From assembly GCA_008330645.1 (NCBI GenBank), contig VLTN01000005.1, positions 372,001 to 436,000 of the forward strand: a stretch of DNA of 64,000 bases. The letters run 5' to 3'. Every line of letters begins with the position of its first letter. Position 1 is the first letter of the stretch. Shown one piece after another: positions 1-64,000 of this stretch. Below the pieces are notes generated by a model. It was not told where the DNA came from. It saw nothing but the letters and a program-made list of their open reading frames with translations, and did not search any database. A program made the position numbers and the translations under genes. Source of the stretch: Cafeteria roenbergensis (Eukaryota > Sar > Bigyra > Bicosoecida > Cafeteriaceae).

Positions 1-1365
1 GGGTGGGCTCCCCCCTGGAGCGGGGTGGGGCGGTCTCGGCGCACGATCAGGTTGCGAGCCTCCTCCATGACGGCGTCGCGGGCCGTGCGGCTGCGATGAG
101 GGCCCGTGGGGGGAGGCATGGCCACAGATCCCAGAACGGAGGCGCCGTCGAAGCCGTCGGCTCCCGCCGCGCCGCCAGCGCCCAGCGCCTCGGGGCCCAG
201 GCGCGCGAGGGCCTCGATGTCCTCCGCGCCCATCTGGGGGCGGGGCAGGGACAGCTTTGTGCGCTTCGCCACGTGCGCGGGGTCCTGTCGCCGAGCCTCC
301 TCGGCCAGCGCGTGAGGCAGGTCGGCAGCCGCCTCCTTCTGGGACTTGCGGACCGAATCCTTCCGGCGCCGAGCCTCCTCCTCCTCGCGGCGCTTGGCCA
401 CTGTGGCCTGCAGCCGGTCGCCCTCGAAGTCGGTCGCGCCGGCCCTGAGAGACGCGGCGGCGGCGTCCTCGGCGCTGGTGTCGAAGAAGCCGATGGGCGC
501 GTCGCGGCGGAACGGCACCTCGGTGGCGTAGTCCACGCCCTCGCGCTGGCGCTTCTGGCGCACCTCGAGCCCTGCGGCCTTAAGCTCCCGCATCTTCCTC
601 AGCGACACGATGTGCTGCGCAGTCTTGAGCTGCTTGTCGCGCGCCTTGCGCTTGGCCTTCTTCCCGCGGGTGTTGGCGAGCCGCGCCCGGGCCTCTGCCA
701 GCATCTCCATCTCCTCGTCTTCCATGTCCACCGGGTCGGGCCGCGCCGGGCGAGTCTCGGGCATCGGGTCCCGCTCGCCGGCCCGCAAGCGGCGCGGATC
801 CTGCTTGGGGTCCAGCGTCACGCCGGACGCCTTGGCGGTCGCCTCGTCCAGCAGCCGCTCGTACCGCTCAAGGCACTGCGCGGGCGTGCGCCCCACCAGC
901 GAGGCAATGGACTGCCACTCCGTGGACCTCGTCTTGGCGAGGTACAGCAGCCGCTCGTCCTCGTCCCGAGTCCACTCCGTCTTCTTGATCGACGGGTCCA
1001 GCCAGTTGTACCACCTGGCCTTGCACTGCGCCGCTGTCTTGCGCGGCAGCAGGGACGCAACGCGGGCCCAGTTTTGGGTGCCGTACTTCATGGCGCCGGC
1101 CTTGAGCAGCTCATCCTCCGAGTTCTTCCAGACGCCGCCGTGAAGCTGCGGCAGCGGGCGCAGCGGGGCGAACGTGGGGTGCGAGCGTTGACCTCGGCAA
1201 CTTGCGCGCGGCGCCTTGGCGCTGGGCGGGGCCGCGCGCTGCGGGCGAGGGGCGCGCGAGTCCAGATCGGCCGGAACGGCCGGCCAAGCGTTCCGCTGTG
1301 CGCTGCGGATGGGCGAGGGCCACGCGCCGCGGAAGCGCCGCAGCAGTACTCACATAGATGCGCAT
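1..1365 (-). CDS. CDC5L: CDC5L/Cef1 pre-mRNA splicing factor, 5' part (3' part beyond window)
   Basis: Core component of the Prp19/NineTeen complex that activates the spliceosome, acting in the nucleus. Exon 1 is only 12 nt (1365-1354, encoding MRIY) and ends at a GTGAGT donor. The intron is 1353-1146, with a CAG acceptor. Exon 2 runs from 1145 to the window edge and begins LHGGVWKNSEDELLKAG, aligning with the family start RIMIKGGVWKN. Two Myb/SANT repeats occupy about residues 5-56 and 57-107; motifs include QCKARWYNWLDPSIKKTEW and AQCLERYERLLDEA. A basic linker with many Lys/Arg follows, then ARDAVMEEARNLIVRRDRPT, matching the conserved motif of the family near TPLKGG. The C-terminal half is missing because the gene leaves the window. 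It is divergent from the uridine-kinase-like gene. The family assignment is secure; the tiny first exon is inferred from splice signals and the alignment. Confidence 0.9.
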
Positions 1366-1789
1366 GGTGGACCCGGGCCAGAGCGCCCTGGCAGCCGCTT
1401 GGGCTGCTGCGGAGCGAGCTGTGCTGCATCGGGCCGCCTCGGCCCTGAGTTGCAACCCGGACTGGGCTCGTAGTCAGACGCGACTGAGCCCGCAAGAACG
1501 TCTGTGCGGCTCTGCTTGTGAAGCTTCGCGCCCGCGTCGACGCGGGCGGCACCGTGTGGGGCCTCGCGAGGGGCCCGAGCTCTCCACCGGCCGGCCCAGG
1601 TGAGCCAGCGCGCTGCATTGCGACCGCGCGGAGGTGTGCGTGCGGAGCTGCGGGTCGCCGTCGGCCAGTGGTCAGAGCGCCCCTCGAGTCGCCGCATTGG
1701 CGCTCGGCACGCGCGCTGCTTGCCGCCACCACACGGCCCGCCGGCCCCGCGCCCCGAGCCTGGACGCTCGCAGAAGGACAACCGAAGCA
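1366..1789. promoter_or_regulatory. Shared intergenic region between divergent CDC5L and uridine-kinase-like genes
   Basis: This 424-bp interval lies between two divergent start codons and must hold both promoters and 5' UTRs. I see no TATA box and no repeat; the sequence is uniformly GC-rich. Confidence 0.5.
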
Positions 1790-3190
1790 ATGAGCTCGGC
1801 AGGACTCGGTCCTGCTGCTGTGGCGGGGGCGTGCTGCGCAGCCGCTGCCGCCGGCGTCGCCGTGGGCGCCCTGGTCGCGATGCGCACCGGCCCTGACGGC
1901 GCTGATGGCGCCGACGTGCCAGCTGCGGCCGAGGCGAAGCTGACTCCGCAGCTGTCGTACCCCTATTCGGCTGTCGGCGACGCGACGCCGCTCGCGCCGC
2001 ACACGTCGAAGCCGTCCCGCGCCGCTGAGGGCGAGCGGTCGCACTCCACCAGCAGCGTCGCAGAGGTCTGCAGGCGCGTGGCTGCCGCCACCTCCTCGGA
2101 CCTCACGCTGGTGCCCTCGCTCGAGCAGCCGGCAGCCCTCACCGCCGCCGCCGCCAGCGCCCCGAGCCCCGTGACGGCGGACATGCCGGGCCTCACGGCA
2201 CCGCCCGGCGCCACGCTGCGCCGCCCCAGCGAGGGCGACGCCACTGACGCCCCCGCGCAGGTCAGCCGCCCCGTCATTCTGGGCGTGGGCGGCGCCAGCG
2301 GGTCCGGAAAGACGAGCATGAACCGCATCCTCTCCGCCAGCCTCCCCGGCCTCAAGGTCGCCTCCATCAGCGGCGACAACTACTACATCCCGCTCGGCGA
2401 GGGCGTGGACCCCACCAACTACAACTTCGACGCCCCCGCCGCCATCGACTTTGCCCTCCTCGCGGTGCACCTGCGCGAGCTGCGCGCCGGCAAGGCGGCC
2501 GAGATCCCGCAGTACGACTTCACCACGCACTCCCGCCTCGCCGACACCACGCGCGTGGACGGCGTGCACGTCATCATCGTTGACGGCATCTTCACCCTGG
2601 CGGTGGAGGAGATCCGCGAGCTCTGCGACTTCACCGTCTTCACCCTGGAAGACCTCGACGTCTGCCTCGCGCGCCGCCTCAAGCGCGACATCTCCCAGCG
2701 CGGGCGCACCGTCACCGACGTCCTGGAGCAGTACGAGCGCTTCGTCAAGCCCGGATACCACATGTACGTGGCTCCCACCATGCGCTTCGCCAACCTCATC
2801 GTCCCTCGAGGTGAGTTGGGCGTCCCTCGCTCCAGTCGCTCCCGGGTCGCGCCTCACCACACCGGGCCGCCCCCGACCGACGGGCTGCAGTCGCTGAATC
2901 GCCGCAGCCTGGTCCGGTGCCGCAAGCAAGCCGGCGCCCGCCCTGCACTGCCCTGCCCTGCCTTGCTCCGCCCCACCACTCCCCCGTCTGCGCTCGCCCC
3001 GTCTGCCTTCGCCGCCGCAGTTCGGGACAACACGCAGACGCTCGCCATGCTCGTCGAGTACCTGCGCCACCGTGTCGCTGCCCTCAACCCAGAGGCTCGC
3101 GGCCGCGCCCTGCGCGTGGAGCCCGAGGCCGTCATGAGCGCCGCCGCCAACGGAACCCGCCGTCCGAGCCTCTTCGACCCGGACCAGTGA
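1790..3190 (+). CDS. Uridine kinase / phosphoribulokinase-family P-loop kinase with N-terminal hydrophobic anchor
   Basis: Likely phosphorylates uridine or a related small substrate with ATP in the pyrimidine salvage family. Exon 1 is 1790-2810 (GTGAGT donor) and exon 2 is 3021-3190 after a CAG acceptor; the join is phase 1 and gives 396 residues. Visible motifs are the Walker A GGASGSGKTS near residue 170, the substrate loop SGDNYYIPL near 195, QYDFTTHS near 242, the strand VIIVDGIFTL near 261 and the lid-like ARRLKRDISQRGRT near 297. The C-terminus reads DNTQTLAMLVEYLRHRV, as in uridine kinases. No uracil phosphoribosyltransferase domain follows. The first 30 residues contain an Ala/Val-rich stretch, AAAAAGVAVGALVAM, which may be a membrane anchor or targeting signal. 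A 130-residue low-complexity linker precedes the kinase. Substrate specificity is not provable from sequence. Confidence 0.85.
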   Translation: MSSAGLGPAAVAGACCAAAAAGVAVGALVAMRTGPDGADGADVPAAAEAKLTPQLSYPYSAVGDATPLAPHTSKPSRAAEGERSHSTSSVAEVCRRVAAATSSDLTLVPSLEQPAALTAAAASAPSPVTADMPGLTAPPGATLRRPSEGDATDAPAQVSRPVILGVGGASGSGKTSMNRILSASLPGLKVASISGDNYYIPLGEGVDPTNYNFDAPAAIDFALLAVHLRELRAGKAAEIPQYDFTTHSRLADTTRVDGVHVIIVDGIFTLAVEEIRELCDFTVFTLEDLDVCLARRLKRDISQRGRTVTDVLEQYERFVKPGYHMYVAPTMRFANLIVPRGELGVPRSSRSRVAPHHTGPPPTDGLQSLNRRSLVRCRKQAGARPALPCPALLRPTTPPSALAPSAFAAAVRDNTQTLAMLVEYLRHRVAALNPEARGRALRVEPEAVMSAAANGTRRPSLFDPDQ

Positions 3191-3872
3191 AGAAGCGTCC
3201 TGGCCGGACCCGAGGCTGCGGTGCCCTGCCCCGCCCCCCACCTCCCCAGCGCCCCGATCCTCCAAGCCATCCCCGCCCACTGCGGCTTGCAGTGCATGTG
3301 CATGCCGGGAACCTCTCCGTTCGCCGACGAGCGAGGCTGTCTTATGTGCCCAGCGGGGCAGGGAGCGCTTGCCTGAGGGCCGCGCGCGCGCGTGGGGCGG
3401 GCAAGCCGCCCCGCAGCTGTGCGGTCCCGAGTGGCACTTGCTCCCAGGCCCGTTGCCGCGCACGGCGAAGCCAGCGTCGACCACCGCGAGCTGGGGGTCG
3501 CGCGTGAACGCGCGCCATCAGGCCGTGCACGCACCGCAGGAGCGTAGGCCCTTCCCCTGCTGCTCGATGGAGGGGAGCGACCTTGGGGTCTCTGCCCGCC
3601 GCGGGAGTGAGCGGTCGCCGGGCCTCAGCCCCGCTCACTGGTTTCGTCGCCTGGCAAGCGGAACAACGCTCAGCCAGTGATTCGGAATGTGTCTGTTTGA
3701 TTTGGATCGCCCGACTGCCAAAAACGTCCGCCACGAGACGGCGAGCCTCGCAGCGTCCTGGCCACGAAGGCACACATGTCGTGTGGCGCAGCAGCAAAGC
3801 ACGCGGGACTGCAGAGCACACGGTCTCACGCCTCGGGGCAACTGCCGAGGCGAGCCCCGTCAGCGGCAGCGC
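3191..3872. other. Intergenic region between convergent genes
   Basis: This 682-bp interval lies between the stop codons of the uridine-kinase-like gene (+) and the PWWP-like gene (-). I find no convincing coding region. It includes a locally less GC-rich patch around 3685-3740 with TG-rich sequence (3685-3706), possibly part of a 3' end signal. Confidence 0.4.
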
Positions 3873-6547
3873 TCACGGGGGAGAGGCTGGGCGACGCGGA
3901 CGCTTGGCGCGCCCTCTTGTCATGGGGGGGGACGGCAGCGCCACGGCCTCCTCCTGCCTCTTGCGGTTGCGCCTGCTGCGGGACTGAGGGGTCACTGGCG
4001 CCGCCTCGCGCCCGCTGGAAGCCGCTGCGCACTCCTCGGCGCGCGGGGCGTCGACGGCCAGCAGCGCGACTCGCGCCTGCCTAGCCGCTTCGACCGCCTC
4101 CAGCGCTGCCACCTGCGCAGCCGTCGCGTCCGCGGTCATTGTGTCCAGCGCCCCGCCCCGCTGCGCCGCACCCTCGCCCAGCCAGCCGCGAATCGTCCCC
4201 GCCGATGCGCGCTCGCCCTCGAGCAGCCGGCGCAGCTGGGCAGAGCCCTGAGAAAGGGCCGACCTGCCTGCTGCCACGGACAGGACCGGGCGGAGCTGAG
4301 AGAGGCGCCGCGGAACCTGGACAGCCGGGACGAATGCGCGCTTGAGCTGGCTCTCCGAGGCGGCGGCGAGTTGCGGGGCCACGTACACCTCTGCGCGGCC
4401 GCTGCCAGGGTCGAGGCGCCCCGTGGGGCCGGCGAGCGCGTCGATGTCGTCCGCCGCCGCTGTGCCCGGCGCGCGCTCCCCTGGCCGCAGGCTCCGCTGC
4501 AGCAGCGCGCTCGGCGGGAGAGGAGGGCCGCTGGCCAGGACCGCGCGAGCCCGAGAGGCGGCGTCCTCGCCGGTCGCGCCGAGAGCTTCGAATACCTCCA
4601 ACACCACCCCGAATCGGTCCTTCCTCCCTGCCACGCGAACAACGTCGCCCGCTTGCACTTCCAGGAGGCGGCGGTCAGCCGCAGACGCCTCGCCCGCGGC
4701 CTCGTGCTCCGTGACAAAGTCCGCCGCTGCAGCGCTCACTGCTGCCTCGGCTCGCTCAGACAGCTGCCTGGCCGCTTCCCGCGCCGCGCCAGCGTCAGCG
4801 GAGCCGGTCCTGACGGCCACCTCTTCGCGCTCCAGCTGCTCCATGGCGGCCCACAGATCGCGACGCCATGCGACAGCAAAACAAGCTTGGGTGATGGCCC
4901 GCTGGTCCACCCCCCGCAGGCGCCGCGCCCCCTGGAGCCGCGCCGCCCTTGGGAAGCGGCTCGCCGCGAAAGCGTCCGCCCCCAACCGGCGCAGCTCGCC
5001 CGCAAGGTCAACCCCCTCAGCCACCGGCGGCACGACCCCGGCAGCCCAGCCCGTGGCGAACACCCACCGCCTGGCAGCCGAGGCGGCTGACAGCCCGGCT
5101 GCCCCCCCGCCCGCTGCCGCCGCCGTGCTGTCTGCGCCTCTTGCTGCTGCACCGGCTGCCCCCGCGGCCCGCCGCCGCCGGGAGCGCGCACGGGGACCTG
5201 GGGAAGCAGGCGCCGGCTCCCGCTGCACCAACCCCCCTGCCGCTAGAAGGCATGCCACGTCCTCCACCTGGCGCTTGAGCGAGTCGCTGCGCAGTGGCCG
5301 AGGCAGAGCCGATCCTGCCCAAGCCGCCGCAAGCGCCGACGTGGGCGTCTGGCTGAGCGGCGGCGCCTCCCCTGCCGCCCGGAAAGGTGACGAGGACGAG
5401 GGCGACAATGTCCCTGCCCCTGCAGCTGGCAGGCGCGGCGGCGAGGGCTCCCGAGGCGCTCTGCCCGACCGGCGACGCCCCTGGGCACGGTGCGCCGACG
5501 GTGCAGTCGATGCCGAGGCACGCCTCTCCCAGAGCGACTTCGCCTGCCGCAGTGGGCACGGCTCCGTCATGGTCGTGACGTCGACGCCGTCCACGCCGTG
5601 TCGACGCCACCAAGCTGCAACTCCCTCGCGCGAGAGCGGGTGCCGCCCCACCGCCGCCTCGGCGGCGTCGGTTTCACCCGCGGCTGTCCCCATGCCGGGG
5701 CGCCTGTCGTGGAGGACGCGGAGAACGTGAGACTCCCACGCCTGCAGCGCCCCAAGGCATCCGGGGAAGGGGGGCTCCCAGGGAACGAGCGACGACGCCG
5801 GGAGCACGCCCATGGGCCTCACGGCGAAGTTCGCCTCCATCCACTGCACTGCCACTCTCGACGCAGCCTCCTCTGCCGGCGCAGCGAGCCACTCCGCGAC
5901 CTCGGGGTTGCGCGCGCGGGCGTTCCGAGCCCGGTTTGCCGGAACCACAACTGCCGGCGACACTGCACCGGCGCTGTTAGCAGGCGCCCACACGAGCAAC
6001 TCGCGCGGATACTGGCAGACGAACCCCTCTCGCTGCTCTTGGAGCGCGAAGTTTCGGAAGAACCTCGGAGCGCCGGCAAGCAAGGATGCGAGCGCCGGGC
6101 CCTCGGGAGCCGCGTCTGCATCGCTGCTGCGGCTCCCGCCCGCGCTCGGGCTCCTGCTGGCATTGGGACTGGGAGTCAGGTCCGCACGCCTTGCTGGGTA
6201 CTTGTTTTCGTCCCGGGACCGGGGTGTGGCCTGCGCATGCTTGCGTGAGCGCCGAATGCAGCCAAGCACCCGTTGCTGCTGGAGTGCGCTTGTGGGCCAC
6301 CGAGTGACCTCCCCCCGCACACAAGCTCAGCAACGAACGCAACCATTCCGTTCGAAATGGTACTCTCCACCCCTCCGTTGCCGCGGGCTGCCGCTGGGGC
6401 AGCGAACGCCAGTGCTCTCACGGTGGCTCCAGAAGCGGCCGCGCGCGCGGCGAACTCGAACAGGTCGAACCCCGAGTCAACGGAGTCCGAGTCGTCCTCG
6501 CCTTCCGGCCTGGGTGAGCGCGCGGCTTCGGCAGGCCCATCGCTCAT
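3873..6547 (-). CDS. Nuclear protein with PWWP-like N-terminal region, function unknown
   Basis: Proposed as two exons: 6547-6371 (starts MSDGPAEAARS) and 6230-3873, joined in phase 0 across a 140-nt intron with a CAG acceptor and a weak GTGGAG donor, giving about 844 residues. The large exon is certain as an open frame; the junction is tentative. Around residues 135-215 the pattern ELLVWAP...AVVVPA...VAVQWME...LPASSLVPWEPPF resembles a divergent PWWP/Tudor-like chromatin reader, but the proline-tryptophan core is not classical. Low-complexity Ser/Pro/Ala and Arg-rich segments occupy the middle. Near residue 582, AGDVVRVAGRKDRFGVVLE looks like a small beta-barrel (KOW-like) motif. The C-terminus carries basic patches (SRSRRNRKRQ, RGRAKRPRR) typical of nuclear localisation. 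I do not recognise the family; a chromatin role is inference. Confidence 0.55.
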
Positions 6548-6784
6548 GCGGACAAAACCCCAGCCACCGAGGGTCTTGGGCGCGAGTGGCCGGCTTGCGG
6601 ACCGAGCTGCCGCAACCAGCGCGGCTCTGCCGTACAGCTGGCAAGTGCCGCCCACGCCGCCGAAGTCCAATGGCGGATTGACGAGGATGCACAAGCGCAA
6701 ACGCAATGTGAGCACTGGGGCGCCGGGGCGCCGGAAGGGCTGCCGCTCCCAGCGGCGGCCCGCCTACGCATGGCGTCGGAATGC

Positions 6785-8086
6785 TCAGCGCCTGCGCAAC
6801 GCCTCTAGACGGCGTCTCCGCAACTCCGCTGGCGCCATGCCGGAGCCGGGCGTGCCTGCAACGGGTGAAGCCTGGGGCACCGCTTCGACAGGCGCGCCCG
6901 CCGGCTCGAGCCGTGAAGCGCGGTCTGACTGCAATGCCTGGGCAGCGGCCGCAGCTTGGCGCGGAGGCGCAATCGCAAACGACCGCGACACGCCTGAGGC
7001 ACGCGTCTCGACGGGAAAGGCCCCGCTCCTGGCCGAGAGCGGGGTCGCTGGCAGCGGGGAGCGTGCAGGGTCCAGGCCCGGGCTCGTGCCCTGGGCCTCA
7101 GGCTGCCGGGCCTGGAGTGGGGCGGTGTGCTCCGCTGTGCCTTGCTCCGCTGTGCCGCGCTCCGCTGCGCCGCGCTCCGCTGCGCCGCGCTCCGCTGTGC
7201 CGCGCTCCGCTGCGCCGCGCTCCGCTGCGCCGCGCTCCGCTGTGCCGCGCTCCGCTGCGCCGGGGGGCGGGGCCACGCCGTCAGAAGAGCCCGTCAGCCC
7301 GTCAAACAGCTGCAGAAGATACGACGCCACAGCGGCCGAGCGCTCCTCGACCCAGCGGGGCCTGCTGAACCCCACTGCCGCTCCCGCAGCCAGAAGCAGC
7401 ACGATCCGAAGCCCGCGCCCGGACGGAGACGCCAGCTGCGCCGCGACAGACCGGCCTGCCACAAGCAGCCCCGACACCAGCGCCGCGCCGAGCAGCCAGC
7501 GCGCCGCCCGCCGGCGCTGCGCGGTGAGGTGCTCCTCGGCGCTGCAGAGGTCTTCGCCCGTCTCTGGGTCGGCCGGCGGACGCGGGTCAAGCACGCCGGC
7601 CACCTCGCCTGCCGTCTGCCCGGCCTGCTCGAGCAGGGAGAGCCACGATCCGCCGAAGTGCTTGGCCGCCTCGGCCGTCATCCCCACAAGCTCGGCCAGC
7701 GCGCCGACGCTGCCCACTGTCGCGTGCAGGCTCTGCAGCCACGGCAGCTGCGTTGGCGCGGCTCCGCTTAGCCCACTGTAGCCGTACCCGCCAGCAAAGG
7801 GCGAGGGGCTGCCGAACGTGTTCAGCAGCGACCCTGGGGTGTAGCCGCCGCCGATGCCTGAGTGAGGCACGCCACCCATGGGCCCGGAAACCGCCCCCAC
7901 CCCCCCATGCATCATGGCCGACACGGGAAACGGGGACTGGGGCGAGTAGGCCGGAGTCATCAACACTTGCATCTGCTGGCTCGACGCGGCGGCGACACCG
8001 CCCGGGGCATGCGAGGGCGTCGCATAGGCGACGGATTCCCCGGGGGGTGCGTCCTCGGAGCCCGGGGCTGATCCTGGGTGAGCCAT
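6785..8086 (-). CDS. Membrane protein with Gly-rich N-terminus, PEX13-like (tentative)
   Basis: 433 residues from the ATG at 8086 (MAHPGSAPG). The Gly/Pro/Met-rich first 110 residues include GGYGYSGLSG. An amphipathic segment follows (QSLHATVGSVGALAELVGM...EAAKHFGGSWLSLLEQAG), then two hydrophobic helices around residues 200-245 (WLLGAALVSGLLVAG and IVLLLAAGAAVGF). Peroxin-13, a peroxisomal import docking protein, has the same order: Gly-rich N-terminus, then a helical segment containing F-G-x-L-like motifs, then membrane helices. No SH3 domain is visible, as in plant PEX13. The tail holds a pentapeptide repeat AERG(A/T), nine times, encoded by a 15-bp minisatellite, followed by a basic C-terminus ELRRRRLEALRRR. 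The PEX13 call is inference from architecture; another peroxisomal or mitochondrial membrane protein is possible. Confidence 0.5.
   Translation of the reverse strand: MAHPGSAPGSEDAPPGESVAYATPSHAPGGVAAASSQQMQVLMTPAYSPQSPFPVSAMMHGGVGAVSGPMGGVPHSGIGGGYTPGSLLNTFGSPSPFAGGYGYSGLSGAAPTQLPWLQSLHATVGSVGALAELVGMTAEAAKHFGGSWLSLLEQAGQTAGEVAGVLDPRPPADPETGEDLCSAEEHLTAQRRRAARWLLGAALVSGLLVAGRSVAAQLASPSGRGLRIVLLLAAGAAVGFSRPRWVEERSAAVASYLLQLFDGLTGSSDGVAPPPGAAERGTAERGAAERGAAERGTAERGAAERGAAERGTAEQGTAEHTAPLQARQPEAQGTSPGLDPARSPLPATPLSARSGAFPVETRASGVSRSFAIAPPRQAAAAAQALQSDRASRLEPAGAPVEAVPQASPVAGTPGSGMAPAELRRRRLEALRRR
7128..7262. repeat. 15-bp coding minisatellite, about 9 copies
   Basis: Near-perfect 15-bp units alternate between gctccgctgtgccgc and gctccgctgcgccgc. 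On the minus strand they encode AERG(A/T) repeats in the PEX13-like protein. Because the unit is a multiple of three, copy-number change would keep the frame. Confidence 0.95.
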
Positions 8087-8458
8087 GCGAGCGCGCAAAG
8101 CTCGCCGAGGCCGCCAGTCGAGCAGTCCGAGCCCTGCGCCGTTGCGACCCGATGGCGTGTGGCGCCCCCTTCAGAGGTGGCACCAGCGAATGCCGCTGGC
8201 CCGGGCTGGCTGCGGCTGGGCTGGTGCCCTTGCGCTGTGGCCGCACGCTGCGCGCGCTGGTTCCGTGCAGAGCCGCCCAGTTCCGCCACAGTGCCACCTT
8301 TGGCTGCCAACTGCCCGGATCACTACGCCCGGCGCCCAAGGGCCCCCCGCTCCCCGAGAGTTCCTGCCCTGTCAAGCGCCCTGCTTGGTCCGACGCCCAA
8401 CTTTGTGCTCCACGCTCACGACTCCCTCTGCGCCGCAAGCGCGGGCCCTTAAGCAGAC
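8087..8458. promoter_or_regulatory. Shared promoter interval of PEX13-like and PWI/RGG genes
   Basis: 372 bp between two divergent ATGs. No TATA box or repeat is evident. The sequence just before the right-hand ATG is gcccttaagcagac. Confidence 0.45.
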
Positions 8459-10243
8459 ATGCCACTTGTTCTCCAATCCGCGCTCGCCGCGGACGACGCT
8501 GCCAGCATCAAGCGCGACCTCATGGAACACTTGAAGGCTGTCAACGAGGAGCTGGCGGTGGATGAACTTGTGGTAAGGCCCGCCGCGTGGCAGGCTGGCA
8601 GGTCCCAATGTGCGCACGCGTTTTCGCTCGTGCGTTGGTGTCCGTCGGCCAGCTCACCCCCTCCACATTCCCTCTCCCCTCCTCCTCTCCCTCGTGCGTG
8701 CGCCTCGCGAAACAGGAGTACCTCGTGGTTAGGCTCCAAAACTCGCGGGACATGGATATGGTCCAGCAGGCGATTGGCAACTTCATTGACGATGAGGCAC
8801 ACGCGAAATCGGTGTACGACTGGTGAGCCTGCGAGATCGCCGCATGTGCCGCAGCGGGGCAAGAGTCTTCCGCTTGCCTGCGCAGTATGCTTGCTGGGCG
8901 CGTGCGGGTCTTGCTTGCCAGGTGCGAGGCTGCAGCTGCTACTGCTACTGCTGCTGCTGCTGCTGCTGCCGCTGCTGAGTCGCAGGATGCGCGCTCGCGT
9001 GAAGGCGCTGAACGCCCGTGCCCCCGCCCAGGGCCGCAAGCGGCGCCGCACCTCCAGCTCCGACGCGGCGGACGCGGCGAGCCCCGCCAAGGCCGCGCCT
9101 GCGCCTGCCAAAAAGGCCCCGAAGGCTCTCGCCCCCGTGTCGGAAGCGGCCACTGAGCCGCCCAGCAAGCAAGAAACCTCTGCGGCCTCCAAGGAAACGG
9201 AGGAGGCGGGGCCGTCCAGTGCAGCGGCCGCCAGCACCGGGACTCTTGCTTCTCCTGCGCCCGCGTCCTCGAGGCCGGCCGCCGCTGCCGGCGCGCAGGC
9301 CAGCGGCGGCAGCCGCATGGCTCGCGCTGCAATTGGAGCAGCCACACAGGGCCGGGACAACCGCCCAAAGCGGCCGCGCGTGGCAGCCCAGGCGCGTGGC
9401 AGCCCGCGTCGCGACGCCGACGCCGAGGACGACGCTGAGGCAGAAACGGATGCCGGCGCGGGCTCGGGTGCCGCCGGCACTGCCGCGGCGGCCGAGCCGC
9501 ACCCGTCCCAGCCGGGCCGGCGCGCCCCAGCCGCTGTCGCCCCGGCACCTGCCCCCACGGCCGGCCTCTCGTTCAAGAGGGGCCACAGCGCCGCATCCTC
9601 CGCGGCGGCTGCCCTGCTCTCGGCTGCAGCCGAGAGCGAGGCGGCGACGGGCATCCAAATGTCCTTCGTTGTGCAGAGGCAGGCGCCGCGGGGCCAGCCG
9701 GTCAGCGGCCAATCGTACATCTCCCCAGCCTTTGCGCACCCCGCCCGCGGAGGGTTCAGGGGCCGCGGCCGTGGACGCGGTCGTGGACGCGGCAGAGGTG
9801 GCTACCACGAAACAGCAGCACCGAGGGCCGCGCCTCCTGAGTCGCTGTCGGCCGCCGATCGGCTCTCCTCGGCCCTCTCCGCGCCCCCCGTGCGGCCATT
9901 CAAGGGCTCCGCGCCGCCGGAACCCGCCCTCCAGGAGGACGGGGACCAAGGCGACGCTGCGCCTGTGGACCGCTACCAGAACGGCATCTACACCGGGCTG
10001 GAGGACCTTGCGGCGGCGCCCGCCGTCGTGACCACTTGGCGGGGCGGGCGGGGCGGCTACCGAGGCGGCTTCCGCGGGGGCTCCCGGGGTGGATTCCGAG
10101 GAGGGTACCGGGGCCGTGGGGGCTTCCGCGGCAGAGGCCGGGGCGGCTACCGCGGCGGGCGCGGCCGCGGGGGCGGCGGCTTCAGCGGCGGCGCCGAGTG
10201 GAACTCCCAGGCGCTCTCCGACTCGCTCGCCGGGACGCCGTAG
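8459..10243 (+). CDS. Nab2/ZC3H14-type PWI-like domain protein with RGG boxes
   Basis: Probable nuclear mRNA-binding protein of 492 residues. Exons: 8459-8572 (GTAAGG donor), 8716-8822 (GTGAGC donor) and 8986-10243, with CAG acceptors and consistent phases. Residues about 8-78 contain VDELVEYLVVRLQNSRD followed by a helix ending in SVYDWMRARVK. This matches the N-terminal PWI-like fold of Nab2/ZC3H14 (VDEELPDYIMVMVANKK...TVWL), which binds nuclear-pore Mlp proteins in yeast. A Lys/Arg patch QGRKRRRTSS follows. The rest is low-complexity Ala/Ser/Pro plus two RGG/GRG segments (about residues 329-348 and 424-475), likely RNA-binding and a target of arginine methylation. No CCCH zinc fingers are present, unlike Nab2, so orthology is uncertain. 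It is divergent from the PEX13-like gene and convergent with the A9/PH-like gene. Confidence 0.75.
   Translation: MPLVLQSALAADDAASIKRDLMEHLKAVNEELAVDELVVRPAAWQAGRSQCAHAFSLVRWCPSASSPPPHSLSPPPLPRACASRNRSTSWLGSKTRGTWIWSSRRLATSLTMRHTRNRCTTGEPARSPHVPQRGKSLPLACAVCLLGACGSCLPGARLQLLLLLLLLLLLPLLSRRMRARVKALNARAPAQGRKRRRTSSSDAADAASPAKAAPAPAKKAPKALAPVSEAATEPPSKQETSAASKETEEAGPSSAAAASTGTLASPAPASSRPAAAAGAQASGGSRMARAAIGAATQGRDNRPKRPRVAAQARGSPRRDADAEDDAEAETDAGAGSGAAGTAAAAEPHPSQPGRRAPAAVAPAPAPTAGLSFKRGHSAASSAAAALLSAAAESEAATGIQMSFVVQRQAPRGQPVSGQSYISPAFAHPARGGFRGRGRGRGRGRGRGGYHETAAPRAAPPESLSAADRLSSALSAPPVRPFKGSAPPEPALQEDGDQGDAAPVDRYQNGIYTGLEDLAAAPAVVTTWRGGRGGYRGGFRGGSRGGFRGGYRGRGGFRGRGRGGYRGGRGRGGGGFSGGAEWNSQALSDSLAGTP
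8930..8978 (+). repeat. CTG/CTA trinucleotide run in intron 2 of the PWI/RGG gene
   Basis: An array of CTG with some CTA and CCG interruptions ends only 7 nt before the exon 3 acceptor CAG at 8983-8985. It takes the place of the polypyrimidine tract of this intron. Confidence 0.85.
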
Positions 10244-10646
10244 GCCGCTTGCCGCACAATCTGCCAGCGGCACCCGCCCCCGAGCCGACTGGCCGAGGAA
10301 GTGCCTAGGTTGTGGAGGGAGGGGGGCACAGTCGCAGTGTTGCTTCGCCGACGAGGCCTGTGATCCAGCTTGGTGCACAGAGCGAGGCCGGAGGTGGCTG
10401 CGCGAGCGCGAGCGCGCGCGACCCTGCTTGTGTGCAACTGCGTGTGGACGCTGCCATGAGAATCACAGGCTTGCGTCAGAGCGGTCCCGGGCGCGGCGCA
10501 GCCTTGCTCGCGAGCGAAATTCGCGTGGCAAACACACGCGCGCGTTCCTCTCAGCATGGGGGCCAACGCGGCTCTCGGCCTAGCATCCGCAGCACGGCGC
10601 CGGCTCAAAGGGGGTTGCGTGGCTGCCGACAGGGCGCCGCCACAGC
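10244..10646. other. Intergenic region between convergent genes with TG-rich 3' signals
   Basis: 403 bp between the stop of the PWI/RGG gene (+) and the stop of the A9/PH-like gene (-). It holds ttgtgtgcaactgcgtgtgg at 10428-10447 (plus sense) and aacacacgcg at 10531-10540 (TG-rich in minus sense), each 107-185 nt downstream of a stop. No coding region is supported. Confidence 0.5.
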
Positions 10647-13600
10647 CTAGCCCTTGCGCACCGCCTCCAGCTCGCGCTCCAGCTCCATGATGCGCTCCGC
10701 GAGCATGGCCTTGGCGGAGCGCTGCTGGCGGAGGGCCATCTCCTTATCGGCGAGCTGGTCCGCGAGCGAGTTGGCCAGCGTCTGCAGCTGGGAGAGCATG
10801 GCGGCGCTTGGCGTGGACGCTGCGGCAGCGTTGCCGTCGGCCGGTGGCGACAGCAGCCCGGCGATGCCGGCTGGCTGCGGGGGCGCGGCGTGCGCCGCGG
10901 GGTGGTGGTGTTGGGGAGGTGGGGCGGCGGCGGCCGCTGCTGCGGCACTGGCAGCCGTCGCTGCGGGGGCGTGGTCCGAGCTACCCACCCCGCTCACGGC
11001 TCTTGGCCCGCGGGCGCCGCGGTCCGGCGACGCCCTCGCCCCCTCCGACCCCGCTCGCGCCCGCTCCTTTCCGGCCTTGGCCCTCAGAGCCCTGTTCTCC
11101 TCCTCCAGCGTGTGCAGCCGCGCCTGCAGGTCCTTGCGGCTCCGCGTCGCGGCCGCCAGCGCTGCCTCTCCTTTGCCGCCCCCCGCACCGCCGTCGGCGA
11201 GCATGCGCGCGACGTCCCGCTTGAGAGACGCGTTGCTCCGCTTGAGGGCGTTGCGCTCGCCGAGCAGCTCGTCCGACAGGCGACGCGCCTCCGAGAGCTC
11301 TGCCTTGAGCGACTCCGCGCTCTCCCGCACCGCCTCGAGCGACGCTGCCTCCGCCCGGGCGGTCTGCGCAGCCGCCGCCTCGGCATCCGCCGCCTCCCGC
11401 GCCTCCGCCGCCTCGGCCTCGGCCGACGCAGCCCGAGCCTCCGCCGCAGCCCTGGCGGCCCCCGCCTCTTGCGCCTCCTTCTTCGCGTCCGACTCTGCGC
11501 GCCGCGCTTCCGCCAGCTCTGCCCTCGCGTTGCTGAGCTCCTCCTCCTTCACTCGCAGCTCGGACGTCACCTCCGCCTCGCGGGACCGCGCCTGCCTGGA
11601 AGCCTCGCGCTGGGCGTCGGCGTCCGACCGGGCCTTGGCCAGCGCAGCCGCCGTGGCCGACGCCTCGCCCTGGGCGGCGCGAAGCTCCGCCCGCACTCCC
11701 TCCAGCGTCGCCCGCATCTCCTCGATCTTGGCGCGGTGCGTCTTCACGGTGCCCTCCGCCGCCTCGGCCCGCGCGGTCGCGGCCGCGCCCTCGCGCTCCG
11801 CCGCCGCCAGCCGCTCCCTCAGCGACTTGGCATCGCCCTCTGCCTTGTCCCTGGACGCGCGCACAACCGCCAGCTCGGCCTCCGTGGTTGAGGTTCGCTC
11901 CTCGGCGTCGGCCTTGGCGCGCTCCGCGAGCTCGAGTGCCTTGCGCGAGTCAGCGAGGCTCTGCTGGGCTGAGGTCAGGGTGCCCATCAGCCCCTTGGTC
12001 TCCCGCCTGGCCGCCGACGCGGCCTTCTTCGCCTTGGCGAGCTCTGCCGCAGCTGCGTCCCGCGCCTGCGCCGCAGCGCGGGCGTCCTTGGCCCCGGCCA
12101 GGGCGGCCTTGAGACGGCCCTCTGTCTCCTCCAGCCTGCTCTGCAGCCGGCGCGCCTCCTCCTTGGCCGACTGCTGGCCGGCCCGGGCACGCTCCTCCGC
12201 GCCGCGGGTCGCCTCCAGCGCGCTGGCGCTCGCGCGGCTCTGCTCCGCCAGCTGGCTCTGCAGCAGGGCGAGCCGATCGCGAAGGCGCTTCAGTTCCTTC
12301 GAGGAGGCCCCTCGGGCCGCGGAGGAGCGCGTCGCGCGCGGGGACGGCGCCTCGGCGGCGGCGGCGGCGGCGGCCGCAGCGGCATCGCCCTCCACATCGG
12401 CTGCCCCAGCCTCGCCGGCCTCCGCGGGGGACGAAGCGCCCTCGTCCGCGTCAGCGGGCGCATCCTCGCCGGCCCCCTCGCCGTCGTCGCCCCCCAGGTC
12501 GATAGGCACGTCGTCCTCCTCGTCACTGGTGCCTCCGGCCGCTGCCCCCGCCTCCGGCCCAGCAGCAGCAGCGGCAGCAGCAGCTGCTGCCGCTGCCGCT
12601 GCAACCGCCGCATCGGCGTCGCCAGCCTCTGCGGCCGGCGCTGCGCCCTCCTCTGCGCGCTTCGCGCCCGCTGGAGGCGTGTTGGCGTCGGCACCGGGGC
12701 CGTCAGCACCCGCACCGGCCTGCCCCCCCTGGTCAGCCTGAGCGGCGCTGCTCGCGGCCGGTTCCGTGGGGCCCTCCGAAACTTCGTCGCCGTCTCCGGC
12801 GGTTGGCGCTGGAGCTGCGGCAGGGGGTGGCGACTCTGCAGTGTTGTCACCGTCCCCGTCACTCTGCGGAGCGGGCGCAGCAGCTGCTGCTGCTGCTGCT
12901 GCTGCCGAACTGCCGCCGGCGTTCCCCTCTGCGCCGGTCTCCCCCTCTGCGGCGCTGCTGTCCGGCGACGCGGTCTCCTCCGCTCCGGCTGCGTCCTGGG
13001 AACTGGCTGCCTCCTCCGCCTTGTCCAGCTCTGCCGCTGCCGCCGCCTCCTCGTCGGCCGCTGGCGACGTGCCCGCCTTCGCTGCCTCCGCCTCCTCGTC
13101 GGCCGCTGCAGGGCCCGGCGACGCAGGCGAGGCGTCCACCTCGCCATCGGCGTCCCTGGCGTCGCCAGTTCCAGCAGACGCGACAGCAGCTGCTCCCGCC
13201 CCGGCTGCTGCTGCCTCACCTGCCGCAGCTTGGCTGCCGGGCGAGGCGGCGGACGGCGGTCGCGCGTCCTGCCCAGGCTCGCCGGCGCTGCCCGCCGCAG
13301 CAGCAGAGGCGTCGGCCTTTCCTTCGTGGCCCTTCGTGGCGCCTCTGCCCTCGCCAGCGGCTCCGCCCGTCTCCCCGCCGTTGCCCTCGCCGTCCTCGTC
13401 GTCGTCGCCCGCGTCCTCGTCCTCATCATCGTCATCATCGTCGTCGTCGTCGTCGTCGTCGTCCAGCGGGGTCTTGTGGCCGCAGAGGGACCGCACAACC
13501 AGGGCGATGACGTCCCGCTGCACGTGGCTGGAGCAGTGCAGGCGGATGCGCGAAGGCTTGCTCTTCTTCGACTTGCGGCCCCCGCTGCCCGGGGCCGGGG

Positions 13601-14384
13601 GCACTGTGAGGCGAAACTCGCATACCTTGGCGGGGTCCAGCTCCACGAGCACCCCGCGGGTGGCCCTGGCAGTGAGCGACCCAATCTCGCTGTGATCGGG
13701 CCCTGAAAGGTACAGAGCGCCGTCCGGACCGATGCGCAGAGCCCGGCGCTGGCCCCGCTCCACGGCTCGCTCGACGGTGAACTCGGCCGTTCCCTTGGCA
13801 ATGAGGGCGCGAGCCTCGGCCTCGACTTCGGGATCGCACGCCAGCGGGCCCCACTCGCCGAACCCGGACGCAGTCTCGTTTTTGGCGTGCGAGCACTTGC
13901 ACAGCACGCGGCACCCGATGTCGTCTGCGTTGGGCTGGTAAAAGCCCGTGGTCACACCTTCGACGTCCACAAACTCGTCTGCGGCTGCGTCGTCGTCCCC
14001 GCCTGACCCTGGCTTGCCGCTCTTGGGCTTGGGCCGGCTGCCCTCGGGAATCCGACCGCAGCGCAGCCAGCTCATCCGAAGGAAGCCGTCATCGTCCAGC
14101 CCTCCGACGAGCTTGCCCCCCGACTTGGCAACGATGGCCTCCGTCTGGAAGGGCCCGCCGTGGAGCTCGAACCCGCCGAACAGCTCAAGGAGCTTGTGCT
14201 CGGTCTCGGCTTCCTCTTTCTGCCTCTTGCGCAGCGCATCCTCGCTCTCTTGCGGCTTGGCCGACGCCGTAGCCCCGCTCCCCATGGCGCGGCCCACGGT
14301 TGCAAACACCCCGCGGGCCCGGGAGGTCACTGCCATCCACGAGCGCTTCGCCTCCTGCTGCGTTGGCCCCGAGGCTGCAGCCAT
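10647..14384 (-). CDS. A9-repeat/PH-like coiled-coil protein, probable cytoskeletal scaffold
   Basis: 1,245 residues, intronless, starting at the only suitable ATG (MAAASGPTQQEAKRS). Residues about 78-185 contain LRMSWLRCGRIPEG and then GFYQPNADDIGCRVLCKCS, the pattern of the A9 repeats of the plant microtubule protein AIR9. A region at about 198-302 (RALRIGPDGALYLSG...CEFRLTVPP...IRLHCSSHVQRDVIALVVRSL) looks like a PH-type domain. An unbroken Asp run (about residue 305) opens a 370-residue Ala/Glu/Asp-rich disordered segment. Residues about 690-1110 form a long heptad-rich coiled coil (many Ala, Glu, Arg, Lys). The last 40 residues, ADKEMALRQQRSAKAMLAE onward, form another coiled coil. AIR9-type proteins associate with microtubules; the same role here is inference. 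No motor or enzyme domain is seen. Confidence 0.7.
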   Translation of the reverse strand: MAAASGPTQQEAKRSWMAVTSRARGVFATVGRAMGSGATASAKPQESEDALRKRQKEEAETEHKLLELFGGFELHGGPFQTEAIVAKSGGKLVGGLDDDGFLRMSWLRCGRIPEGSRPKPKSGKPGSGGDDDAAADEFVDVEGVTTGFYQPNADDIGCRVLCKCSHAKNETASGFGEWGPLACDPEVEAEARALIAKGTAEFTVERAVERGQRRALRIGPDGALYLSGPDHSEIGSLTARATRGVLVELDPAKVCEFRLTVPPAPGSGGRKSKKSKPSRIRLHCSSHVQRDVIALVVRSLCGHKTPLDDDDDDDDDDDDDEDEDAGDDDEDGEGNGGETGGAAGEGRGATKGHEGKADASAAAAGSAGEPGQDARPPSAASPGSQAAAGEAAAAGAGAAAVASAGTGDARDADGEVDASPASPGPAAADEEAEAAKAGTSPAADEEAAAAAELDKAEEAASSQDAAGAEETASPDSSAAEGETGAEGNAGGSSAAAAAAAAAAPAPQSDGDGDNTAESPPPAAAPAPTAGDGDEVSEGPTEPAASSAAQADQGGQAGAGADGPGADANTPPAGAKRAEEGAAPAAEAGDADAAVAAAAAAAAAAAAAAGPEAGAAAGGTSDEEDDVPIDLGGDDGEGAGEDAPADADEGASSPAEAGEAGAADVEGDAAAAAAAAAAEAPSPRATRSSAARGASSKELKRLRDRLALLQSQLAEQSRASASALEATRGAEERARAGQQSAKEEARRLQSRLEETEGRLKAALAGAKDARAAAQARDAAAAELAKAKKAASAARRETKGLMGTLTSAQQSLADSRKALELAERAKADAEERTSTTEAELAVVRASRDKAEGDAKSLRERLAAAEREGAAATARAEAAEGTVKTHRAKIEEMRATLEGVRAELRAAQGEASATAAALAKARSDADAQREASRQARSREAEVTSELRVKEEELSNARAELAEARRAESDAKKEAQEAGAARAAAEARAASAEAEAAEAREAADAEAAAAQTARAEAASLEAVRESAESLKAELSEARRLSDELLGERNALKRSNASLKRDVARMLADGGAGGGKGEAALAAATRSRKDLQARLHTLEEENRALRAKAGKERARAGSEGARASPDRGARGPRAVSGVGSSDHAPAATAASAAAAAAAAPPPQHHHPAAHAAPPQPAGIAGLLSPPADGNAAAASTPSAAMLSQLQTLANSLADQLADKEMALRQQRSAKAMLAERIMELERELEAVRKG

Positions 14385-15004
14385 GATGATGCGTCGCCCG
14401 CGGAGCTCTGGAGCGGGCCAGCTGCTCCGGTTCGGGTGCTCGCGCGGGTCGCAAGTCCTGCGGCCGGTCGATTCCGGCGCGGGATGCAGCACGGGTGCTC
14501 CTGATGCGGGAGCGGCAACGACTTGGCGCGCCGGGAAACTCGCTTGGCGCGCTCTGCCCGGCGACGCGTCTGGTTGCAGCGACCGACCGCCCGCGCCGCG
14601 TGCGTGCGCCGCACTGCGCCTCGTGAACGCGGCGCGTGGTGCGCTCGAGGGGCCACGCTGACACAGCGCCTGGGGACCTTGCGCGCCGCTCCCGAGCGCG
14701 CGGCAAGCACAGCCGCCGCGCGCAGCCGGGTTGCACACCGATGCGTAGCTTTGCGCCTGGCGCTCCCACACACTACACCCTGCCCATGACGGCAGGCCCA
14801 CAGGCGCGCTTGGCACCGCAACGCCTCGCGTGCAAGCTGTCGGACTATGCCGCTGCCGGGACAGCGCCGGCAGACAAGCCGCACCGCCCGGCGCGAGGGT
14901 TCGACGCAACGCGCGACGCGTCGGTCATCGGCGCGATGACACCCCACAGCAGCACCCCGACGTGCCCGCGCGCGCTTGCAAGAGTAGCATGGGTATATCG
15001 GACG
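14385..15004. other. Intergenic region upstream of the A9/PH-like gene
   Basis: 620 bp between the ATG of the A9/PH-like gene (-) and the stop of the phosphatase gene (-). It must hold the promoter of the former and the 3' end of the latter. I see no convincing gene. Open frames here are compositional, with no conserved motif. Confidence 0.4.
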
Positions 15005-15844
15005 CTAGCCTTGAACGGGAGAGCGCCCTGTTGCAGGGCATTCTGTCGGGACGGCGCCCTCGCGCGAAGCCCTGTCCTCCTCGAGCGACGCCTGCGCCTC
15101 CGCGGCCGCATCAGCGTCGCTGACCTCGTCGGCAAGGCATAGCTCCCCCCTGCGAGCCGCGGCAGCCCATGCTGCCAGGCCAGTCAGAAACCCATCGTTT
15201 GGCGAGGCGATGGGTCGCGCGGCCCGCACCCACCTCAGCGCCTCTCCAAGCCCCACCCCCAGCCCCCCGGCGGACCTGGGTGCCGCAATCCACGCGATGA
15301 CGGCCGACGCCGACCTCGACATCCCCGCGGCGCAGTGAACGAGCACGCGCTGGCCGTCGGCTCGGGCGGTGGCGATGGCGCTCGTCACCTCGCGCCACAC
15401 GGCAAGCATGCGGTGCCGCTCCTCGGGCGCGTCGGCCACGCACCATACGCGGTGGACCTTCACCGAGGGCGAGCTCGCCACGGACGCGCGCAGAGCGCCC
15501 TCGTCGCGGCCTGCAACCACGGACAGCACGACGCTGATCCCCAGCCCTTCGAGGGCTTCCGGGTCGGTTGCCGCGGCCCTTGACCCAAGAAACAACGCAA
15601 AGCCCCCGACTCCGGCCCGGACCGCTTGGGCCTGGGTCATGGCGTCTGGCGCGGCACTCGAGCTCAGCTCGCGCAACCGAGCATGCTCATCCGCTCCCGG
15701 CTCCGGCACTACCCTGCACGGGTTGCCCAGCCAGCGCGTGCGCACAAGCGCAGCGATCCCTAGCTTGGGGAGGCATGCGGCTCGCAGGGACCGCACCGCG
15801 GGGGGGGGCTCCCAGCTTCCGGCCGCCGCAGCAGGCGCGAGCAT
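15005..15844 (-). CDS. Dual-specificity protein phosphatase
   Basis: 279 residues from the ATG at 15844 (MLAPAAAAGSWEPP); an internal ATG at 15640 is a possible shorter start. The cysteine-based phosphatase signature HCAAGMSRSAS near residue 167 fits HCxxGxxRS, with Cys as nucleophile and Arg for phosphate binding. A likely general-acid Asp lies about 30 residues earlier in CVADAPEERH. The preceding GFALFLGSRAAATDPEALEGLGISVVLSV is the typical entry strand of atypical DSPs (FLGSxxAAxDxExLxxLGIxxVLxV). Helices after the loop (VIAWIAAPRS...EALRWVRAARPIASPNDGFLTGLAAWAAA) match the conserved DSP end PxxxPNxGFxxQLxxWE. No kinase-interaction or lipid-binding domain is visible. Substrates are unknown. 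The gene ends 620 bp from its downstream neighbour and begins 153 bp after the CDC50 stop. Confidence 0.88.
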   Translation of the reverse strand: MLAPAAAAGSWEPPPAVRSLRAACLPKLGIAALVRTRWLGNPCRVVPEPGADEHARLRELSSSAAPDAMTQAQAVRAGVGGFALFLGSRAAATDPEALEGLGISVVLSVVAGRDEGALRASVASSPSVKVHRVWCVADAPEERHRMLAVWREVTSAIATARADGQRVLVHCAAGMSRSASAVIAWIAAPRSAGGLGVGLGEALRWVRAARPIASPNDGFLTGLAAWAAAARRGELCLADEVSDADAAAEAQASLEEDRASREGAVPTECPATGRSPVQG

Positions 15845-15997
15845 GCGGCGCCCGAGCAGGAAGGAGCCGCGCCGGCGCCCGGCTTGGCGGGCCCGTGGCA
15901 CTGGGTGACGAGGAAACGCAGAATTCGACGCGCAGGCGGAGCGGCTGCGCAGTGCTGGCACGCATGGGGCAAACAGTCGCAGTCGGGCAGAGCTGGC

Positions 15998-17770
15998 TCA
16001 GCGGGCAGACAGCCGCAAGTACTTGAGGTCGCCCGGGCGGCGAGGGCACGTGCACTCCTTGATGAGGAAGGCAACCGCCATTGCCGCGCAAACGGCTCCA
16101 ACCGCGATGTACGCAATGCCAAGGAAATCGTTCTTGCCGCCCAGGATGCTCAGCGTGGAGATGACGACGGACTTGGCGCCGCCAAACTGCTTCACCGGGA
16201 AGTTTTCGCCGATGTCGATGCTGAGGCGCGTGTTGGCCTTGAGCGTGGTGTCGATCCGGGCGTAGAGCTTACGGAAGCGAGGCAGGGCCGCCGTGCGCAT
16301 CCAGACGATGAAGTGCTCGTCCTCGACAGACGCAACTCCGGGGTATGTCTCCGAGATGAACTGGTGCGTCTCGTTGTTTGCAGCGCGCGTGGAGGCGGGG
16401 ACGGCCTTGAACTTGTTAAGGCGGTCCGTTGCCCAGGAGATTCCGGACTCGGACCACGACACGGGCACGTTGTTGCCGTCGTGCTGGGCCGCTCTGAGCG
16501 CAAAGGTGTCGTTGAAGTAGCTGTTGGCGATGAGGCCGCAGGGGTGCAGCACGCGCAGCTCGCCCTTGGAGTTGGGGATGTCGCCGTAGATGAGCGGGTC
16601 GCAGTCGCTCGAGAGGCTGCTGGCCGAGAGAATCTCACCTCGCAGCTGCGAGTCTGACCGCGACTTGACGTACCGGCGGTGGTTCTGGTAGAAGTTGTCG
16701 AGCTCGTAGTACAGGTACACGGGCGCGGCCATCTCCTTCTCCACCTGCGCAAGAGGGTGCGGGGAAAGCGACGCAGGGGGGCAGAGGCGTCGCGCCGAGC
16801 GAGGGGAGCGTGGCTCGGCGGCGGGCACTGGCTTGCCCGGCAGGGATGCTGCTCCCAGCAGGCGCAGCGCAGGCCCGCCGAAAGCAACAACGGCGCAACG
16901 TGAGCGCTCGCGTGCCTGCGTTCCACGGCTCACGGTGATGACAAGGGTGCAGTTGTTGGTCACGTTGCGCTGGCCGCTGACCCGGTTGCAGCCGTTGATC
17001 AGGCAAGCACTCGACCCCTGCCCGCTGCTGTACTTGCACACCACCTCTTGGACCTGCACGTGAACACAGCAGCGCTAGTCAGGTCGCGGAGTGGAACAGC
17101 TGCGCCGAGCTTTTGGCCTCAGCAAACCTGCAGCAGGGTCAACGACTCACGCCGTCCGATTCTCCTTTGAGCCAGATTCCCACGGGAATGAAGATGGCGG
17201 CAACGATGGCAAATGCAACAATCACCCACGTGGGGGTGAGGATAGGGTGCCAGGCCTGGAGCCGTTGATTGTACAAGCTCCCCGCTGCGCAAAGGTGGTG
17301 GTGGCGTCGTCTCGTGCAGCCGGTTCAGCGAGGCCTCCGCTCTTTCGAAGCGATGCACTGCTGCCCGCCAAGCCAGCGCCCGACGCCCAGTACATGGAAC
17401 CGAGAGCCCGGGCACGGCAGCCGGTGGGCAGCTCGCCGACGCGAAGCGGCGCCCCTGCCCCCCGTCACCCCACCCGCGGGGCTCGGAGCACCGCGCTTGC
17501 GCGCCGCTTGTGTGGGGCCCGTGGCGGACAGGCCGTTGCCCGCAGCTCCGAACGGCAGGGGTATGCAAGGTCGCATCGGTCGGCGCGGCGCGCTCGGGCC
17601 CTTGCCGTGCCCGCGACGCGGGAAAGGGCGGGGGAACTCGTGCGCCTGGTTCGGGGATTTGCGCAGTGCCGCAACGCGCCCTGTGCAGGACAGCCCCTGG
17701 TCAGCAGCGGCTCGGCGCCCGCCGCCGACGGTGTCTCACGCAGTGACTTGCTGCCATCCGTGCTGGGCAT
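15998..17770 (-). CDS. CDC50/LEM3 (TMEM30) family, beta subunit of P4-ATPase lipid flippase
   Basis: Partner and chaperone of P4-ATPases that move aminophospholipids to the cytosolic leaflet. Exons supported: 17284-17151 (YNQRLQAWHPILTPTW plus the first membrane helix, VIVAFAIVAAIFIPVGIWL), 17053-16934 (VQEVVCKY...NVTNNCTLVIT) and 16744-15998 (VEKEMAAPVYLYYELDNFYQNH). Introns are GTGAG...CAG in phase 0. Family hallmarks are PAW-like QAWHPILTP, YYELxNFYQNHRRYVKS, CDPLIYGD, CGLIANSYFNDTF, the glycosylation-type NxT sites and a second helix IAYIAVGAVCAAMAVAFLI. A candidate first exon at 17770-17740 (MPSTDGSKSL, donor GTGAGA) joins in the right phase and would give 343 residues, but its intron (about 455 nt) is longer than others here, so it is tentative. 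Acts in Golgi, plasma or endosomal membranes. Confidence 0.88.
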
Positions 17771-18032
17771 GGCTCCAGCCGGACTCCGGGCGGTGGACGC
17801 TGCCGCGGTCTCGTTGGCGGTCCGCGAGCAACGCCTCTGCCGGCGGAGCCAAACGACAGGCGCAGTGCCGAGACAAACTCGACGCGCTGCACTGGCCGCT
17901 CCGCGATCGGCACGAAGCGCCCCTTCCACAAAGGCGCCGTTGCCGCGCGGTCCCTGGGCAGGCCTCTCTCTCTCTCGCTCGTCCGCCCGCGGGCTTGCCC
18001 CATAGGGCTGCGCGGTGTCACGTTTATGGGGC
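17771..18032. promoter_or_regulatory. Promoter interval between CDC50 and TPR-glycosyltransferase genes
   Basis: 262 bp between the candidate first exon of CDC50 (-) and the ATG of the TPR-glycosyltransferase (+). A short tctctctctct run lies at about 17966-17977. An out-of-frame ATG at 18026 overlaps the start of the plus-strand gene. Confidence 0.35.
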
Positions 18033-19769
18033 ATGGCCGCCCTCGCTGCAGAATCGACCCGGGCGGCAAAACTTGGGGCGCTGCTCAGCCGGCGGCGGGC
18101 CAGGGAGTTGAACGATGCTGGGCGCGTGTTCTTGGAGTCCGGACTGCCCGCTAAGGCCGAACGCTGCTTTGGGGCCGCTGTTGCTGAGTGCGACGGCTTT
18201 GCTCCGGCTTGGCACAACTTTGGGGTGGCGACGCTGCTTCTTGCCAACCAGGCAAAGCACGAGGGGGTCGGAGACCACACTGTCCTGCGCGGCCGTGCGC
18301 TTCGCTACTTTCTGGCAGCGCTGCGGCTGAGGCCGGGCTTTGCTGCGGCTGCCGCGAACGCGTCCGCACTGCAACTCCAAGCCCAGCAGCCCGAAGCAGC
18401 TTGCGAGACGGCAGCCCACGGGCTCCTCCCATCCGCCTCAGGCAGGCCTCGCGAGCAGGTGGCCGGTGACCGTCGTGGAGGGGTGCTGGACGAGCTGGTG
18501 CGCGTCCTCCACGCAGACGCGCTCGCAATTGCGAGGCGGTGCGTCGGCGATGAAGACGCGCTGCGCGCGGTCTCCAACCTGGCCACAGCGCTGCGAATGG
18601 CCGGGCGCCACGCTGCAGCGGTGTCGCTGTGGCGCTCAATGCTGGGGATGGCCCCCTGCGGCCCTGGGACGCCCGCCGTGGGACCGGAATCGGCAGCAGA
18701 CAGGCCGCCAGTCGCCGGTGCCCCCATCCCGTCGAGCAGAGCCCCAGCGCGCGATGCTCGCCCGGCACACGTAGTATTCGTGTGCGCGCGCTGGGGGGAC
18801 AAGTACGGGCCGCAGTACCTCTCAGCACTGGCGCGCGGGCTGGGACGCAGCAAATTCGACTGGAGCTCTCGGCCGACAGCGCCGCTGGCCGCAGGCCTAC
18901 CTGGCGATGCAGGGTCGGCAACCAGCGGCACGCGCGTTCGCGCTTCCCTGGTTTGCGTGACGGATGACGTGGGCGCCGCGCTGGAGGCCGCGAGCGCGGG
19001 CGAGAGCGTTCTCTCCGCCGCGCTGTCCTTTGCTGACCTGGATGCCGCGGAGGCGGCCTGCGGATCTGTGGGAGCTGCGCGCAGCGCTGAAGAAAGCGGG
19101 CCGGGCGGCACAGGGAGGGGGGCGTCCTGGCCGGGGTGGTGGAACAAGGCAAGGCTGCTGGGGGCAGGCGCCTCCCGCTGCCTCCGCGCGGCTGCCGGCG
19201 TCGCTGACGGCCAGGACGCTGTCGCCGTGTTCCTGGACCTGGATGTCGTCATCACGGGCTGCATTTTGCCAGTCGTCCGGCGCTGCATGGACCTGCTCGA
19301 GGAGGGGAGCGATTTGGTGGCGCTTGGCACGGAGGGCATGCTCTGCGAAGCGCGGGCAGACGGCGTGAATAGCAGCGTCATGGCGTGGATTCTGGATAGC
19401 AACAGCGGTCGCAGGCGTTCCCCGCACGCCGCAGTGCTCGACTGCCTTTCTGGAGAGCGCTGTCGAGTCGCCATGGCCGTGGTTCACAGGTTTGACCATT
19501 GGCTTGAGATTGTGTTTCCGCTCCCCGCCGGCGATCTCCTTGCCTCTGGTGCCGCGGCAGTCTCTGAGCCGTCTTGCTTGCGGATGGGCAGGCTGAGTTG
19601 CGAGCATGGCAACCTCGTTGGAGATTTCTCGACTCTTGCAGCGGCTTCAACCCCTGCTCGGCTGCCCCCAGTGGTGGTATTTCCCCTCGACCCCAAGCCG
19701 CACCGGCTTCTCGAACTGTCCCGCAGCGGCGATGAGCTTGCAGGAAGGTTGGCGCGGCAGTGGGCTTGA
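18033..19769 (+). CDS. TPR repeat - nucleotide-sugar glycosyltransferase-like fusion
   Basis: 578 residues, intronless, from ATG 18033 (MAALAAESTRAAK). Residues about 22-130 contain TPR-like helix pairs (ELNDAGRVFLESGLPAKAERCFGAAVAEC; RALRYFLAALRLRPGFAAA), with a further pair near 170-205. From residue 248 a glycosyltransferase-like fold begins, VVFVCARWGDKYGPQYLSAL. It continues with LVCVTDD (about 307), GWWNKARLLG (about 368) and VFLDLDVVITG (about 399), whose DLD is a DxD-type metal and nucleotide-sugar site. This order (WGxxYG, CxTDD, WxKxxLF, LDLDVV) is known from mostly bacterial uncharacterised glycosyltransferases with a family-8-like fold. No signal peptide or membrane helix is seen, so it may be cytosolic. 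The sugar donor and acceptor are unknown. It is convergent with the first ammonium transporter, 186 bp away. Confidence 0.7.
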   Translation: MAALAAESTRAAKLGALLSRRRARELNDAGRVFLESGLPAKAERCFGAAVAECDGFAPAWHNFGVATLLLANQAKHEGVGDHTVLRGRALRYFLAALRLRPGFAAAAANASALQLQAQQPEAACETAAHGLLPSASGRPREQVAGDRRGGVLDELVRVLHADALAIARRCVGDEDALRAVSNLATALRMAGRHAAAVSLWRSMLGMAPCGPGTPAVGPESAADRPPVAGAPIPSSRAPARDARPAHVVFVCARWGDKYGPQYLSALARGLGRSKFDWSSRPTAPLAAGLPGDAGSATSGTRVRASLVCVTDDVGAALEAASAGESVLSAALSFADLDAAEAACGSVGAARSAEESGPGGTGRGASWPGWWNKARLLGAGASRCLRAAAGVADGQDAVAVFLDLDVVITGCILPVVRRCMDLLEEGSDLVALGTEGMLCEARADGVNSSVMAWILDSNSGRRRSPHAAVLDCLSGERCRVAMAVVHRFDHWLEIVFPLPAGDLLASGAAAVSEPSCLRMGRLSCEHGNLVGDFSTLAAASTPARLPPVVVFPLDPKPHRLLELSRSGDELAGRLARQWA

Positions 19770-19955
19770 CGGACTTTGCGTGTGCAACGTTGAAGGGCTA
19801 GTTCACGAGCGCCGCGGGCAAATACCAACGCCAACTCCGCGGACCGAGTGCGATTCCAATGTCCGGGCTCAAGACGGGGACTTGCAAGATGCGCACTCGC
19901 GCTCGAGGTCTATCAGGCGACCAGGTGCTGGCGCCTCGGTCCGGCGCCCGAGATT

Positions 19956-22900
19956 CTACGAGAGGGGGGCATCATAGGAGGTTTCGGAGACTTCGACCGG
20001 CGAAGTTGCAGCTTGGATTTGTCGCATGCTTGCGCGTGCAGCTGCCCGGCCGGCTTCCATCGCCGATATGAGTCCCTCCGGGTTGGCTGCCATTGCCGAG
20101 CTGACGTAAAGCTCCTGGGCAGCGACGCGCTGCACGCTGCTGCGGCGGCCCCCGGTCTTGCGCTTCCGCCTGGAGGCGCTGTGCTGGATGTTGCCGGAGT
20201 TGGGCACAGCCTTGTTTTCTTGGCTAGCCACTGTCGGGTCCACCGGCTTCGGGTCGCCAGGTCCGTCGGCAACAGGTGTTGATGGTGTGGCCACCGGGGC
20301 GACGCGGCTGCGCGAATCGCCGACTCGGCCAAGCCGGTTTGACGACCCCGGCCTTGACGCAACGTGCCAAGCTGCCGTCCTGGGTCCAGCAATGGACACC
20401 ATAGCCCGGTCTCGGGGGTCTGCTGGAAAGCCTGATCCGCTCATTGGCATGAAGCGCGGGCCCGCCCCAGCTGGCGCGTCTCGAGGCTCGAATCGGATTT
20501 GCCTGCCGCCTCCGCTCGACGAAGTGCGCGACTCCCGGCGAGCCCGGGCGCGGCCATGGTGCGATGCCGTTGTCCGCACTCGGACGCTCGAAGCATCGGG
20601 AGATAGCATCCCTGGAAGAACGAAGGAGGGCGGCCGCTTGAGTCGTCGCGCTCCAGGCTGGTGCCGCTCTGCTCGTCCTGGCGAGCCCGAGGCGTGAGTC
20701 GTCGGGTGTGATTCTGCGGTGACCTGAGCCCCTGCTGCCTGCTCTGCATGTCGCGACGACCCGGACAGCAAAAACGACACGCTCCGCCCAAGGGCGCCTG
20801 CCCGAGTGCCCATGAGCGTGGGCACAGCCTCCTCGCTGGAGAAGAGGTGATGCCTTCTCTCCGAGCAACTTCTTCGCCGTGAACGCGGCGTCCCCTTGGA
20901 ACTTTGGCCCGGGAGGCTCCTGTGACTGTGGTGGCTGCCGGCGCTCACATTGGTGGTTTTCGCAGGGTCTGTCACCCCGGCCGGGTATGCGATCACAGGG
21001 ATTGCTGCTGCGGCCTGAGATTCCAGTGGCTCAAGCAATTCGCCGCCCAGGAGTTTGTCTGCAACTTGCTCCTCCTTCACGGGAGGCAGCCCTCCACGCT
21101 CAAGGTCGGTGCCATCCGAGTCGTAGTCAGAGTGGTCGCTCGCGTCTTCGTCATGAAGGCGAATGAGTACCATGTTGTGCTCCGTCTGGTCCAGCCCGAT
21201 GCGCTCGTGATGCGCCGGCACTCGCAGCCCCACCGACAGGTCCACCACGAACAGGAAGAGAGCCGACGTCGCCAGCGTCCACCCCAGCATCGCCACCAGA
21301 CCAAGCACTTGCACGCCGAGCTGCGTGAAGCTGCCAGTCACGAAAACCCCCTTGCTCCCGAACAGCCCCGGTACCACGGTGCCGAACGCCCCCGCAACGA
21401 GGTGCACGCCGACCACGCCGACCGGGTCGTCGATCCCGAAACGAACAAGGACGCCGCCGATGCCGTTGGCGACGAGTCCCCCGATCATCCCCACCAGGAC
21501 CGCCTCCCACGGCCGGATGATGTCGCACGCCGCCGTGACGGCAACTAGGCCGCTCAGCAGCCCGGTGCACAGCTCCACGATGTCCACGTACTTGTTGCGC
21601 GAGGCGATCGTCGTGAAGACGAGCCCGCCAATCGACCCCCCAACCGACCCGAGGATGGTGTTCACGCCCGCGCGGGCTGCGGCGTACACCAGCCCGTTGG
21701 ACACACCAAGCACGGACCCCGAGTTGAACGCCATCCTGCGAGCTCACGCACGCACACACATACACGCACATCGTCGAGAAGGATGGACGGTATCGACCGG
21801 GCGCCCGCCGGGGCAGCGCAAGCGCGAGGCGGCCGGGCGACTTCCACGGCGGCTGCCCCCCCCCCCCCCCCCTTCCCCCGCGCCCCGACGCGCAAGGGAT
21901 GAGCGCCGGCCCAGCCCGACAGAGCAGCGAGTGACCCAGCGACCATGACCAGCCACCGCCGCCGCCTCTCACCAGCCGCTCCACAGCAAGAACGTGCCGT
22001 AGCACACCTGCGTCGGCGAACTGCGCGTCGGCCAGTAGACGTTGTTGCCCTTCTCATCCTGTGTGAACGTCCCCAGGCGCGGGCCAAGCCAGATCGTGGA
22101 CAAGAGCCCGCACACGCCCCCCACCGAGTGGATGGCCGAGCAGCCGGCGAGGTCGTGCATTCCCATCGCGTAGAGCCAGCCAGAGGAGTCCCACACCCAG
22201 TGCGACGGCACGCTGTAGATGACGGACGAGATGACCAGAGCATACACCAAGTAGACCTTGAACTTCATGCGCTCCGCCACCGACCCGCTCACGATGGTGG
22301 TGGCCGTGCACGCGAACGCGAAGCCGAAGAGGAAGTCGGGGAAGGAAGTCGGGGCGATGTCGGCCAGGAAGAACTGCGACGCTCCGGCAAACGCGCTGCC
22401 CCCAGGCCCGAACGCGAGCGCCCACCCGATGGCGAAGTAGCCGATCCCGGCGGCGCCGATGTCCATGACGTTCTTGGCCAGGATGTTTCCAGCTGCGGCG
22501 GGACACATTGGCGCGCTGAGTCGGGGAGCACGGCGGACAGCCGGGTCGGGCGGGCATCCGCTGGCCACGGATGGCAACCACGCGGGTTTGCGCGGCGCGC
22601 GGGGCGGCGCCCGGGGGGGCGAGGTACGTGGGGTTGCAGCGGCGAGGCGAGGAATCGGTTCGCGCGTCACGCGTGCCCGTGGCGTGTCGGCGTTTTCGGG
22701 CAGGGCATGCGCTCACCGCTTTTGATGCTGATGAGGCCGGACTCGAGCATCGCGAAGCCGGCCTGCGGGCGGGAGCACGGGCGGGTGATGGGTAGCATGA
22801 GCAGGTGGGTGGGCGGTCAGACGGGCACGGCTGGCCGGCTCCCCAGCATGCAGGGTCTGGCGGCACGCGCTCGGAGATTCGTGCAGGTCCAGGCGGCTTT

Positions 22901-23314
22901 GAGGCGCTTTGCAACTCTCGAGCCGCGGCGAGGGGGCATCTTCTTGCCCGCGCAACGGCATCCGCACCTGCATGGTCATGACAATGTATGCTGCGACGCA
23001 AGGTGGGCGGTTCGCGAAAGGGTGGCGGGTCGCTGACGCGGGCTCGGGGCACATGAGCAATCCAGCGTTGCTGATGACATACGTGGCCCGTCCGCCGGCT
23101 CCAGGGGGCTCTTCGCGCGCGCTTGCGGGGTCCAGCGGCTGAGCAGCCGCGCAAAGCACACAGGGTGGCACAACACTGCTCGGATGCCCCCGGCCGCGGT
23201 TGCCGCGGCGCGCACCGCCTCACCCGTCGAGAGCATCCAGGCGATGTCGGCCGCGGCGTTGGACTCCTCGATGAGCAAGAGCAGCAGCGCGGTGTCCGTC
23301 TGGTTCCCGCCCAT
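19956..23314 (-). CDS. Ammonium transporter, AMT/Rh family, copy 1 (downstream tandem copy)
   Basis: Plasma-membrane ammonium uptake channel-type transporter. Five exons: 23314-23224, a 23-nt micro-exon 22990-22968, 22762-22717, 22492-21973 and 21735-19956. They sum to 819 residues in frame. An in-frame upstream ATG at 23377 is an alternative start. Family motifs are DIAWMLSTAYIVMTMQAGFAMLESG, NILAKNVMD, SGSVAERMKF (phenylalanine-gate region), the first pore His in AGCSAIHSVGG, WMAFNSGS, CDIIRPWEAVLVGMIGG and the second pore His in VGVHLVAGAFG. About ten membrane helices end near GLRVPAHHERIGLDQTEHN. The C-terminal tail of nearly 400 residues is basic, Ser-rich and far longer than usual. Its end, VAAQELYVSSAMAANPEGLI, resembles copy 2. 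The gene is in tandem with copy 2 and shares a nearly identical core with it. Confidence 0.92.
21159..22785. repeat. Near-identical duplicated tract, copy 1 (partner 24927-26555)
   Basis: 1,627 bp almost identical to 24927-26555. By eye I count about eight substitutions plus differences in one poly-C run. It spans the end of the last membrane helix through exons 4 and 3 and the intron between them, stopping in the intron just upstream of the AGFAMLESG exon. Outside both edges the similarity falls abruptly. Confidence 0.93.
22968..22990 (-). other. 23-nt micro-exon of ammonium transporter copy 1
   Basis: Encodes the second to eighth residues of AYIVMTMQ, with one nucleotide of the Ala codon supplied by exon 1. 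It is preceded by a CAG acceptor and followed by a non-consensus GTGCGG donor. Without it the conserved first-helix motif SAYLVFAMQxGFAML of the family would be broken and the frame lost. Confidence 0.9.
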
Positions 23315-23377
23315 GCCTGCGGAGAACCCCCCAGCCTGCCGGCCTGGCTGGTGCACCCCCGCGAGAGCGCCTCGCAT

Positions 23378-23930
23378 TCGCCCAAGGGTCTCTCGGCTGC
23401 CTTGCAGGGAAACGTGGCCTTGGAGCGGCCGGCCTCTTCCGGCCGAAGCAGAGTCGTCGCTCCGATCACGGCAAGCCCACAGTTGAGCAACTTGCGCCGA
23501 ACTCCTTGGCATACTCATAAGGATGCGCCGCCTTGAGCCCAGCTCCCTCCTTGCGCGTTGGCTAGTCGAACCCAATCACTGGCCCGTTCCGTGAACTCCG
23601 TGCCGGCTGTCAACGCCGCGCCCTCGCCATGGCGTGGCAAAAGCGCGAGCTGTGAAGGCGAGTTCGAGCCCAACAGCTCGCTACAGCACGCCTCTCTGGT
23701 GTGAGCACAGCCGCAAGGACGCGGAGACGGCGCCTGAAGAGCAGCCAGCCACCCACAGGCCGCAGAGTCGCCAGCAGCAGTCGGGTTCCTGGGACACGCG
23801 AACATTCGTTGCCAGCACTCGCCTCGTTGGCCGAATCGCTCACGCGCTCGCTCACGCAAGTCATTCAGCAATTGCGCGATCGGGGGCGACTGCTGGCGTC
23901 CTGGGACTGCAGCCATGCCGACGGGAGACC
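23378..23930. other. Intergenic region between the tandem ammonium transporters
   Basis: About 550 bp that must contain the copy 1 promoter and the copy 2 3' end. No repeat shared with the region upstream of copy 2 is apparent, so the two promoters look diverged. No gene is supported. Confidence 0.4.
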
Positions 23931-26900
23931 TCAAGGCTTGTCTTTGGGCTCCAAAGAGCGTGACTTGCTGGACACTCCTCTGCTCAGCTTGGCTTGGAGC
24001 CTGCCTTCCTCCATCGCAACGAGGAGGCCTTCTGGGTTCGCCGCCAACGCCGGTGAGACATACATCTCGTGCGCTGCCACCCGGCTGATTGTGCTGCGCT
24101 GGCCCTTCGACGAGCGGGACCGGCTGCCTGAGCTTCCTCGATGCTTGGGCCTAGACTTGCTGGCGCTGCGGGCCTTGCCGCCATCACGGCCGGCCGGCTT
24201 GGCAGCGACGTGCCACTCTGCAGCAGTTGAAGGCCCTGCGACTGCCACGATGGCGCGGTCAAGCGGGTCCACCGGGAACCCAGACCGCGACAGGGGCACG
24301 TTCCCCGCTGACGCTTCCGCCGGCGTGTCCTGTGGCCTGACGCGCTCACGAACTCCGTGCGCAGCATCGTATCCCAGGCGTCTCTTGGAGTGCGTCGCGT
24401 GGCTGGGCCGTCGCTTGCGCAGGGCAGCTGCGCTGGCCTCCACCGTTCCAGCGACTACGAAGGACGGGGGCTTGTGAATTGGTGGCTCCATCGTCTCGGC
24501 TGGCGGGTCGCCCTGGGAAGCAGTGATGTCCGGAGCATCTTCATGGAGGCGTCCCGTGGCCAAGCTGCCTTGGGCAGCTGCTGTTGGAGCTGGCTTCGCA
24601 AGGTAGTGGGACATTGTGCGATAGAGGCTGCCAGATCTCTTTCCCAGCATCGTCGAGCCTTCATCCATTGTGGGGACTGGCGATGACGGAGCATTGGACT
24701 CACCCTGCCTTGCAGTCGACAAAGCTGCAGGTTCCAAGTTGCGCTTGCTGTCATGGCTCACTGAATCTGCCGCTCCGGTGTCAGTGACCACGCGCTTCGA
24801 TCCAGGCAAAATGGTGTGCGCCTCGCCAGACTTCCAGGACCTGACGGACGGCGTGGCTGCCCCGTCCCGTGTGCTCGGTTGCTCGTCCTCCTCTTCGTCC
24901 GAGGAGTCGTCCCCCAGGTCATCCAAGCGAATGAGTACCATGTTGTGCTCCGTCTGGTCCAGCCCGATGCGCTCGTGATGCGCCGGCACTCGCAGCCCCA
25001 CCGACAGGTCCACCACGAACAGGAAGAGAGCCGACGTCGCCAGCGTCCACCCCAGCATCGCCACCAGACCAAGCACTTGCACGCCGAGCTGCGTGAAGCT
25101 GCCAGTCACGAAAACCCCCTTGCTCCCGAACAGCCCCGGTACCACGGTGCCGAACGCCCCCGCAACGAGGTGCACGCCGACCACGCCGACCGGGTCGTCG
25201 ATCCCGAAACGAACAAGGACGCCGCCGATGCCGTTGGCGACGAGTCCCCCGATCATCCCCACCAGGACCGCCTCCCACGGCCGGATGATGTCGCAAGCCG
25301 CCGTGACGGCAACTAGGCCGCTCAGCAGCCCGGTGCACAGCTCCACGATGTCCACGTACTTGTTGCGCGAGGCGATCGTCGTGAAGACGAGCCCGCCAAT
25401 CGACCCCCCAACCGACCCGAGGATGGTGTTCACGCCCGCGCGGGCTGCGGCGTACGCCAGCCCGTTGGACACACCAAGCACGGACCCCGAGTTGAACGCC
25501 ATCCTGCGAGCTCACGCACGCGCACACATACACGCACATCGTCGAGAAGGATGGACGGTATCGACCGGGCGCCCGCCGGGGCAGCGCAAGCGCGAGGCGG
25601 CCGGGCGACTTCCACGGCGGCTGCCCCCCCCGCCCTCCCCCCTTCCCCCGCGCCCCGACGCGCAAGGGATGAGCGCCGGCCCAGCCCGACAGAGCAGCGA
25701 GTGACCCAGCGACCATGACCAGCCACCGCCGCCGCCTCTCACCAGCCGCTCCACAGCAAGAACGTGCCGTAGCACACCTGCGTCGGCGAACTGCGCGTCG
25801 GCCAGTAGACGTTGTTGCCCTTCTCATCCTGTGTGAACGTCCCCAGGCGCGGGCCAAGCCAGATCGTGGACAAGAGCCCGCACACGCCCCCCACCGAGTG
25901 GATGGCCGAGCAGCCGGCGAGGTCGTGCATTCCCATCGCGTAGAGCCAGCCAGAGGAGTCCCACACCCAGTGCGACGGCACGCTGTAGATGACGGACGAG
26001 ATGACCAGAGCATACACCAAGTAGACCTTGAACTTCATGCGCTCCGCCACCGACCCGCTCACGATGGTGGTGGCCGTGCACGCGAACGCGAAGCCGAAGA
26101 GGAAGTCGGGGAAGGAAGTCGGGGCGATGTCGGCCAGGAAGAACTGCGACGCTCCGGCAAACGCGCTGCCCCCAGGCCCGAACGCGAGCGCCCACCCGAT
26201 GGCGAAGTAGCCGATCCCGGCGGCGCCGATGTCCATGACGTTCTTGGCCAGGATGTTTCCCGCTGCGGCGGGACACATTGGCGCGCCGAGTCGGGGAGCA
26301 CGGCGGACAGCCGGGTCGGGCGGGCATCCGCTGGCCACGGATGGCAACCACGCGGGTTTGCGCGGCGCGCGGGGCGGTGCCCAGGGGGGCGAGGTACGTG
26401 GGGTTGCAGCGGCGAGGCGAGGAATCGGTTCGCGCGTCACGCGTGCCCGTGGCGTGTCGGCGTTTTCGGGCAGGGCACGCGCTCACCGCTTTTGATGCTG
26501 ATGAGGCCGGACTCGAGCATCGCGAAGCCGGCCTGCGGGCGGGAGCACGGGCGGGAGCACCGGCGGGCGAACCCGAGCGGAATCCAACACCGTGCATTTG
26601 CAAGCACTCGGCCAGACGCTGTGCCTACCATTCAAGCAGGTGCCACCGTCGAAGTCGATTGCTCCGCAACTGAGCACGCGCTTTGCACACGAGCGCCGGC
26701 CCGACCATGCATTTTACCACTGCGGCGGCGTTGCCGACGCAGCAGCACAGGCGCAGTGCGCCAGGAACTGGGCTTTCGCACCTGCATGGTCATGACGATG
26801 TAGGCTGCGAGGGTGCACAGGAGCAAGACTACTCGGCGCGGCGCTATGGGTGGCTTGCGCTTGGGCAGCCGGCAGACTGCTTGCGCTGGTCGCCCGCTTG

Positions 26901-27066
26901 AGCTCCCCTCACCTGTCGAAAGCATCCAAGCAATGTCTGCCGCCACGTTGGATTCCTCGAGGAGAATCAGCAGCATCGCTGTGTCTGTGGTGTTCAGCCC
27001 CGACGGAAGCCCGGCGGCCGACCTTTCCGCAAGTGCCAGGTTCGGCGCGCCTCGCGAGCCGAGCAT
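23931..27066 (-). CDS. Ammonium transporter, AMT/Rh family, copy 2 (upstream tandem copy)
   Basis: Tandem paralogue of the preceding transporter with identical exon structure: 27066-26913, a 23-nt micro-exon 26804-26782, 26532-26487, 26262-25743 and 25503-23931, giving 771 residues in frame. The start at 27066 (MLGSRGAPNLALAERS) is the nearest in-frame ATG. Exon 1 (TTDTAMLLILLEESNVAADIAWMLST) is homologous to but clearly different from copy 1. The transporter core is nearly identical; the only amino-acid change I noticed is Val to Ala in NGLAYAAARAG. Pore residues (AIHSVGG; VGVHLVAG) are retained. The 310-residue cytosolic tail diverges strongly from copy 1, except near its end (VAAHEMYVSPALAANPEGLL). 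Different tails and N-termini suggest different regulation or localisation of the same transport activity; that is inference. Confidence 0.92.
24927..26555. repeat. Near-identical duplicated tract, copy 2 (partner 21159-22785)
   Basis: 1,629 bp, same content and boundaries as the partner tract. The copies are direct repeats about 3.77 kb apart. The 2-nt length difference lies in the intronic poly-C run (about 21856-21872 versus 25624-25642). Confidence 0.93.
26782..26804 (-). other. 23-nt micro-exon of ammonium transporter copy 2
   Basis: Same length, phase and encoded peptide (AYIVMTMQ) as in copy 1. It lies outside the near-identical tract and differs from copy 1 at two silent positions, so the exon is being kept by selection. 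The donor is again non-consensus (GTGCGA). Confidence 0.9.
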
Positions 27067-27538
27067 CGCGGCGCTCTGGGATTGCGCGGCACGCCACGCA
27101 GCAACACTGCGGCGACGCCAGGAGCTGAGTGCCTGCCTGACGGCCGCTGCGGCACCCCTTGCGCGTGACGCGACGCCCGGGGTGTGTGTGCTCGCGGGTT
27201 GCGGCGCAGAGCCTTCGCGCCTCGAAACCGGCTCGAAGTCGTTGTCGACCGCCGAAACTTGCGCGTCAAACTTCGCCTTCCGGACACCCGGTAGCATGCC
27301 ATGTCAAAGACAAAGCCTTTGCTTCCCAATCCAGCAAGTTGCTGCGGCTGTCTGTTCATGAAGGGCGGCTGCCGGTGCGTTGGGCACACAGCGGCCAACC
27401 ACCTGATCACACACAACCGACTGCAGGTGCTCCCGGGTGGCCGGCTAGGCAACAAGAATCTCTCTATCCACGCGCATTCGCGACTCGCAGGCGCTTGATG
27501 TCTTGCCCTAGCGCGTTGTGGGCATGCACGGGTGCCGC
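27067..27538. other. Region between the giant gene's stop and ammonium transporter copy 2
   Basis: 472 bp holding the 3' end of the giant minus-strand gene and the promoter of copy 2. A cacacacaac run at 27408-27416 is TG-rich in the minus sense, about 123 nt downstream of the giant gene's stop. The interval is less GC-rich than its surroundings. No gene is supported. Confidence 0.45.
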
Positions 27539-30500
27539 TCAGCCCAAGGAGTTTGCGATGTGCAGCCTGCCGGGCCTGCTGAGGTCCGCCCGCGCTGGCG
27601 GCAACCAGTCCGCTGCTGAGACTGGCGCCGCGGCTGCCCGAGGCTGGTCTTGCCCGTCCTCCTTCGGCTTGCGGCTTTCCCCCCACCTCCACTGGCCAGA
27701 AATCACATTGTAAGAGAACTCGCGCGAGCGGCTTTCGTCGAAAAAGCTGTGCCAAGCCCGTTGCTCGATAGTCAAGGCTGCTCTGTGCGCGCTTTGGCTG
27801 GCATACGCCCGTATGGCCTCCCGTTGCTGGCTGCTGAGTTTGGGAACGAAGCTCTCGAGCTTGCCCGCCTCTCCGTGTGCAACCACTGGCTCTAGCACCT
27901 CGGGGGGGACGCGAGGCAGATCTGCCTCGAGCACCAGCAGCCCCTCGCCACCATGCCAAACTTTGACGATGTCCCGGGCTTCTCGGCAAAGCTGGACCGT
28001 CCAAGCGAGCTCGTGGCGCAGCTGCTCTTCTGCCTGCGCAGCATGGCTCAGCTGCTCAGATGCAGCCGCTTGGGCACTCGCTCGCAACTCAATCTCGCGC
28101 TCCGCCGAAGCGACAGCCTCGCGGCTCGCCTGCATCATGGCTTTAGCTGCCTGCGCCTGGCGGTGGAGCGGGAGCGCTGGGGCTGCTTGGCGGGCGTGCG
28201 CCGTCATTGCTCGGATGAAGCGCACCAGCGCGCTCAGGGCTGGCGAGATTGCGACGATGCGCCGATCGTCTGGCCGAAAGTCCGGGTACCCTTTGAGGAG
28301 GTCATCCAGCGCCCCGAGCAGCTCTGAGTCAGCCGCAAGCTGGAAAGGCGAGATCGTGTTGGCCTGGAGCTCGGCCAAGAGGCGAACTGGGAACTCAGCC
28401 GGCAGCAAGCGGCCAGCCGGGCCCAGCGTTCCTGCAGCCTCGCAAGCCTGTCGGCTGGAGAGAAACAGCACCACAGCATCCCAATCATCAGGTATCGAGC
28501 AAATCAGGGACAAGCCCCTTCGCACCGCGCCCAGCATGCGCTTGTTGCCCGTGAAAGGCGGTCGCTCGGCTCGGACGTCGGCCCAGTCGAGCTCATGCAG
28601 CGCCCCAAGGTCCGCAACCGCTGCCAGGTACTCCCCTCGTGATCGCCCCTCCGACGAGCGCCAAAATGCTTCCAAGTCCTTCCTCGCGGCGCTTTCACGA
28701 AGCCGCGACGACCGCTCGGTCTCCTTGGCCCGCTCGATAGATGCAGTACAGTCTCGAACTCGCTCCCTGGCTGCGGAAACCTTCTTTCGCATTGCTATGG
28801 CGGCGCTTGCGAGCCGCGTTTGCCTCAGAAGTACTGCTTGCAGCATCTCCCGTGTTTTTCGCAGACCAACTGTGCCGGCAATTGCCCCATTGCAAGCCAC
28901 GAGCGCCCGGCAGATCTTGCGCACGTCATCGTTGCTCCCGTCAACCCCCGGCGGTAGCATCGGAAGTGCAGCCGCAACCATGGCCGACTCGAGCCCTTGC
29001 CAGGGCGTCGCTCCAGACTCAGGGTGGGGAGGCATCCGCACCTTTGTCGTGACTGCGTCGATGCCGCTCTCCCCGGCGCTGGCAGCGGCTTGCGGCGCTG
29101 GGGATGCGTCCCGGCCCGGCGCCTGTCGCGCCACCCCGGCGGAGGTATCCAGCCCGCTGAGCCCGCCTGCCGGGACACCAAGCAGGTCTTCCAATCCGCG
29201 CTTTGTGAGTGCCGCCTCCTGAAGCAGGTCGCGGAGCTCTTTCCAAAACACAGCTCCCTCAGGAGTTGGCTTCACGGCAGACTTGCGAACCGGGTACCGC
29301 CGAATGAAAGCAGCCGTCGCATGAGTTGATACAAGCTCTCGAGGCCGTCCTTCTCGGCGTCCGTGAACGAAACGAACGTGCGTGCAGAGCTCTGAATCTG
29401 ACTTCCGCGCGTGCACTGCCGCGCTTGTGGCGGGACGCCCGGCAACGAACTCCGTGGCTCTTCGCGCCACGTCCGCCTGTGCATCGCGCACCAGGCCGCC
29501 CAGCATGGCCCTCACAACAGAGTCCAGCACGGAGTTGAAGGCCTCCAAGTCCATATCGCGGAGGACGGCGACGCCACGGGTGCTCGGCAGCCGCGGGGGC
29601 GCGGCGCGCGGGCTCCGGTCCGACACACTCCGCGTCCGCCTCGGAGGTGGGAGATCCAGGCTGCCAATCCCAGCAAGCCCTGTTCCGAAGGCGGCCTGTC
29701 GCTCCGCGGCCACGGCGCTGGCTGCTGTGCCTCCAGCGCGACGAGAACGCTGGCATGGGCAAGAGCTCGCACGACGTCGGGACAACGGCGCAGCCATGGG
29801 CTTGCCGCGGTCACGGGGTGTGCTGCCTACTGATTCTGAGGACTCGCTCTGCGGTATCGGAGAATATATCACGGCAGCCCCGTGCGCTTTGCCGCGTACA
29901 TAGGAGCCAGAAAAGATTCTGCCGTCTGACTGTCGGAGCACCCCCCGACCGTGCCACAAGCCGTTCGCAAAGTGGCCGGCAAAGACCGACCCCTCGGAGA
30001 GAAGTTCTATTCCAAGGCCATGCTTTCTTCCGGCTTTCCACGTCCCCATGTAGCCCGGCGCTCGCCGGCCAGGGGCCCCGGCGGTTTGCGCCTGCTCCGC
30101 GGAGGCTGCTGGCGACTGGCAAGCACGTTGAACACCGAAGCCATTGGGCTTGCCGTCGTCGCAAAAGCCGGCATACTCGACGCCAGCATCGGCCGCCCGC
30201 CTGAGGACGAATCCGGAATGGGTGCCCGATTTGAACGCCCCTCGCAGCTGCGAACCGTCGGGGAAAGTTACCTCTCCTGGGCCACTTGCGAGCCCTCCTT
30301 CCCAGGTGCCTGCGTGCTGCTCACCGCTTGGGAGGATGCGGACGCCCCACCCATGCTTCTTCCCTTGCCAGACGTAGCCCTGATACATCTCCCCCGTTGA
30401 GAGTGTCTGTAGCACAAAGCCAGACACCGTCGCAGGGTCGAAGAAGTTGTCGACGGCCGGCCCCTGGATTGTCGAGCCTTCCGGCGTGGTCCAAATGCCC

Positions 30501-33500
30501 CAGTGCTGCAGGTCCTTGGGTGATCCCGGGACACGAGCTCGGGAACTCCTTGTCGGAAGATCAGAGGTCACGCTGCCAGCTTCAACTTTTCGGCCCAAGC
30601 TGCTCACGTATGGATTCAAGCTCGCTAGAGTCCGAGCCTGACGTGGCGGCGAGGCCGAGCGAAATTCGGACATTGCTCCGACTCCCGGAAGGGCACTTGG
30701 CCTCGAGCAGCGGGCTGGCTGTGTCGGAAGGAACGGGCCCCTGTACTGAGAGCCGTCTTCGAAGCGAATCCAACAGCGGCCGACTGGCCGGCCATTGCAG
30801 AAGCTTCCTTGCAAATGCTGGATGCGGCTCTGCTTCTTGGTCCCTCCCCTTGCCAGGGGATCTCCTTCGCCGCTGGCCTGGGCTAGTCGCATGCGATGAA
30901 CGACAGCAATGGCGCAAGGCAGTTGGTCTTGCTCTGCCACACTGGCAAATGTCGCTGGTAATCCAGCAGCCGAGGCCTCGGTGGCCAGCCTCGACGCCGT
31001 TGCCGCCTTGAGAGCTTGCTGCTTGGCTGCGAAAATGAGCTCTTTCAGCTCTTGGCTGCGATCTGCCTCCTTTTGTGCAAGCCATGAAGGCACCCTAGCA
31101 GGCGCCAATTCGCGGCCCGCATCTCCCTGACGTGGACTCGCACGGTCATGCGAACCCACCCAAATGCGGTGCAGCGAGCGTGCCTGCTCCTCCGCCTCTT
31201 TGATCGCACGCCGGCGATCTCGCAGCGCTTCTGCCCAGAGCCGCTCAGTTTGGCTTCTGAGCAGTTCTACGACGACTGCGTCCCGCTCGGTTTGGGCCCT
31301 TGCTGCTTCTCCGAGTGGAGCCAGCGAGCACGTGGCAGCAGCTTCACCTCCAAGCAACGCCCGTTGCATTGCAACCAGCCGGTCGAACGACTGCGGCCCA
31401 GTCCGGCAGATCTTGGGATCGAACTTCGGGTGCCCTCGCAGAAACGTTGCGAAGCCAATGCCATGGGGCGCCCCAGGCGCGCATCCTGTGTCGAGCCACT
31501 CGCCGTGGTACAAAGCCCATCCATTCATCGAAGTGTGAAACGAGCTGTCGAGACAGCGAAACTCGAAAGGGGCGACCCAGACTCTGCGTTCCACGGCACT
31601 GCGTTTGACCCACGGCCCGCCAATGCACCTGGTGGCGCAAGGGGTGCGGCCCATTTGCTCTGCACTGACAAGCTCGGCAGCGGATCGTTGCGGTCTATTA
31701 TGGGCTCTGAGACTGCCTCGAGTTTCGCCTGCACCACCTTCGGCGCCGCCACTATCGAAGCAGCTGCGCGGTGCGCTGCTGGAAGCGCGGCTAGCAAGCC
31801 TGCCTGGCAGCTGAAAGGATCCAGGCGAGCTCAAGCCAAGCCACGCGCAGGCTCGGCCCATGATCGAGTCCACGAGCCGCCAGCAGCACACAGCCAGGAT
31901 GCTCCTCCGGCGCCACAGCGCGAACACCAAGAGTGGCGGCTGGGCCAGCTGCGCCTCGGTGGATCCATTGAGCGGCAGGACCAGCTGGCCGGTGCCTATC
32001 AGAGCGCCAAGCCCAGGAGGAAAACTGGAGCTCACCCTCCTGCTGACCCCGGAAGGGTGGCCGCCGTGCGAGGCTCTGAGCTGAGAGGCGGCGGCTTTCG
32101 CCCCGCCTTGAGCCTTTGCAGAGTCTTGTGCGCTGGCTTGCACGCCAGCAGAGCGAACACCTGCTTCACGCGCTCGCGCTTGCGGGGGATCCATCAATAG
32201 CTCCTGGCACCGATGCACATCGGCTTGAGCAGGGCCGTGCAACGAATGGACGGCCGCCGCTCCTTCGAGGTGCAGTAGCAGACGTGCCAGCGCATGGCCC
32301 GACGGCTCGCATAGCCTGCCGGCTTGTTCCAAGGCGGCCAACAGCCCCGGCTGAATGGTGGAGGCCACTCGCTCCCAAGGTCTCACTCTCAGCCCACGGC
32401 GTTTGCTCTGTGCGAAACGGTTCTGATCCCCCGATCGGTCAGCGCCCTTCCATGCTGCCGATGGCTCGTGGTCGTGCAGCTGGTCGACAAGGAAGTCTTC
32501 GTTGGGATTGACCGCGGGCTCAAGCCCAGCCGCGGCCAATGGGTGCTCGATCAGCAGCTCTGGAGCGGACCCAAACACCTGGCGCAGGCCCAGCCCAGCG
32601 CGTTGAGGTCCCCCCAGGGGATCGTCCACACCTGTTGGCCTCATGTCAGGCATGTCGCCAGTGGCTTTGGCGCGCAACACGGCGGCGAAGTCGGCGTTTC
32701 GAATTGCATCAAGCCGGCGATTGGGAGCTCGCGCGAAACCCTGCGCAGCGTCAACTGGGGGGATCCGCTGCCCGAGCACGAGTCGCTCTCCCAAGGAAGC
32801 TCGACCGACGGCTGCCGCACGTGCTTGCTTGGCCACCCTCACCGCCCAAGCCTGGCGCTGCTCCAGCAGCCAGGCGAGCTCGCATGCCACCCGTTCGCCG
32901 ACTCGCTCCACCGCCCAAGCTTGGAGCTTGGAGCGCGCGCAGCGATTGCACCCCATCTGACGCAAGCACGAGATGGCCATGGGAGGGGCCAACCTTGCTG
33001 TCACCTCGGCCGCGCGCTCAGTGTCAGGCGGCACTGTCCGGTCCAACGAGGCGAGCATGCCTTGCCGCTGCCCTTCGAGCCCCATGGCAAACACTTCGCT
33101 TGCCTTGACTCCGGCGGGGAGCCCGGTCGCTCCGTCCAAGCTGTGCCCCGTGCCGCCGTACCGCCGCTTGCGCCGTCGCACGAGCTCCTGGCGCGCAAGC
33201 CACTGTCGCGCACATCGTTGCAGTCTCATTGAGGCGAAGACTCGCGCTTCTCGCTCACGCCAGGAGGCAAGGCTCCGTAGAAGGGACTCCATGGTCGGAG
33301 ACGCGCAGTCTAGCGAGCTGCCGAGCGCAATCTCAAGCGGAGTCCGCTCCCGAGGGTCGCCGGAGATCGGAATCCACAGAGTTTGGGCCCCGCTCCCGGC
33401 GCCGGCCGGATCATCCATGGGGACCCCTTCGCAGTCCGAGAGGGACCGACGCTCCAGCCCTGGCGCGCCCAGGCGCTCCAGCTGCTCTGCAAGTCGGGTC

Positions 33501-36500
33501 TCGGTGCTCAGGGACCGAGCAACCGAGCCCGAAGCGAGCAAGTAGTCCTGCTGAGCTTTCCGCACGCTGCCGAGCGCTTCGTCTGCCAGGCCCTGCGGGA
33601 TCAATATACATCCCGAAAAGCCTTGACCATTGGAGACTGCGTACGCTGCAGAGCAAGGGGCCGGGTTTGCTTCGGCCAAGCAGTGGAAGCCGTGAAACGG
33701 GTCTGGGTTCAACGGCACAGTCCAGTGCTCGTTGCCAAACAGCGCGTCATCTGGCGGACACGTCCGAGGGAGCAACTTGACGCGCCCCCCTTGGTCACTC
33801 CTCACAGCCACACGACCGTCATCAAACGCAAACGCGTCCGCGTGCACAACGGAGGCGGTTGTGCCACGCAAGGCATTCCTTGGCTGGACCACTCGCACTC
33901 CGTGAGTGGGGACAAAGTGTGGCAGTGTCATCCACTTGCTCTGAAACTCATGGCGACGCCAATGAGACGCCAGGTCCGCACCCTGACCAATGGAGCCTCC
34001 AGCGAACCGCAACGTCCGAGTCGCCAGCTCAAGCGCAAGCATGGCGTCATGAACGACTTCGGCCGCCAGTTGCCCCCACCGCACGACGACGTCGAGCACC
34101 TCGAGCCCGATGGCCCACACCAGGGCCAGGCGGACCCTGGACTGCTGGCGCCGCGTTTTGGCGCAGCACACGCTCCTGCACCACGAGCCGACAGCACGGC
34201 GCTCGCGAAGCCGCTTGGCAGCCTCACATCTGGCTCGCATCGCCGCCTGCATCCTGTTTCGCGCCAAGCGAGCCCTCACCAGGCGCTGCACACGCGTTGC
34301 CAGCTCGAAATGCCGGCGCAGCTGGATGAGAGTGCGACGCAGTTGCCGTTCCGCAAACCCTTTCCAAGCCGCCTGGATTCTAGTCGCCGCAAATGGCATC
34401 CGGGCCTTGCGTGCCTGCGTTGCCTGGTGAAGGATGAGACGCTGCCGGGACATTTCTGCACCCTCTGCGGCCAGTTGCATTGCCGAGAGCGCGCGCATTG
34501 CTTTGATTCTCTCCCTGCCCTGGGTCCGACGACGGCTTTGCGTCCAACCCCGCGCGATTCGGCCGGCCGCCCTGCGGTACCGTTCGAAGCGAGCCGAGTC
34601 GGCGTCTTCCGCTTCGAGTCCGACTCGATTTCGCTCGGCAGCCCAGAAGTCTCGAAGGACTGCCTGGGTTGCGGCCCTTGCAGCCTCGCGGCGTGAGCGG
34701 CACTGCCGCCAGGCTCTTTGCAAACAGAGTGCGACCGTTGCACGGGCGGCTTGCTGCCGCGCTGTCTCGACTCGGGCGCTTCGGTCTCGCCACGCCGCCT
34801 GGATGCTGCACGCAGCCTGGTCCCGCCTCCGGAAGACGCCCCAATCGGCGTTGCCTGACGCGGAGAGGTACTGGCTGGCTGCTTTCCACGCGTCCCACGC
34901 GCATCGGATCCGGCTCCGCCGCCAGTGCGACACGAGCTGCAGCGTCCCTCTCCGTGTTGCCATCAGGCTTTCCTTCCACGCGCGCAGCGCCGCTCGGCGC
35001 CGACGTTGGATGGAAAAACGTTCTGCTCGCCTGTTGGCTGCAATCGCCGCTGCTGCCTCAACACGGTGGTCGCGAAACCTGTGGAAAGCCTTGGACAGCC
35101 TCAAGAGATGCTGCCGTCGCCTCAAGCCATCAGCCGCATGCTCGCGCTCCCTGGCCAGAGCCGCGCGGGAGCGAAGAGCGCGCAGCCAACGCCGAGCAAT
35201 TCTCCGGGCGGAGGCTTGCTCAGCTGCCTGACGCTGCTTGCTGCAGCGCCGCAACGCTGCCCACCGCGCCCAAGCCCGCCTCCGTTTGGCCAGAGGCAAG
35301 AGGCGAGACTCAACATCTCTGCACGTCCGCTGAAGCTTTGTGGCGGCTGCAAAAGCGCGCAAGGCCTCACCAGCAACGCCATTCCTGAAGCAGGTGGCGC
35401 GGAAATGAGTCCTCGCCTGAGCTCGCTCGCGCTTTGACCAGACCACGGCTCGCTTCCACTGGCCAAAGCTGCTGCGATTGGCTGCAGCACAGTGAAACTC
35501 ATCTGCTGCTTCGCACTGCTTTGCGCGGAGTTTCCCCGCCTGCGACTCGCGGGCGTTGAGAACGCTCCACGGCACGGCGGTCAAGAACACCGCTTGGAGG
35601 GCTCGACGGCGCTTGCGCGTGGCCTCCACCACGCTCGTCCACGCACGGAGCGCTGTCCGCTGTCTGCGAGCGGCCAAGTGCCGCAGCGCCCTTGCGTCGT
35701 TGGCTTTGCGGACAGCGCTGCGCAAAGCGAGTTCCTCGCGCTGCTCAGCTTGCAGCCTCTCCGCTGCGGCCTTGCCGTCCGCGAGCCGAAGGCGGATTGA
35801 TCGGAGTCTGGGACATGCCAGCACCCAGTCTGCTATCCTTGCTTTGGCCGCATTGCGCTGCGCGTCCCGGCCACGCTGGATTTCGCGGTGTCGGCGAAAC
35901 GCGCAGCAGATCGTTCTGACAGCTTGCCTGCGGCGCACTCGGTCGAGGCTAACTGCGATTTCCCATGATTCGGTACGGGCCTCATCGGTCCACGTGAAGC
36001 CCCAAAACGTAGAAGGCAGCCCGAGGCTGACCACGGCGCTATGAGAGGGGCCGCGACGCCCGCCTGCTTGGAACGCATGCGACGCTGCGGTCCTGCTCGG
36101 CACGGGAATGCCAAGAACCTTGCCAAGGTTATCTGCATGCTGCAACGGAACATGCGAGCAGATTCCCCACTCGTAGGACGCTCGGACAGCACCGACGTCA
36201 CTGGCGTCTGCGGGGTCGCCGCTGGCAGGAGCAGCCGCCGACAGGGAGGCCTCACGCGCCTCTTCCTGCGATGCGACGCCGAAAGGAGGCACCAGTTGCC
36301 GAAGTGACCACTCCCACACGCGACCAGCTAGCTGCAGGGGTGGGGGGCGGACTAGCCTCGGCGCTCTCCCGGCCCGGGCCACCACCGCTGGCAAGACTCC
36401 AGGTCCAGAGACTGCGCAGGCAGGAGCGAACCCTCCGCAATTCTGCCGACGAAGGTGTGGCAGTGCCTTCGCCAGGGCGGAGTGCGGGGCAAGCAGGGGC

Positions 36501-38971
36501 TCGCAGGCTGCCAGAAGCCTGGACCGATCGACAAGGCACGCCTCGGCCCACTTGCCCGCGCGCGGCAAGAACGGCCGGACGCCCGCCCACTGGCGCAGCC
36601 TGGACGCCTCCAGCACGGTGCTGCGCCGAATTCCTGTGCACCCAAAGACGCTCAAGGTGTGCAACCAGCGCCCAGCGGGAGACGCAGCGCTGGCGAGCGG
36701 CTGAATGCTCGAGTCGTCGACGTCGGGGCATCCAGCGATGTCAAGGTGCTCGAGCCCCCGAGCAACTCTCAGCAGCCTGGCCACTGCCGCAGACGTTGCT
36801 CCCGTGCCAGCAACGCTGGCCACCCTCAGGCACGGGGGCACGGCTTGCAGGATCGAGTCGCCGATTCCTTCGCAGCCCGTTGCTGCGATCACTTCGAGCT
36901 GGCCCAGGCAGCGAAATGCACGGAGGACGCTGGTTGCATCGTTGCCAAGGCAAGCGCACCCGGAGCAGTCGAGGGAGACGAGCGCCGGACACGCGCGTGC
37001 CAGTCGTTCAAGCGCGCCGCCCGTGATGGACTCGCACCCTCGAACGGAGAAGTGCTGTAGCCGCAGGCCACGTGCCGGAAGAATCGCAGCTAGCCCCCTG
37101 TCATCAAGCGATGTGAAGGCAAGGCTCAGCGAGGTGAGCGTTGGCACAAAGAGCGTCGCCGCCATGGCCCCAGCCGGCGTCAATCCGCACCCGGTCAAGT
37201 CCAGCAGCTCCAGCCGGGGTGGCGGGTGAGCCACGCTTGCGGACTCCGCCCCAGGTCTTCGAGGGGCAGCAGCTCCGCGCCTGGCCGCTGACCCCGCGGG
37301 TGGACCGAAGAGACTTGCCGGGTCTGCCGCGCCCGGGTCAAGGCCTGCTAGCGCAAGAACGGCGTCGTCGCCCAGACTGGCACAGCACGAGAAGGAGAGG
37401 GAAGCGAGTTTGCTGCAAACCCACAAATTCGCGATCCCGCTCGCGTAGTCTGCCGCCGTTCCGGACAGGTCCACTTGTGCAAGGTTGGGCGCCAGCCTTG
37501 ACAGCGGCTCCAGAAACCGGCCGTGCACCCCGGGGCAGGCATCCAGGAGCAAGGTCTCCAGAACGCAGTGCGACGCGGAGCTGACAAATCCCCACGGCTG
37601 CCTCCTGCCGAGAATGGCCGAAACCCCGTCGTCACCGAGGGTCTCGCATCGCGACGCGGTCAGCGTCCGCAGCCTGCCGGCAGACGAGTCCAGCATCAAG
37701 GCTGCGCGGCGGTCGTCCAGCCATGGCGACCCGGAAACATCGACTGCTGTGACACATGAGAGGCTACCGATTGCTGACGCAGTGTGGTCGCCGAGCTGCG
37801 GATTGTCCGCGACACAAACCTCGCGTAAGCGCGGCGCGAGACGCAGCGCCTCCCCCAAGCGGATGTCGTCGAGCTTCGCACACCCCCGCAGGTGAAGGCG
37901 CATCATTCGGGAAGGGGAGGCTCGAAGCGCGGCTGCCACCGTGTCCGAGCGCAAGGCCAAGCAGTCCGCGCATGCCAAGGACACAATGCTGGACGCAAAC
38001 CCCCGCCTGCACGACGCTCGCAGGGATGCGTCGTGCTCTGCAGCCCGGATCGTTCCTTGCAGCGACAGCACTTGAAGGCGCGGGAGGGCACCGTGAAAGG
38101 CTGCCCAGTCTTGCACATCGGCGCCGCCTGGGCTGCCCCCAAGCTGAAGCGCTGCGATTTGCAGCGAGGAGGCGTGTCGCAGTGCACCCAAAACTGCCCC
38201 AGGCCCGCCGAGAAGGCTCTCCGACACATGAGTGGCATCCAGCAATCCTGGCTCCACTGAGGGCAGTCTCGGCAACGCGGGCCGGCAAGCTGCTGGCCAA
38301 CAGGCCTGCAGTGAGAAGAGCTCCAGCGCTTGAAGCGGCGTACCACGACCCCTCCAGGGCTTGCTGCCTCGACCTAGCACTGTGGCATCGCCTGAAGCCG
38401 AGCCCCTCACCTCGTCAGGCGACCAGGCCGGAATGCGCAACCTGGGCACTCGAATCGGGGCGCTGCTCTCCTCTGCCCAGGCCTCCTCGAGCCCCCCACC
38501 AGCGGAGCCAGGGGACAGGGCCGCTTCCGGATGGCTTCTGTGATGCGGCCTTGCCAGGGCGGCGCGAGCTCCGCGGCGTGGCGCCAAGTCCCCGCCGCGG
38601 CGACGCGCTCGCAGCGAGCCCCCCGGCACCCGTCCCTGGCTTGAGTGTTGCCGCTGCAGCCCGGTTGCTGCCCGAAGGCTGACACTCCTTGCCCGGTGCC
38701 CGTCAGTGGCTGCCGCCCCGGTACCACAGGGCTCAGTTTCGCGGGGCAGCATCGGAGCCACGCGCGGCAACTGCGCTGCCGGCTCACGGCTGCGGCTTGC
38801 GCGGTGGTGTCGGTCTCCTCGCAATGCCGTCACGTCTCCGAGCAAGCTGTCCAGCTGCGCCCGGGCTGCATGCATTCCAGAGGTTCGCGGCGCTGCAGCT
38901 CGGCGCAGCCGCTCCGCGGCCTCTCGAGACTGGCCGGAAAGCTCCGCAAGGTCGTCCAGCGCCCCCTCCAT
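27539..38971 (-). CDS. Giant intronless LRR / IQ-SFI1-like / MORN / dynein-stalk-like protein
   Basis: 3,810 residues in one frame from ATG 38971 (MEGALDDLAELSGQS). Domains in order: cysteine-containing leucine-rich repeats at about 350-790 (LHLRGCAKLDDIRLGEALR; SLDCSGCACLGNDATSVLR); Trp-rich helical repeats resembling SFI1 and IQ motifs at about 1010-1660 (AACSIQAAWRDRSARVE; AATRIQAAWKGFAERQLRR), likely binding centrin or calmodulin; MORN repeats at about 2490-2510 and 2720-3050 (YQGYVWQGKKHGWGVRIL; AGHFANGLWHGRGVLR). A coiled coil enclosing a dynein heavy chain stalk-tip-like segment follows at about 3340-3690 (ELDWADVRAERPPF; YPDFRPDDRRIVAISPALS; LVRFIRAMTAHAR). Last is a WW-like motif near 3750 (FSYNVISGQWRWGES). 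No AAA motor is present. The architecture suggests a flagellar or basal-body scaffold. I know no named family with this combination. Confidence 0.8.
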   Translation of the reverse strand: MEGALDDLAELSGQSREAAERLRRAAAPRTSGMHAARAQLDSLLGDVTALRGDRHHRASRSREPAAQLPRVAPMLPRETEPCGTGAAATDGHRARSVSLRAATGLQRQHSSQGRVPGGSLRARRRGGDLAPRRGARAALARPHHRSHPEAALSPGSAGGGLEEAWAEESSAPIRVPRLRIPAWSPDEVRGSASGDATVLGRGSKPWRGRGTPLQALELFSLQACWPAACRPALPRLPSVEPGLLDATHVSESLLGGPGAVLGALRHASSLQIAALQLGGSPGGADVQDWAAFHGALPRLQVLSLQGTIRAAEHDASLRASCRRGFASSIVSLACADCLALRSDTVAAALRASPSRMMRLHLRGCAKLDDIRLGEALRLAPRLREVCVADNPQLGDHTASAIGSLSCVTAVDVSGSPWLDDRRAALMLDSSAGRLRTLTASRCETLGDDGVSAILGRRQPWGFVSSASHCVLETLLLDACPGVHGRFLEPLSRLAPNLAQVDLSGTAADYASGIANLWVCSKLASLSFSCCASLGDDAVLALAGLDPGAADPASLFGPPAGSAARRGAAAPRRPGAESASVAHPPPRLELLDLTGCGLTPAGAMAATLFVPTLTSLSLAFTSLDDRGLAAILPARGLRLQHFSVRGCESITGGALERLARACPALVSLDCSGCACLGNDATSVLRAFRCLGQLEVIAATGCEGIGDSILQAVPPCLRVASVAGTGATSAAVARLLRVARGLEHLDIAGCPDVDDSSIQPLASAASPAGRWLHTLSVFGCTGIRRSTVLEASRLRQWAGVRPFLPRAGKWAEACLVDRSRLLAACEPLLAPHSALAKALPHLRRQNCGGFAPACAVSGPGVLPAVVARAGRAPRLVRPPPLQLAGRVWEWSLRQLVPPFGVASQEEAREASLSAAAPASGDPADASDVGAVRASYEWGICSHVPLQHADNLGKVLGIPVPSRTAASHAFQAGGRRGPSHSAVVSLGLPSTFWGFTWTDEARTESWEIAVSLDRVRRRQAVRTICCAFRRHREIQRGRDAQRNAAKARIADWVLACPRLRSIRLRLADGKAAAERLQAEQREELALRSAVRKANDARALRHLAARRQRTALRAWTSVVEATRKRRRALQAVFLTAVPWSVLNARESQAGKLRAKQCEAADEFHCAAANRSSFGQWKRAVVWSKRERAQARTHFRATCFRNGVAGEALRAFAAATKLQRTCRDVESRLLPLAKRRRAWARWAALRRCSKQRQAAEQASARRIARRWLRALRSRAALAREREHAADGLRRRQHLLRLSKAFHRFRDHRVEAAAAIAANRRAERFSIQRRRRAALRAWKESLMATRRGTLQLVSHWRRSRIRCAWDAWKAASQYLSASGNADWGVFRRRDQAACSIQAAWRDRSARVETARQQAARATVALCLQRAWRQCRSRREAARAATQAVLRDFWAAERNRVGLEAEDADSARFERYRRAAGRIARGWTQSRRRTQGRERIKAMRALSAMQLAAEGAEMSRQRLILHQATQARKARMPFAATRIQAAWKGFAERQLRRTLIQLRRHFELATRVQRLVRARLARNRMQAAMRARCEAAKRLRERRAVGSWCRSVCCAKTRRQQSRVRLALVWAIGLEVLDVVVRWGQLAAEVVHDAMLALELATRTLRFAGGSIGQGADLASHWRRHEFQSKWMTLPHFVPTHGVRVVQPRNALRGTTASVVHADAFAFDDGRVAVRSDQGGRVKLLPRTCPPDDALFGNEHWTVPLNPDPFHGFHCLAEANPAPCSAAYAVSNGQGFSGCILIPQGLADEALGSVRKAQQDYLLASGSVARSLSTETRLAEQLERLGAPGLERRSLSDCEGVPMDDPAGAGSGAQTLWIPISGDPRERTPLEIALGSSLDCASPTMESLLRSLASWREREARVFASMRLQRCARQWLARQELVRRRKRRYGGTGHSLDGATGLPAGVKASEVFAMGLEGQRQGMLASLDRTVPPDTERAAEVTARLAPPMAISCLRQMGCNRCARSKLQAWAVERVGERVACELAWLLEQRQAWAVRVAKQARAAAVGRASLGERLVLGQRIPPVDAAQGFARAPNRRLDAIRNADFAAVLRAKATGDMPDMRPTGVDDPLGGPQRAGLGLRQVFGSAPELLIEHPLAAAGLEPAVNPNEDFLVDQLHDHEPSAAWKGADRSGDQNRFAQSKRRGLRVRPWERVASTIQPGLLAALEQAGRLCEPSGHALARLLLHLEGAAAVHSLHGPAQADVHRCQELLMDPPQARAREAGVRSAGVQASAQDSAKAQGGAKAAASQLRASHGGHPSGVSRRVSSSFPPGLGALIGTGQLVLPLNGSTEAQLAQPPLLVFALWRRRSILAVCCWRLVDSIMGRACAWLGLSSPGSFQLPGRLASRASSSAPRSCFDSGGAEGGAGETRGSLRAHNRPQRSAAELVSAEQMGRTPCATRCIGGPWVKRSAVERRVWVAPFEFRCLDSSFHTSMNGWALYHGEWLDTGCAPGAPHGIGFATFLRGHPKFDPKICRTGPQSFDRLVAMQRALLGGEAAATCSLAPLGEAARAQTERDAVVVELLRSQTERLWAEALRDRRRAIKEAEEQARSLHRIWVGSHDRASPRQGDAGRELAPARVPSWLAQKEADRSQELKELIFAAKQQALKAATASRLATEASAAGLPATFASVAEQDQLPCAIAVVHRMRLAQASGEGDPLARGGTKKQSRIQHLQGSFCNGRPVGRCWIRFEDGSQYRGPFLPTQPARCSRPSALPGVGAMSEFRSASPPRQARTLASLNPYVSSLGRKVEAGSVTSDLPTRSSRARVPGSPKDLQHWGIWTTPEGSTIQGPAVDNFFDPATVSGFVLQTLSTGEMYQGYVWQGKKHGWGVRILPSGEQHAGTWEGGLASGPGEVTFPDGSQLRGAFKSGTHSGFVLRRAADAGVEYAGFCDDGKPNGFGVQRACQSPAASAEQAQTAGAPGRRAPGYMGTWKAGRKHGLGIELLSEGSVFAGHFANGLWHGRGVLRQSDGRIFSGSYVRGKAHGAAVIYSPIPQSESSESVGSTPRDRGKPMAAPLSRRRASSCPCQRSRRAGGTAASAVAAERQAAFGTGLAGIGSLDLPPPRRTRSVSDRSPRAAPPRLPSTRGVAVLRDMDLEAFNSVLDSVVRAMLGGLVRDAQADVARRATEFVAGRPATSAAVHARKSDSELCTHVRFVHGRREGRPRELVSTHATAAFIRRYPVRKSAVKPTPEGAVFWKELRDLLQEAALTKRGLEDLLGVPAGGLSGLDTSAGVARQAPGRDASPAPQAAASAGESGIDAVTTKVRMPPHPESGATPWQGLESAMVAAALPMLPPGVDGSNDDVRKICRALVACNGAIAGTVGLRKTREMLQAVLLRQTRLASAAIAMRKKVSAARERVRDCTASIERAKETERSSRLRESAARKDLEAFWRSSEGRSRGEYLAAVADLGALHELDWADVRAERPPFTGNKRMLGAVRRGLSLICSIPDDWDAVVLFLSSRQACEAAGTLGPAGRLLPAEFPVRLLAELQANTISPFQLAADSELLGALDDLLKGYPDFRPDDRRIVAISPALSALVRFIRAMTAHARQAAPALPLHRQAQAAKAMMQASREAVASAEREIELRASAQAAASEQLSHAAQAEEQLRHELAWTVQLCREARDIVKVWHGGEGLLVLEADLPRVPPEVLEPVVAHGEAGKLESFVPKLSSQQREAIRAYASQSAHRAALTIEQRAWHSFFDESRSREFSYNVISGQWRWGESRKPKEDGQDQPRAAAAPVSAADWLPPARADLSRPGRLHIANSLG

Positions 38972-39249
38972 CCCTCGCGAGCAGGGGCTGTGCGCCGCAG
39001 AGGCGCTACACAGCTGTGGTGGAGCGACCCACGCCCCGAACTTGCCCCCCCCAAGCACCCAAATGACCAGGTTGCCGCCCCGTTGTCGCGGTGCGTCCCG
39101 GTTTTGCCGACGGGCTCTGCTTGCCAAAGACGAAGCAGTCGCGCGATGCAGCCGCTGCTGCTGCGGCTGAACGCTGCACCGGCGAAGAGCAGGCGCGTCG
39201 TACACCCGCCCGCCACTGCCAGCCGCAAAGGCCCGCACCGAGGACGGCA
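38972..39249. promoter_or_regulatory. Shared promoter of the giant gene and the RAP-domain gene
   Basis: 278 bp separate the two divergent ATGs. Both frames stay open through it by composition only, which makes the true starts hard to fix; I use the ATGs. Confidence 0.45.
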
Positions 39250-42200
39250 ATGCGGTCCGTAGCTCGCATTGCGAAAGGGGGCGCAGGCGCCGCACGCAGC
39301 TCGGCACTGGCGCCGCGCAGTCGGCTGCCTTCGCAACGCTTGGCCGGCGCAGCGGTCGCTCCAACCGAGCGCCGCACGCGTGGCCGTGCGCAGCTCAGCG
39401 GTGCCGCAGGCACGGTAGGCCGGCAGTCCACGCCGGTGAGCACGGCGCAGGGCAAACGTCAATTGCGCGGCCAAGTGCCTGCCCGCGCATCCCGCGGTGC
39501 TTCTGGCCGTGCCGGCCCAGCGGCAGTCCTTTCTGGAATCGGCGAGCAGGTTGCGAACGGGACGGCGGAGCGCTGGGGGCGCGAAGAGAGGGAGAGCAAT
39601 GCAGCGGAGCTGTTCGAGGCCTTGGCCGCCAGCGCCCGCTCGCCCGCTCGGGAGGGGAGTCTTCCGCCCGAGTCCCTCGAGGCCGCCGTCAGCTGGGCGC
39701 AGGCTGTGGTTGCGGCCCACGTTGGCGCCGCATCGCCTGCGTCCGGGTCCAGCACCGCTCGAACCTCGTTGGGCGCCCTCTCCGCGCTCGCGGGCGGGAA
39801 GCCTGCCTCGCTTGACGTGGCTCGCCCTCCCCGCCTGCTGGTGGCAGCGCTGCAGGCAGCGTCTGCAGTGGCGGCCGCTTCGCCAACAGGCTCTCAGCGC
39901 GCGGGAGATGCGAGCGGCGACGCAGATGGCCGCCGGCGCGGTGGCGCGCCGCCCCGAGCCGACGCAGCTCGCATCCCGCCTGGCTGTCTCCGGGCAGTTG
40001 CTTTGGCTGGAGAGCTCGCTGACAGCGCGCTGGCCGACGGGGTTGCGGCACGTCTCGCCGCGGGCAGCGCCGCAGGGGGCGGCGTGCCGGCATCTCACGC
40101 CGGTGAGGCCGCCATTCCCGCCGCTGAAGGTGTCTCCGAGGTTGGCGGCCGCTTCGCTGCGCACGGGAAGGACACTGGTCGGTACCCCGTGGCGGCAGGC
40201 CCATCGTGGCCCGGCTCGCTTGTGGCGGCACTGTCCGCCGTGCCCGCTCGAGGGCCCGGTTCCGCCCCGCTTGCGGTTGGGCCCAGGACAGCTGAGGCGC
40301 TGGCGCTTGCAGCTGCTGGCGCAGCCGCTTCCAGCGGCAGCTGGACGTCAGCAGCGGCAGCCCTGGCCTGCGATGCTGCGGCTTGTTTGGCAGAGGCGCC
40401 GCTTCTGCCCCCCGCTGCTGACCGGTGGACGCGTCTGGCCTCGTCTTGCGATCGACTGAGCCAAGCGCTCGCCGCAGCCGCAGTCCCGACGCCCTCCCGA
40501 CCAAGGCCCCCCGCAGCAGCAGAGGGCCAGGGCTGGGACCTGGCCTCAGCGCCTGTCGTGCCGAGCTCCGATTCCGCTGCTGCGGCCGCAGCCTCTCGAG
40601 GAAGGAGTGGTGGCGGCGCTGGTGGAGTCACCGCCGGCGGTTTGCCAGGGGGCCGCGCACTGGCAGCCGCTTCGATTCGGCAGCTGAGCCAGGCCGTGAC
40701 GGCGATTCGGTCGGCCGGGAGGGCGCTGGAGGCCGGGGGCCTGCCCGGAGCGTCGGCAGGCAGGCTCGCTGGCTCTGTGGTCACGGCCTGCCAGCGCGCG
40801 GCCGTCGCCTTGGAGGCGGTGGCCGCTGATCAGCCGCCCGTTGCGCCAGGCACGCCGCTCTCTCCCGAGGACGCGGAGCTTTGCCGCTGGGCAGCGGAGA
40901 CGGCCCAGGCAGCGGCAAGGGCGGCAGCAGCTGCGGAGCGGGCGGCGCGCGGCGCCGGTGGAGACTCAGCAGCAGCAGCAGCAGCAGTGACGGCCGCCTC
41001 TGCGGATGCCGCCATCGCCGCCGTGGCAAGGTCAGTCCTGACCGCCACGGCCGGCCGCGGCGCAGCCGCCTTGCCCCGACTCGCTGGCAGCGCGGAAGGG
41101 CGCGGCGCCGGGCAAGCCTCTCCCGCCCACCCGCCGCAAGCCAAGGCCGCCTGGGGCGCCGCCTCGCTGCTGGCGTCCACCGCGGGCGTGTCGGCGTGGA
41201 GCGGCGGCCTCAGCGCCGCCTCGACGCTTGCGCTCACGGACGCGCTCGAGGCAGTTGTAGGAACGGCCAGGGCCCCCGGGGAGTCGCCCGCAGAGTCGCT
41301 GGCCGGAGTCGCGGGGCCCAGCCGTCGTGCTGTCGCCGTGTATGCGTGCAAGGTCGCGTCCGCGCTGGCGGGGCCGCGCGCTGGCTGTGAGGTCGTCTCA
41401 GCTCGGGCAGCAGCGGCGGAGCCCACCCACGGGCGAGGCGGCGGCAGCGCCGCGGCGGACGCAAACGCGGCCAGGCTTCGCAGGGCATCGCTGCTCGCGG
41501 CCGAGGTGGCGCCGTTGCTCGAGCTGGCCGACAGCGGGCCGGAGACATGCCTGGATGCCACGAGAGGGCAGGAGGCCCTGGCCGCGCTTGCAGCCGCCGC
41601 CCCGCTCCTCTCAGCCCACGCTCTCAGGCTGCGCAGCAGCGGCAGCGGCAGCGGCAGCGGCAGCGGCAGCGGCAGCGGCGCGACGCCAGTGGCGCGTCGA
41701 GGCGGGCGCGGCGCGAGCGGCCGGGCGGAGGCGGCTGCTGCCTGGACATCGGCAGCCTCGGTGGTGGCCAGCGCTGAGCTGGCAGAGGCCCACGCCGCCG
41801 CTTGCCACCGCACGGCGCGCCTCATCGCCGCATCGCGCGCCTCTCGCACCAGCCTGCTTCGGGCAGCTGACCGCTGGCCGCAGGGCGCCAAGCCGGCCGC
41901 CGGCGCCGCTGCCGCTCAAGCCTCCCGCACCCCGCAGGCGGCGCTCGCGTCGGTCTGTGCGCCTGGCAGCGGCATCGTCGGGCCCGAGGTGCCAAGCACG
42001 GTGCTGCTTCACAGCTTGCAGCGCACCCAGTGGGGCGCCAAGCCGGCCGGGTCGCGCCCCCTCCTCCTTCCCGCCGACGTCCTCCCCTTGCCCCGGGCGG
42101 CCTTGCGCGGCTCGCCGCTGGAGCGCACCCCCGCGGCCAAGCTCTCGCAGCTTCTGGCCGACGCTGTGGCGGTGGGGGCCTCCTCCCCCCGCCTCTTCGC

Positions 42201-43752
42201 CGCCGCAGACGAGATGCTGGCCGAGGCCCTCCTCTCCCCCCGCGGCGGCGCCCGTGCCGCGGCCCTGCACGACCCCGACGGCCCCACCTGTAGCGCCCTT
42301 CGGGCCTTTGCCCGCTCCTCGTGCGTGGCCCCCGTGCGCACGCTGGACGCCCTGGGCGAGCTCCTCAGCCGCGACGGAGGCGCCGCCCTGGCCTCCGCCC
42401 ACGTCCTCACCCTCGGCCGCATCGTCGCGTACGCGAGCATGGCGAGCGGGGACCGCCCCGAGCGCCGCCGCCTCCTCCTGACCGCCTGCAACGAGATCGC
42501 CGCCCGTGCGGCGTCCTCGCCCACGCCCCTGGCGCCAGAGGAGGCCTCTGCACTCGCCGAGGCCGCGCGCGCCGCGCTCCGAACCGTCGCCTTCGCTTCG
42601 CTCCCTGGCACCGTCGGTGCGGCGGCGGGCTCGATGCTTGCTGCCCCGGGTGTTGAGCCGGCACCCCGCGGGCGCACCGCCCTGGCCCACGGGCTGCCCG
42701 CGGACCCCGGTAGCGTGGGGGCGCTGCTGGGCGCTGCGCTCCCGTCCCTCCTCGCCCCCGGCGACGCAGCGTACGCCTCCGCGTCGTACACGCTGCTGGC
42801 CACTCTGGCCCACGTCTCGGACTCGAGCGGAAGAGCAGACGCCTTCGCTGGCACCGTGCTGGACGTTGTGGGAGTGGCGCAGCTACAGGCGCTGCGGGCG
42901 GACGCCGCGCGGCTTGTGGCCAGCAGGCGGCAGGCGCTGGCGGGAGGGCATGCGAGCGGCACCGCAGCCCGCTCCCCGGGCTCCGCGGCCTCGGGGGGGT
43001 CCCCCAACGCGCAGCGGGGCGCGCCACCACAGCACAACAACAGCGCCGGGACAGTGGGCGAGGGCGAGGGCGAAGGCGAGGGCGAGGGCGGCGGCGGCGG
43101 TCTGGCCGTTTCGGGCCTGCACGCCTCGATCAGCGCCGTGCTCTCCCGCACGGCCGGCCTGCCCCCGCACGCCCTTGAGCATGCCGTCAGCGACCCGCCC
43201 GCCCTCATCGATGTGGCCTTCCCTGGCGCTGGCGTGGCGATGGAGGTTGACGGGCCGTGGCACTACGAGCCAGCGGCCGCGCCGTCCGCGGCGGACATGG
43301 CGCAGGCAGGATACGCGCAAGCCCTCCGCGCCGCGGAGCCGGCAGGCAACAAGGGCAGGGGCGGAGGGCGCTCCGCGGCTGCGCAGCAGGCATCCGCGGC
43401 GGTGGCCGGCCTCCCGCGGCCCGCAAAGGGCTCCCCCGACGCCGGCCGCGCCCACGTCCCGATGGTGCGCCGGGGTGCTGGCGGGTACTGGACGGCGGAC
43501 TGGCGCCTGGTCACGGCCAGGCACAACGAGCCGACGCGAGCGAGACACATGCTGCTCCGGCGCGGCGGCTGGTCGGTGGTGCCCGTGGACTACGGCGAGT
43601 GGCAGCGACGCATGCAGCCGGGCGGGCGGCAGGCGGAGGAGGGCTGCCAGTCGCTGCTGCGGGCGGCGCTTGCGTCGGGGGGCCTTGGCGGGGAGGGGAG
43701 CGAGGCGCCGTCCAGCACGCTCTGGGAGGGAACGCCTTTGGGGCGGCGCTAG
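39250..43752 (+). CDS. RAP-domain protein, probable organellar RNA-binding factor
   Basis: 1,500 residues, intronless, from ATG 39250. The first 45 residues (MRSVARIAKGGAGAARSSAL...) are Arg/Ser/Ala-rich with almost no acidic residue, fitting a mitochondrial (or plastid) targeting peptide. Most of the protein is Ala-rich helical sequence, plausibly degenerate helical repeats as in OPR/FASTK-type proteins, but I cannot count repeats reliably. The C-terminal RAP domain starts near residue 1319 with LIDVAFPGAGVAMEVDGPWH and resumes near 1425 with ARHMLLRRGGWSVVPVDYGEW. The middle is stretched by a low-complexity insert of about 75 residues. RAP proteins process, stabilise or help translate organellar RNAs. 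Gly-Ser repeats (41640-41675) and a Glu-Gly repeat (43065-43090) come from short DNA repeats. Confidence 0.8.
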   Translation: MRSVARIAKGGAGAARSSALAPRSRLPSQRLAGAAVAPTERRTRGRAQLSGAAGTVGRQSTPVSTAQGKRQLRGQVPARASRGASGRAGPAAVLSGIGEQVANGTAERWGREERESNAAELFEALAASARSPAREGSLPPESLEAAVSWAQAVVAAHVGAASPASGSSTARTSLGALSALAGGKPASLDVARPPRLLVAALQAASAVAAASPTGSQRAGDASGDADGRRRGGAPPRADAARIPPGCLRAVALAGELADSALADGVAARLAAGSAAGGGVPASHAGEAAIPAAEGVSEVGGRFAAHGKDTGRYPVAAGPSWPGSLVAALSAVPARGPGSAPLAVGPRTAEALALAAAGAAASSGSWTSAAAALACDAAACLAEAPLLPPAADRWTRLASSCDRLSQALAAAAVPTPSRPRPPAAAEGQGWDLASAPVVPSSDSAAAAAASRGRSGGGAGGVTAGGLPGGRALAAASIRQLSQAVTAIRSAGRALEAGGLPGASAGRLAGSVVTACQRAAVALEAVAADQPPVAPGTPLSPEDAELCRWAAETAQAAARAAAAAERAARGAGGDSAAAAAAVTAASADAAIAAVARSVLTATAGRGAAALPRLAGSAEGRGAGQASPAHPPQAKAAWGAASLLASTAGVSAWSGGLSAASTLALTDALEAVVGTARAPGESPAESLAGVAGPSRRAVAVYACKVASALAGPRAGCEVVSARAAAAEPTHGRGGGSAAADANAARLRRASLLAAEVAPLLELADSGPETCLDATRGQEALAALAAAAPLLSAHALRLRSSGSGSGSGSGSGSGATPVARRGGRGASGRAEAAAAWTSAASVVASAELAEAHAAACHRTARLIAASRASRTSLLRAADRWPQGAKPAAGAAAAQASRTPQAALASVCAPGSGIVGPEVPSTVLLHSLQRTQWGAKPAGSRPLLLPADVLPLPRAALRGSPLERTPAAKLSQLLADAVAVGASSPRLFAAADEMLAEALLSPRGGARAAALHDPDGPTCSALRAFARSSCVAPVRTLDALGELLSRDGGAALASAHVLTLGRIVAYASMASGDRPERRRLLLTACNEIAARAASSPTPLAPEEASALAEAARAALRTVAFASLPGTVGAAAGSMLAAPGVEPAPRGRTALAHGLPADPGSVGALLGAALPSLLAPGDAAYASASYTLLATLAHVSDSSGRADAFAGTVLDVVGVAQLQALRADAARLVASRRQALAGGHASGTAARSPGSAASGGSPNAQRGAPPQHNNSAGTVGEGEGEGEGEGGGGGLAVSGLHASISAVLSRTAGLPPHALEHAVSDPPALIDVAFPGAGVAMEVDGPWHYEPAAAPSAADMAQAGYAQALRAAEPAGNKGRGGGRSAAAQQASAAVAGLPRPAKGSPDAGRAHVPMVRRGAGGYWTADWRLVTARHNEPTRARHMLLRRGGWSVVPVDYGEWQRRMQPGGRQAEEGCQSLLRAALASGGLGGEGSEAPSSTLWEGTPLGRR

Positions 43753-44124
43753 GCGAGGCGCAGCGTGGGCGGAGCAGGAGGGGCGGCTCTTTGAGGCGCG
43801 GGGAGTCGCGTCTCCAGGTGCAGGGCCGGCCTGACGGCGCGGCGAGCTGGGTCGCATCGCAGTGCCGGGCGTTTCGAGTGTGTGCGTGTGTGTGGACGTG
43901 GCGCTCAGAGCGAGCAGGCGCGAGCACAAGGGCAGTCACATGCAATGGAAGCCATCGAGCCCAGTCTGCACGCAGATCGCACGGCTTCCACGCCGATTGC
44001 GGCGGGCATATTCAAAGCCTCAGACGGCGCAAGAATATCTCCGGGCTCAGCTGTCGCCGCCGCGCTCCAGCCCCCCCCCCCCCCGCCCCCCCCCGCGCGC
44101 GAGCTCCCGTGCAATGCGCTGGAG
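43753..44124. other. Intergenic region between convergent genes with TG run and poly-C tract
   Basis: 372 bp between the RAP gene stop (+) and the small secreted protein stop (-). It contains gtgtgtgcgtgtgtgtgg at 43877-43894, about 125 nt after the RAP stop, and a C-rich run at about 44069-44096. No gene is supported. Confidence 0.5.
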
Positions 44125-44700
44125 TCACGCGTCGCCAGGGAACCAAACGTCCCCTGGAAGCGGCTTGATGTCGCCGGCAAAGCCGTCCAGAAAACGGATC
44201 TCCCAGTCGTCCCCGTGCTTCGTGGCCCGCAGACGCAGCTCCAGGGCATCCATGGGGCTCGCGCGCCCCTCGCAGTCGCTGCCAGGAGGCTCTGCTGTCC
44301 CCTCGGGGACGCTGGGCGCAAAGGGGTTGAGGCACGGCGTCAGCGCCACGGCCATGGACACCTCGAACACGTCTCCGGCCCGGCGCGCCGCGTTCAGCTT
44401 GGCAAGCACGTAACGGAACTTGTTGCCAGTCTTCTGGTTGATGTTGGTCAGCGCCGCAGCAGCTGCGCGCTCGACCGCTCCCGCGAGCGGAGCCGGCTTC
44501 CAGCCCGCGGTTGGGCCGTTCTTGATCGACTCCAGCTGCTTGGCCATCCTCTCCGCCTCCTCGATGTCGGCCATCGCATGGAACAGCCCGAGGGTGTTAT
44601 CCCCGTCCATCTTGGCTCCCAGCGACGCTTGGGAGCGCTGAAGGCGCGCAGCAGCCGCGCCGAGCAAGGACAGCGCGACGACCGCGCCAATCCCGCGCAT
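44125..44700 (-). CDS. Small secreted protein, cystatin-like fold possible
   Basis: 191 residues from ATG 44700. MRGIGAVVALSLLGAAAARL is a clear signal peptide, which is why this start is chosen over an upstream in-frame start. The mature part has a helix-rich segment (HAMADIEEAERMAKQLESIKNG), then KFRYVLAKLNAARRAGDVFEVSMAVALTPCLNP, a strand pattern like that of cystatin-type proteins (KYxxVxxxxxQVVAGxxY...C). A C-terminal stretch rich in acidic residues (DVWFPGDA) follows. There are two Cys residues in the mature chain, possibly a disulfide. No catalytic motif is visible and the cystatin link is weak; a secreted or endomembrane-lumen role is the safest inference. It is divergent from another secreted-protein gene, 209 bp away. 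Confidence 0.6.
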   Translation of the reverse strand: MRGIGAVVALSLLGAAAARLQRSQASLGAKMDGDNTLGLFHAMADIEEAERMAKQLESIKNGPTAGWKPAPLAGAVERAAAAALTNINQKTGNKFRYVLAKLNAARRAGDVFEVSMAVALTPCLNPFAPSVPEGTAEPPGSDCEGRASPMDALELRLRATKHGDDWEIRFLDGFAGDIKPLPGDVWFPGDA

Positions 44701-44909
44701 GGCGGCCTTCCAGCGGAGCCCTTGGACCTCTGCACACCTCCTGCGGCGACCCTGTGGCGGCTGCGCTCGCTCGCCGAGGCGCGGGAGTGGGCGCGGCTTG
44801 CCCGCGATGCAGAGCCGAGTCACTCATGGCGTCCAAGCCCCGGCGTGGCCAGTCCGTGCGTTGGCGCCGGCAGCCCGGGTTTTCACTCCCCCGCCAAGGC
44901 TGTGTGGGG
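44701..44909. promoter_or_regulatory. Shared promoter of two divergent secreted-protein genes
   Basis: 209 bp between the start codons of two genes that both encode signal peptides, so co-expression is possible. No TATA box or other recognisable element is seen. Confidence 0.35.
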
Positions 44910-45962
44910 ATGAGGACGCCGTCTGCGCTGTTCGCGGCAGCACTGGCGGCCGCAGGCGTGCTTATGTCAGAGGCGAGGGGCAACGAGTGGAACAACCCGG
45001 GCCGGTCGTACGTGTTTGAGCCCCCCGCGGAGGACCCCGACCGCTCTTTCCAGCCGGAGCTGGAGCACATGCCGGAAGGATTTGCCGCGGACATTGAGGG
45101 CGCCATGGTGACCATTGGGGAGTTCCACGGGTGCGCCATCGAGGCCGTCGAGAACGCGGAAGCCGGGGGCGAGCTGGTGTGCTGGCGCAGCGGGCGCGAC
45201 AAGGAGGGGCTGCTGCAGGTGCCTGATGGCATTTTCGTGCAGGTCAGCGCGGGCCGGCACCACACGTGCGCAATTCGCGAGGACGAGCGGCTGGTGTGCT
45301 GGGGCAAGGAAGACTGGGTCAAGAGCCCGCCCGCCGGCGCCTTTGTGCAGGTGTCCAGCGGCACTTCGCACGCGTGCGGGGTGCGCAAGGACGGCGCGCT
45401 CAAGTGCTTTGGGATGTGCCCGCTCGGGGCCTGCGACGCCCCGGCCGGGGAGTTCGTTCAGGTGTCGCTGGCCGGGCACGCCGGGTGCGGAGTCCTTGTG
45501 AATGGCTCGGCCGCGTGCTGGGGCCACGGCTCCTCCGGGCCGACCGGGTTCGGCGGCGCCAACCTGCCGCGCGGGGTGCAGTTCACGCAGGTGAGCCTGT
45601 CGACGTCGCGCACGGCGTGCGGCCTGACGGTGAACTCGAGCATGGTGTGCTGGGGCCGCATCACAGCCCACCCCGACGACGGCCAGCTCTTTGTGCGGGA
45701 GGGCACCTTCGCCATGGTCAGCGCCGGCCACAACGTCTACTGCGGACTGCGCGCGGATCTCACGCTGTCCTGCGACGGCAACGTGTTCCACCTCGGCCGG
45801 AACGACCCGAGGGCCCCGCCCAAGACCACGCAGTGGACGGAAGTCACCACTCGCCACTCCACAGTGTGCGCGATTGAGCTTGACGAGCCGCACGCGGTGC
45901 AGTGTTGGGGCGGGGGCATCGCAAACGCGATGCCCGAGCAGCCCATTTACGCCGCTGCTTGA
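44910..45962 (+). CDS. Secreted RCC1/BLIP-II-like seven-bladed beta-propeller protein
   Basis: 350 residues from ATG 44910. MRTPSALFAAALAAAGVLMSEARG is a signal peptide ending in a plausible cleavage site, which decides the start over an upstream in-frame ATG at 44826. Seven repeats follow, each of the form F-x-x-V-S-x-G-x-x-x-x-C-x-(L/I/V)-x-x-x-x-x-x-x-C-W-G. Examples are FVQVSAGRHHTCAIREDERL, FVQVSSGTSHACGVRKDG and FTQVSLSTSRTACGLTVNSS. Seven blades equal a complete RCC1-type propeller. Nearly every blade has a pair of Cys about 10-15 residues apart, suggesting one disulfide per blade, consistent with secretion. The mature N-terminus (GNEWNNPGRSYVFEPPAEDP) is acidic and unique. RCC1's GTPase-exchange function is not implied; ligand-binding or surface roles are more likely. 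Confidence 0.82.
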   Translation: MRTPSALFAAALAAAGVLMSEARGNEWNNPGRSYVFEPPAEDPDRSFQPELEHMPEGFAADIEGAMVTIGEFHGCAIEAVENAEAGGELVCWRSGRDKEGLLQVPDGIFVQVSAGRHHTCAIREDERLVCWGKEDWVKSPPAGAFVQVSSGTSHACGVRKDGALKCFGMCPLGACDAPAGEFVQVSLAGHAGCGVLVNGSAACWGHGSSGPTGFGGANLPRGVQFTQVSLSTSRTACGLTVNSSMVCWGRITAHPDDGQLFVREGTFAMVSAGHNVYCGLRADLTLSCDGNVFHLGRNDPRAPPKTTQWTEVTTRHSTVCAIELDEPHAVQCWGGGIANAMPEQPIYAAA

Positions 45963-46384
45963 GCCCGCACAGCGCGCGGCTGCCAGGGGCGGCAAGACGT
46001 GGTACGAGTGGGTGTGCGCGACCAGCAAACACAACATGCGTCACGCGTGGCTGCGGCGAGGCTGCCAGGCCTGCCGGCAGAGTAGGGGCGGCGCGCTGCC
46101 AGCGATTGCAACAGCTCATTCAACTATCACAAACGAGCAGCCGGGCGACCGGGGCCTCGTCCTCCGCCCAGGCCCTTGCTTCTCGAGGCTCGCTGCTCGG
46201 CCGGCCGATCTGCCAGCCCGGGGTCGTGCTCGGCGAGGGGCAGCCCGTGGGTCCGGAGCACCCGGGAAAGTCTGGCGGCCGCAGCTCGGCGTCAACCCCA
46301 GGCCGCTTCAAGCGCGGACTCCAGCGGGCACCGAGCCGTGGTGCACGCTGCCCCCTGACTGGCGTGGGCAACGCCGCCTGAGAA
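45963..46384. other. Intergenic region upstream of the sorting nexin gene
   Basis: 422 bp between two plus-strand genes, holding the RCC1-like 3' end and the sorting nexin promoter. A gtgggtgtgcg stretch lies at about 46008-46018, just after the first stop. No gene is supported. Confidence 0.4.
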
Positions 46385-49300
46385 ATGCCCTCGGGCGCGG
46401 AAGGCGGCGACTCGTCGTGGTGGTGGGGAGCAGGGCCGTGGGTGACTCTGGCGCTGCTTTGTGTGCTCGTCGCGGTGGGACTCAGTGTTGGAAGGTCGCT
46501 GGTCCAGGCCGCATGGGACCGCTGGGAAGAAGAGCAGGAGGCCTACTGGCTAAAAAAGCTGGAGGACAGCTACGGGCTGGTGCCGCTTTCGCGAATGGCG
46601 GCGAGTGCGCCGAGCGAGCACGGGGTCAGTGCCGCGTACCACACCGCCGACAACTGGCAGGACGCCCGGATGGCTGCCTCGGGGCAGCTTCCTGCCATGT
46701 CAGCACAGGACGTTCGCCGGATGCGCGCTGCGCCCCCTGGCTCGCTCGCGGCAATGCTTGCCGCGGCCTTCGACTCGCCGGGTTCCAGCTCCAGCGGGGC
46801 GGTTCCGCTGTGCCCCCCGCCCGCTGAGCTCATCCAAGCCGAGTGGGGCGTCGCGCCCGCAATCGCCGAGGAAGTCGGCGAGGTGGTGGAGCTCGTGGTG
46901 CGAGACTTCGTGGACGTGTGGTACGTCGGCGCGCTGACTGGCGACCGCGAGTTTCGGGACCAGTTGCGGGCAGTTGTCGCATCGGCGATCGGGGCGCTCT
47001 TGGCCCGGCTGGCGCAGTTTGACGCGGTCTCGTGGCTGGTCGAGGACGTTCTGGACGTGGTTCACGACCACCTCGAGCTGCTGGCACAGGCCCAGGCCGC
47101 AGCAGCGCGCAGCCGGACCGGCCTCTTTGAAGGGCTCTCCGTAGCCAGGCAGGTCGAGAGGGCCAGGAGGAGGCGGGCGATGCGCGCCCAGAAGCGGGCG
47201 TGGCTGCAGGAGGAGGCGCGAGCGGCTGCGGCTGCGGCTGCGGGGGCGGGGGCGGGGGCCGGAGCAGGTGCCGGCAGCCGCGCGGACGGCGAAGACTCAG
47301 CAGAGCGCAGCCTGCGCGCAGGCACCGCCGCTGCAAGCGGCGTCTCAGGCAGTAGCAGCAGCCGCAACGCTCGTGCGGGAGAGGTGCCGCCGACAGGCGA
47401 GCCTGCCGCCAGCGATAGCGCCACCGCAGCAGCGGCGTCAAGCGCTGCCTCGTCGTCCTGCTCGCCGTCCCAACCGCACGGCGGGCCGCCCCCGCCCTCT
47501 GCTGGATCAGCCGGGGGGCCCGTGCGGTACGCGGACGAGGACATGGGTGCGAGCTGCGCCGGGCAGCTGGCCGCCGACGCAGAAGCGGCCCGCGATGCCT
47601 CCAGCAGAATGGACCCCGGGGCTCAGTCTCTGGACGAAGCTGCGACGCTGCCAGAGTCGATGACGTCGGCGGAGCGTCAGCGGGCGGCCGCGGTCGCGGC
47701 CGCGCTGGTGTCCGACCCCGAGCTGCGAGCAAGGCTCCACCCCGCCGCCGCGGGCCGCGCTGGCAGCGAGAGCGCCCGCCATGCGAGCGACACGGCCAAG
47801 GTGGGCATGCCTGGGGAGAGGCCCAAGACTGCTGCCGTGAGCGGAGTTGCCGACGCGGAGTTCGCGCACCTGCGGCGGCTGCTGCCTCGTCTGCTGGCCA
47901 CGCTCCTGCCCGGCGAAGAGCTCGGGTCGCCGCTGGTGGGGCTCCTGGTGCGGGAGCTGGTGGCGGGCGCAGTGATGCGCAACGCGATGGGCACGCTGAG
48001 CTGCGACAGCGTCAACTGCATCCTCCTGGGGTTCCTGGCGCCTGAGGACTACGCTTACCGCCGGGCATATGGCATGACCGGACCGCTGGAGGCGGAGGCT
48101 GCGGGGGTGCAGCCGCCCACAGCGGCGGCGTCTGCTGCGGCGTCTGCGGCGGCGACGACGGCGGCGCCCCCTGTCTCCAGGCAGCAGCGGCAGCCGGCGG
48201 CGACGGCCGGCACGCCTGGCGCCGGAGGCCCCGCGTCACGCGTGGCTGCGGCGGTGGCATCGGCCGCCGCGATGGCTGGTCCGGCTGCTCGAGACGCCCC
48301 TGCCGAGGAGACCGGCACCGCATCGCACTCGTCTTCCGCAGGCGCCGCTGCGCTGCCCGCTGCTGCTGCTGGGACGGGCACGTTGGCTGGCAGCCGCCAG
48401 CCGCGCGCTGGCTCGGCAGGAGGCCACGTGCCAGGCCTGGCGGACAGCGCTGCGGGGGCGGCTGCCGCTGCTCACGGCGCGGCGAGGCAGGCTGCCGCTG
48501 CCGGCGCTGCGGCGGCCGTGGCGGGCGACGTGCCCGTCACCGCGTCGGCAGCACCGGGCGCCTCTGCGGCGGCGAATGTGCCGCCAAGCGGTGCCCCTGG
48601 CCTTGCCGCCACCGGCGCAGCCGCTGGCGGCGGCGCTGGTAGCCGATCAGACTGGGCGAGGGGCCGCGGTCTCGTTGCCGTGTTCCGGGGGGCCTCCCCC
48701 TCGGCAGCGACGAGCGCGCTGGCCGGGCTCGGCCCGGGCGTGGCTGTGGCGTTTTGCGACGAGGCATGCGCCGTCGGGGCTGACGGCCGCCCCGCAGCCG
48801 TTGCGGTCGCCTTCTCGCCGATTCGCGGTGTCCTTCCCGGGGGCATTCAAACGGCAACCGCAACTGCCGAGCCGAGCGGCGGCTGGCGCATGGAGGCCGG
48901 CCCCGCGACGTCGCTCGACGGCGCGGCACTGCCCACATCCGTCGAGACGGCCTCGCTCGACGACGGCGTTCACGCGCTGCTGCGCGGCCGCGTGCACCGA
49001 GTCCTTGTGCCCACAGCCGCTCCGGCAGCGGCAAGCTCGGCCCTGCCGCGGCTGGGAGGGGTCGCGGCCCGGCTGGTGCCGCTTCAGCAGTTTTGCACTG
49101 GGCCGGAGGCCAGCCCGGCGCTGAGCGGCGTCGGCGCCCCGGCCGGCGCCCCCCCGCCCCAGGAGCTTCTTCCCAGCGCCGCTGTGTCGATGGCCGACCT
49201 CCTCGGCGGCGTCTCCCTCGTGCCGCAGATACCCACCTTGCCCGCCGCACCGACCAAGCCTGGAGCGGCCGCGCCAGAAGCCAGCGCAGCGGCCGCGCCA

Positions 49301-52300
49301 GCCGCGCCCGCTACGGCGGGCGCAACGCAGAGACTGCCTCCAAAGGGACCAGCCCTTGGCAGGCTTCCGGCGATCGACGAGGAGACTGAGCGACCGGCCG
49401 GAGGAGCGATCTCGCCGGCCGGTGCTGGTGCCTCTGCCGCCCGGCGCAGGGACAAGGAGGCCCTTCCCGCTGTGGTGAACCCGGCGGCGGCTGGGAGTGG
49501 TGGCGGCCTGGGCGCGGTGGCCGGTGCTGTGGCGGGAGAGCGGCCACGGCCGTCTGCCATTTTGGGAATGCGGGCCGTGTCCACTGTCAAGCGACAGCTC
49601 GAGGGCGACCTGCGCGCGATGGGAAGGAGACCGGCCGGTGACGGCGAGCGGCGCGTGACTTGGAGCACGGGTGACGGGGGCACGGGCAACGCAGCGAGCG
49701 ACGGAGAGTGCTCAGACGATGCAGCGGCAGCAATGGCAGCCGCAGAGCTGGGCGCTGTAGGCAGCCCCCGAACCAGCACCGGCACCGGCGCTGGCGCTGG
49801 CAGCAACAGCGGCGGCGGTGGCGGTGGGCCCGGCCCTGTCACGCCGGAGCGCGCGCTCGCCAGCCACGCCTCCCGTGGGGGCAGCGCTCGTCGGCTGGGC
49901 GCCGACCCGCTGCGAGCGGGCCGCTTGTCGGAGAGCGCGCCGTCGTCCGCCAGAGGCAAGCCCCGCAGGCAGATGTCGGCCCCTGTGGGGGCGTGGGGGT
50001 CGCTGGGAATCGAGTCAGCTGCGGCCTGCTCGAGCAGCTCCGAGTCTGGCTCGGAGGACGACGCATGGGGGGTCGCTCTCGGGGACGACGCAGCGGTTGG
50101 CTGGGCCGATGGTGACGGCCCCGGCCGCGGGCCCGACCGCCGCACCTCTGCCCTCATCGACGACGTGGCGAGGGCGTTCGGCTCCGTCTTCAAGAACAAG
50201 GCGGCTGCCGCTCGCAAGGCCGCCGCGGCGGCAGCGGCAGCCAGGGCAGCGGGGGGAGGGCAGGCCTCCGCGCTGGCGGCGTCGCTCGCCTGGCGTCACA
50301 GCCATTTTCAGTCGATGCAGCGCCGTGTGCTGCGGAAGCTGCGCACCAGGCCCCTCCCGCACTCCCTGGCCGAGCGCCGCGTGTTGCTGCACCCCAGGCC
50401 AGCGCTCATCGCGGCCGTGGAGTCAGCCTTTGTGGACAGGGCGGGCAAGAACCAGGCAGAGGACGAGGTCGTGGGCGCCTCGCCAGACGTCAAGCCTGCC
50501 GCCGCGGAGCGAGCGGCCGCGCGGCGGGAATCGGGGGCGTCGGCCGCGCGGTCGGGGCTGGCGGCGGAGCCCGGGCACGGGGCTGGGTCGAGCTTCAGCG
50601 AAGGGCAGGTGCCGCTGCGTCGCGCGTCGTCGGCCGCGGCGAGCACGGACAGCGCGGCGACGAGAGCTGGCGCGGACGCGAGCAAAGGCAAGGCCCTCAT
50701 CACGCGCGGGCTGTCAACCCGCGCCGTGGTGCGATACACGGTGGTGGTCGAGGAGGTCGGCCGGCTGCGGTGGCGAGTGCCGCTGCGATACAGCGACTTC
50801 TTCGCCGTGAACCAGGCGCTCAAGGAGGCGCTCCCTGGGTTCAAGGTCCCGTTCCCGCCCAAGAGCGCGGCCAGGAGCATGTTCGGGGGGGGGCTGGGGG
50901 ACTCGTTCGTGCGCGAGCGCCGGCTCAAGCTCAACGCCTGGCTGGAGGCCGTGCTGCGGCACCCGAGGGCATTTGCCTGCGCCGAGGTGCGGGCGCTTCT
51001 GAGTCCCCGGCGGAACACGACTGTGGAGCGCGTGCGTGGCGTGGCTGACCTGTCGGCGGGGTCCGTGGCAGCTTCCGAGGCGCGGGCGCGAGGCGGGGCC
51101 ATGCACAGCAGGCTGGGCAGCGGCAGCACGAGCGGCAGCAGCACCGGCCGCGCCGAGGTCGTGTCGGGAACACGGGCGCTCGACCATGCGCTCCAGATCC
51201 GCGGGCGGGGAAGCGAGGGGCAGGCGGTGTCGGCCTCCGTCAGCTCGACTGGGCCGCTAGCCAGCGCGGCCGAGCTGACGATGGAGGGCTTGCGGCAGCT
51301 GCGTGCGCCCACGGTGGCGGACGCGGCTGAGAGCGCCGCCGGTGCCTGCTGCGCGGTGTTCGTGGCCATGAGGGAGTGGGACTCCGTGTGCGTCTGGCCC
51401 TTTGGCCAGCGGCTCGCCTGGCGGGAGGGCATCCTGGCCGATGGCGAGGACGAAGAGGGCGGCGATGACGGCCCAGACGGCGCCTCTGCAGGGGATGGCG
51501 TCGATGGTGACGATTCCTTGGACCCCGCCGCGGTGGAGGCCGCCGCGAGGCTTCGCCGAAGAGGCAGGGCTGCGTCGGCCGCAGCGCTGTCCCCCGCAGG
51601 CGGCGGCGCATCGTCACCGGCCGCATCGGGGGCAGCTTCGCTTGCCATGGGGATCGCCTCGCCGCCGCCGCAGTGGCGGCGGGTTGTGCGCCACGGGGAG
51701 CTCCGCAGGCGGCCGATCCGACTGAGCCCGGCGCAGCTCGTGCAGGTGGAGGGCGCCGCCTTCGGGCTTCTGGCCTCGTTGCTGGGGCGAAAGGGCCAGG
51801 GCTTCATGCGGCGAAACCTGCTGGCGCTGCTGCGGCGTGTGGGCCGCACGGTGTACAGTGGCACCATGGCGAAGGGAATCAAGGCATCCATCCTCCAGCT
51901 CACGTCCGTGCCTCAGATCGCCTCCTACGTCGGCATGATCAAGGAGGCCGTGTGGCCGGGGGGAGTGTTCCCGACCTCGTGGCCCCTCCGCATGCCGGAC
52001 GACGAGTTCGACACCAGGGACGCCCTCCTGCTGGGGCTGTTGGACTCCATTCCTGCTTCGCTCTACAGCCTCCTGGGTCGGAGCCAAATGGTGCGCGCCG
52101 TGGTGCAGCTTCACACCGCTGTCAACTGCGCGCCCCTCATGCGCAGCCTCGCCTACACGCTGCTAGATACGCTCTTCCAGAGGCTGGTGCCCGCCCCGCC
52201 GGCGATGGCGGCTGAGGCCCCACGCCCCACGCCAGCGCAGAAGCCGAGGGCTGGCGCAGCAGCAGCTGGTGCAGCGGCACCAGCGGCAGCGGAAACAGCC

Positions 52301-52540
52301 CCCAAGCAGGCCAGCACCACGCCGGTGCGGCGAGCAGCGACGAGCAACTCGGCAGCGGGAAGCGCGCACCGCACGCCGCGGTCGTCGGGCTCAGGCATGC
52401 TTCCCACGCTCAACCTGTTCGGCAGGGCGCCAGCCGCGGCGGCAGTGCCCGGGGACGGCCCGCGGCGGCGGTCCGCCCCTCCCGCTCGCGAGGCCAAGCG
52501 CGCAGCAGACAAGCCCGAAGCGGGGACGACTACCAAGTAG
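46385..52540 (+). CDS. PXA-PX-Nexin_C sorting nexin (SNX13/14/19/25-like)
   Basis: 2,051 residues, intronless, from ATG 46385. A membrane helix lies at residues 17-38 (GPWVTLALLCVLVAVGLSVG). The PXA domain begins near 148 (AEWGVAPAIAEEVGEVVELVVRDF) and resumes near 489 (EFAHLRRLLPRLLATLLPGEELGSP...SCDSVNCILLGF) after a 230-residue low-complexity insert. A phosphoinositide-binding PX domain lies at about 1444-1540 (RAVVRYTVVVEEVG...YSDFFAVNQALKEALPGFKVPFPPK). The Nexin_C domain is at about 1786-1932 (FMRRNLLALLRRVGRTVYSG...LDSIPASLYSLLGRSQMVRA). No clear RGS domain is seen between PXA and PX; that span (560-1440) is disordered Ala/Gly/Ser. The family tethers endoplasmic reticulum to endosomes, lipid droplets or vacuole (yeast Mdm1). 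The large disordered inserts are unusual. Confidence 0.87.
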   Translation: MPSGAEGGDSSWWWGAGPWVTLALLCVLVAVGLSVGRSLVQAAWDRWEEEQEAYWLKKLEDSYGLVPLSRMAASAPSEHGVSAAYHTADNWQDARMAASGQLPAMSAQDVRRMRAAPPGSLAAMLAAAFDSPGSSSSGAVPLCPPPAELIQAEWGVAPAIAEEVGEVVELVVRDFVDVWYVGALTGDREFRDQLRAVVASAIGALLARLAQFDAVSWLVEDVLDVVHDHLELLAQAQAAAARSRTGLFEGLSVARQVERARRRRAMRAQKRAWLQEEARAAAAAAAGAGAGAGAGAGSRADGEDSAERSLRAGTAAASGVSGSSSSRNARAGEVPPTGEPAASDSATAAAASSAASSSCSPSQPHGGPPPPSAGSAGGPVRYADEDMGASCAGQLAADAEAARDASSRMDPGAQSLDEAATLPESMTSAERQRAAAVAAALVSDPELRARLHPAAAGRAGSESARHASDTAKVGMPGERPKTAAVSGVADAEFAHLRRLLPRLLATLLPGEELGSPLVGLLVRELVAGAVMRNAMGTLSCDSVNCILLGFLAPEDYAYRRAYGMTGPLEAEAAGVQPPTAAASAAASAAATTAAPPVSRQQRQPAATAGTPGAGGPASRVAAAVASAAAMAGPAARDAPAEETGTASHSSSAGAAALPAAAAGTGTLAGSRQPRAGSAGGHVPGLADSAAGAAAAAHGAARQAAAAGAAAAVAGDVPVTASAAPGASAAANVPPSGAPGLAATGAAAGGGAGSRSDWARGRGLVAVFRGASPSAATSALAGLGPGVAVAFCDEACAVGADGRPAAVAVAFSPIRGVLPGGIQTATATAEPSGGWRMEAGPATSLDGAALPTSVETASLDDGVHALLRGRVHRVLVPTAAPAAASSALPRLGGVAARLVPLQQFCTGPEASPALSGVGAPAGAPPPQELLPSAAVSMADLLGGVSLVPQIPTLPAAPTKPGAAAPEASAAAAPAAPATAGATQRLPPKGPALGRLPAIDEETERPAGGAISPAGAGASAARRRDKEALPAVVNPAAAGSGGGLGAVAGAVAGERPRPSAILGMRAVSTVKRQLEGDLRAMGRRPAGDGERRVTWSTGDGGTGNAASDGECSDDAAAAMAAAELGAVGSPRTSTGTGAGAGSNSGGGGGGPGPVTPERALASHASRGGSARRLGADPLRAGRLSESAPSSARGKPRRQMSAPVGAWGSLGIESAAACSSSSESGSEDDAWGVALGDDAAVGWADGDGPGRGPDRRTSALIDDVARAFGSVFKNKAAAARKAAAAAAAARAAGGGQASALAASLAWRHSHFQSMQRRVLRKLRTRPLPHSLAERRVLLHPRPALIAAVESAFVDRAGKNQAEDEVVGASPDVKPAAAERAAARRESGASAARSGLAAEPGHGAGSSFSEGQVPLRRASSAAASTDSAATRAGADASKGKALITRGLSTRAVVRYTVVVEEVGRLRWRVPLRYSDFFAVNQALKEALPGFKVPFPPKSAARSMFGGGLGDSFVRERRLKLNAWLEAVLRHPRAFACAEVRALLSPRRNTTVERVRGVADLSAGSVAASEARARGGAMHSRLGSGSTSGSSTGRAEVVSGTRALDHALQIRGRGSEGQAVSASVSSTGPLASAAELTMEGLRQLRAPTVADAAESAAGACCAVFVAMREWDSVCVWPFGQRLAWREGILADGEDEEGGDDGPDGASAGDGVDGDDSLDPAAVEAAARLRRRGRAASAAALSPAGGGASSPAASGAASLAMGIASPPPQWRRVVRHGELRRRPIRLSPAQLVQVEGAAFGLLASLLGRKGQGFMRRNLLALLRRVGRTVYSGTMAKGIKASILQLTSVPQIASYVGMIKEAVWPGGVFPTSWPLRMPDDEFDTRDALLLGLLDSIPASLYSLLGRSQMVRAVVQLHTAVNCAPLMRSLAYTLLDTLFQRLVPAPPAMAAEAPRPTPAQKPRAGAAAAGAAAPAAAETAPKQASTTPVRRAATSNSAAGSAHRTPRSSGSGMLPTLNLFGRAPAAAAVPGDGPRRRSAPPAREAKRAADKPEAGTTTK

Positions 52541-52806
52541 GGCTGTTGCTCGCCGAGTGCGCCCGGACACGGACGGCGGAAACTGTGTCACTGCGCTTGG
52601 GAGACACACACACACTCTCTCTGTGTGTGCGTGCGTGTGCGTGCCTTCCTGTGTGGATGGGCGATTCGCGTCGGAATTGGCGCCAAGCGCGCCAGCAGGC
52701 CCTTCGAGCAGCGAGACGCCACCGAGCAGTCCACACGAACACTCCGTCGATGCGCAAGCGAGGGCCAGCCAGCGCCACACCACGGGGATAACTCCGCTGC
52801 GCACAC
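52541..52806. other. Intergenic region between convergent genes with CA and GT runs in inverted order
   Basis: 266 bp. A CA run at 52604-52614 is followed by ctctctct and a GT run at 52622-52641, so each of the two convergent genes has a TG-rich stretch on its own strand downstream of its stop (82-101 nt for the sorting nexin; about 193 nt for NUP155). The two runs could pair as a hairpin in RNA. Confidence 0.7.
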
Positions 52807-55800
52807 TCACGCGAAGCCTCGCTGCTCGGCGCGCAGCAGCTCGACCTCGCTCGCCAGCGCCGCGACAGCAGAGCGCAACGCGGCGTTTCCGCCCAAGCCG
52901 GCGTCCGGCTCGTCGGGGGCCTGGTCCAGCTTCACGATGGCTGCATCTAGCATCTCGGAGATGTCGTCAACGTGCTGCTGCGGCGCGTCGCGCCCGACGC
53001 CGCGGCGAGCGAGCCACTCAGCCACGAGCGCATGCAGGGAGCGTATGAGGTGGAGCTGGATGGCGGCGTCGGAGCTGTCGTGGCGGCGCAGGAGGGAGGA
53101 GTAGCAGCGAAGGCGGTTCGGGAAGGACACGGCCGAGGGGCGGCCGAAGCTAGCGCGAGTGGTCTGGTGCTCGAGGCGGGCCTGCACGGCGTCGAGGAAC
53201 TTGACGCTGACTAGGCCCCACACGTCCTGCTCGGCCTCCGAGGCCAGCACGCGCGAGGGGACCGTCGCGAGCGCGTCCAGCGCGGTGGCCTCGAGGCTGT
53301 CCACGATGATGTCGAGGATGTGGTCCGGGTCGGTGCCGAAGCCGCGGGAAGGGGCCAGCAGAAGCGCCGTGGAGGTGGCAATGTCGGTGGACTTGGGCAT
53401 GTCCGGGTGCACGCTGGAGCTGCCGCAGAGGCCTTCAGCAGCGTCGCGCCAGCGGGAGAGCACGTCCCTGCCGTCCATGGCAGAGACGTATGCCCTGGCG
53501 GCGTCGCAGCGGCGGTGGGTCATGGCGAAGAAGGCCCGCTCCGCTGCCGGGTCGGCCGTGCCCCCGGAGGACGTGAGGGAGCGGACGGAGAGGAAGCAGT
53601 GGATGGCGTCGAGGTCGCGGGCAGCGTGCAGCAGCATGCGCTCAGCGGTGGGCTCCGAGGAGAGGTGGGCCGCCAGGTCGCGCTTCCCGCGGGCCTCGGC
53701 GACGCGCTGGAGGTGGCGCTGCTCGCGCAGGAGGCTGAGCTGCGTGCGCCAGAAGGTGCGGACCTCCTCCGACGGAGGCGACGCCGACTGCGAGGCGAGG
53801 TACTCGGCCTTCTCGAGGTAGCCGATGCGGTCCACGATGCGGTGGCGCACGCCGGGCACCTCGGCGCTGAGGGCGCGCTCGGCGCATTCGCGCGCTGCCT
53901 GCGAGAACTCCTTCTGGCGCTCGAGGTGCTCGATCAGGGCGTTGAAGTTCGAGGCGCCGCCCTCGCCCGTGGTGCAGCGGAGGCGCAGATAGGACGTGAC
54001 CACGGGGTGGCGGGAGGCCCACACGGCGGAGCGGATGGCCGCCTGCCGCTCGATCACGGCGCCGACCGCGGCCTGCGAGCTGCCGGCGAACGCGGGGCCG
54101 CGGAGGCGCGAGATGGCCGGGTCGTCGTTGAGCCGGCAGAGGCTGAGCACAAGGAGCGGGGTCGGGTGGAGCTCGAGGATGCGGCGCACGGCCGCCTCCG
54201 TGACGGAGCCGGGGGAGAGGGTGGCGGCGGCCCGCGCGCCGAGCTGGGCGGCGCGGGCGCGCCCCGCCCAGGCGGACAGCGTCGGCGCGTCCACGTGCAG
54301 TAGCCAGCGGAGCAGGACGCGGCAGCACTCGTTGCGGCGCCAGAGGGACGAGAGGTCCTGCCGCACGCCCGAGGGGGAGAGGCGCAGGTCCGCGTCGGCA
54401 GTCACGCCGGTCCAGTCCACGCGGCCGGACTCCATCGCCTCGATCTCCTCGAGGCCTGCCAGCCACTCTGCCACCTCCTCGCGGGAGCCAGAGCCGCGCG
54501 GGGCGGCGCCCGCAGCGCTGGCGGCTGCCGCGGACGCGGAGCCGGAGAAGGCCGCGCTCACGACCCCGTCCACGGCGTGCCCTGCCGCGCGGGCGGCGGA
54601 CTTCTCGGCGTCGACGAGGAGCGCGATGGTCTCGTCCACGGCGCCGAGAGCCGCGATGCGGGTGGCGACGTCGCCGAGGTCGTCGAGCGTCTCAGCCCGC
54701 CCGCCGTCCCAAGAGGCCAGGGCGCGGCGAGCGGAGTGCACGGCCTCGTGAGCCGCCATGCGACGCTGCGAGGCGTCCGGGCCGGCGGGCCCCGCCACGA
54801 GGAGGCGCTTGGCGTCGTTGAGCCTGTCGTCAGACTGGGAGAAGAAGTCCGGGCAGGTCTCGGCGAGGCGGCGCACCAGCCCGGCCTCCAGGCGCGACCG
54901 GCCCGGAATGTCCCGGAGGCCGGCCACCTTCTTCGCAACCAGCGTGGCCAGGAGCAGGGCAGCATCGGCCTCAGCCTCCTTGGGTGCGTCTGCCGTCACG
55001 GCGTCATCCTGCGCGGGGCGAATCACGTTGGCAAGGGTCAGCCTCCCAACGGTGTCCCTCTCGCGGCTGGACCGCACCACGGTGTCGAGGGCCAGCGGGC
55101 TGGGGACTCCGTCCATGTCCGGCTGGGCGAGAAGGGCGGTGGCGCGGAGAGCCTGGGCGCACCGAAGGCAGAGAAGCTCCACTGACGCCGCCATGCTGGC
55201 CTCTGCGCGGATTGCGTCGGCGGAGGCGTCGCGGCCCACCGGGCGCAGTGACAGGGCCGGGTCGACGCGCCTGCGGCCGCCGAGGTCGTACACGCCCCGA
55301 ACGAAGCGAGCCAGCGCCTCGAGGCGGCGGGCCACGGCCTCGAGCTCGTCCGGGGCGAAGCGTGACACGATGAAGCCTCCTGACGATGACGACGACGATG
55401 ACGAGGAGGAGGAGGAGGAGGAGGAGGAGGAGGAGGAGGAAAAGAAGGAGGAGGAGGACGAGGAAGAGGAGGACTTCTTGGAGGCCTTGCCGGCCAACAG
55501 CTCCGGGTCCGGCAGGTGGGAGCGGCTGAGCAAGGGGAGGTCCCAGACGTGGCAAGTGGTGCGGTGGAAGTGGAGGGCGATGCCGGCGAAGGCGGCGCTG
55601 CAGTTGAGGTCGCTGTGCGACGCACTGCTCTCCGGCGCGCGCTGGTCGCGCAGGCTGCGGGCGAGCTCAATGGCACGCGCCATCGCCATCTTTCCGGCGC
55701 TGGTGGCGATGAAGCCCTCCGAGGCGTCGGCGTCGCGCAGGCCCGCGTCACCGGCTCTCTCGACCGCCTCGGCGTGAATCAGGCACGCGGAGGCAACCGC

Positions 55801-58326
55801 TTCGGCGGCCCCCATCGCCGCCTGCAGCTCTGCCGACCCCGGGCTCGGAGGCACGCCGTCGGCAGCACCGAATCCGCTGGAGAGGCGCCAAGCGCCTGAC
55901 GGGTCGACACCGCCCGCGTCCGGCTCGTAGAGAGGGCGGCCTATGGCGAGAGGGGGCTCGTCGGCGCCGCCGTGGCGGACCTTGAGTGCCGTTGCCAGGA
56001 CGTCGGCGGGGCGAAGGACGGCAATGCGGTGCACGCCCGCCGCGCTGAGGAACACCAGCGTCTGGGGCCGGGCGCCGAGGTCGGCCTGGGAGTCGAGGAT
56101 GCGGCGGCCGAGGGCGTGGGAGAACACCGGGGACTTGGCGGCGCCGGCGCCCGACGCGAGGCTGGCGTCGAGCTCAAGCCTCCTCGCCCTGTGCACGAGG
56201 TGGGCGGAGGCCGGGAAGGGGCACACGGGGAACCCGTCGAGAGCGGCGTCGTTGATGCGGAGGCCGGTGCCGCCGTTGGCCACGGCCATCCCCAGCGCGC
56301 TGGCCCGGTGCGTGGCCGCTGCGTGGAGGACGTGGACGGCCGCGTCGCGCGCAGGGCGGAAAGCGGTCTCTGCGCGCCACCTGTCCGACGGGAGCACGAG
56401 GGCGCCCGATGGCGCGTAGTCCTCGTCGGACAGGAGGGCGTGGGCCCGCGGCTCCTCGGCCATGGCCATGACGGAGGAGGCGAAGCCGGGGGTGCAGTCG
56501 CGCGAGAGGGTGTGGACCGCCTCGCCGTCCGTCTGCGGCTGGGAGGAGAAGGACCAGCTGTTGGTGGACACTGGCGGCTGCCCCCAGGGCGAGGCGAAGG
56601 CGATGGCGAGCTCCACGGGCGCAGGGCCCGCCGGGCGGGCGGCGGAGGCAGCAGGGGCGAAAGACACGCTGCCGGAGGCTGCATGCGCGGAAGCCGTGGA
56701 CGACGCGGGCTGCCTCGGCTGCGTGGCAACGAGGAACGAAGTGCCGGTGCAGACTGCCGCCAGCACGCGTGGGGAGGCGTGCTGGTCGGCAGAGCCGCGC
56801 CCGGCCTTGGCGGCGCCAGCACGCGCGGGAGCAAACGCAGCGCTGTGCGCCGGCGCATGGCCGAGCTCCGTGGGTTCCAGCGGGGGCAGGTGGCGGTCGA
56901 TCTCCGGCCCGCGGCGAGCCTTGCTCCTGAGCGAGCTGCCGTCCGCCGAGGACGACGAGGGCAGGACAGGCCAGGGGCAGCGGCTGTCGATGCAAACGCG
57001 ACCGCCGTTGGACAGCACCACCACCAGGTGCGACTTTGAGGGCCCCTCCGTTGGCGGCACCACGTGCATGGAGGCCACGGTCAGGTCCTCAGGGGAGGCC
57101 AGGTCGCGGGAGTACCTCGCACGCGCGTCGGCGAGGACCTCAACGGGCTTGCCGAGCGGCTGAGGGGGCGCCGAGCCCGCAACGAGGAACGCCGTGAGCG
57201 TGCCAGCGCGGTTGAGCGTGTAGAGGACGCCGCGCCAGTGGTCCACCACGGCGTCGTCCAGGGGGGGGAAGGTTGCGCCGAGGTAGGGAGCCGCCCACGC
57301 CGGGACGATTTCCCAGGATGCCGAGGTGGAGTGCTTGGCGAATCGGGCCCGCTTGGCAAGGCCCATGGCGGCTGCGATGCTGTGGCCGTGCTCCCGGGCG
57401 CTAGAGTACTCGATCTCCGTGAGGGTTCCGTCCCATGCGGTGAGGAAGATGCGGCCGTCGCGGGTGCCAACCACCTTGGTGGGGCGCTCCGGCGTGCCGT
57501 GAACTACCAGCTCCGGGTCGTAATGAACCTCCATCGGGCCGAGGCTGGAGCCCGACTCACCAAAGGTTGCCGGAAGAATGTGCACAGTGGACTCAGTCGC
57601 AATGACGACGAGGTACTGCGCGGCACGGTGGCGGGAGGAGGTCAGGGTGGGACGTCGGGGGCCGGGGCGGGGACCGAGAGGGGTGCTGAGCACAGTCGGG
57701 GTGGGCACGGCATTGCGGCCTCCTTCTCGACCGGTCGGCGGCTGCGGCTGCAGCGGCACAAGTCCCGGGGTGCGCGGTGCGAATCAAGCCGCCTGACAGG
57801 CGGCTCGCGGCAGCCGGGTTGCGTCGCCGGCTGGGCGCTGGGGCGGGCGATCACAAGCGCGAGTGCTCTGTCTCACCTTGACCGTCCCGTCGAAGGCCCC
57901 CACGCGGGGAACCACCAGGCCCACGCACCCGAGGTTGCGATCCAGAGCAAAGTCTTCGGTGGCGCCCGGCACGGGGCAGGCATCGGCGGGCAGCACCAGC
58001 TCGCGGGCGTCGGAGGTGTAGTCCCAAATGACGAGGCGAGTGTCGACGATCGCCCACGCGCGGCCGATCTCCGCCCACAGCCCGAGCTCCAGGCGGCTCG
58101 CCGCACCGTTCATAGCGTCGCGCACCGGGGGCGGCAGCGGGCGGGGCAGCGCCTCGTCGGCGTGGACCACGTGCCTGATGCCGCTCAGCGGGCCTTTCGT
58201 CGCGGCCTCGCGGCCGAGGCCTCTCGCCTCCTCGTCGCGCGCGCCCGGCCGGGCCCAGTCCTTGGATGCAGCATGGATGCCAAGCACCCGCGCTGCCGCG
58301 ACAGAGGCCGCCGTCGCGGCGGCCAT
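52807..58326 (-). CDS. NUP155: Nucleoporin NUP155/Nup170 family
   Basis: Scaffold of the inner ring of the nuclear pore. Exon 1 is 58326-57877 (150 codons, MAAATAASVAAARVLG) with a GTGAGA donor; exon 2 is 57615-52807 after a CAG acceptor; total 1,752 residues. Across the junction, ...AFDGTVK joins YLVVIATESTVHILP, matching the family strand HLLVLATPVDIVILG. Other family features are GLWAEIGRAWAIVDTRLVIWDY (compare [22 protein letters not shown]), DGRIFLTAWDGTLTEIEY and VVDHWRGVLYTLNRAGTLTAF of the N-terminal beta-propeller, then an alpha-solenoid to the end. An Ser/Phe-rich simple-sequence insert lies around residue 880 (DNA 55390-55445). Length is greater than human NUP155 (about 1,390) because of such inserts. 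Confidence 0.88.
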
Positions 58327-58636
58327 CCTGCCGCCGGCCCGAAAAGTGCAAGCCCGCAAACGGCGCCCACGCTCGGCACATGCTCTGCAGGTCCGCGCTC
58401 GCCCCCTGGCCCTCCCGGCGCTGGCCGGCGGGTCCGGGCGCAATCTGCCGCGTAGCCAGTCGCAAGCGCATGCATTGTTCACCGCTCCCTTGTGTGCGCG
58501 GGCCGCGGCTGGGTGCGCGAGGGGCAGGGCAGGCTCTGAGTGCAGCATGCGCGCAACAAAATCAACACCGCTGTCCGCCTCGGCGCGCCCGCAAACACTC
58601 AAACTGTGGCACAAGCCCCGCCCCGCCGATGGCTGG
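58327..58636. other. Intergenic region between SFT2 and NUP155
   Basis: 310 bp holding the SFT2 3' end and the NUP155 promoter (both minus strand). Frames stay open here by composition only. No distinct element is seen. Confidence 0.35.
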
Positions 58637-59603
58637 TCAGTTTCCGCGCATCACCATCGCTGTGGTAGCCCGCATAACCATGCCGGACATGGCAGTCATG
58701 CCTTGCACGCCGCCCGGAATGTGCGACGCGACAAACCACGCGAGAGCGATGACTTGCAGCCCAGCGCTGAAGATGACGAGCAGGTACGAAGGCGACACGA
58801 TCGTCGCGAACAAGGTCAGGCCTGCGAGGGTCAAGGGGGAGGGGGGGTTGGTCGGAGCGAGGGTGATACGCGTCCGGACGGCGCAGCCGCTGGCCGTGCC
58901 AACGACGGGCACTGCTGGCGCTCTGGCGGCAGGCCCAAGGGCGTCGCGAAGCGAACGCCTGCGCTCCCACTGCGCGAGTCGCTGCACGTCGGGCCGGCCC
59001 GAGCGCTTGCCGCCAGCGCGCTGCCGGCTCACAGAGGGAGAGCATGTAGCCGGCCGTGAACACAGCCTTCTCCCGGGCAACCAAGCCAGTCAGCGTCTTT
59101 CGGGGACCGCGAAGGAAGGCCACGGCCATGATGAGCAGCACGGAGGCGATGCTGAAGGACAAGGCAAACTTGCCCGGGACGAAAATTACCATTGGGAGGA
59201 ACACAAACAGCGCCATTGCGAAGAGCAGGCCGGAGGCGAGGCCGAGGCCGACGGCCACCTGGAACCGCTGCATCGCAGTGAGGCCACACGCCCACTCTGG
59301 GGGCTCGGGGGGAGCCTGCGGCGAGCGGCCGCTCAGGTAGCGAGTGACCGACCCGAGCAGCCCGTCAGACTCGCCCTCGGTTGTGCTGGCGGGCCTCTCG
59401 CCTTCCACTGGCGCATCCTCTCTCGAAACGGGGAGGCCAAACCACGAGGTGGACTTCTGGTGCCCGCGAACGGCCTCGGACTCGCCGCGCTCCGCGAGCC
59501 CTGCGTCTCTGGCACCCCCGAACGCGGGCGCAGCAGCTCCCGCCGGCATGGCCGCTCCCCCCGCAGGGGCGGCCGGGGCAGCAGCACCTCCGAACCACGA
59601 CAT
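58637..59603 (-). CDS. SFT2-family vesicle transport membrane protein
   Basis: Golgi/endosome protein implicated in fusion of retrograde vesicles. Exon 1 is 59603-59033 and exon 2 is 58821-58637. The GTGAGC donor and CAG acceptor join in phase 1 to restore SLCLTLFATIV across the third helix; total 251 residues. The first 110 residues are Ala/Gly-rich and cytosolic, with two SWFG motifs (MSWFGGAA and TSWFGLPV). Four hydrophobic helices follow: QVAVGLGLASGLLFAMALF, FALSFSIASVLLIMAVAF, TAGYMLSLCLTLFATIVSP and LVIFSAGLQVIALAWFVASH. The RF...KFALSFS...FLRGPRKT spacing is that of SFT2/SFT2D proteins. The start MSWFGG is the first ATG. It is divergent from the PAXBP1-like gene. Confidence 0.87.
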
Positions 59604-60064
59604 GGCAGTCGCTCCGGGAGCGAGGGCCCCGGGTGGGTGGGCGGCTGGAGTGGCCCGGCAGCGCGTCCGGCCTGCCTGCCACGTTCTTGCGGCACTCTCG
59701 CTTGGCGCCATCCTTGCGCCGGCGCAAACATCTCGAGTAGCGCCGGCCCCGGGCGAGCTAGCTCGGGCGCTGACGCCAGCCTCGATCGGCCCGGCCGGCT
59801 CAAGCGCGAGCAGGTCGCATCCTGGTCGGCAGCCAACGCTCGAGCTCCTTGCGGGGCCTCGCGGCGGCCGCCACTGAGGTCGTTCCGGAGCCTGGCAGAG
59901 CCGGGCGGCTCGGTCCCGGCAGCGCCGAGGCAGCCGGCTCGGCGGCACCCGCCCATCCCCGGAGGGGAGCTCGTTTGTGAGCCCGCCCCGCCCCACCGCC
60001 GGGCGCTCGGGACCCGTGGGGACCTGCCCGCGCGGAGATCAGGTGCCAGCGGACCTGCAGCGCC
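59604..60064. promoter_or_regulatory. Shared promoter of SFT2 and PAXBP1-like genes
   Basis: 461 bp between two divergent ATGs. No TATA box, repeat or gene is evident. Confidence 0.4.
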
Positions 60065-60756
60065 ATGTTTGTGCGGCGCAAAGCCGGCCGGCACCGCGCT
60101 GGCCGGCGCACGCTTGGCTCAGGGGGAGGTCAGGACTCGGATGCTGGGCAGGGTGGGCGTTCGGCCGGCGCAGGGCCGACCCGCCTGCCCTCGCGCGCGC
60201 CGACCATCGCTGCCGAAGACGACGAGGAGGAGGAAGGCGAAGAGTTTGTGCTTCGCAAGTCCGTCGCCTCCGCTGTGAGCGCGAGCAAACGCCCTCGCCT
60301 GGCGGCCTCAACGGGGCGTCGGGCTGCGTCCGTATTGGCCGCGCCCGCGCCCGCCGCGCTGTCGGCGGCCGAGCGAGAGGCCCGCGCCCGCGCCGCTGTC
60401 CAAGCGGCACTGGCGGCGGACCGCGCGGCGCATACCGCGGAGCCGCGCCCCGCGTCGGCGCGGCCGGGCATCAGCAGCGCCGCCAGCGACTCGGACTCGG
60501 ACGGCGCCATGGAGGCGCGAATGCGCGCCAGAGCCGATCTCGCCCGCGCCCAGCGGCAGAGGCACAGGCGTCTGGGGGAGTTCGCCGGCGTGCGGCTGGT
60601 GGAGCCGGCAGACGAGGGAGCCGCTGCGGCTGCTGTGGCGGCGGCGAGGGAGAGGAGCGCCGCGAGGGCGGGGGTGTTTGAGGGCCCAGGCGGGCGCGAG
60701 GGCAGCAGCGACGGCGACAGCGATGGCGGCGGCGCCGCCGCCGAGGACCAGGACGA

Positions 60757-60795
<39 letters not shown>

Positions 60796-63184
60796 AGCCT
60801 TCGCGCTGGGGGGGAGCAGCAAGCTGGAAGCCCTCGCAGGGAGCGCGTCCTTTGGGACAGCGCGCCGGGCAGGACGGTCTGGCCGCAGAAGGGCGAGGCG
60901 AGGGGCGGCGAAGGCCATGCCGGAGTGGGAGCGGGCGTTGCTCAAGCGAGGGGGCGCGCTGGAACAAGCTACATTGACGGCGGCGGTGGGGGGCGGTGCC
61001 GAGAGTGGCAGGGAGGCAGACGGACGAGGCGGCGCGAGCGGCTCCAGCGGCCGCACCCACGGGGACGGCGCGGATGGCGAGGACGGTGACGACGACGCGG
61101 AGGGCGAATTGGACGAGGAGCAGGTGCTCCGCGCCATGGAGGAGGCAGAGGCGGCGGCCCTGGCGCGCCTCCAGCGGCGGTCGCGCGAGGCCGAGGCACG
61201 GGCCACTGACGCCCGCAAGGTGGAGGAGGAGGCGAAGGAGGTGTCGCGGCGGCGGCAGCAGGCCGTGGCGTCCGCCGACGAGGGCGTCGCGTCGGCCTCA
61301 GCGCGGTTTGAGCTGTACGAGGACCTCTGCTCGTTCGCGACGGCGCTGGCGGGCTTTGCAGGCCAAAAGCAGAGCCTGCTCGCAGAGCTGCAGAGCACCT
61401 TGGTGAGGGACGCAGCGGCCGCAGCGGCAGCGGCTGACGCAGTTTGCGCCATGGACACGGCGGACGCGTGCGCCCAGGCCCTGGCAGGGTCGGCAGAGCC
61501 CGGCGTCGCCCCTCCGGCCCTCGTCTTCGCTGCCGGAGGGATCCCCGACGAGCGCGCGTACGCTGGGGCCAGGCACGCGCCGATGGGGGCTGCAGCGCGG
61601 CGAGCGCGCCTGGCAGGGGTGGGGCGGCTGGCAGAGCTGGCCGCTTGGGTGGCTGGCGAGGGCGTGCTGCAGGGTGCAATCGGGGGGGCCGCTGGCGGTG
61701 CCGTGGCGGGGGACGGCGGGTGGGAGGCCGCCCTGGCCGACGCCGCAGCGGAGGAGGCGGAGGTGGCGCTGGGGTGGTCTGCCTGGGCGGAGCAGGAGGC
61801 CGTCTGGCGGGCTCCGGCGCCCGCCCCAGAGGAGGGCCAGCCGGACGCCGCGTCGGCAGGCCAGGCACCCGGAGCTACTTCGCCTCCGTCCTCCTCCTCG
61901 TCTTCCTCCTCCTCGTCGTCTTCCTCCTCGTCGGCGCAAAGCGGGGCCGCGGCACGCCCTCCGACGTCCGGCGGCGGGGGCGGCGTCGGCATCAGCGTGT
62001 GGCGCGCGCGCATGCGGGCTCGCGCTCTGCTCCTGTCCGACGCGGGAGCGGACTTTGCAACTCCGCACTCGCTGCTGGAGGCCTTTGGCGAGTGGAGGCG
62101 CCAGTTCCCACAGCACTACACCGAGACGTTCGCGTCTCTCAGTCTGGCAGAGGCGCTTGCAGTGCACGTTGGCACTGCCATGGCGGCGTGGGCGCCGCTG
62201 TGGCCGGCGGGAAGGTGGGGCGCTGCCCAGATGGAGGTCGACGCTGCTGTCGCCTCCGAGGGAGCGGGGGCGGTGAGCGGGCGGCTGGCGCAGTGGCTGG
62301 CCGTGCCACCTGGCGCAGGGGCGGCTGCGGCGCTGGAGGCGTGGCCCTGGTTCGACGCGCTGCTCGAGTACGGCGACGACCCCGACGGCGCGGCTGCTGC
62401 TGCGGCGGCGCGCGAAGCCGGCCAACCGGAGCGCGAAACGGACGCCTCGCTGGTGCCGCGGGTGGTTGAGGCGGCTGTAGTGCCGTGGGCGAGCGCGTGC
62501 CTGCGGTCCGGCGGCTGGAGCGCGGCGAACAGTGCAACAGCGGCGGCGGCGGCTTCTCTGCTGGACGAGATTGCGGCGTTCGAGCCGTCAGCAGAGGCCA
62601 GCGCCTCCCTCCACGACGCGGCATCGGACAGGGCAGCGGCCTGCGCGGCAGCCTGTCGCCTCCCCTTGCTGCTGCGCCCCGACGGCCGGGCCTGCGGCGT
62701 GACGGTGCTGCTGCTGGCTCGCACGCTTCGCACCGTCAGGGGCTGCGCGGCGCTCGCGCGGGCCATGGACCCCTCGTCCGCGGCCCACTCCCGGGTCCGA
62801 GCAGCCGCAGTCGAGGGCTTGGTCAATCGACTGCTCGGCCCAACGGCAGAGCGTGCTGCAAAGTGGGCGGCGTCAGCGATGGGGCGCGGCCACAGCGACG
62901 CCGCGGCTCGCGCTTGCCGGCTCGCGGCGCTGGCCGCCGACGGGGCGGTCAAGGCCCTCCCGGCTGAGTGGGCTCGCCTGGACGCGAGCGCAGGGGTGAG
63001 GGCTCTGGTGGCGGCAGTGAGGGCTGCTGCGGCGACGGCGGCGGCTGCCGCCCGAGCAGGGTCCGGGGCCAGCACCCCGTGGCGGGCCAGTCGCGCAGCT
63101 CTCGCTGCTGCTGCAAGCACTCTCTCGCACGTGTGCCTTGACGGTCGCATGGCGGCCGCTCTTCGCGACCTGGCAGTCGAGTAG
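60065..63184 (+). CDS. PAXBP1/GCFC2-like protein (GC-rich sequence factor family)
   Basis: 1,039 residues, intronless, from ATG 60065 (MFVRRKAGRHRAG). The family is linked to spliceosome disassembly and chromatin. The N-terminal 300 residues are charged and disordered, with an acidic EDDEEEEGEEF patch, a long Asp run (DNA 60753-60792) and basic clusters. PEWERALLKRGG near residue 286 corresponds to the family WEEEQIRKG segment. A coiled coil follows at about 350-470 (EEQVLRAMEEAEAAALARLQ). The GCFC domain begins near 640 (VWRARMRARALLL), with ADFATPHSLLEAFGEWRRQFPQHY and ETFASLSLAEALAVHVGTAM, then WPWFDALLEYGDDP near 760, all in the family order. The C-terminal half is helical and Ala-rich. 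The Ser run (61892-61936) is simple-sequence expansion. Confidence 0.8.
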
Positions 63185-63553
63185 CAGCGGCAAGGGCGTG
63201 GCGGCCTGGCGAGCGCAGAGGGGCCTTGGGCGTCCTCGCGAGGAGTGAGCCGCGCCATCTTGGGCACGTGCCATGCACGGCAAACGCGATGCGGGGCGCA
63301 GTTCGGACGCATGCTATGGATTCGGGAACGCAGTCACACATACACTCAAACACACACGCACATTGGGCGGGGCGAATGCACACAAACCCACGCAGTTGCA
63401 GAGTCTCTGGGGCGCCTTTTCCCTCCCACGAGGACTGCCAGCCAGCCCTGGCCCAGCGCCCCACCTTGTCGCGCGGGGGCAGCGTCCCGCCCTCGCGCAG
63501 GCGTGGCCTGGGTGCCGCTTGTGGTCCGCAAGACCGACCCGCTTGGCAGGACA
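63185..63553. other. Intergenic region between convergent PAXBP1-like and CenH3 genes
   Basis: 369 bp. A CA-rich stretch at 63335-63358 (TG-rich in the minus sense) lies about 195-220 nt downstream of the CenH3 stop. No gene is supported. Confidence 0.5.
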
Positions 63554-64000
63554 TCAGGCAGCCGGGTCGTTCAAGCCGCGGATGCGCCGCGCGAGCTGAA
63601 GGTCGCGAATCATGATCGTGACGCGCTTGCCGTGGATGGCGCACAGGTTCGCGTCCTCGAACAGGCCAACGAGGTACGCCTCGACCGCCTCCTGCAAGGC
63701 AAGCAGGGCGTCCCTCTGCCAGCGGAACTCGCGGCTCGTGTAGTACAGCGTCACCTCGCGGACCTGCGCGGGTCGCAACAAGAGCCGGAAACGAGCGGCG
63801 CAGGCGGCGGTGGGGGCGGGACGCGGGGCGGGGGGCGGCCTCGCGGAGCCGGGACGAAGCGCGAGGTCACTCGGCGACGGGCCAAGATCAGTCGGCGACG
63901 GGGAAGGCGCCAGCCCCCGAAACTGGGGGGCTGCGCCCGCTGCGCTCCTCCCCCGCGGGCGACGCCTCAGCCGCAAGGCGCGCGGGCTCACCAGCCTGGC
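63554..64000 (-). CDS. Centromeric histone H3 variant (CENP-A/CenH3), 3' part
   Basis: Replaces H3 in centromeric nucleosomes. The last exon is 63763-63554; the intron is 63991-63764 (GTGAGC donor, CAG acceptor). The end of the preceding exon (64000-63992, Ala-Arg-Leu) enters from the right edge, so the join reads ARLVREV like the H3 alpha-N end (RLVREI). Then [23 protein letters not shown] replaces the canonical H3 segment [21 protein letters not shown]. Loop 1 is one residue longer and carries F-x-W-Q, as in CENP-A (FNWQ); both are diagnostic of CenH3. The rest ([37 protein letters not shown]) is conserved. A short GLNDPAA tail extends past the usual end. The N-terminal tail and alpha-N helix lie outside the window. 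Confidence 0.88.

Follow-up and report, generated by a model that had tools for sequence, protein, structure and literature searches.

The neighbouring human genes RHD and RHCE encode membrane proteins and exchange segments by gene conversion, and Rh proteins are distantly related to ammonium transporters. Genes retained from the yeast whole-genome duplication are dispersed and mostly lack introns. A review (PMC3924837) describes conversion between such yeast pairs as restricted to coding regions, and the human red/green opsin genes as a further pair of neighbouring membrane-protein genes that exchange segments by conversion. In Drosophila, duplicated blocks such as the Amy amylase pair are reported to have elevated divergence at the edges of a converted core (PMC2588116). 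Conversion among tandem duplicates is not a given, since very little of it is reported for tandem duplicates in corals (PMC10236652).

Here, we analyzed a 64,000-nt window (contig VLTN01000005.1, positions 372,001 to 436,000) of the genome of the marine flagellate Cafeteria roenbergensis, which is named C. burkhardae in PMC8547959. The window contains two tandem ammonium-transporter genes, A and B, in which a near-identical core lies between diverged ends, and interlocus gene conversion within an old tandem pair is very probably the best explanation for this arrangement. Like the Drosophila blocks, A and B would be an old duplicate pair with a core kept alike by conversion and with decayed edges; the Drosophila case, as presented in PMC2588116, was shown with orthologues from sister species, whereas ours is inferred from one genome. 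The yeast pairs resemble A and B in that the flanking non-coding sequences of the copies are unalignable, but they differ in that their conversion is described as coding-only (PMC3924837), whereas the tract in A and B spans two introns and excludes part of the coding sequence. The same review places a diverged peak inside the converted block of the opsins, while in A and B the ends are diverged and not the middle. Among the papers listed on ammonium transporters together with gene conversion, none describes this pair by title or start of abstract. PMC10236652 and PMC12636532 deal with other organisms. The main text of PMC8547959 contains nothing on ammonium or gene conversion, that of PMC7852580 nothing on ammonium or AMT, and that of PMC6972860 nothing on gene conversion or duplication. 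The pair is thus a clean and instructive example of a well-known process, as a converted core with decayed edges has already been described.

Gene models and family membership

Genes A and B are arranged head-to-tail on the minus strand, and both are ammonium-transporter genes. Both gene models are manual and based on GT-AG introns rather than on transcripts. Gene A (19956-23314, minus strand) encodes 819 amino acids in exons 23314-23224, 22990-22968, 22762-22717, 22492-21973, and 21735-19956; gene B (23931-27066, minus strand) encodes 771 amino acids in exons 27066-26913, 26804-26782, 26532-26487, 26262-25743, and 25503-23931. In these models, each gene has five exons, the second of which is a 23-nt micro-exon, all four introns of each gene are GT-AG, and intron positions and phases are identical between the two. 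Intron 3 is 224 nt long in both genes, and intron 4 is 237 nt in A and 239 nt in B. The GC content of the window is 70.8%. No match to a chlorophyll-binding family was found, and the idea of a photosynthetic host was dropped on that ground. Two primer sequences from Table 4 of PMC6972860, out of its 7 distinct ones, each occur exactly once in the genome, and a reversed control gave no hit. Upstream of the pair, the nearest long frame (27542-39394, minus strand) is open over 3951 codons and has weak matches to LRR and MORN repeats, and a tandem repeat with 15-nt spacing is present at 7092-7306.

The first 420 residues of A match the Amt/MEP profile PF00909 of Pfam (E = 1.4e-98, residues 25-415) over profile positions 1-396 of 399, which is a full-length match, and the protein core of B differs from that of A by one residue. 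Two histidines of A align with histidines of PDB 6eu6, and we take them to be the twin pore histidines of the Amt family. The solved structures nearest to the core of protein A (23314-21173, minus strand) are 6eu6 (E = 1.2e-55) and 8qj3 (E = 1.1e-52), both presumably Amt proteins that signal, with E. coli-type AmtB well behind (E = 6.5e-36). Amt sensor proteins have a C-terminal output domain, either a kinase or a cyclase. The tails of A and B lack such a known output domain: they matched no Pfam family at E = 0.01, and no recognizable kinase or cyclase domain follows the channel.

A family search of the genome, in which only the best candidates were scored, found A, B, and four distant transporter loci (C7, C76, C15, and C71). 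These four are at most 41% identical to the pair in protein over the aligned stretches, C76 being the most similar with 41% identity over 361 columns. The C71 locus (114382-118065) is another ammonium transporter in a single open frame of 1489 codons; it has a long insert, or a read-through intron, between the two halves of its domain and a long tail.

A near-identical core between diverged ends

The homogenized tract, delimited by BLASTN and site counts, lies at 21159-22785 in A and 24927-26555 in B (both minus strand). In A it comprises the last 23 nt of intron 2, exon 3, intron 3, exon 4, intron 4, and the first 577 nt of exon 5. BLASTN of the two gene regions returned the tract as a single match of 1638 columns at 99.1% identity. 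The two copies differ by nine substitutions, one of them in a poly-C run, and by a 2-nt indel in the same run, which agrees with the original prediction of about eight differences plus a poly-C run. This run consists of 17 uninterrupted C in intron 4 of A (21856-21872), is interrupted in B, and contains the sole indel of the tract. Runs of at least 16 C or G occur once in the window and three times in another 200 kb of the contig.

The substitutions are distributed as 0/46 in exon 3, 4/224 in intron 3, 1/520 in exon 4, 2/237 in intron 4 (including the one in the poly-C run), and 2/577 in the exon 5 part, with none in the last 23 nt of intron 2. Introns 3 and 4 are therefore identical at 220/224 and 235/237 positions, respectively, the latter apart from the 2-nt indel. 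The introns had also been predicted to be as identical as the exons. Their identity is indeed 98-99%, but it is slightly below that of the exons, with substitutions at 6 of 484 sites in introns and at 3 of 1143 in exons (Fisher p = 0.024). A slight excess of intron differences is expected from ordinary purifying selection on the exons since the last exchange. Two of the three coding differences are silent, and the third is a Val/Ala replacement. Only these two of about 296 silent sites differ, giving a dS of about 0.007 (95% bootstrap 0-0.017); at the silent divergence of exon 1, two or fewer differences among 296 sites would occur with a probability of about 10^-87. Outside the poly-C run, the eight substitutions are not significantly clustered, their longest gap of 737 bp being borderline (p = 0.07), and a reading of several events from clustered differences was dropped for this reason.

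Upstream of the tract, the stretch from exon 1 to the micro-exon (22968-23314 in A; 26782-27066 in B; both minus strand) was compared by BLASTN, alignment, and dS. It is homologous between the genes and has diverged mainly at silent sites. Exon 1 and the micro-exon together share 32 of 38 aligned residues, and dS over 35 codons is about 0.87, with a wide bootstrap interval of 0.41-2.5, against a dN of about 0.10. Because the N-terminal divergence is mostly silent, the first transmembrane stretch is conserved. The micro-exons share 21 of their 23 bases. Introns 1 and 2 are unalignable: in a forced alignment, 51% of columns match for intron 1 and 46% for intron 2, the figure for intron 2 including the 23 identical nucleotides at its end. 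The next best BLASTN matches outside the tract were 82 columns of exon 1 at 82% and 40 columns of the micro-exon region at 90%.

Downstream, the tail of A (19956-21158, minus strand) has about 400 residues and that of B (23931-24926, minus strand) about 330, neither containing a Pfam domain. BLASTN matched the tails only over 97 columns at 68% (E = 0.04). In protein, 121 of 324 aligned residues are identical and silent sites are saturated, the alignment being uncertain outside short shared blocks around GFPxDPxDRA..AGPxTAA and RVAAxExYVSxAxAANPEGL. The last 161 residues of the A tail, searched against the whole genome, matched only themselves and B at E < 0.05, the match to B falling in two stretches (E = 1.7e-10 and 8.5e-7); two other places gave E = 0.06 and 0.95. 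Against the four other transporter loci, neither tail gave a match with an E value under 0.4. The predicted clear divergence of the ends therefore stands for the tails and for introns 1 and 2, whereas at the N-terminus it is mostly silent and the protein is conserved.

DNA searches of the genome with the core found two matching places, A and B, and those with the core, the region downstream of A, and the region upstream of B found no third near-identical copy or second haplotype. A leftover haplotig or third near-identical copy was likewise not found with part of the A tail as protein. These DNA searches missed the 82% match of exon 1 and the tail of B, and thus exclude close copies only; the exclusion of a copy with diverged ends rests on the family search that found A, B, and the four distant loci. 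We also compared the window plus the first 200 kb of contig C5 (C5:1-200000) with itself, covering 264 kb of 36.3 Mb with the low-complexity filter on. This comparison gave 51 pairs, and 25 of at least 80 columns were listed. The AMT tract was the longest match (1638 columns). The second longest had 494 columns at 79%, and no other match above 95% identity exceeded 222 columns, which rules out a general excess of such tracts within these 264 kb. The segment C5:182275-197890 carries tandem repeats as well as inverted repeats that reach about 98% identity, and looks mobile or repeat-rich.

Probable gene conversion and alternative explanations

The tract is near-identical, its flanks are homologous yet far more diverged, and the identity extends to silent sites and introns. 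Homologous diverged ends flanking a near-identical core with two introns are, at the level of sequence, the classic signature of gene conversion. Purifying selection acting alone could account for an identical pore in an old pair, and most of the conserved transporter domain does fall in the tract; it was rejected because two introns and the silent sites are near-identical as well, and exon 1 with the micro-exon, which is also conserved in protein, has a dS of 0.87. This explanation has almost no chance of being correct. An identical core between different ends would likewise be left if the whole gene had been duplicated recently and both ends had then been replaced with sequence from other paralogues. 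That history would require homologous ends to have been brought in twice, independently; none of the four other transporter loci exceeds 41% protein identity over the aligned stretches, and no other gene with such a tail turned up in the genome with the last 161 residues of the A tail as query. The search for donors was limited in that DNA searches are insensitive to diverged ends and the whole-genome tail search used A only. We consider end replacement extremely unlikely, and a recent duplication explains the data poorly, as had been anticipated from the diverged ends.

A single core sequence might also have been placed in, or polished into, both genes. The published pipeline (PMC6972860) used Canu to assemble PacBio reads, discarded redundant allelic contigs, split contigs where coverage fell, and polished the result by Racon, first with PacBio and afterwards with 2x300 Illumina reads. 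Sites that distinguish the copies lie up to 625 and 369 bp apart, beyond a single 300-base read, so that short-read polishing may have removed or shifted a few differences in the tract. However, if the cores had been as diverged as the ends, each read should have mapped to its own copy, and polishing would then be unable to create the tract. The copies retain nine separate substitutions and an indel, and they lie in a 928-kb contig from a long-read assembly that, as described, was broken where coverage dropped. An artefact is highly unlikely on these grounds, in line with the earlier argument that the copies differ too much for an assembly collapse. Unequal crossing-over, double or repeated, whether between sister chromatids or between homologues, would produce the same final sequence as one-way conversion; it is less parsimonious, requiring either two exchanges within 1.6 kb or an intermediate array of three genes, and we regard it as very unlikely. 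The gene conversion reading of the original prediction is thus supported by homologous diverged ends on both sides, by a near-identical core with two introns, and by the failure of the alternatives where they were tested.

Under gene conversion, A and B would have arisen long ago as a tandem duplication, and the middle of one copy would later have been overwritten from the other in one or more rounds of homologous (interlocus) recombination repair. We infer a non-reciprocal exchange from one genome. The tract ends close to where the genes cease to be alignable: on one side it reaches 23 nt into intron 2, and on the other it stops where the variable tail begins, which suggests that pairing was limited by the remaining similarity. 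Introns 1 and 2 and the tail may already have been too different to pair, confining the exchange to the membrane-domain exons. Introns 3 and 4 could once have diverged as introns 1 and 2 have, in which case copying would have run through unmatched introns between matched exons; alternatively, exchange could have recurred often enough that introns 3 and 4 never diverged. Recurrent exchange agrees with concerted evolution with decayed edges as published (PMC2588116, PMC3924837). As to the direction of copying, the C76 paralogue aligns with Ala at the Val/Ala position, which at most polarizes a later change.

Timing and significance of the probable exchange

Outside the poly-C run, 7 of about 761 intron and silent positions differ (0.9%), and the Poisson range on seven differences is roughly 0.4-1.9% by our own estimate. 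Strain BVI, probably the strain of this genome, is reported to diverge from other strains by 0.8-0.95%, and average nucleotide identity is given as 99.05-99.22% for all pairs but Cflag/RCC970-E3 (PMC6972860). As the neutral divergence of the tract (about 0.9%) resembles that between strains, the last exchange would date to roughly the time of the strain split, give or take a factor of about two and provided that rates are alike. The organism is described in the same paper as apparently diploid with no known sexual cycle, and the other haplotype of the AMT locus may differ from the assembled one.

Conversion might, as originally predicted, keep the pore the same and let the N-terminus, tail, and promoter change independently, and selection for one pore with two tails is possible. 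In an extended form, one pore with two addresses, selection would favor repeated conversion of the channel for equal transport and oppose conversion of two different long tails, which might dock different partners or sense ammonium differently, and the poly-C run might be a break-prone start site; we consider this form unlikely. Edge decay without any selection for it gives the same picture as conversion that keeps the pore, and the first transmembrane stretch, encoded in exon 1 outside the tract, is still conserved in protein.

In this protist, the pair is a clean natural case of a membrane domain very probably converted between two old genes, with tails in which silent sites are now saturated. 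Dating the duplication by the core alone would give an error of about a hundredfold (dS 0.007 against 0.87). Because four strain assemblies are published (PMC6972860), recurrent and single conversion can be directly tested against each other in this organism.
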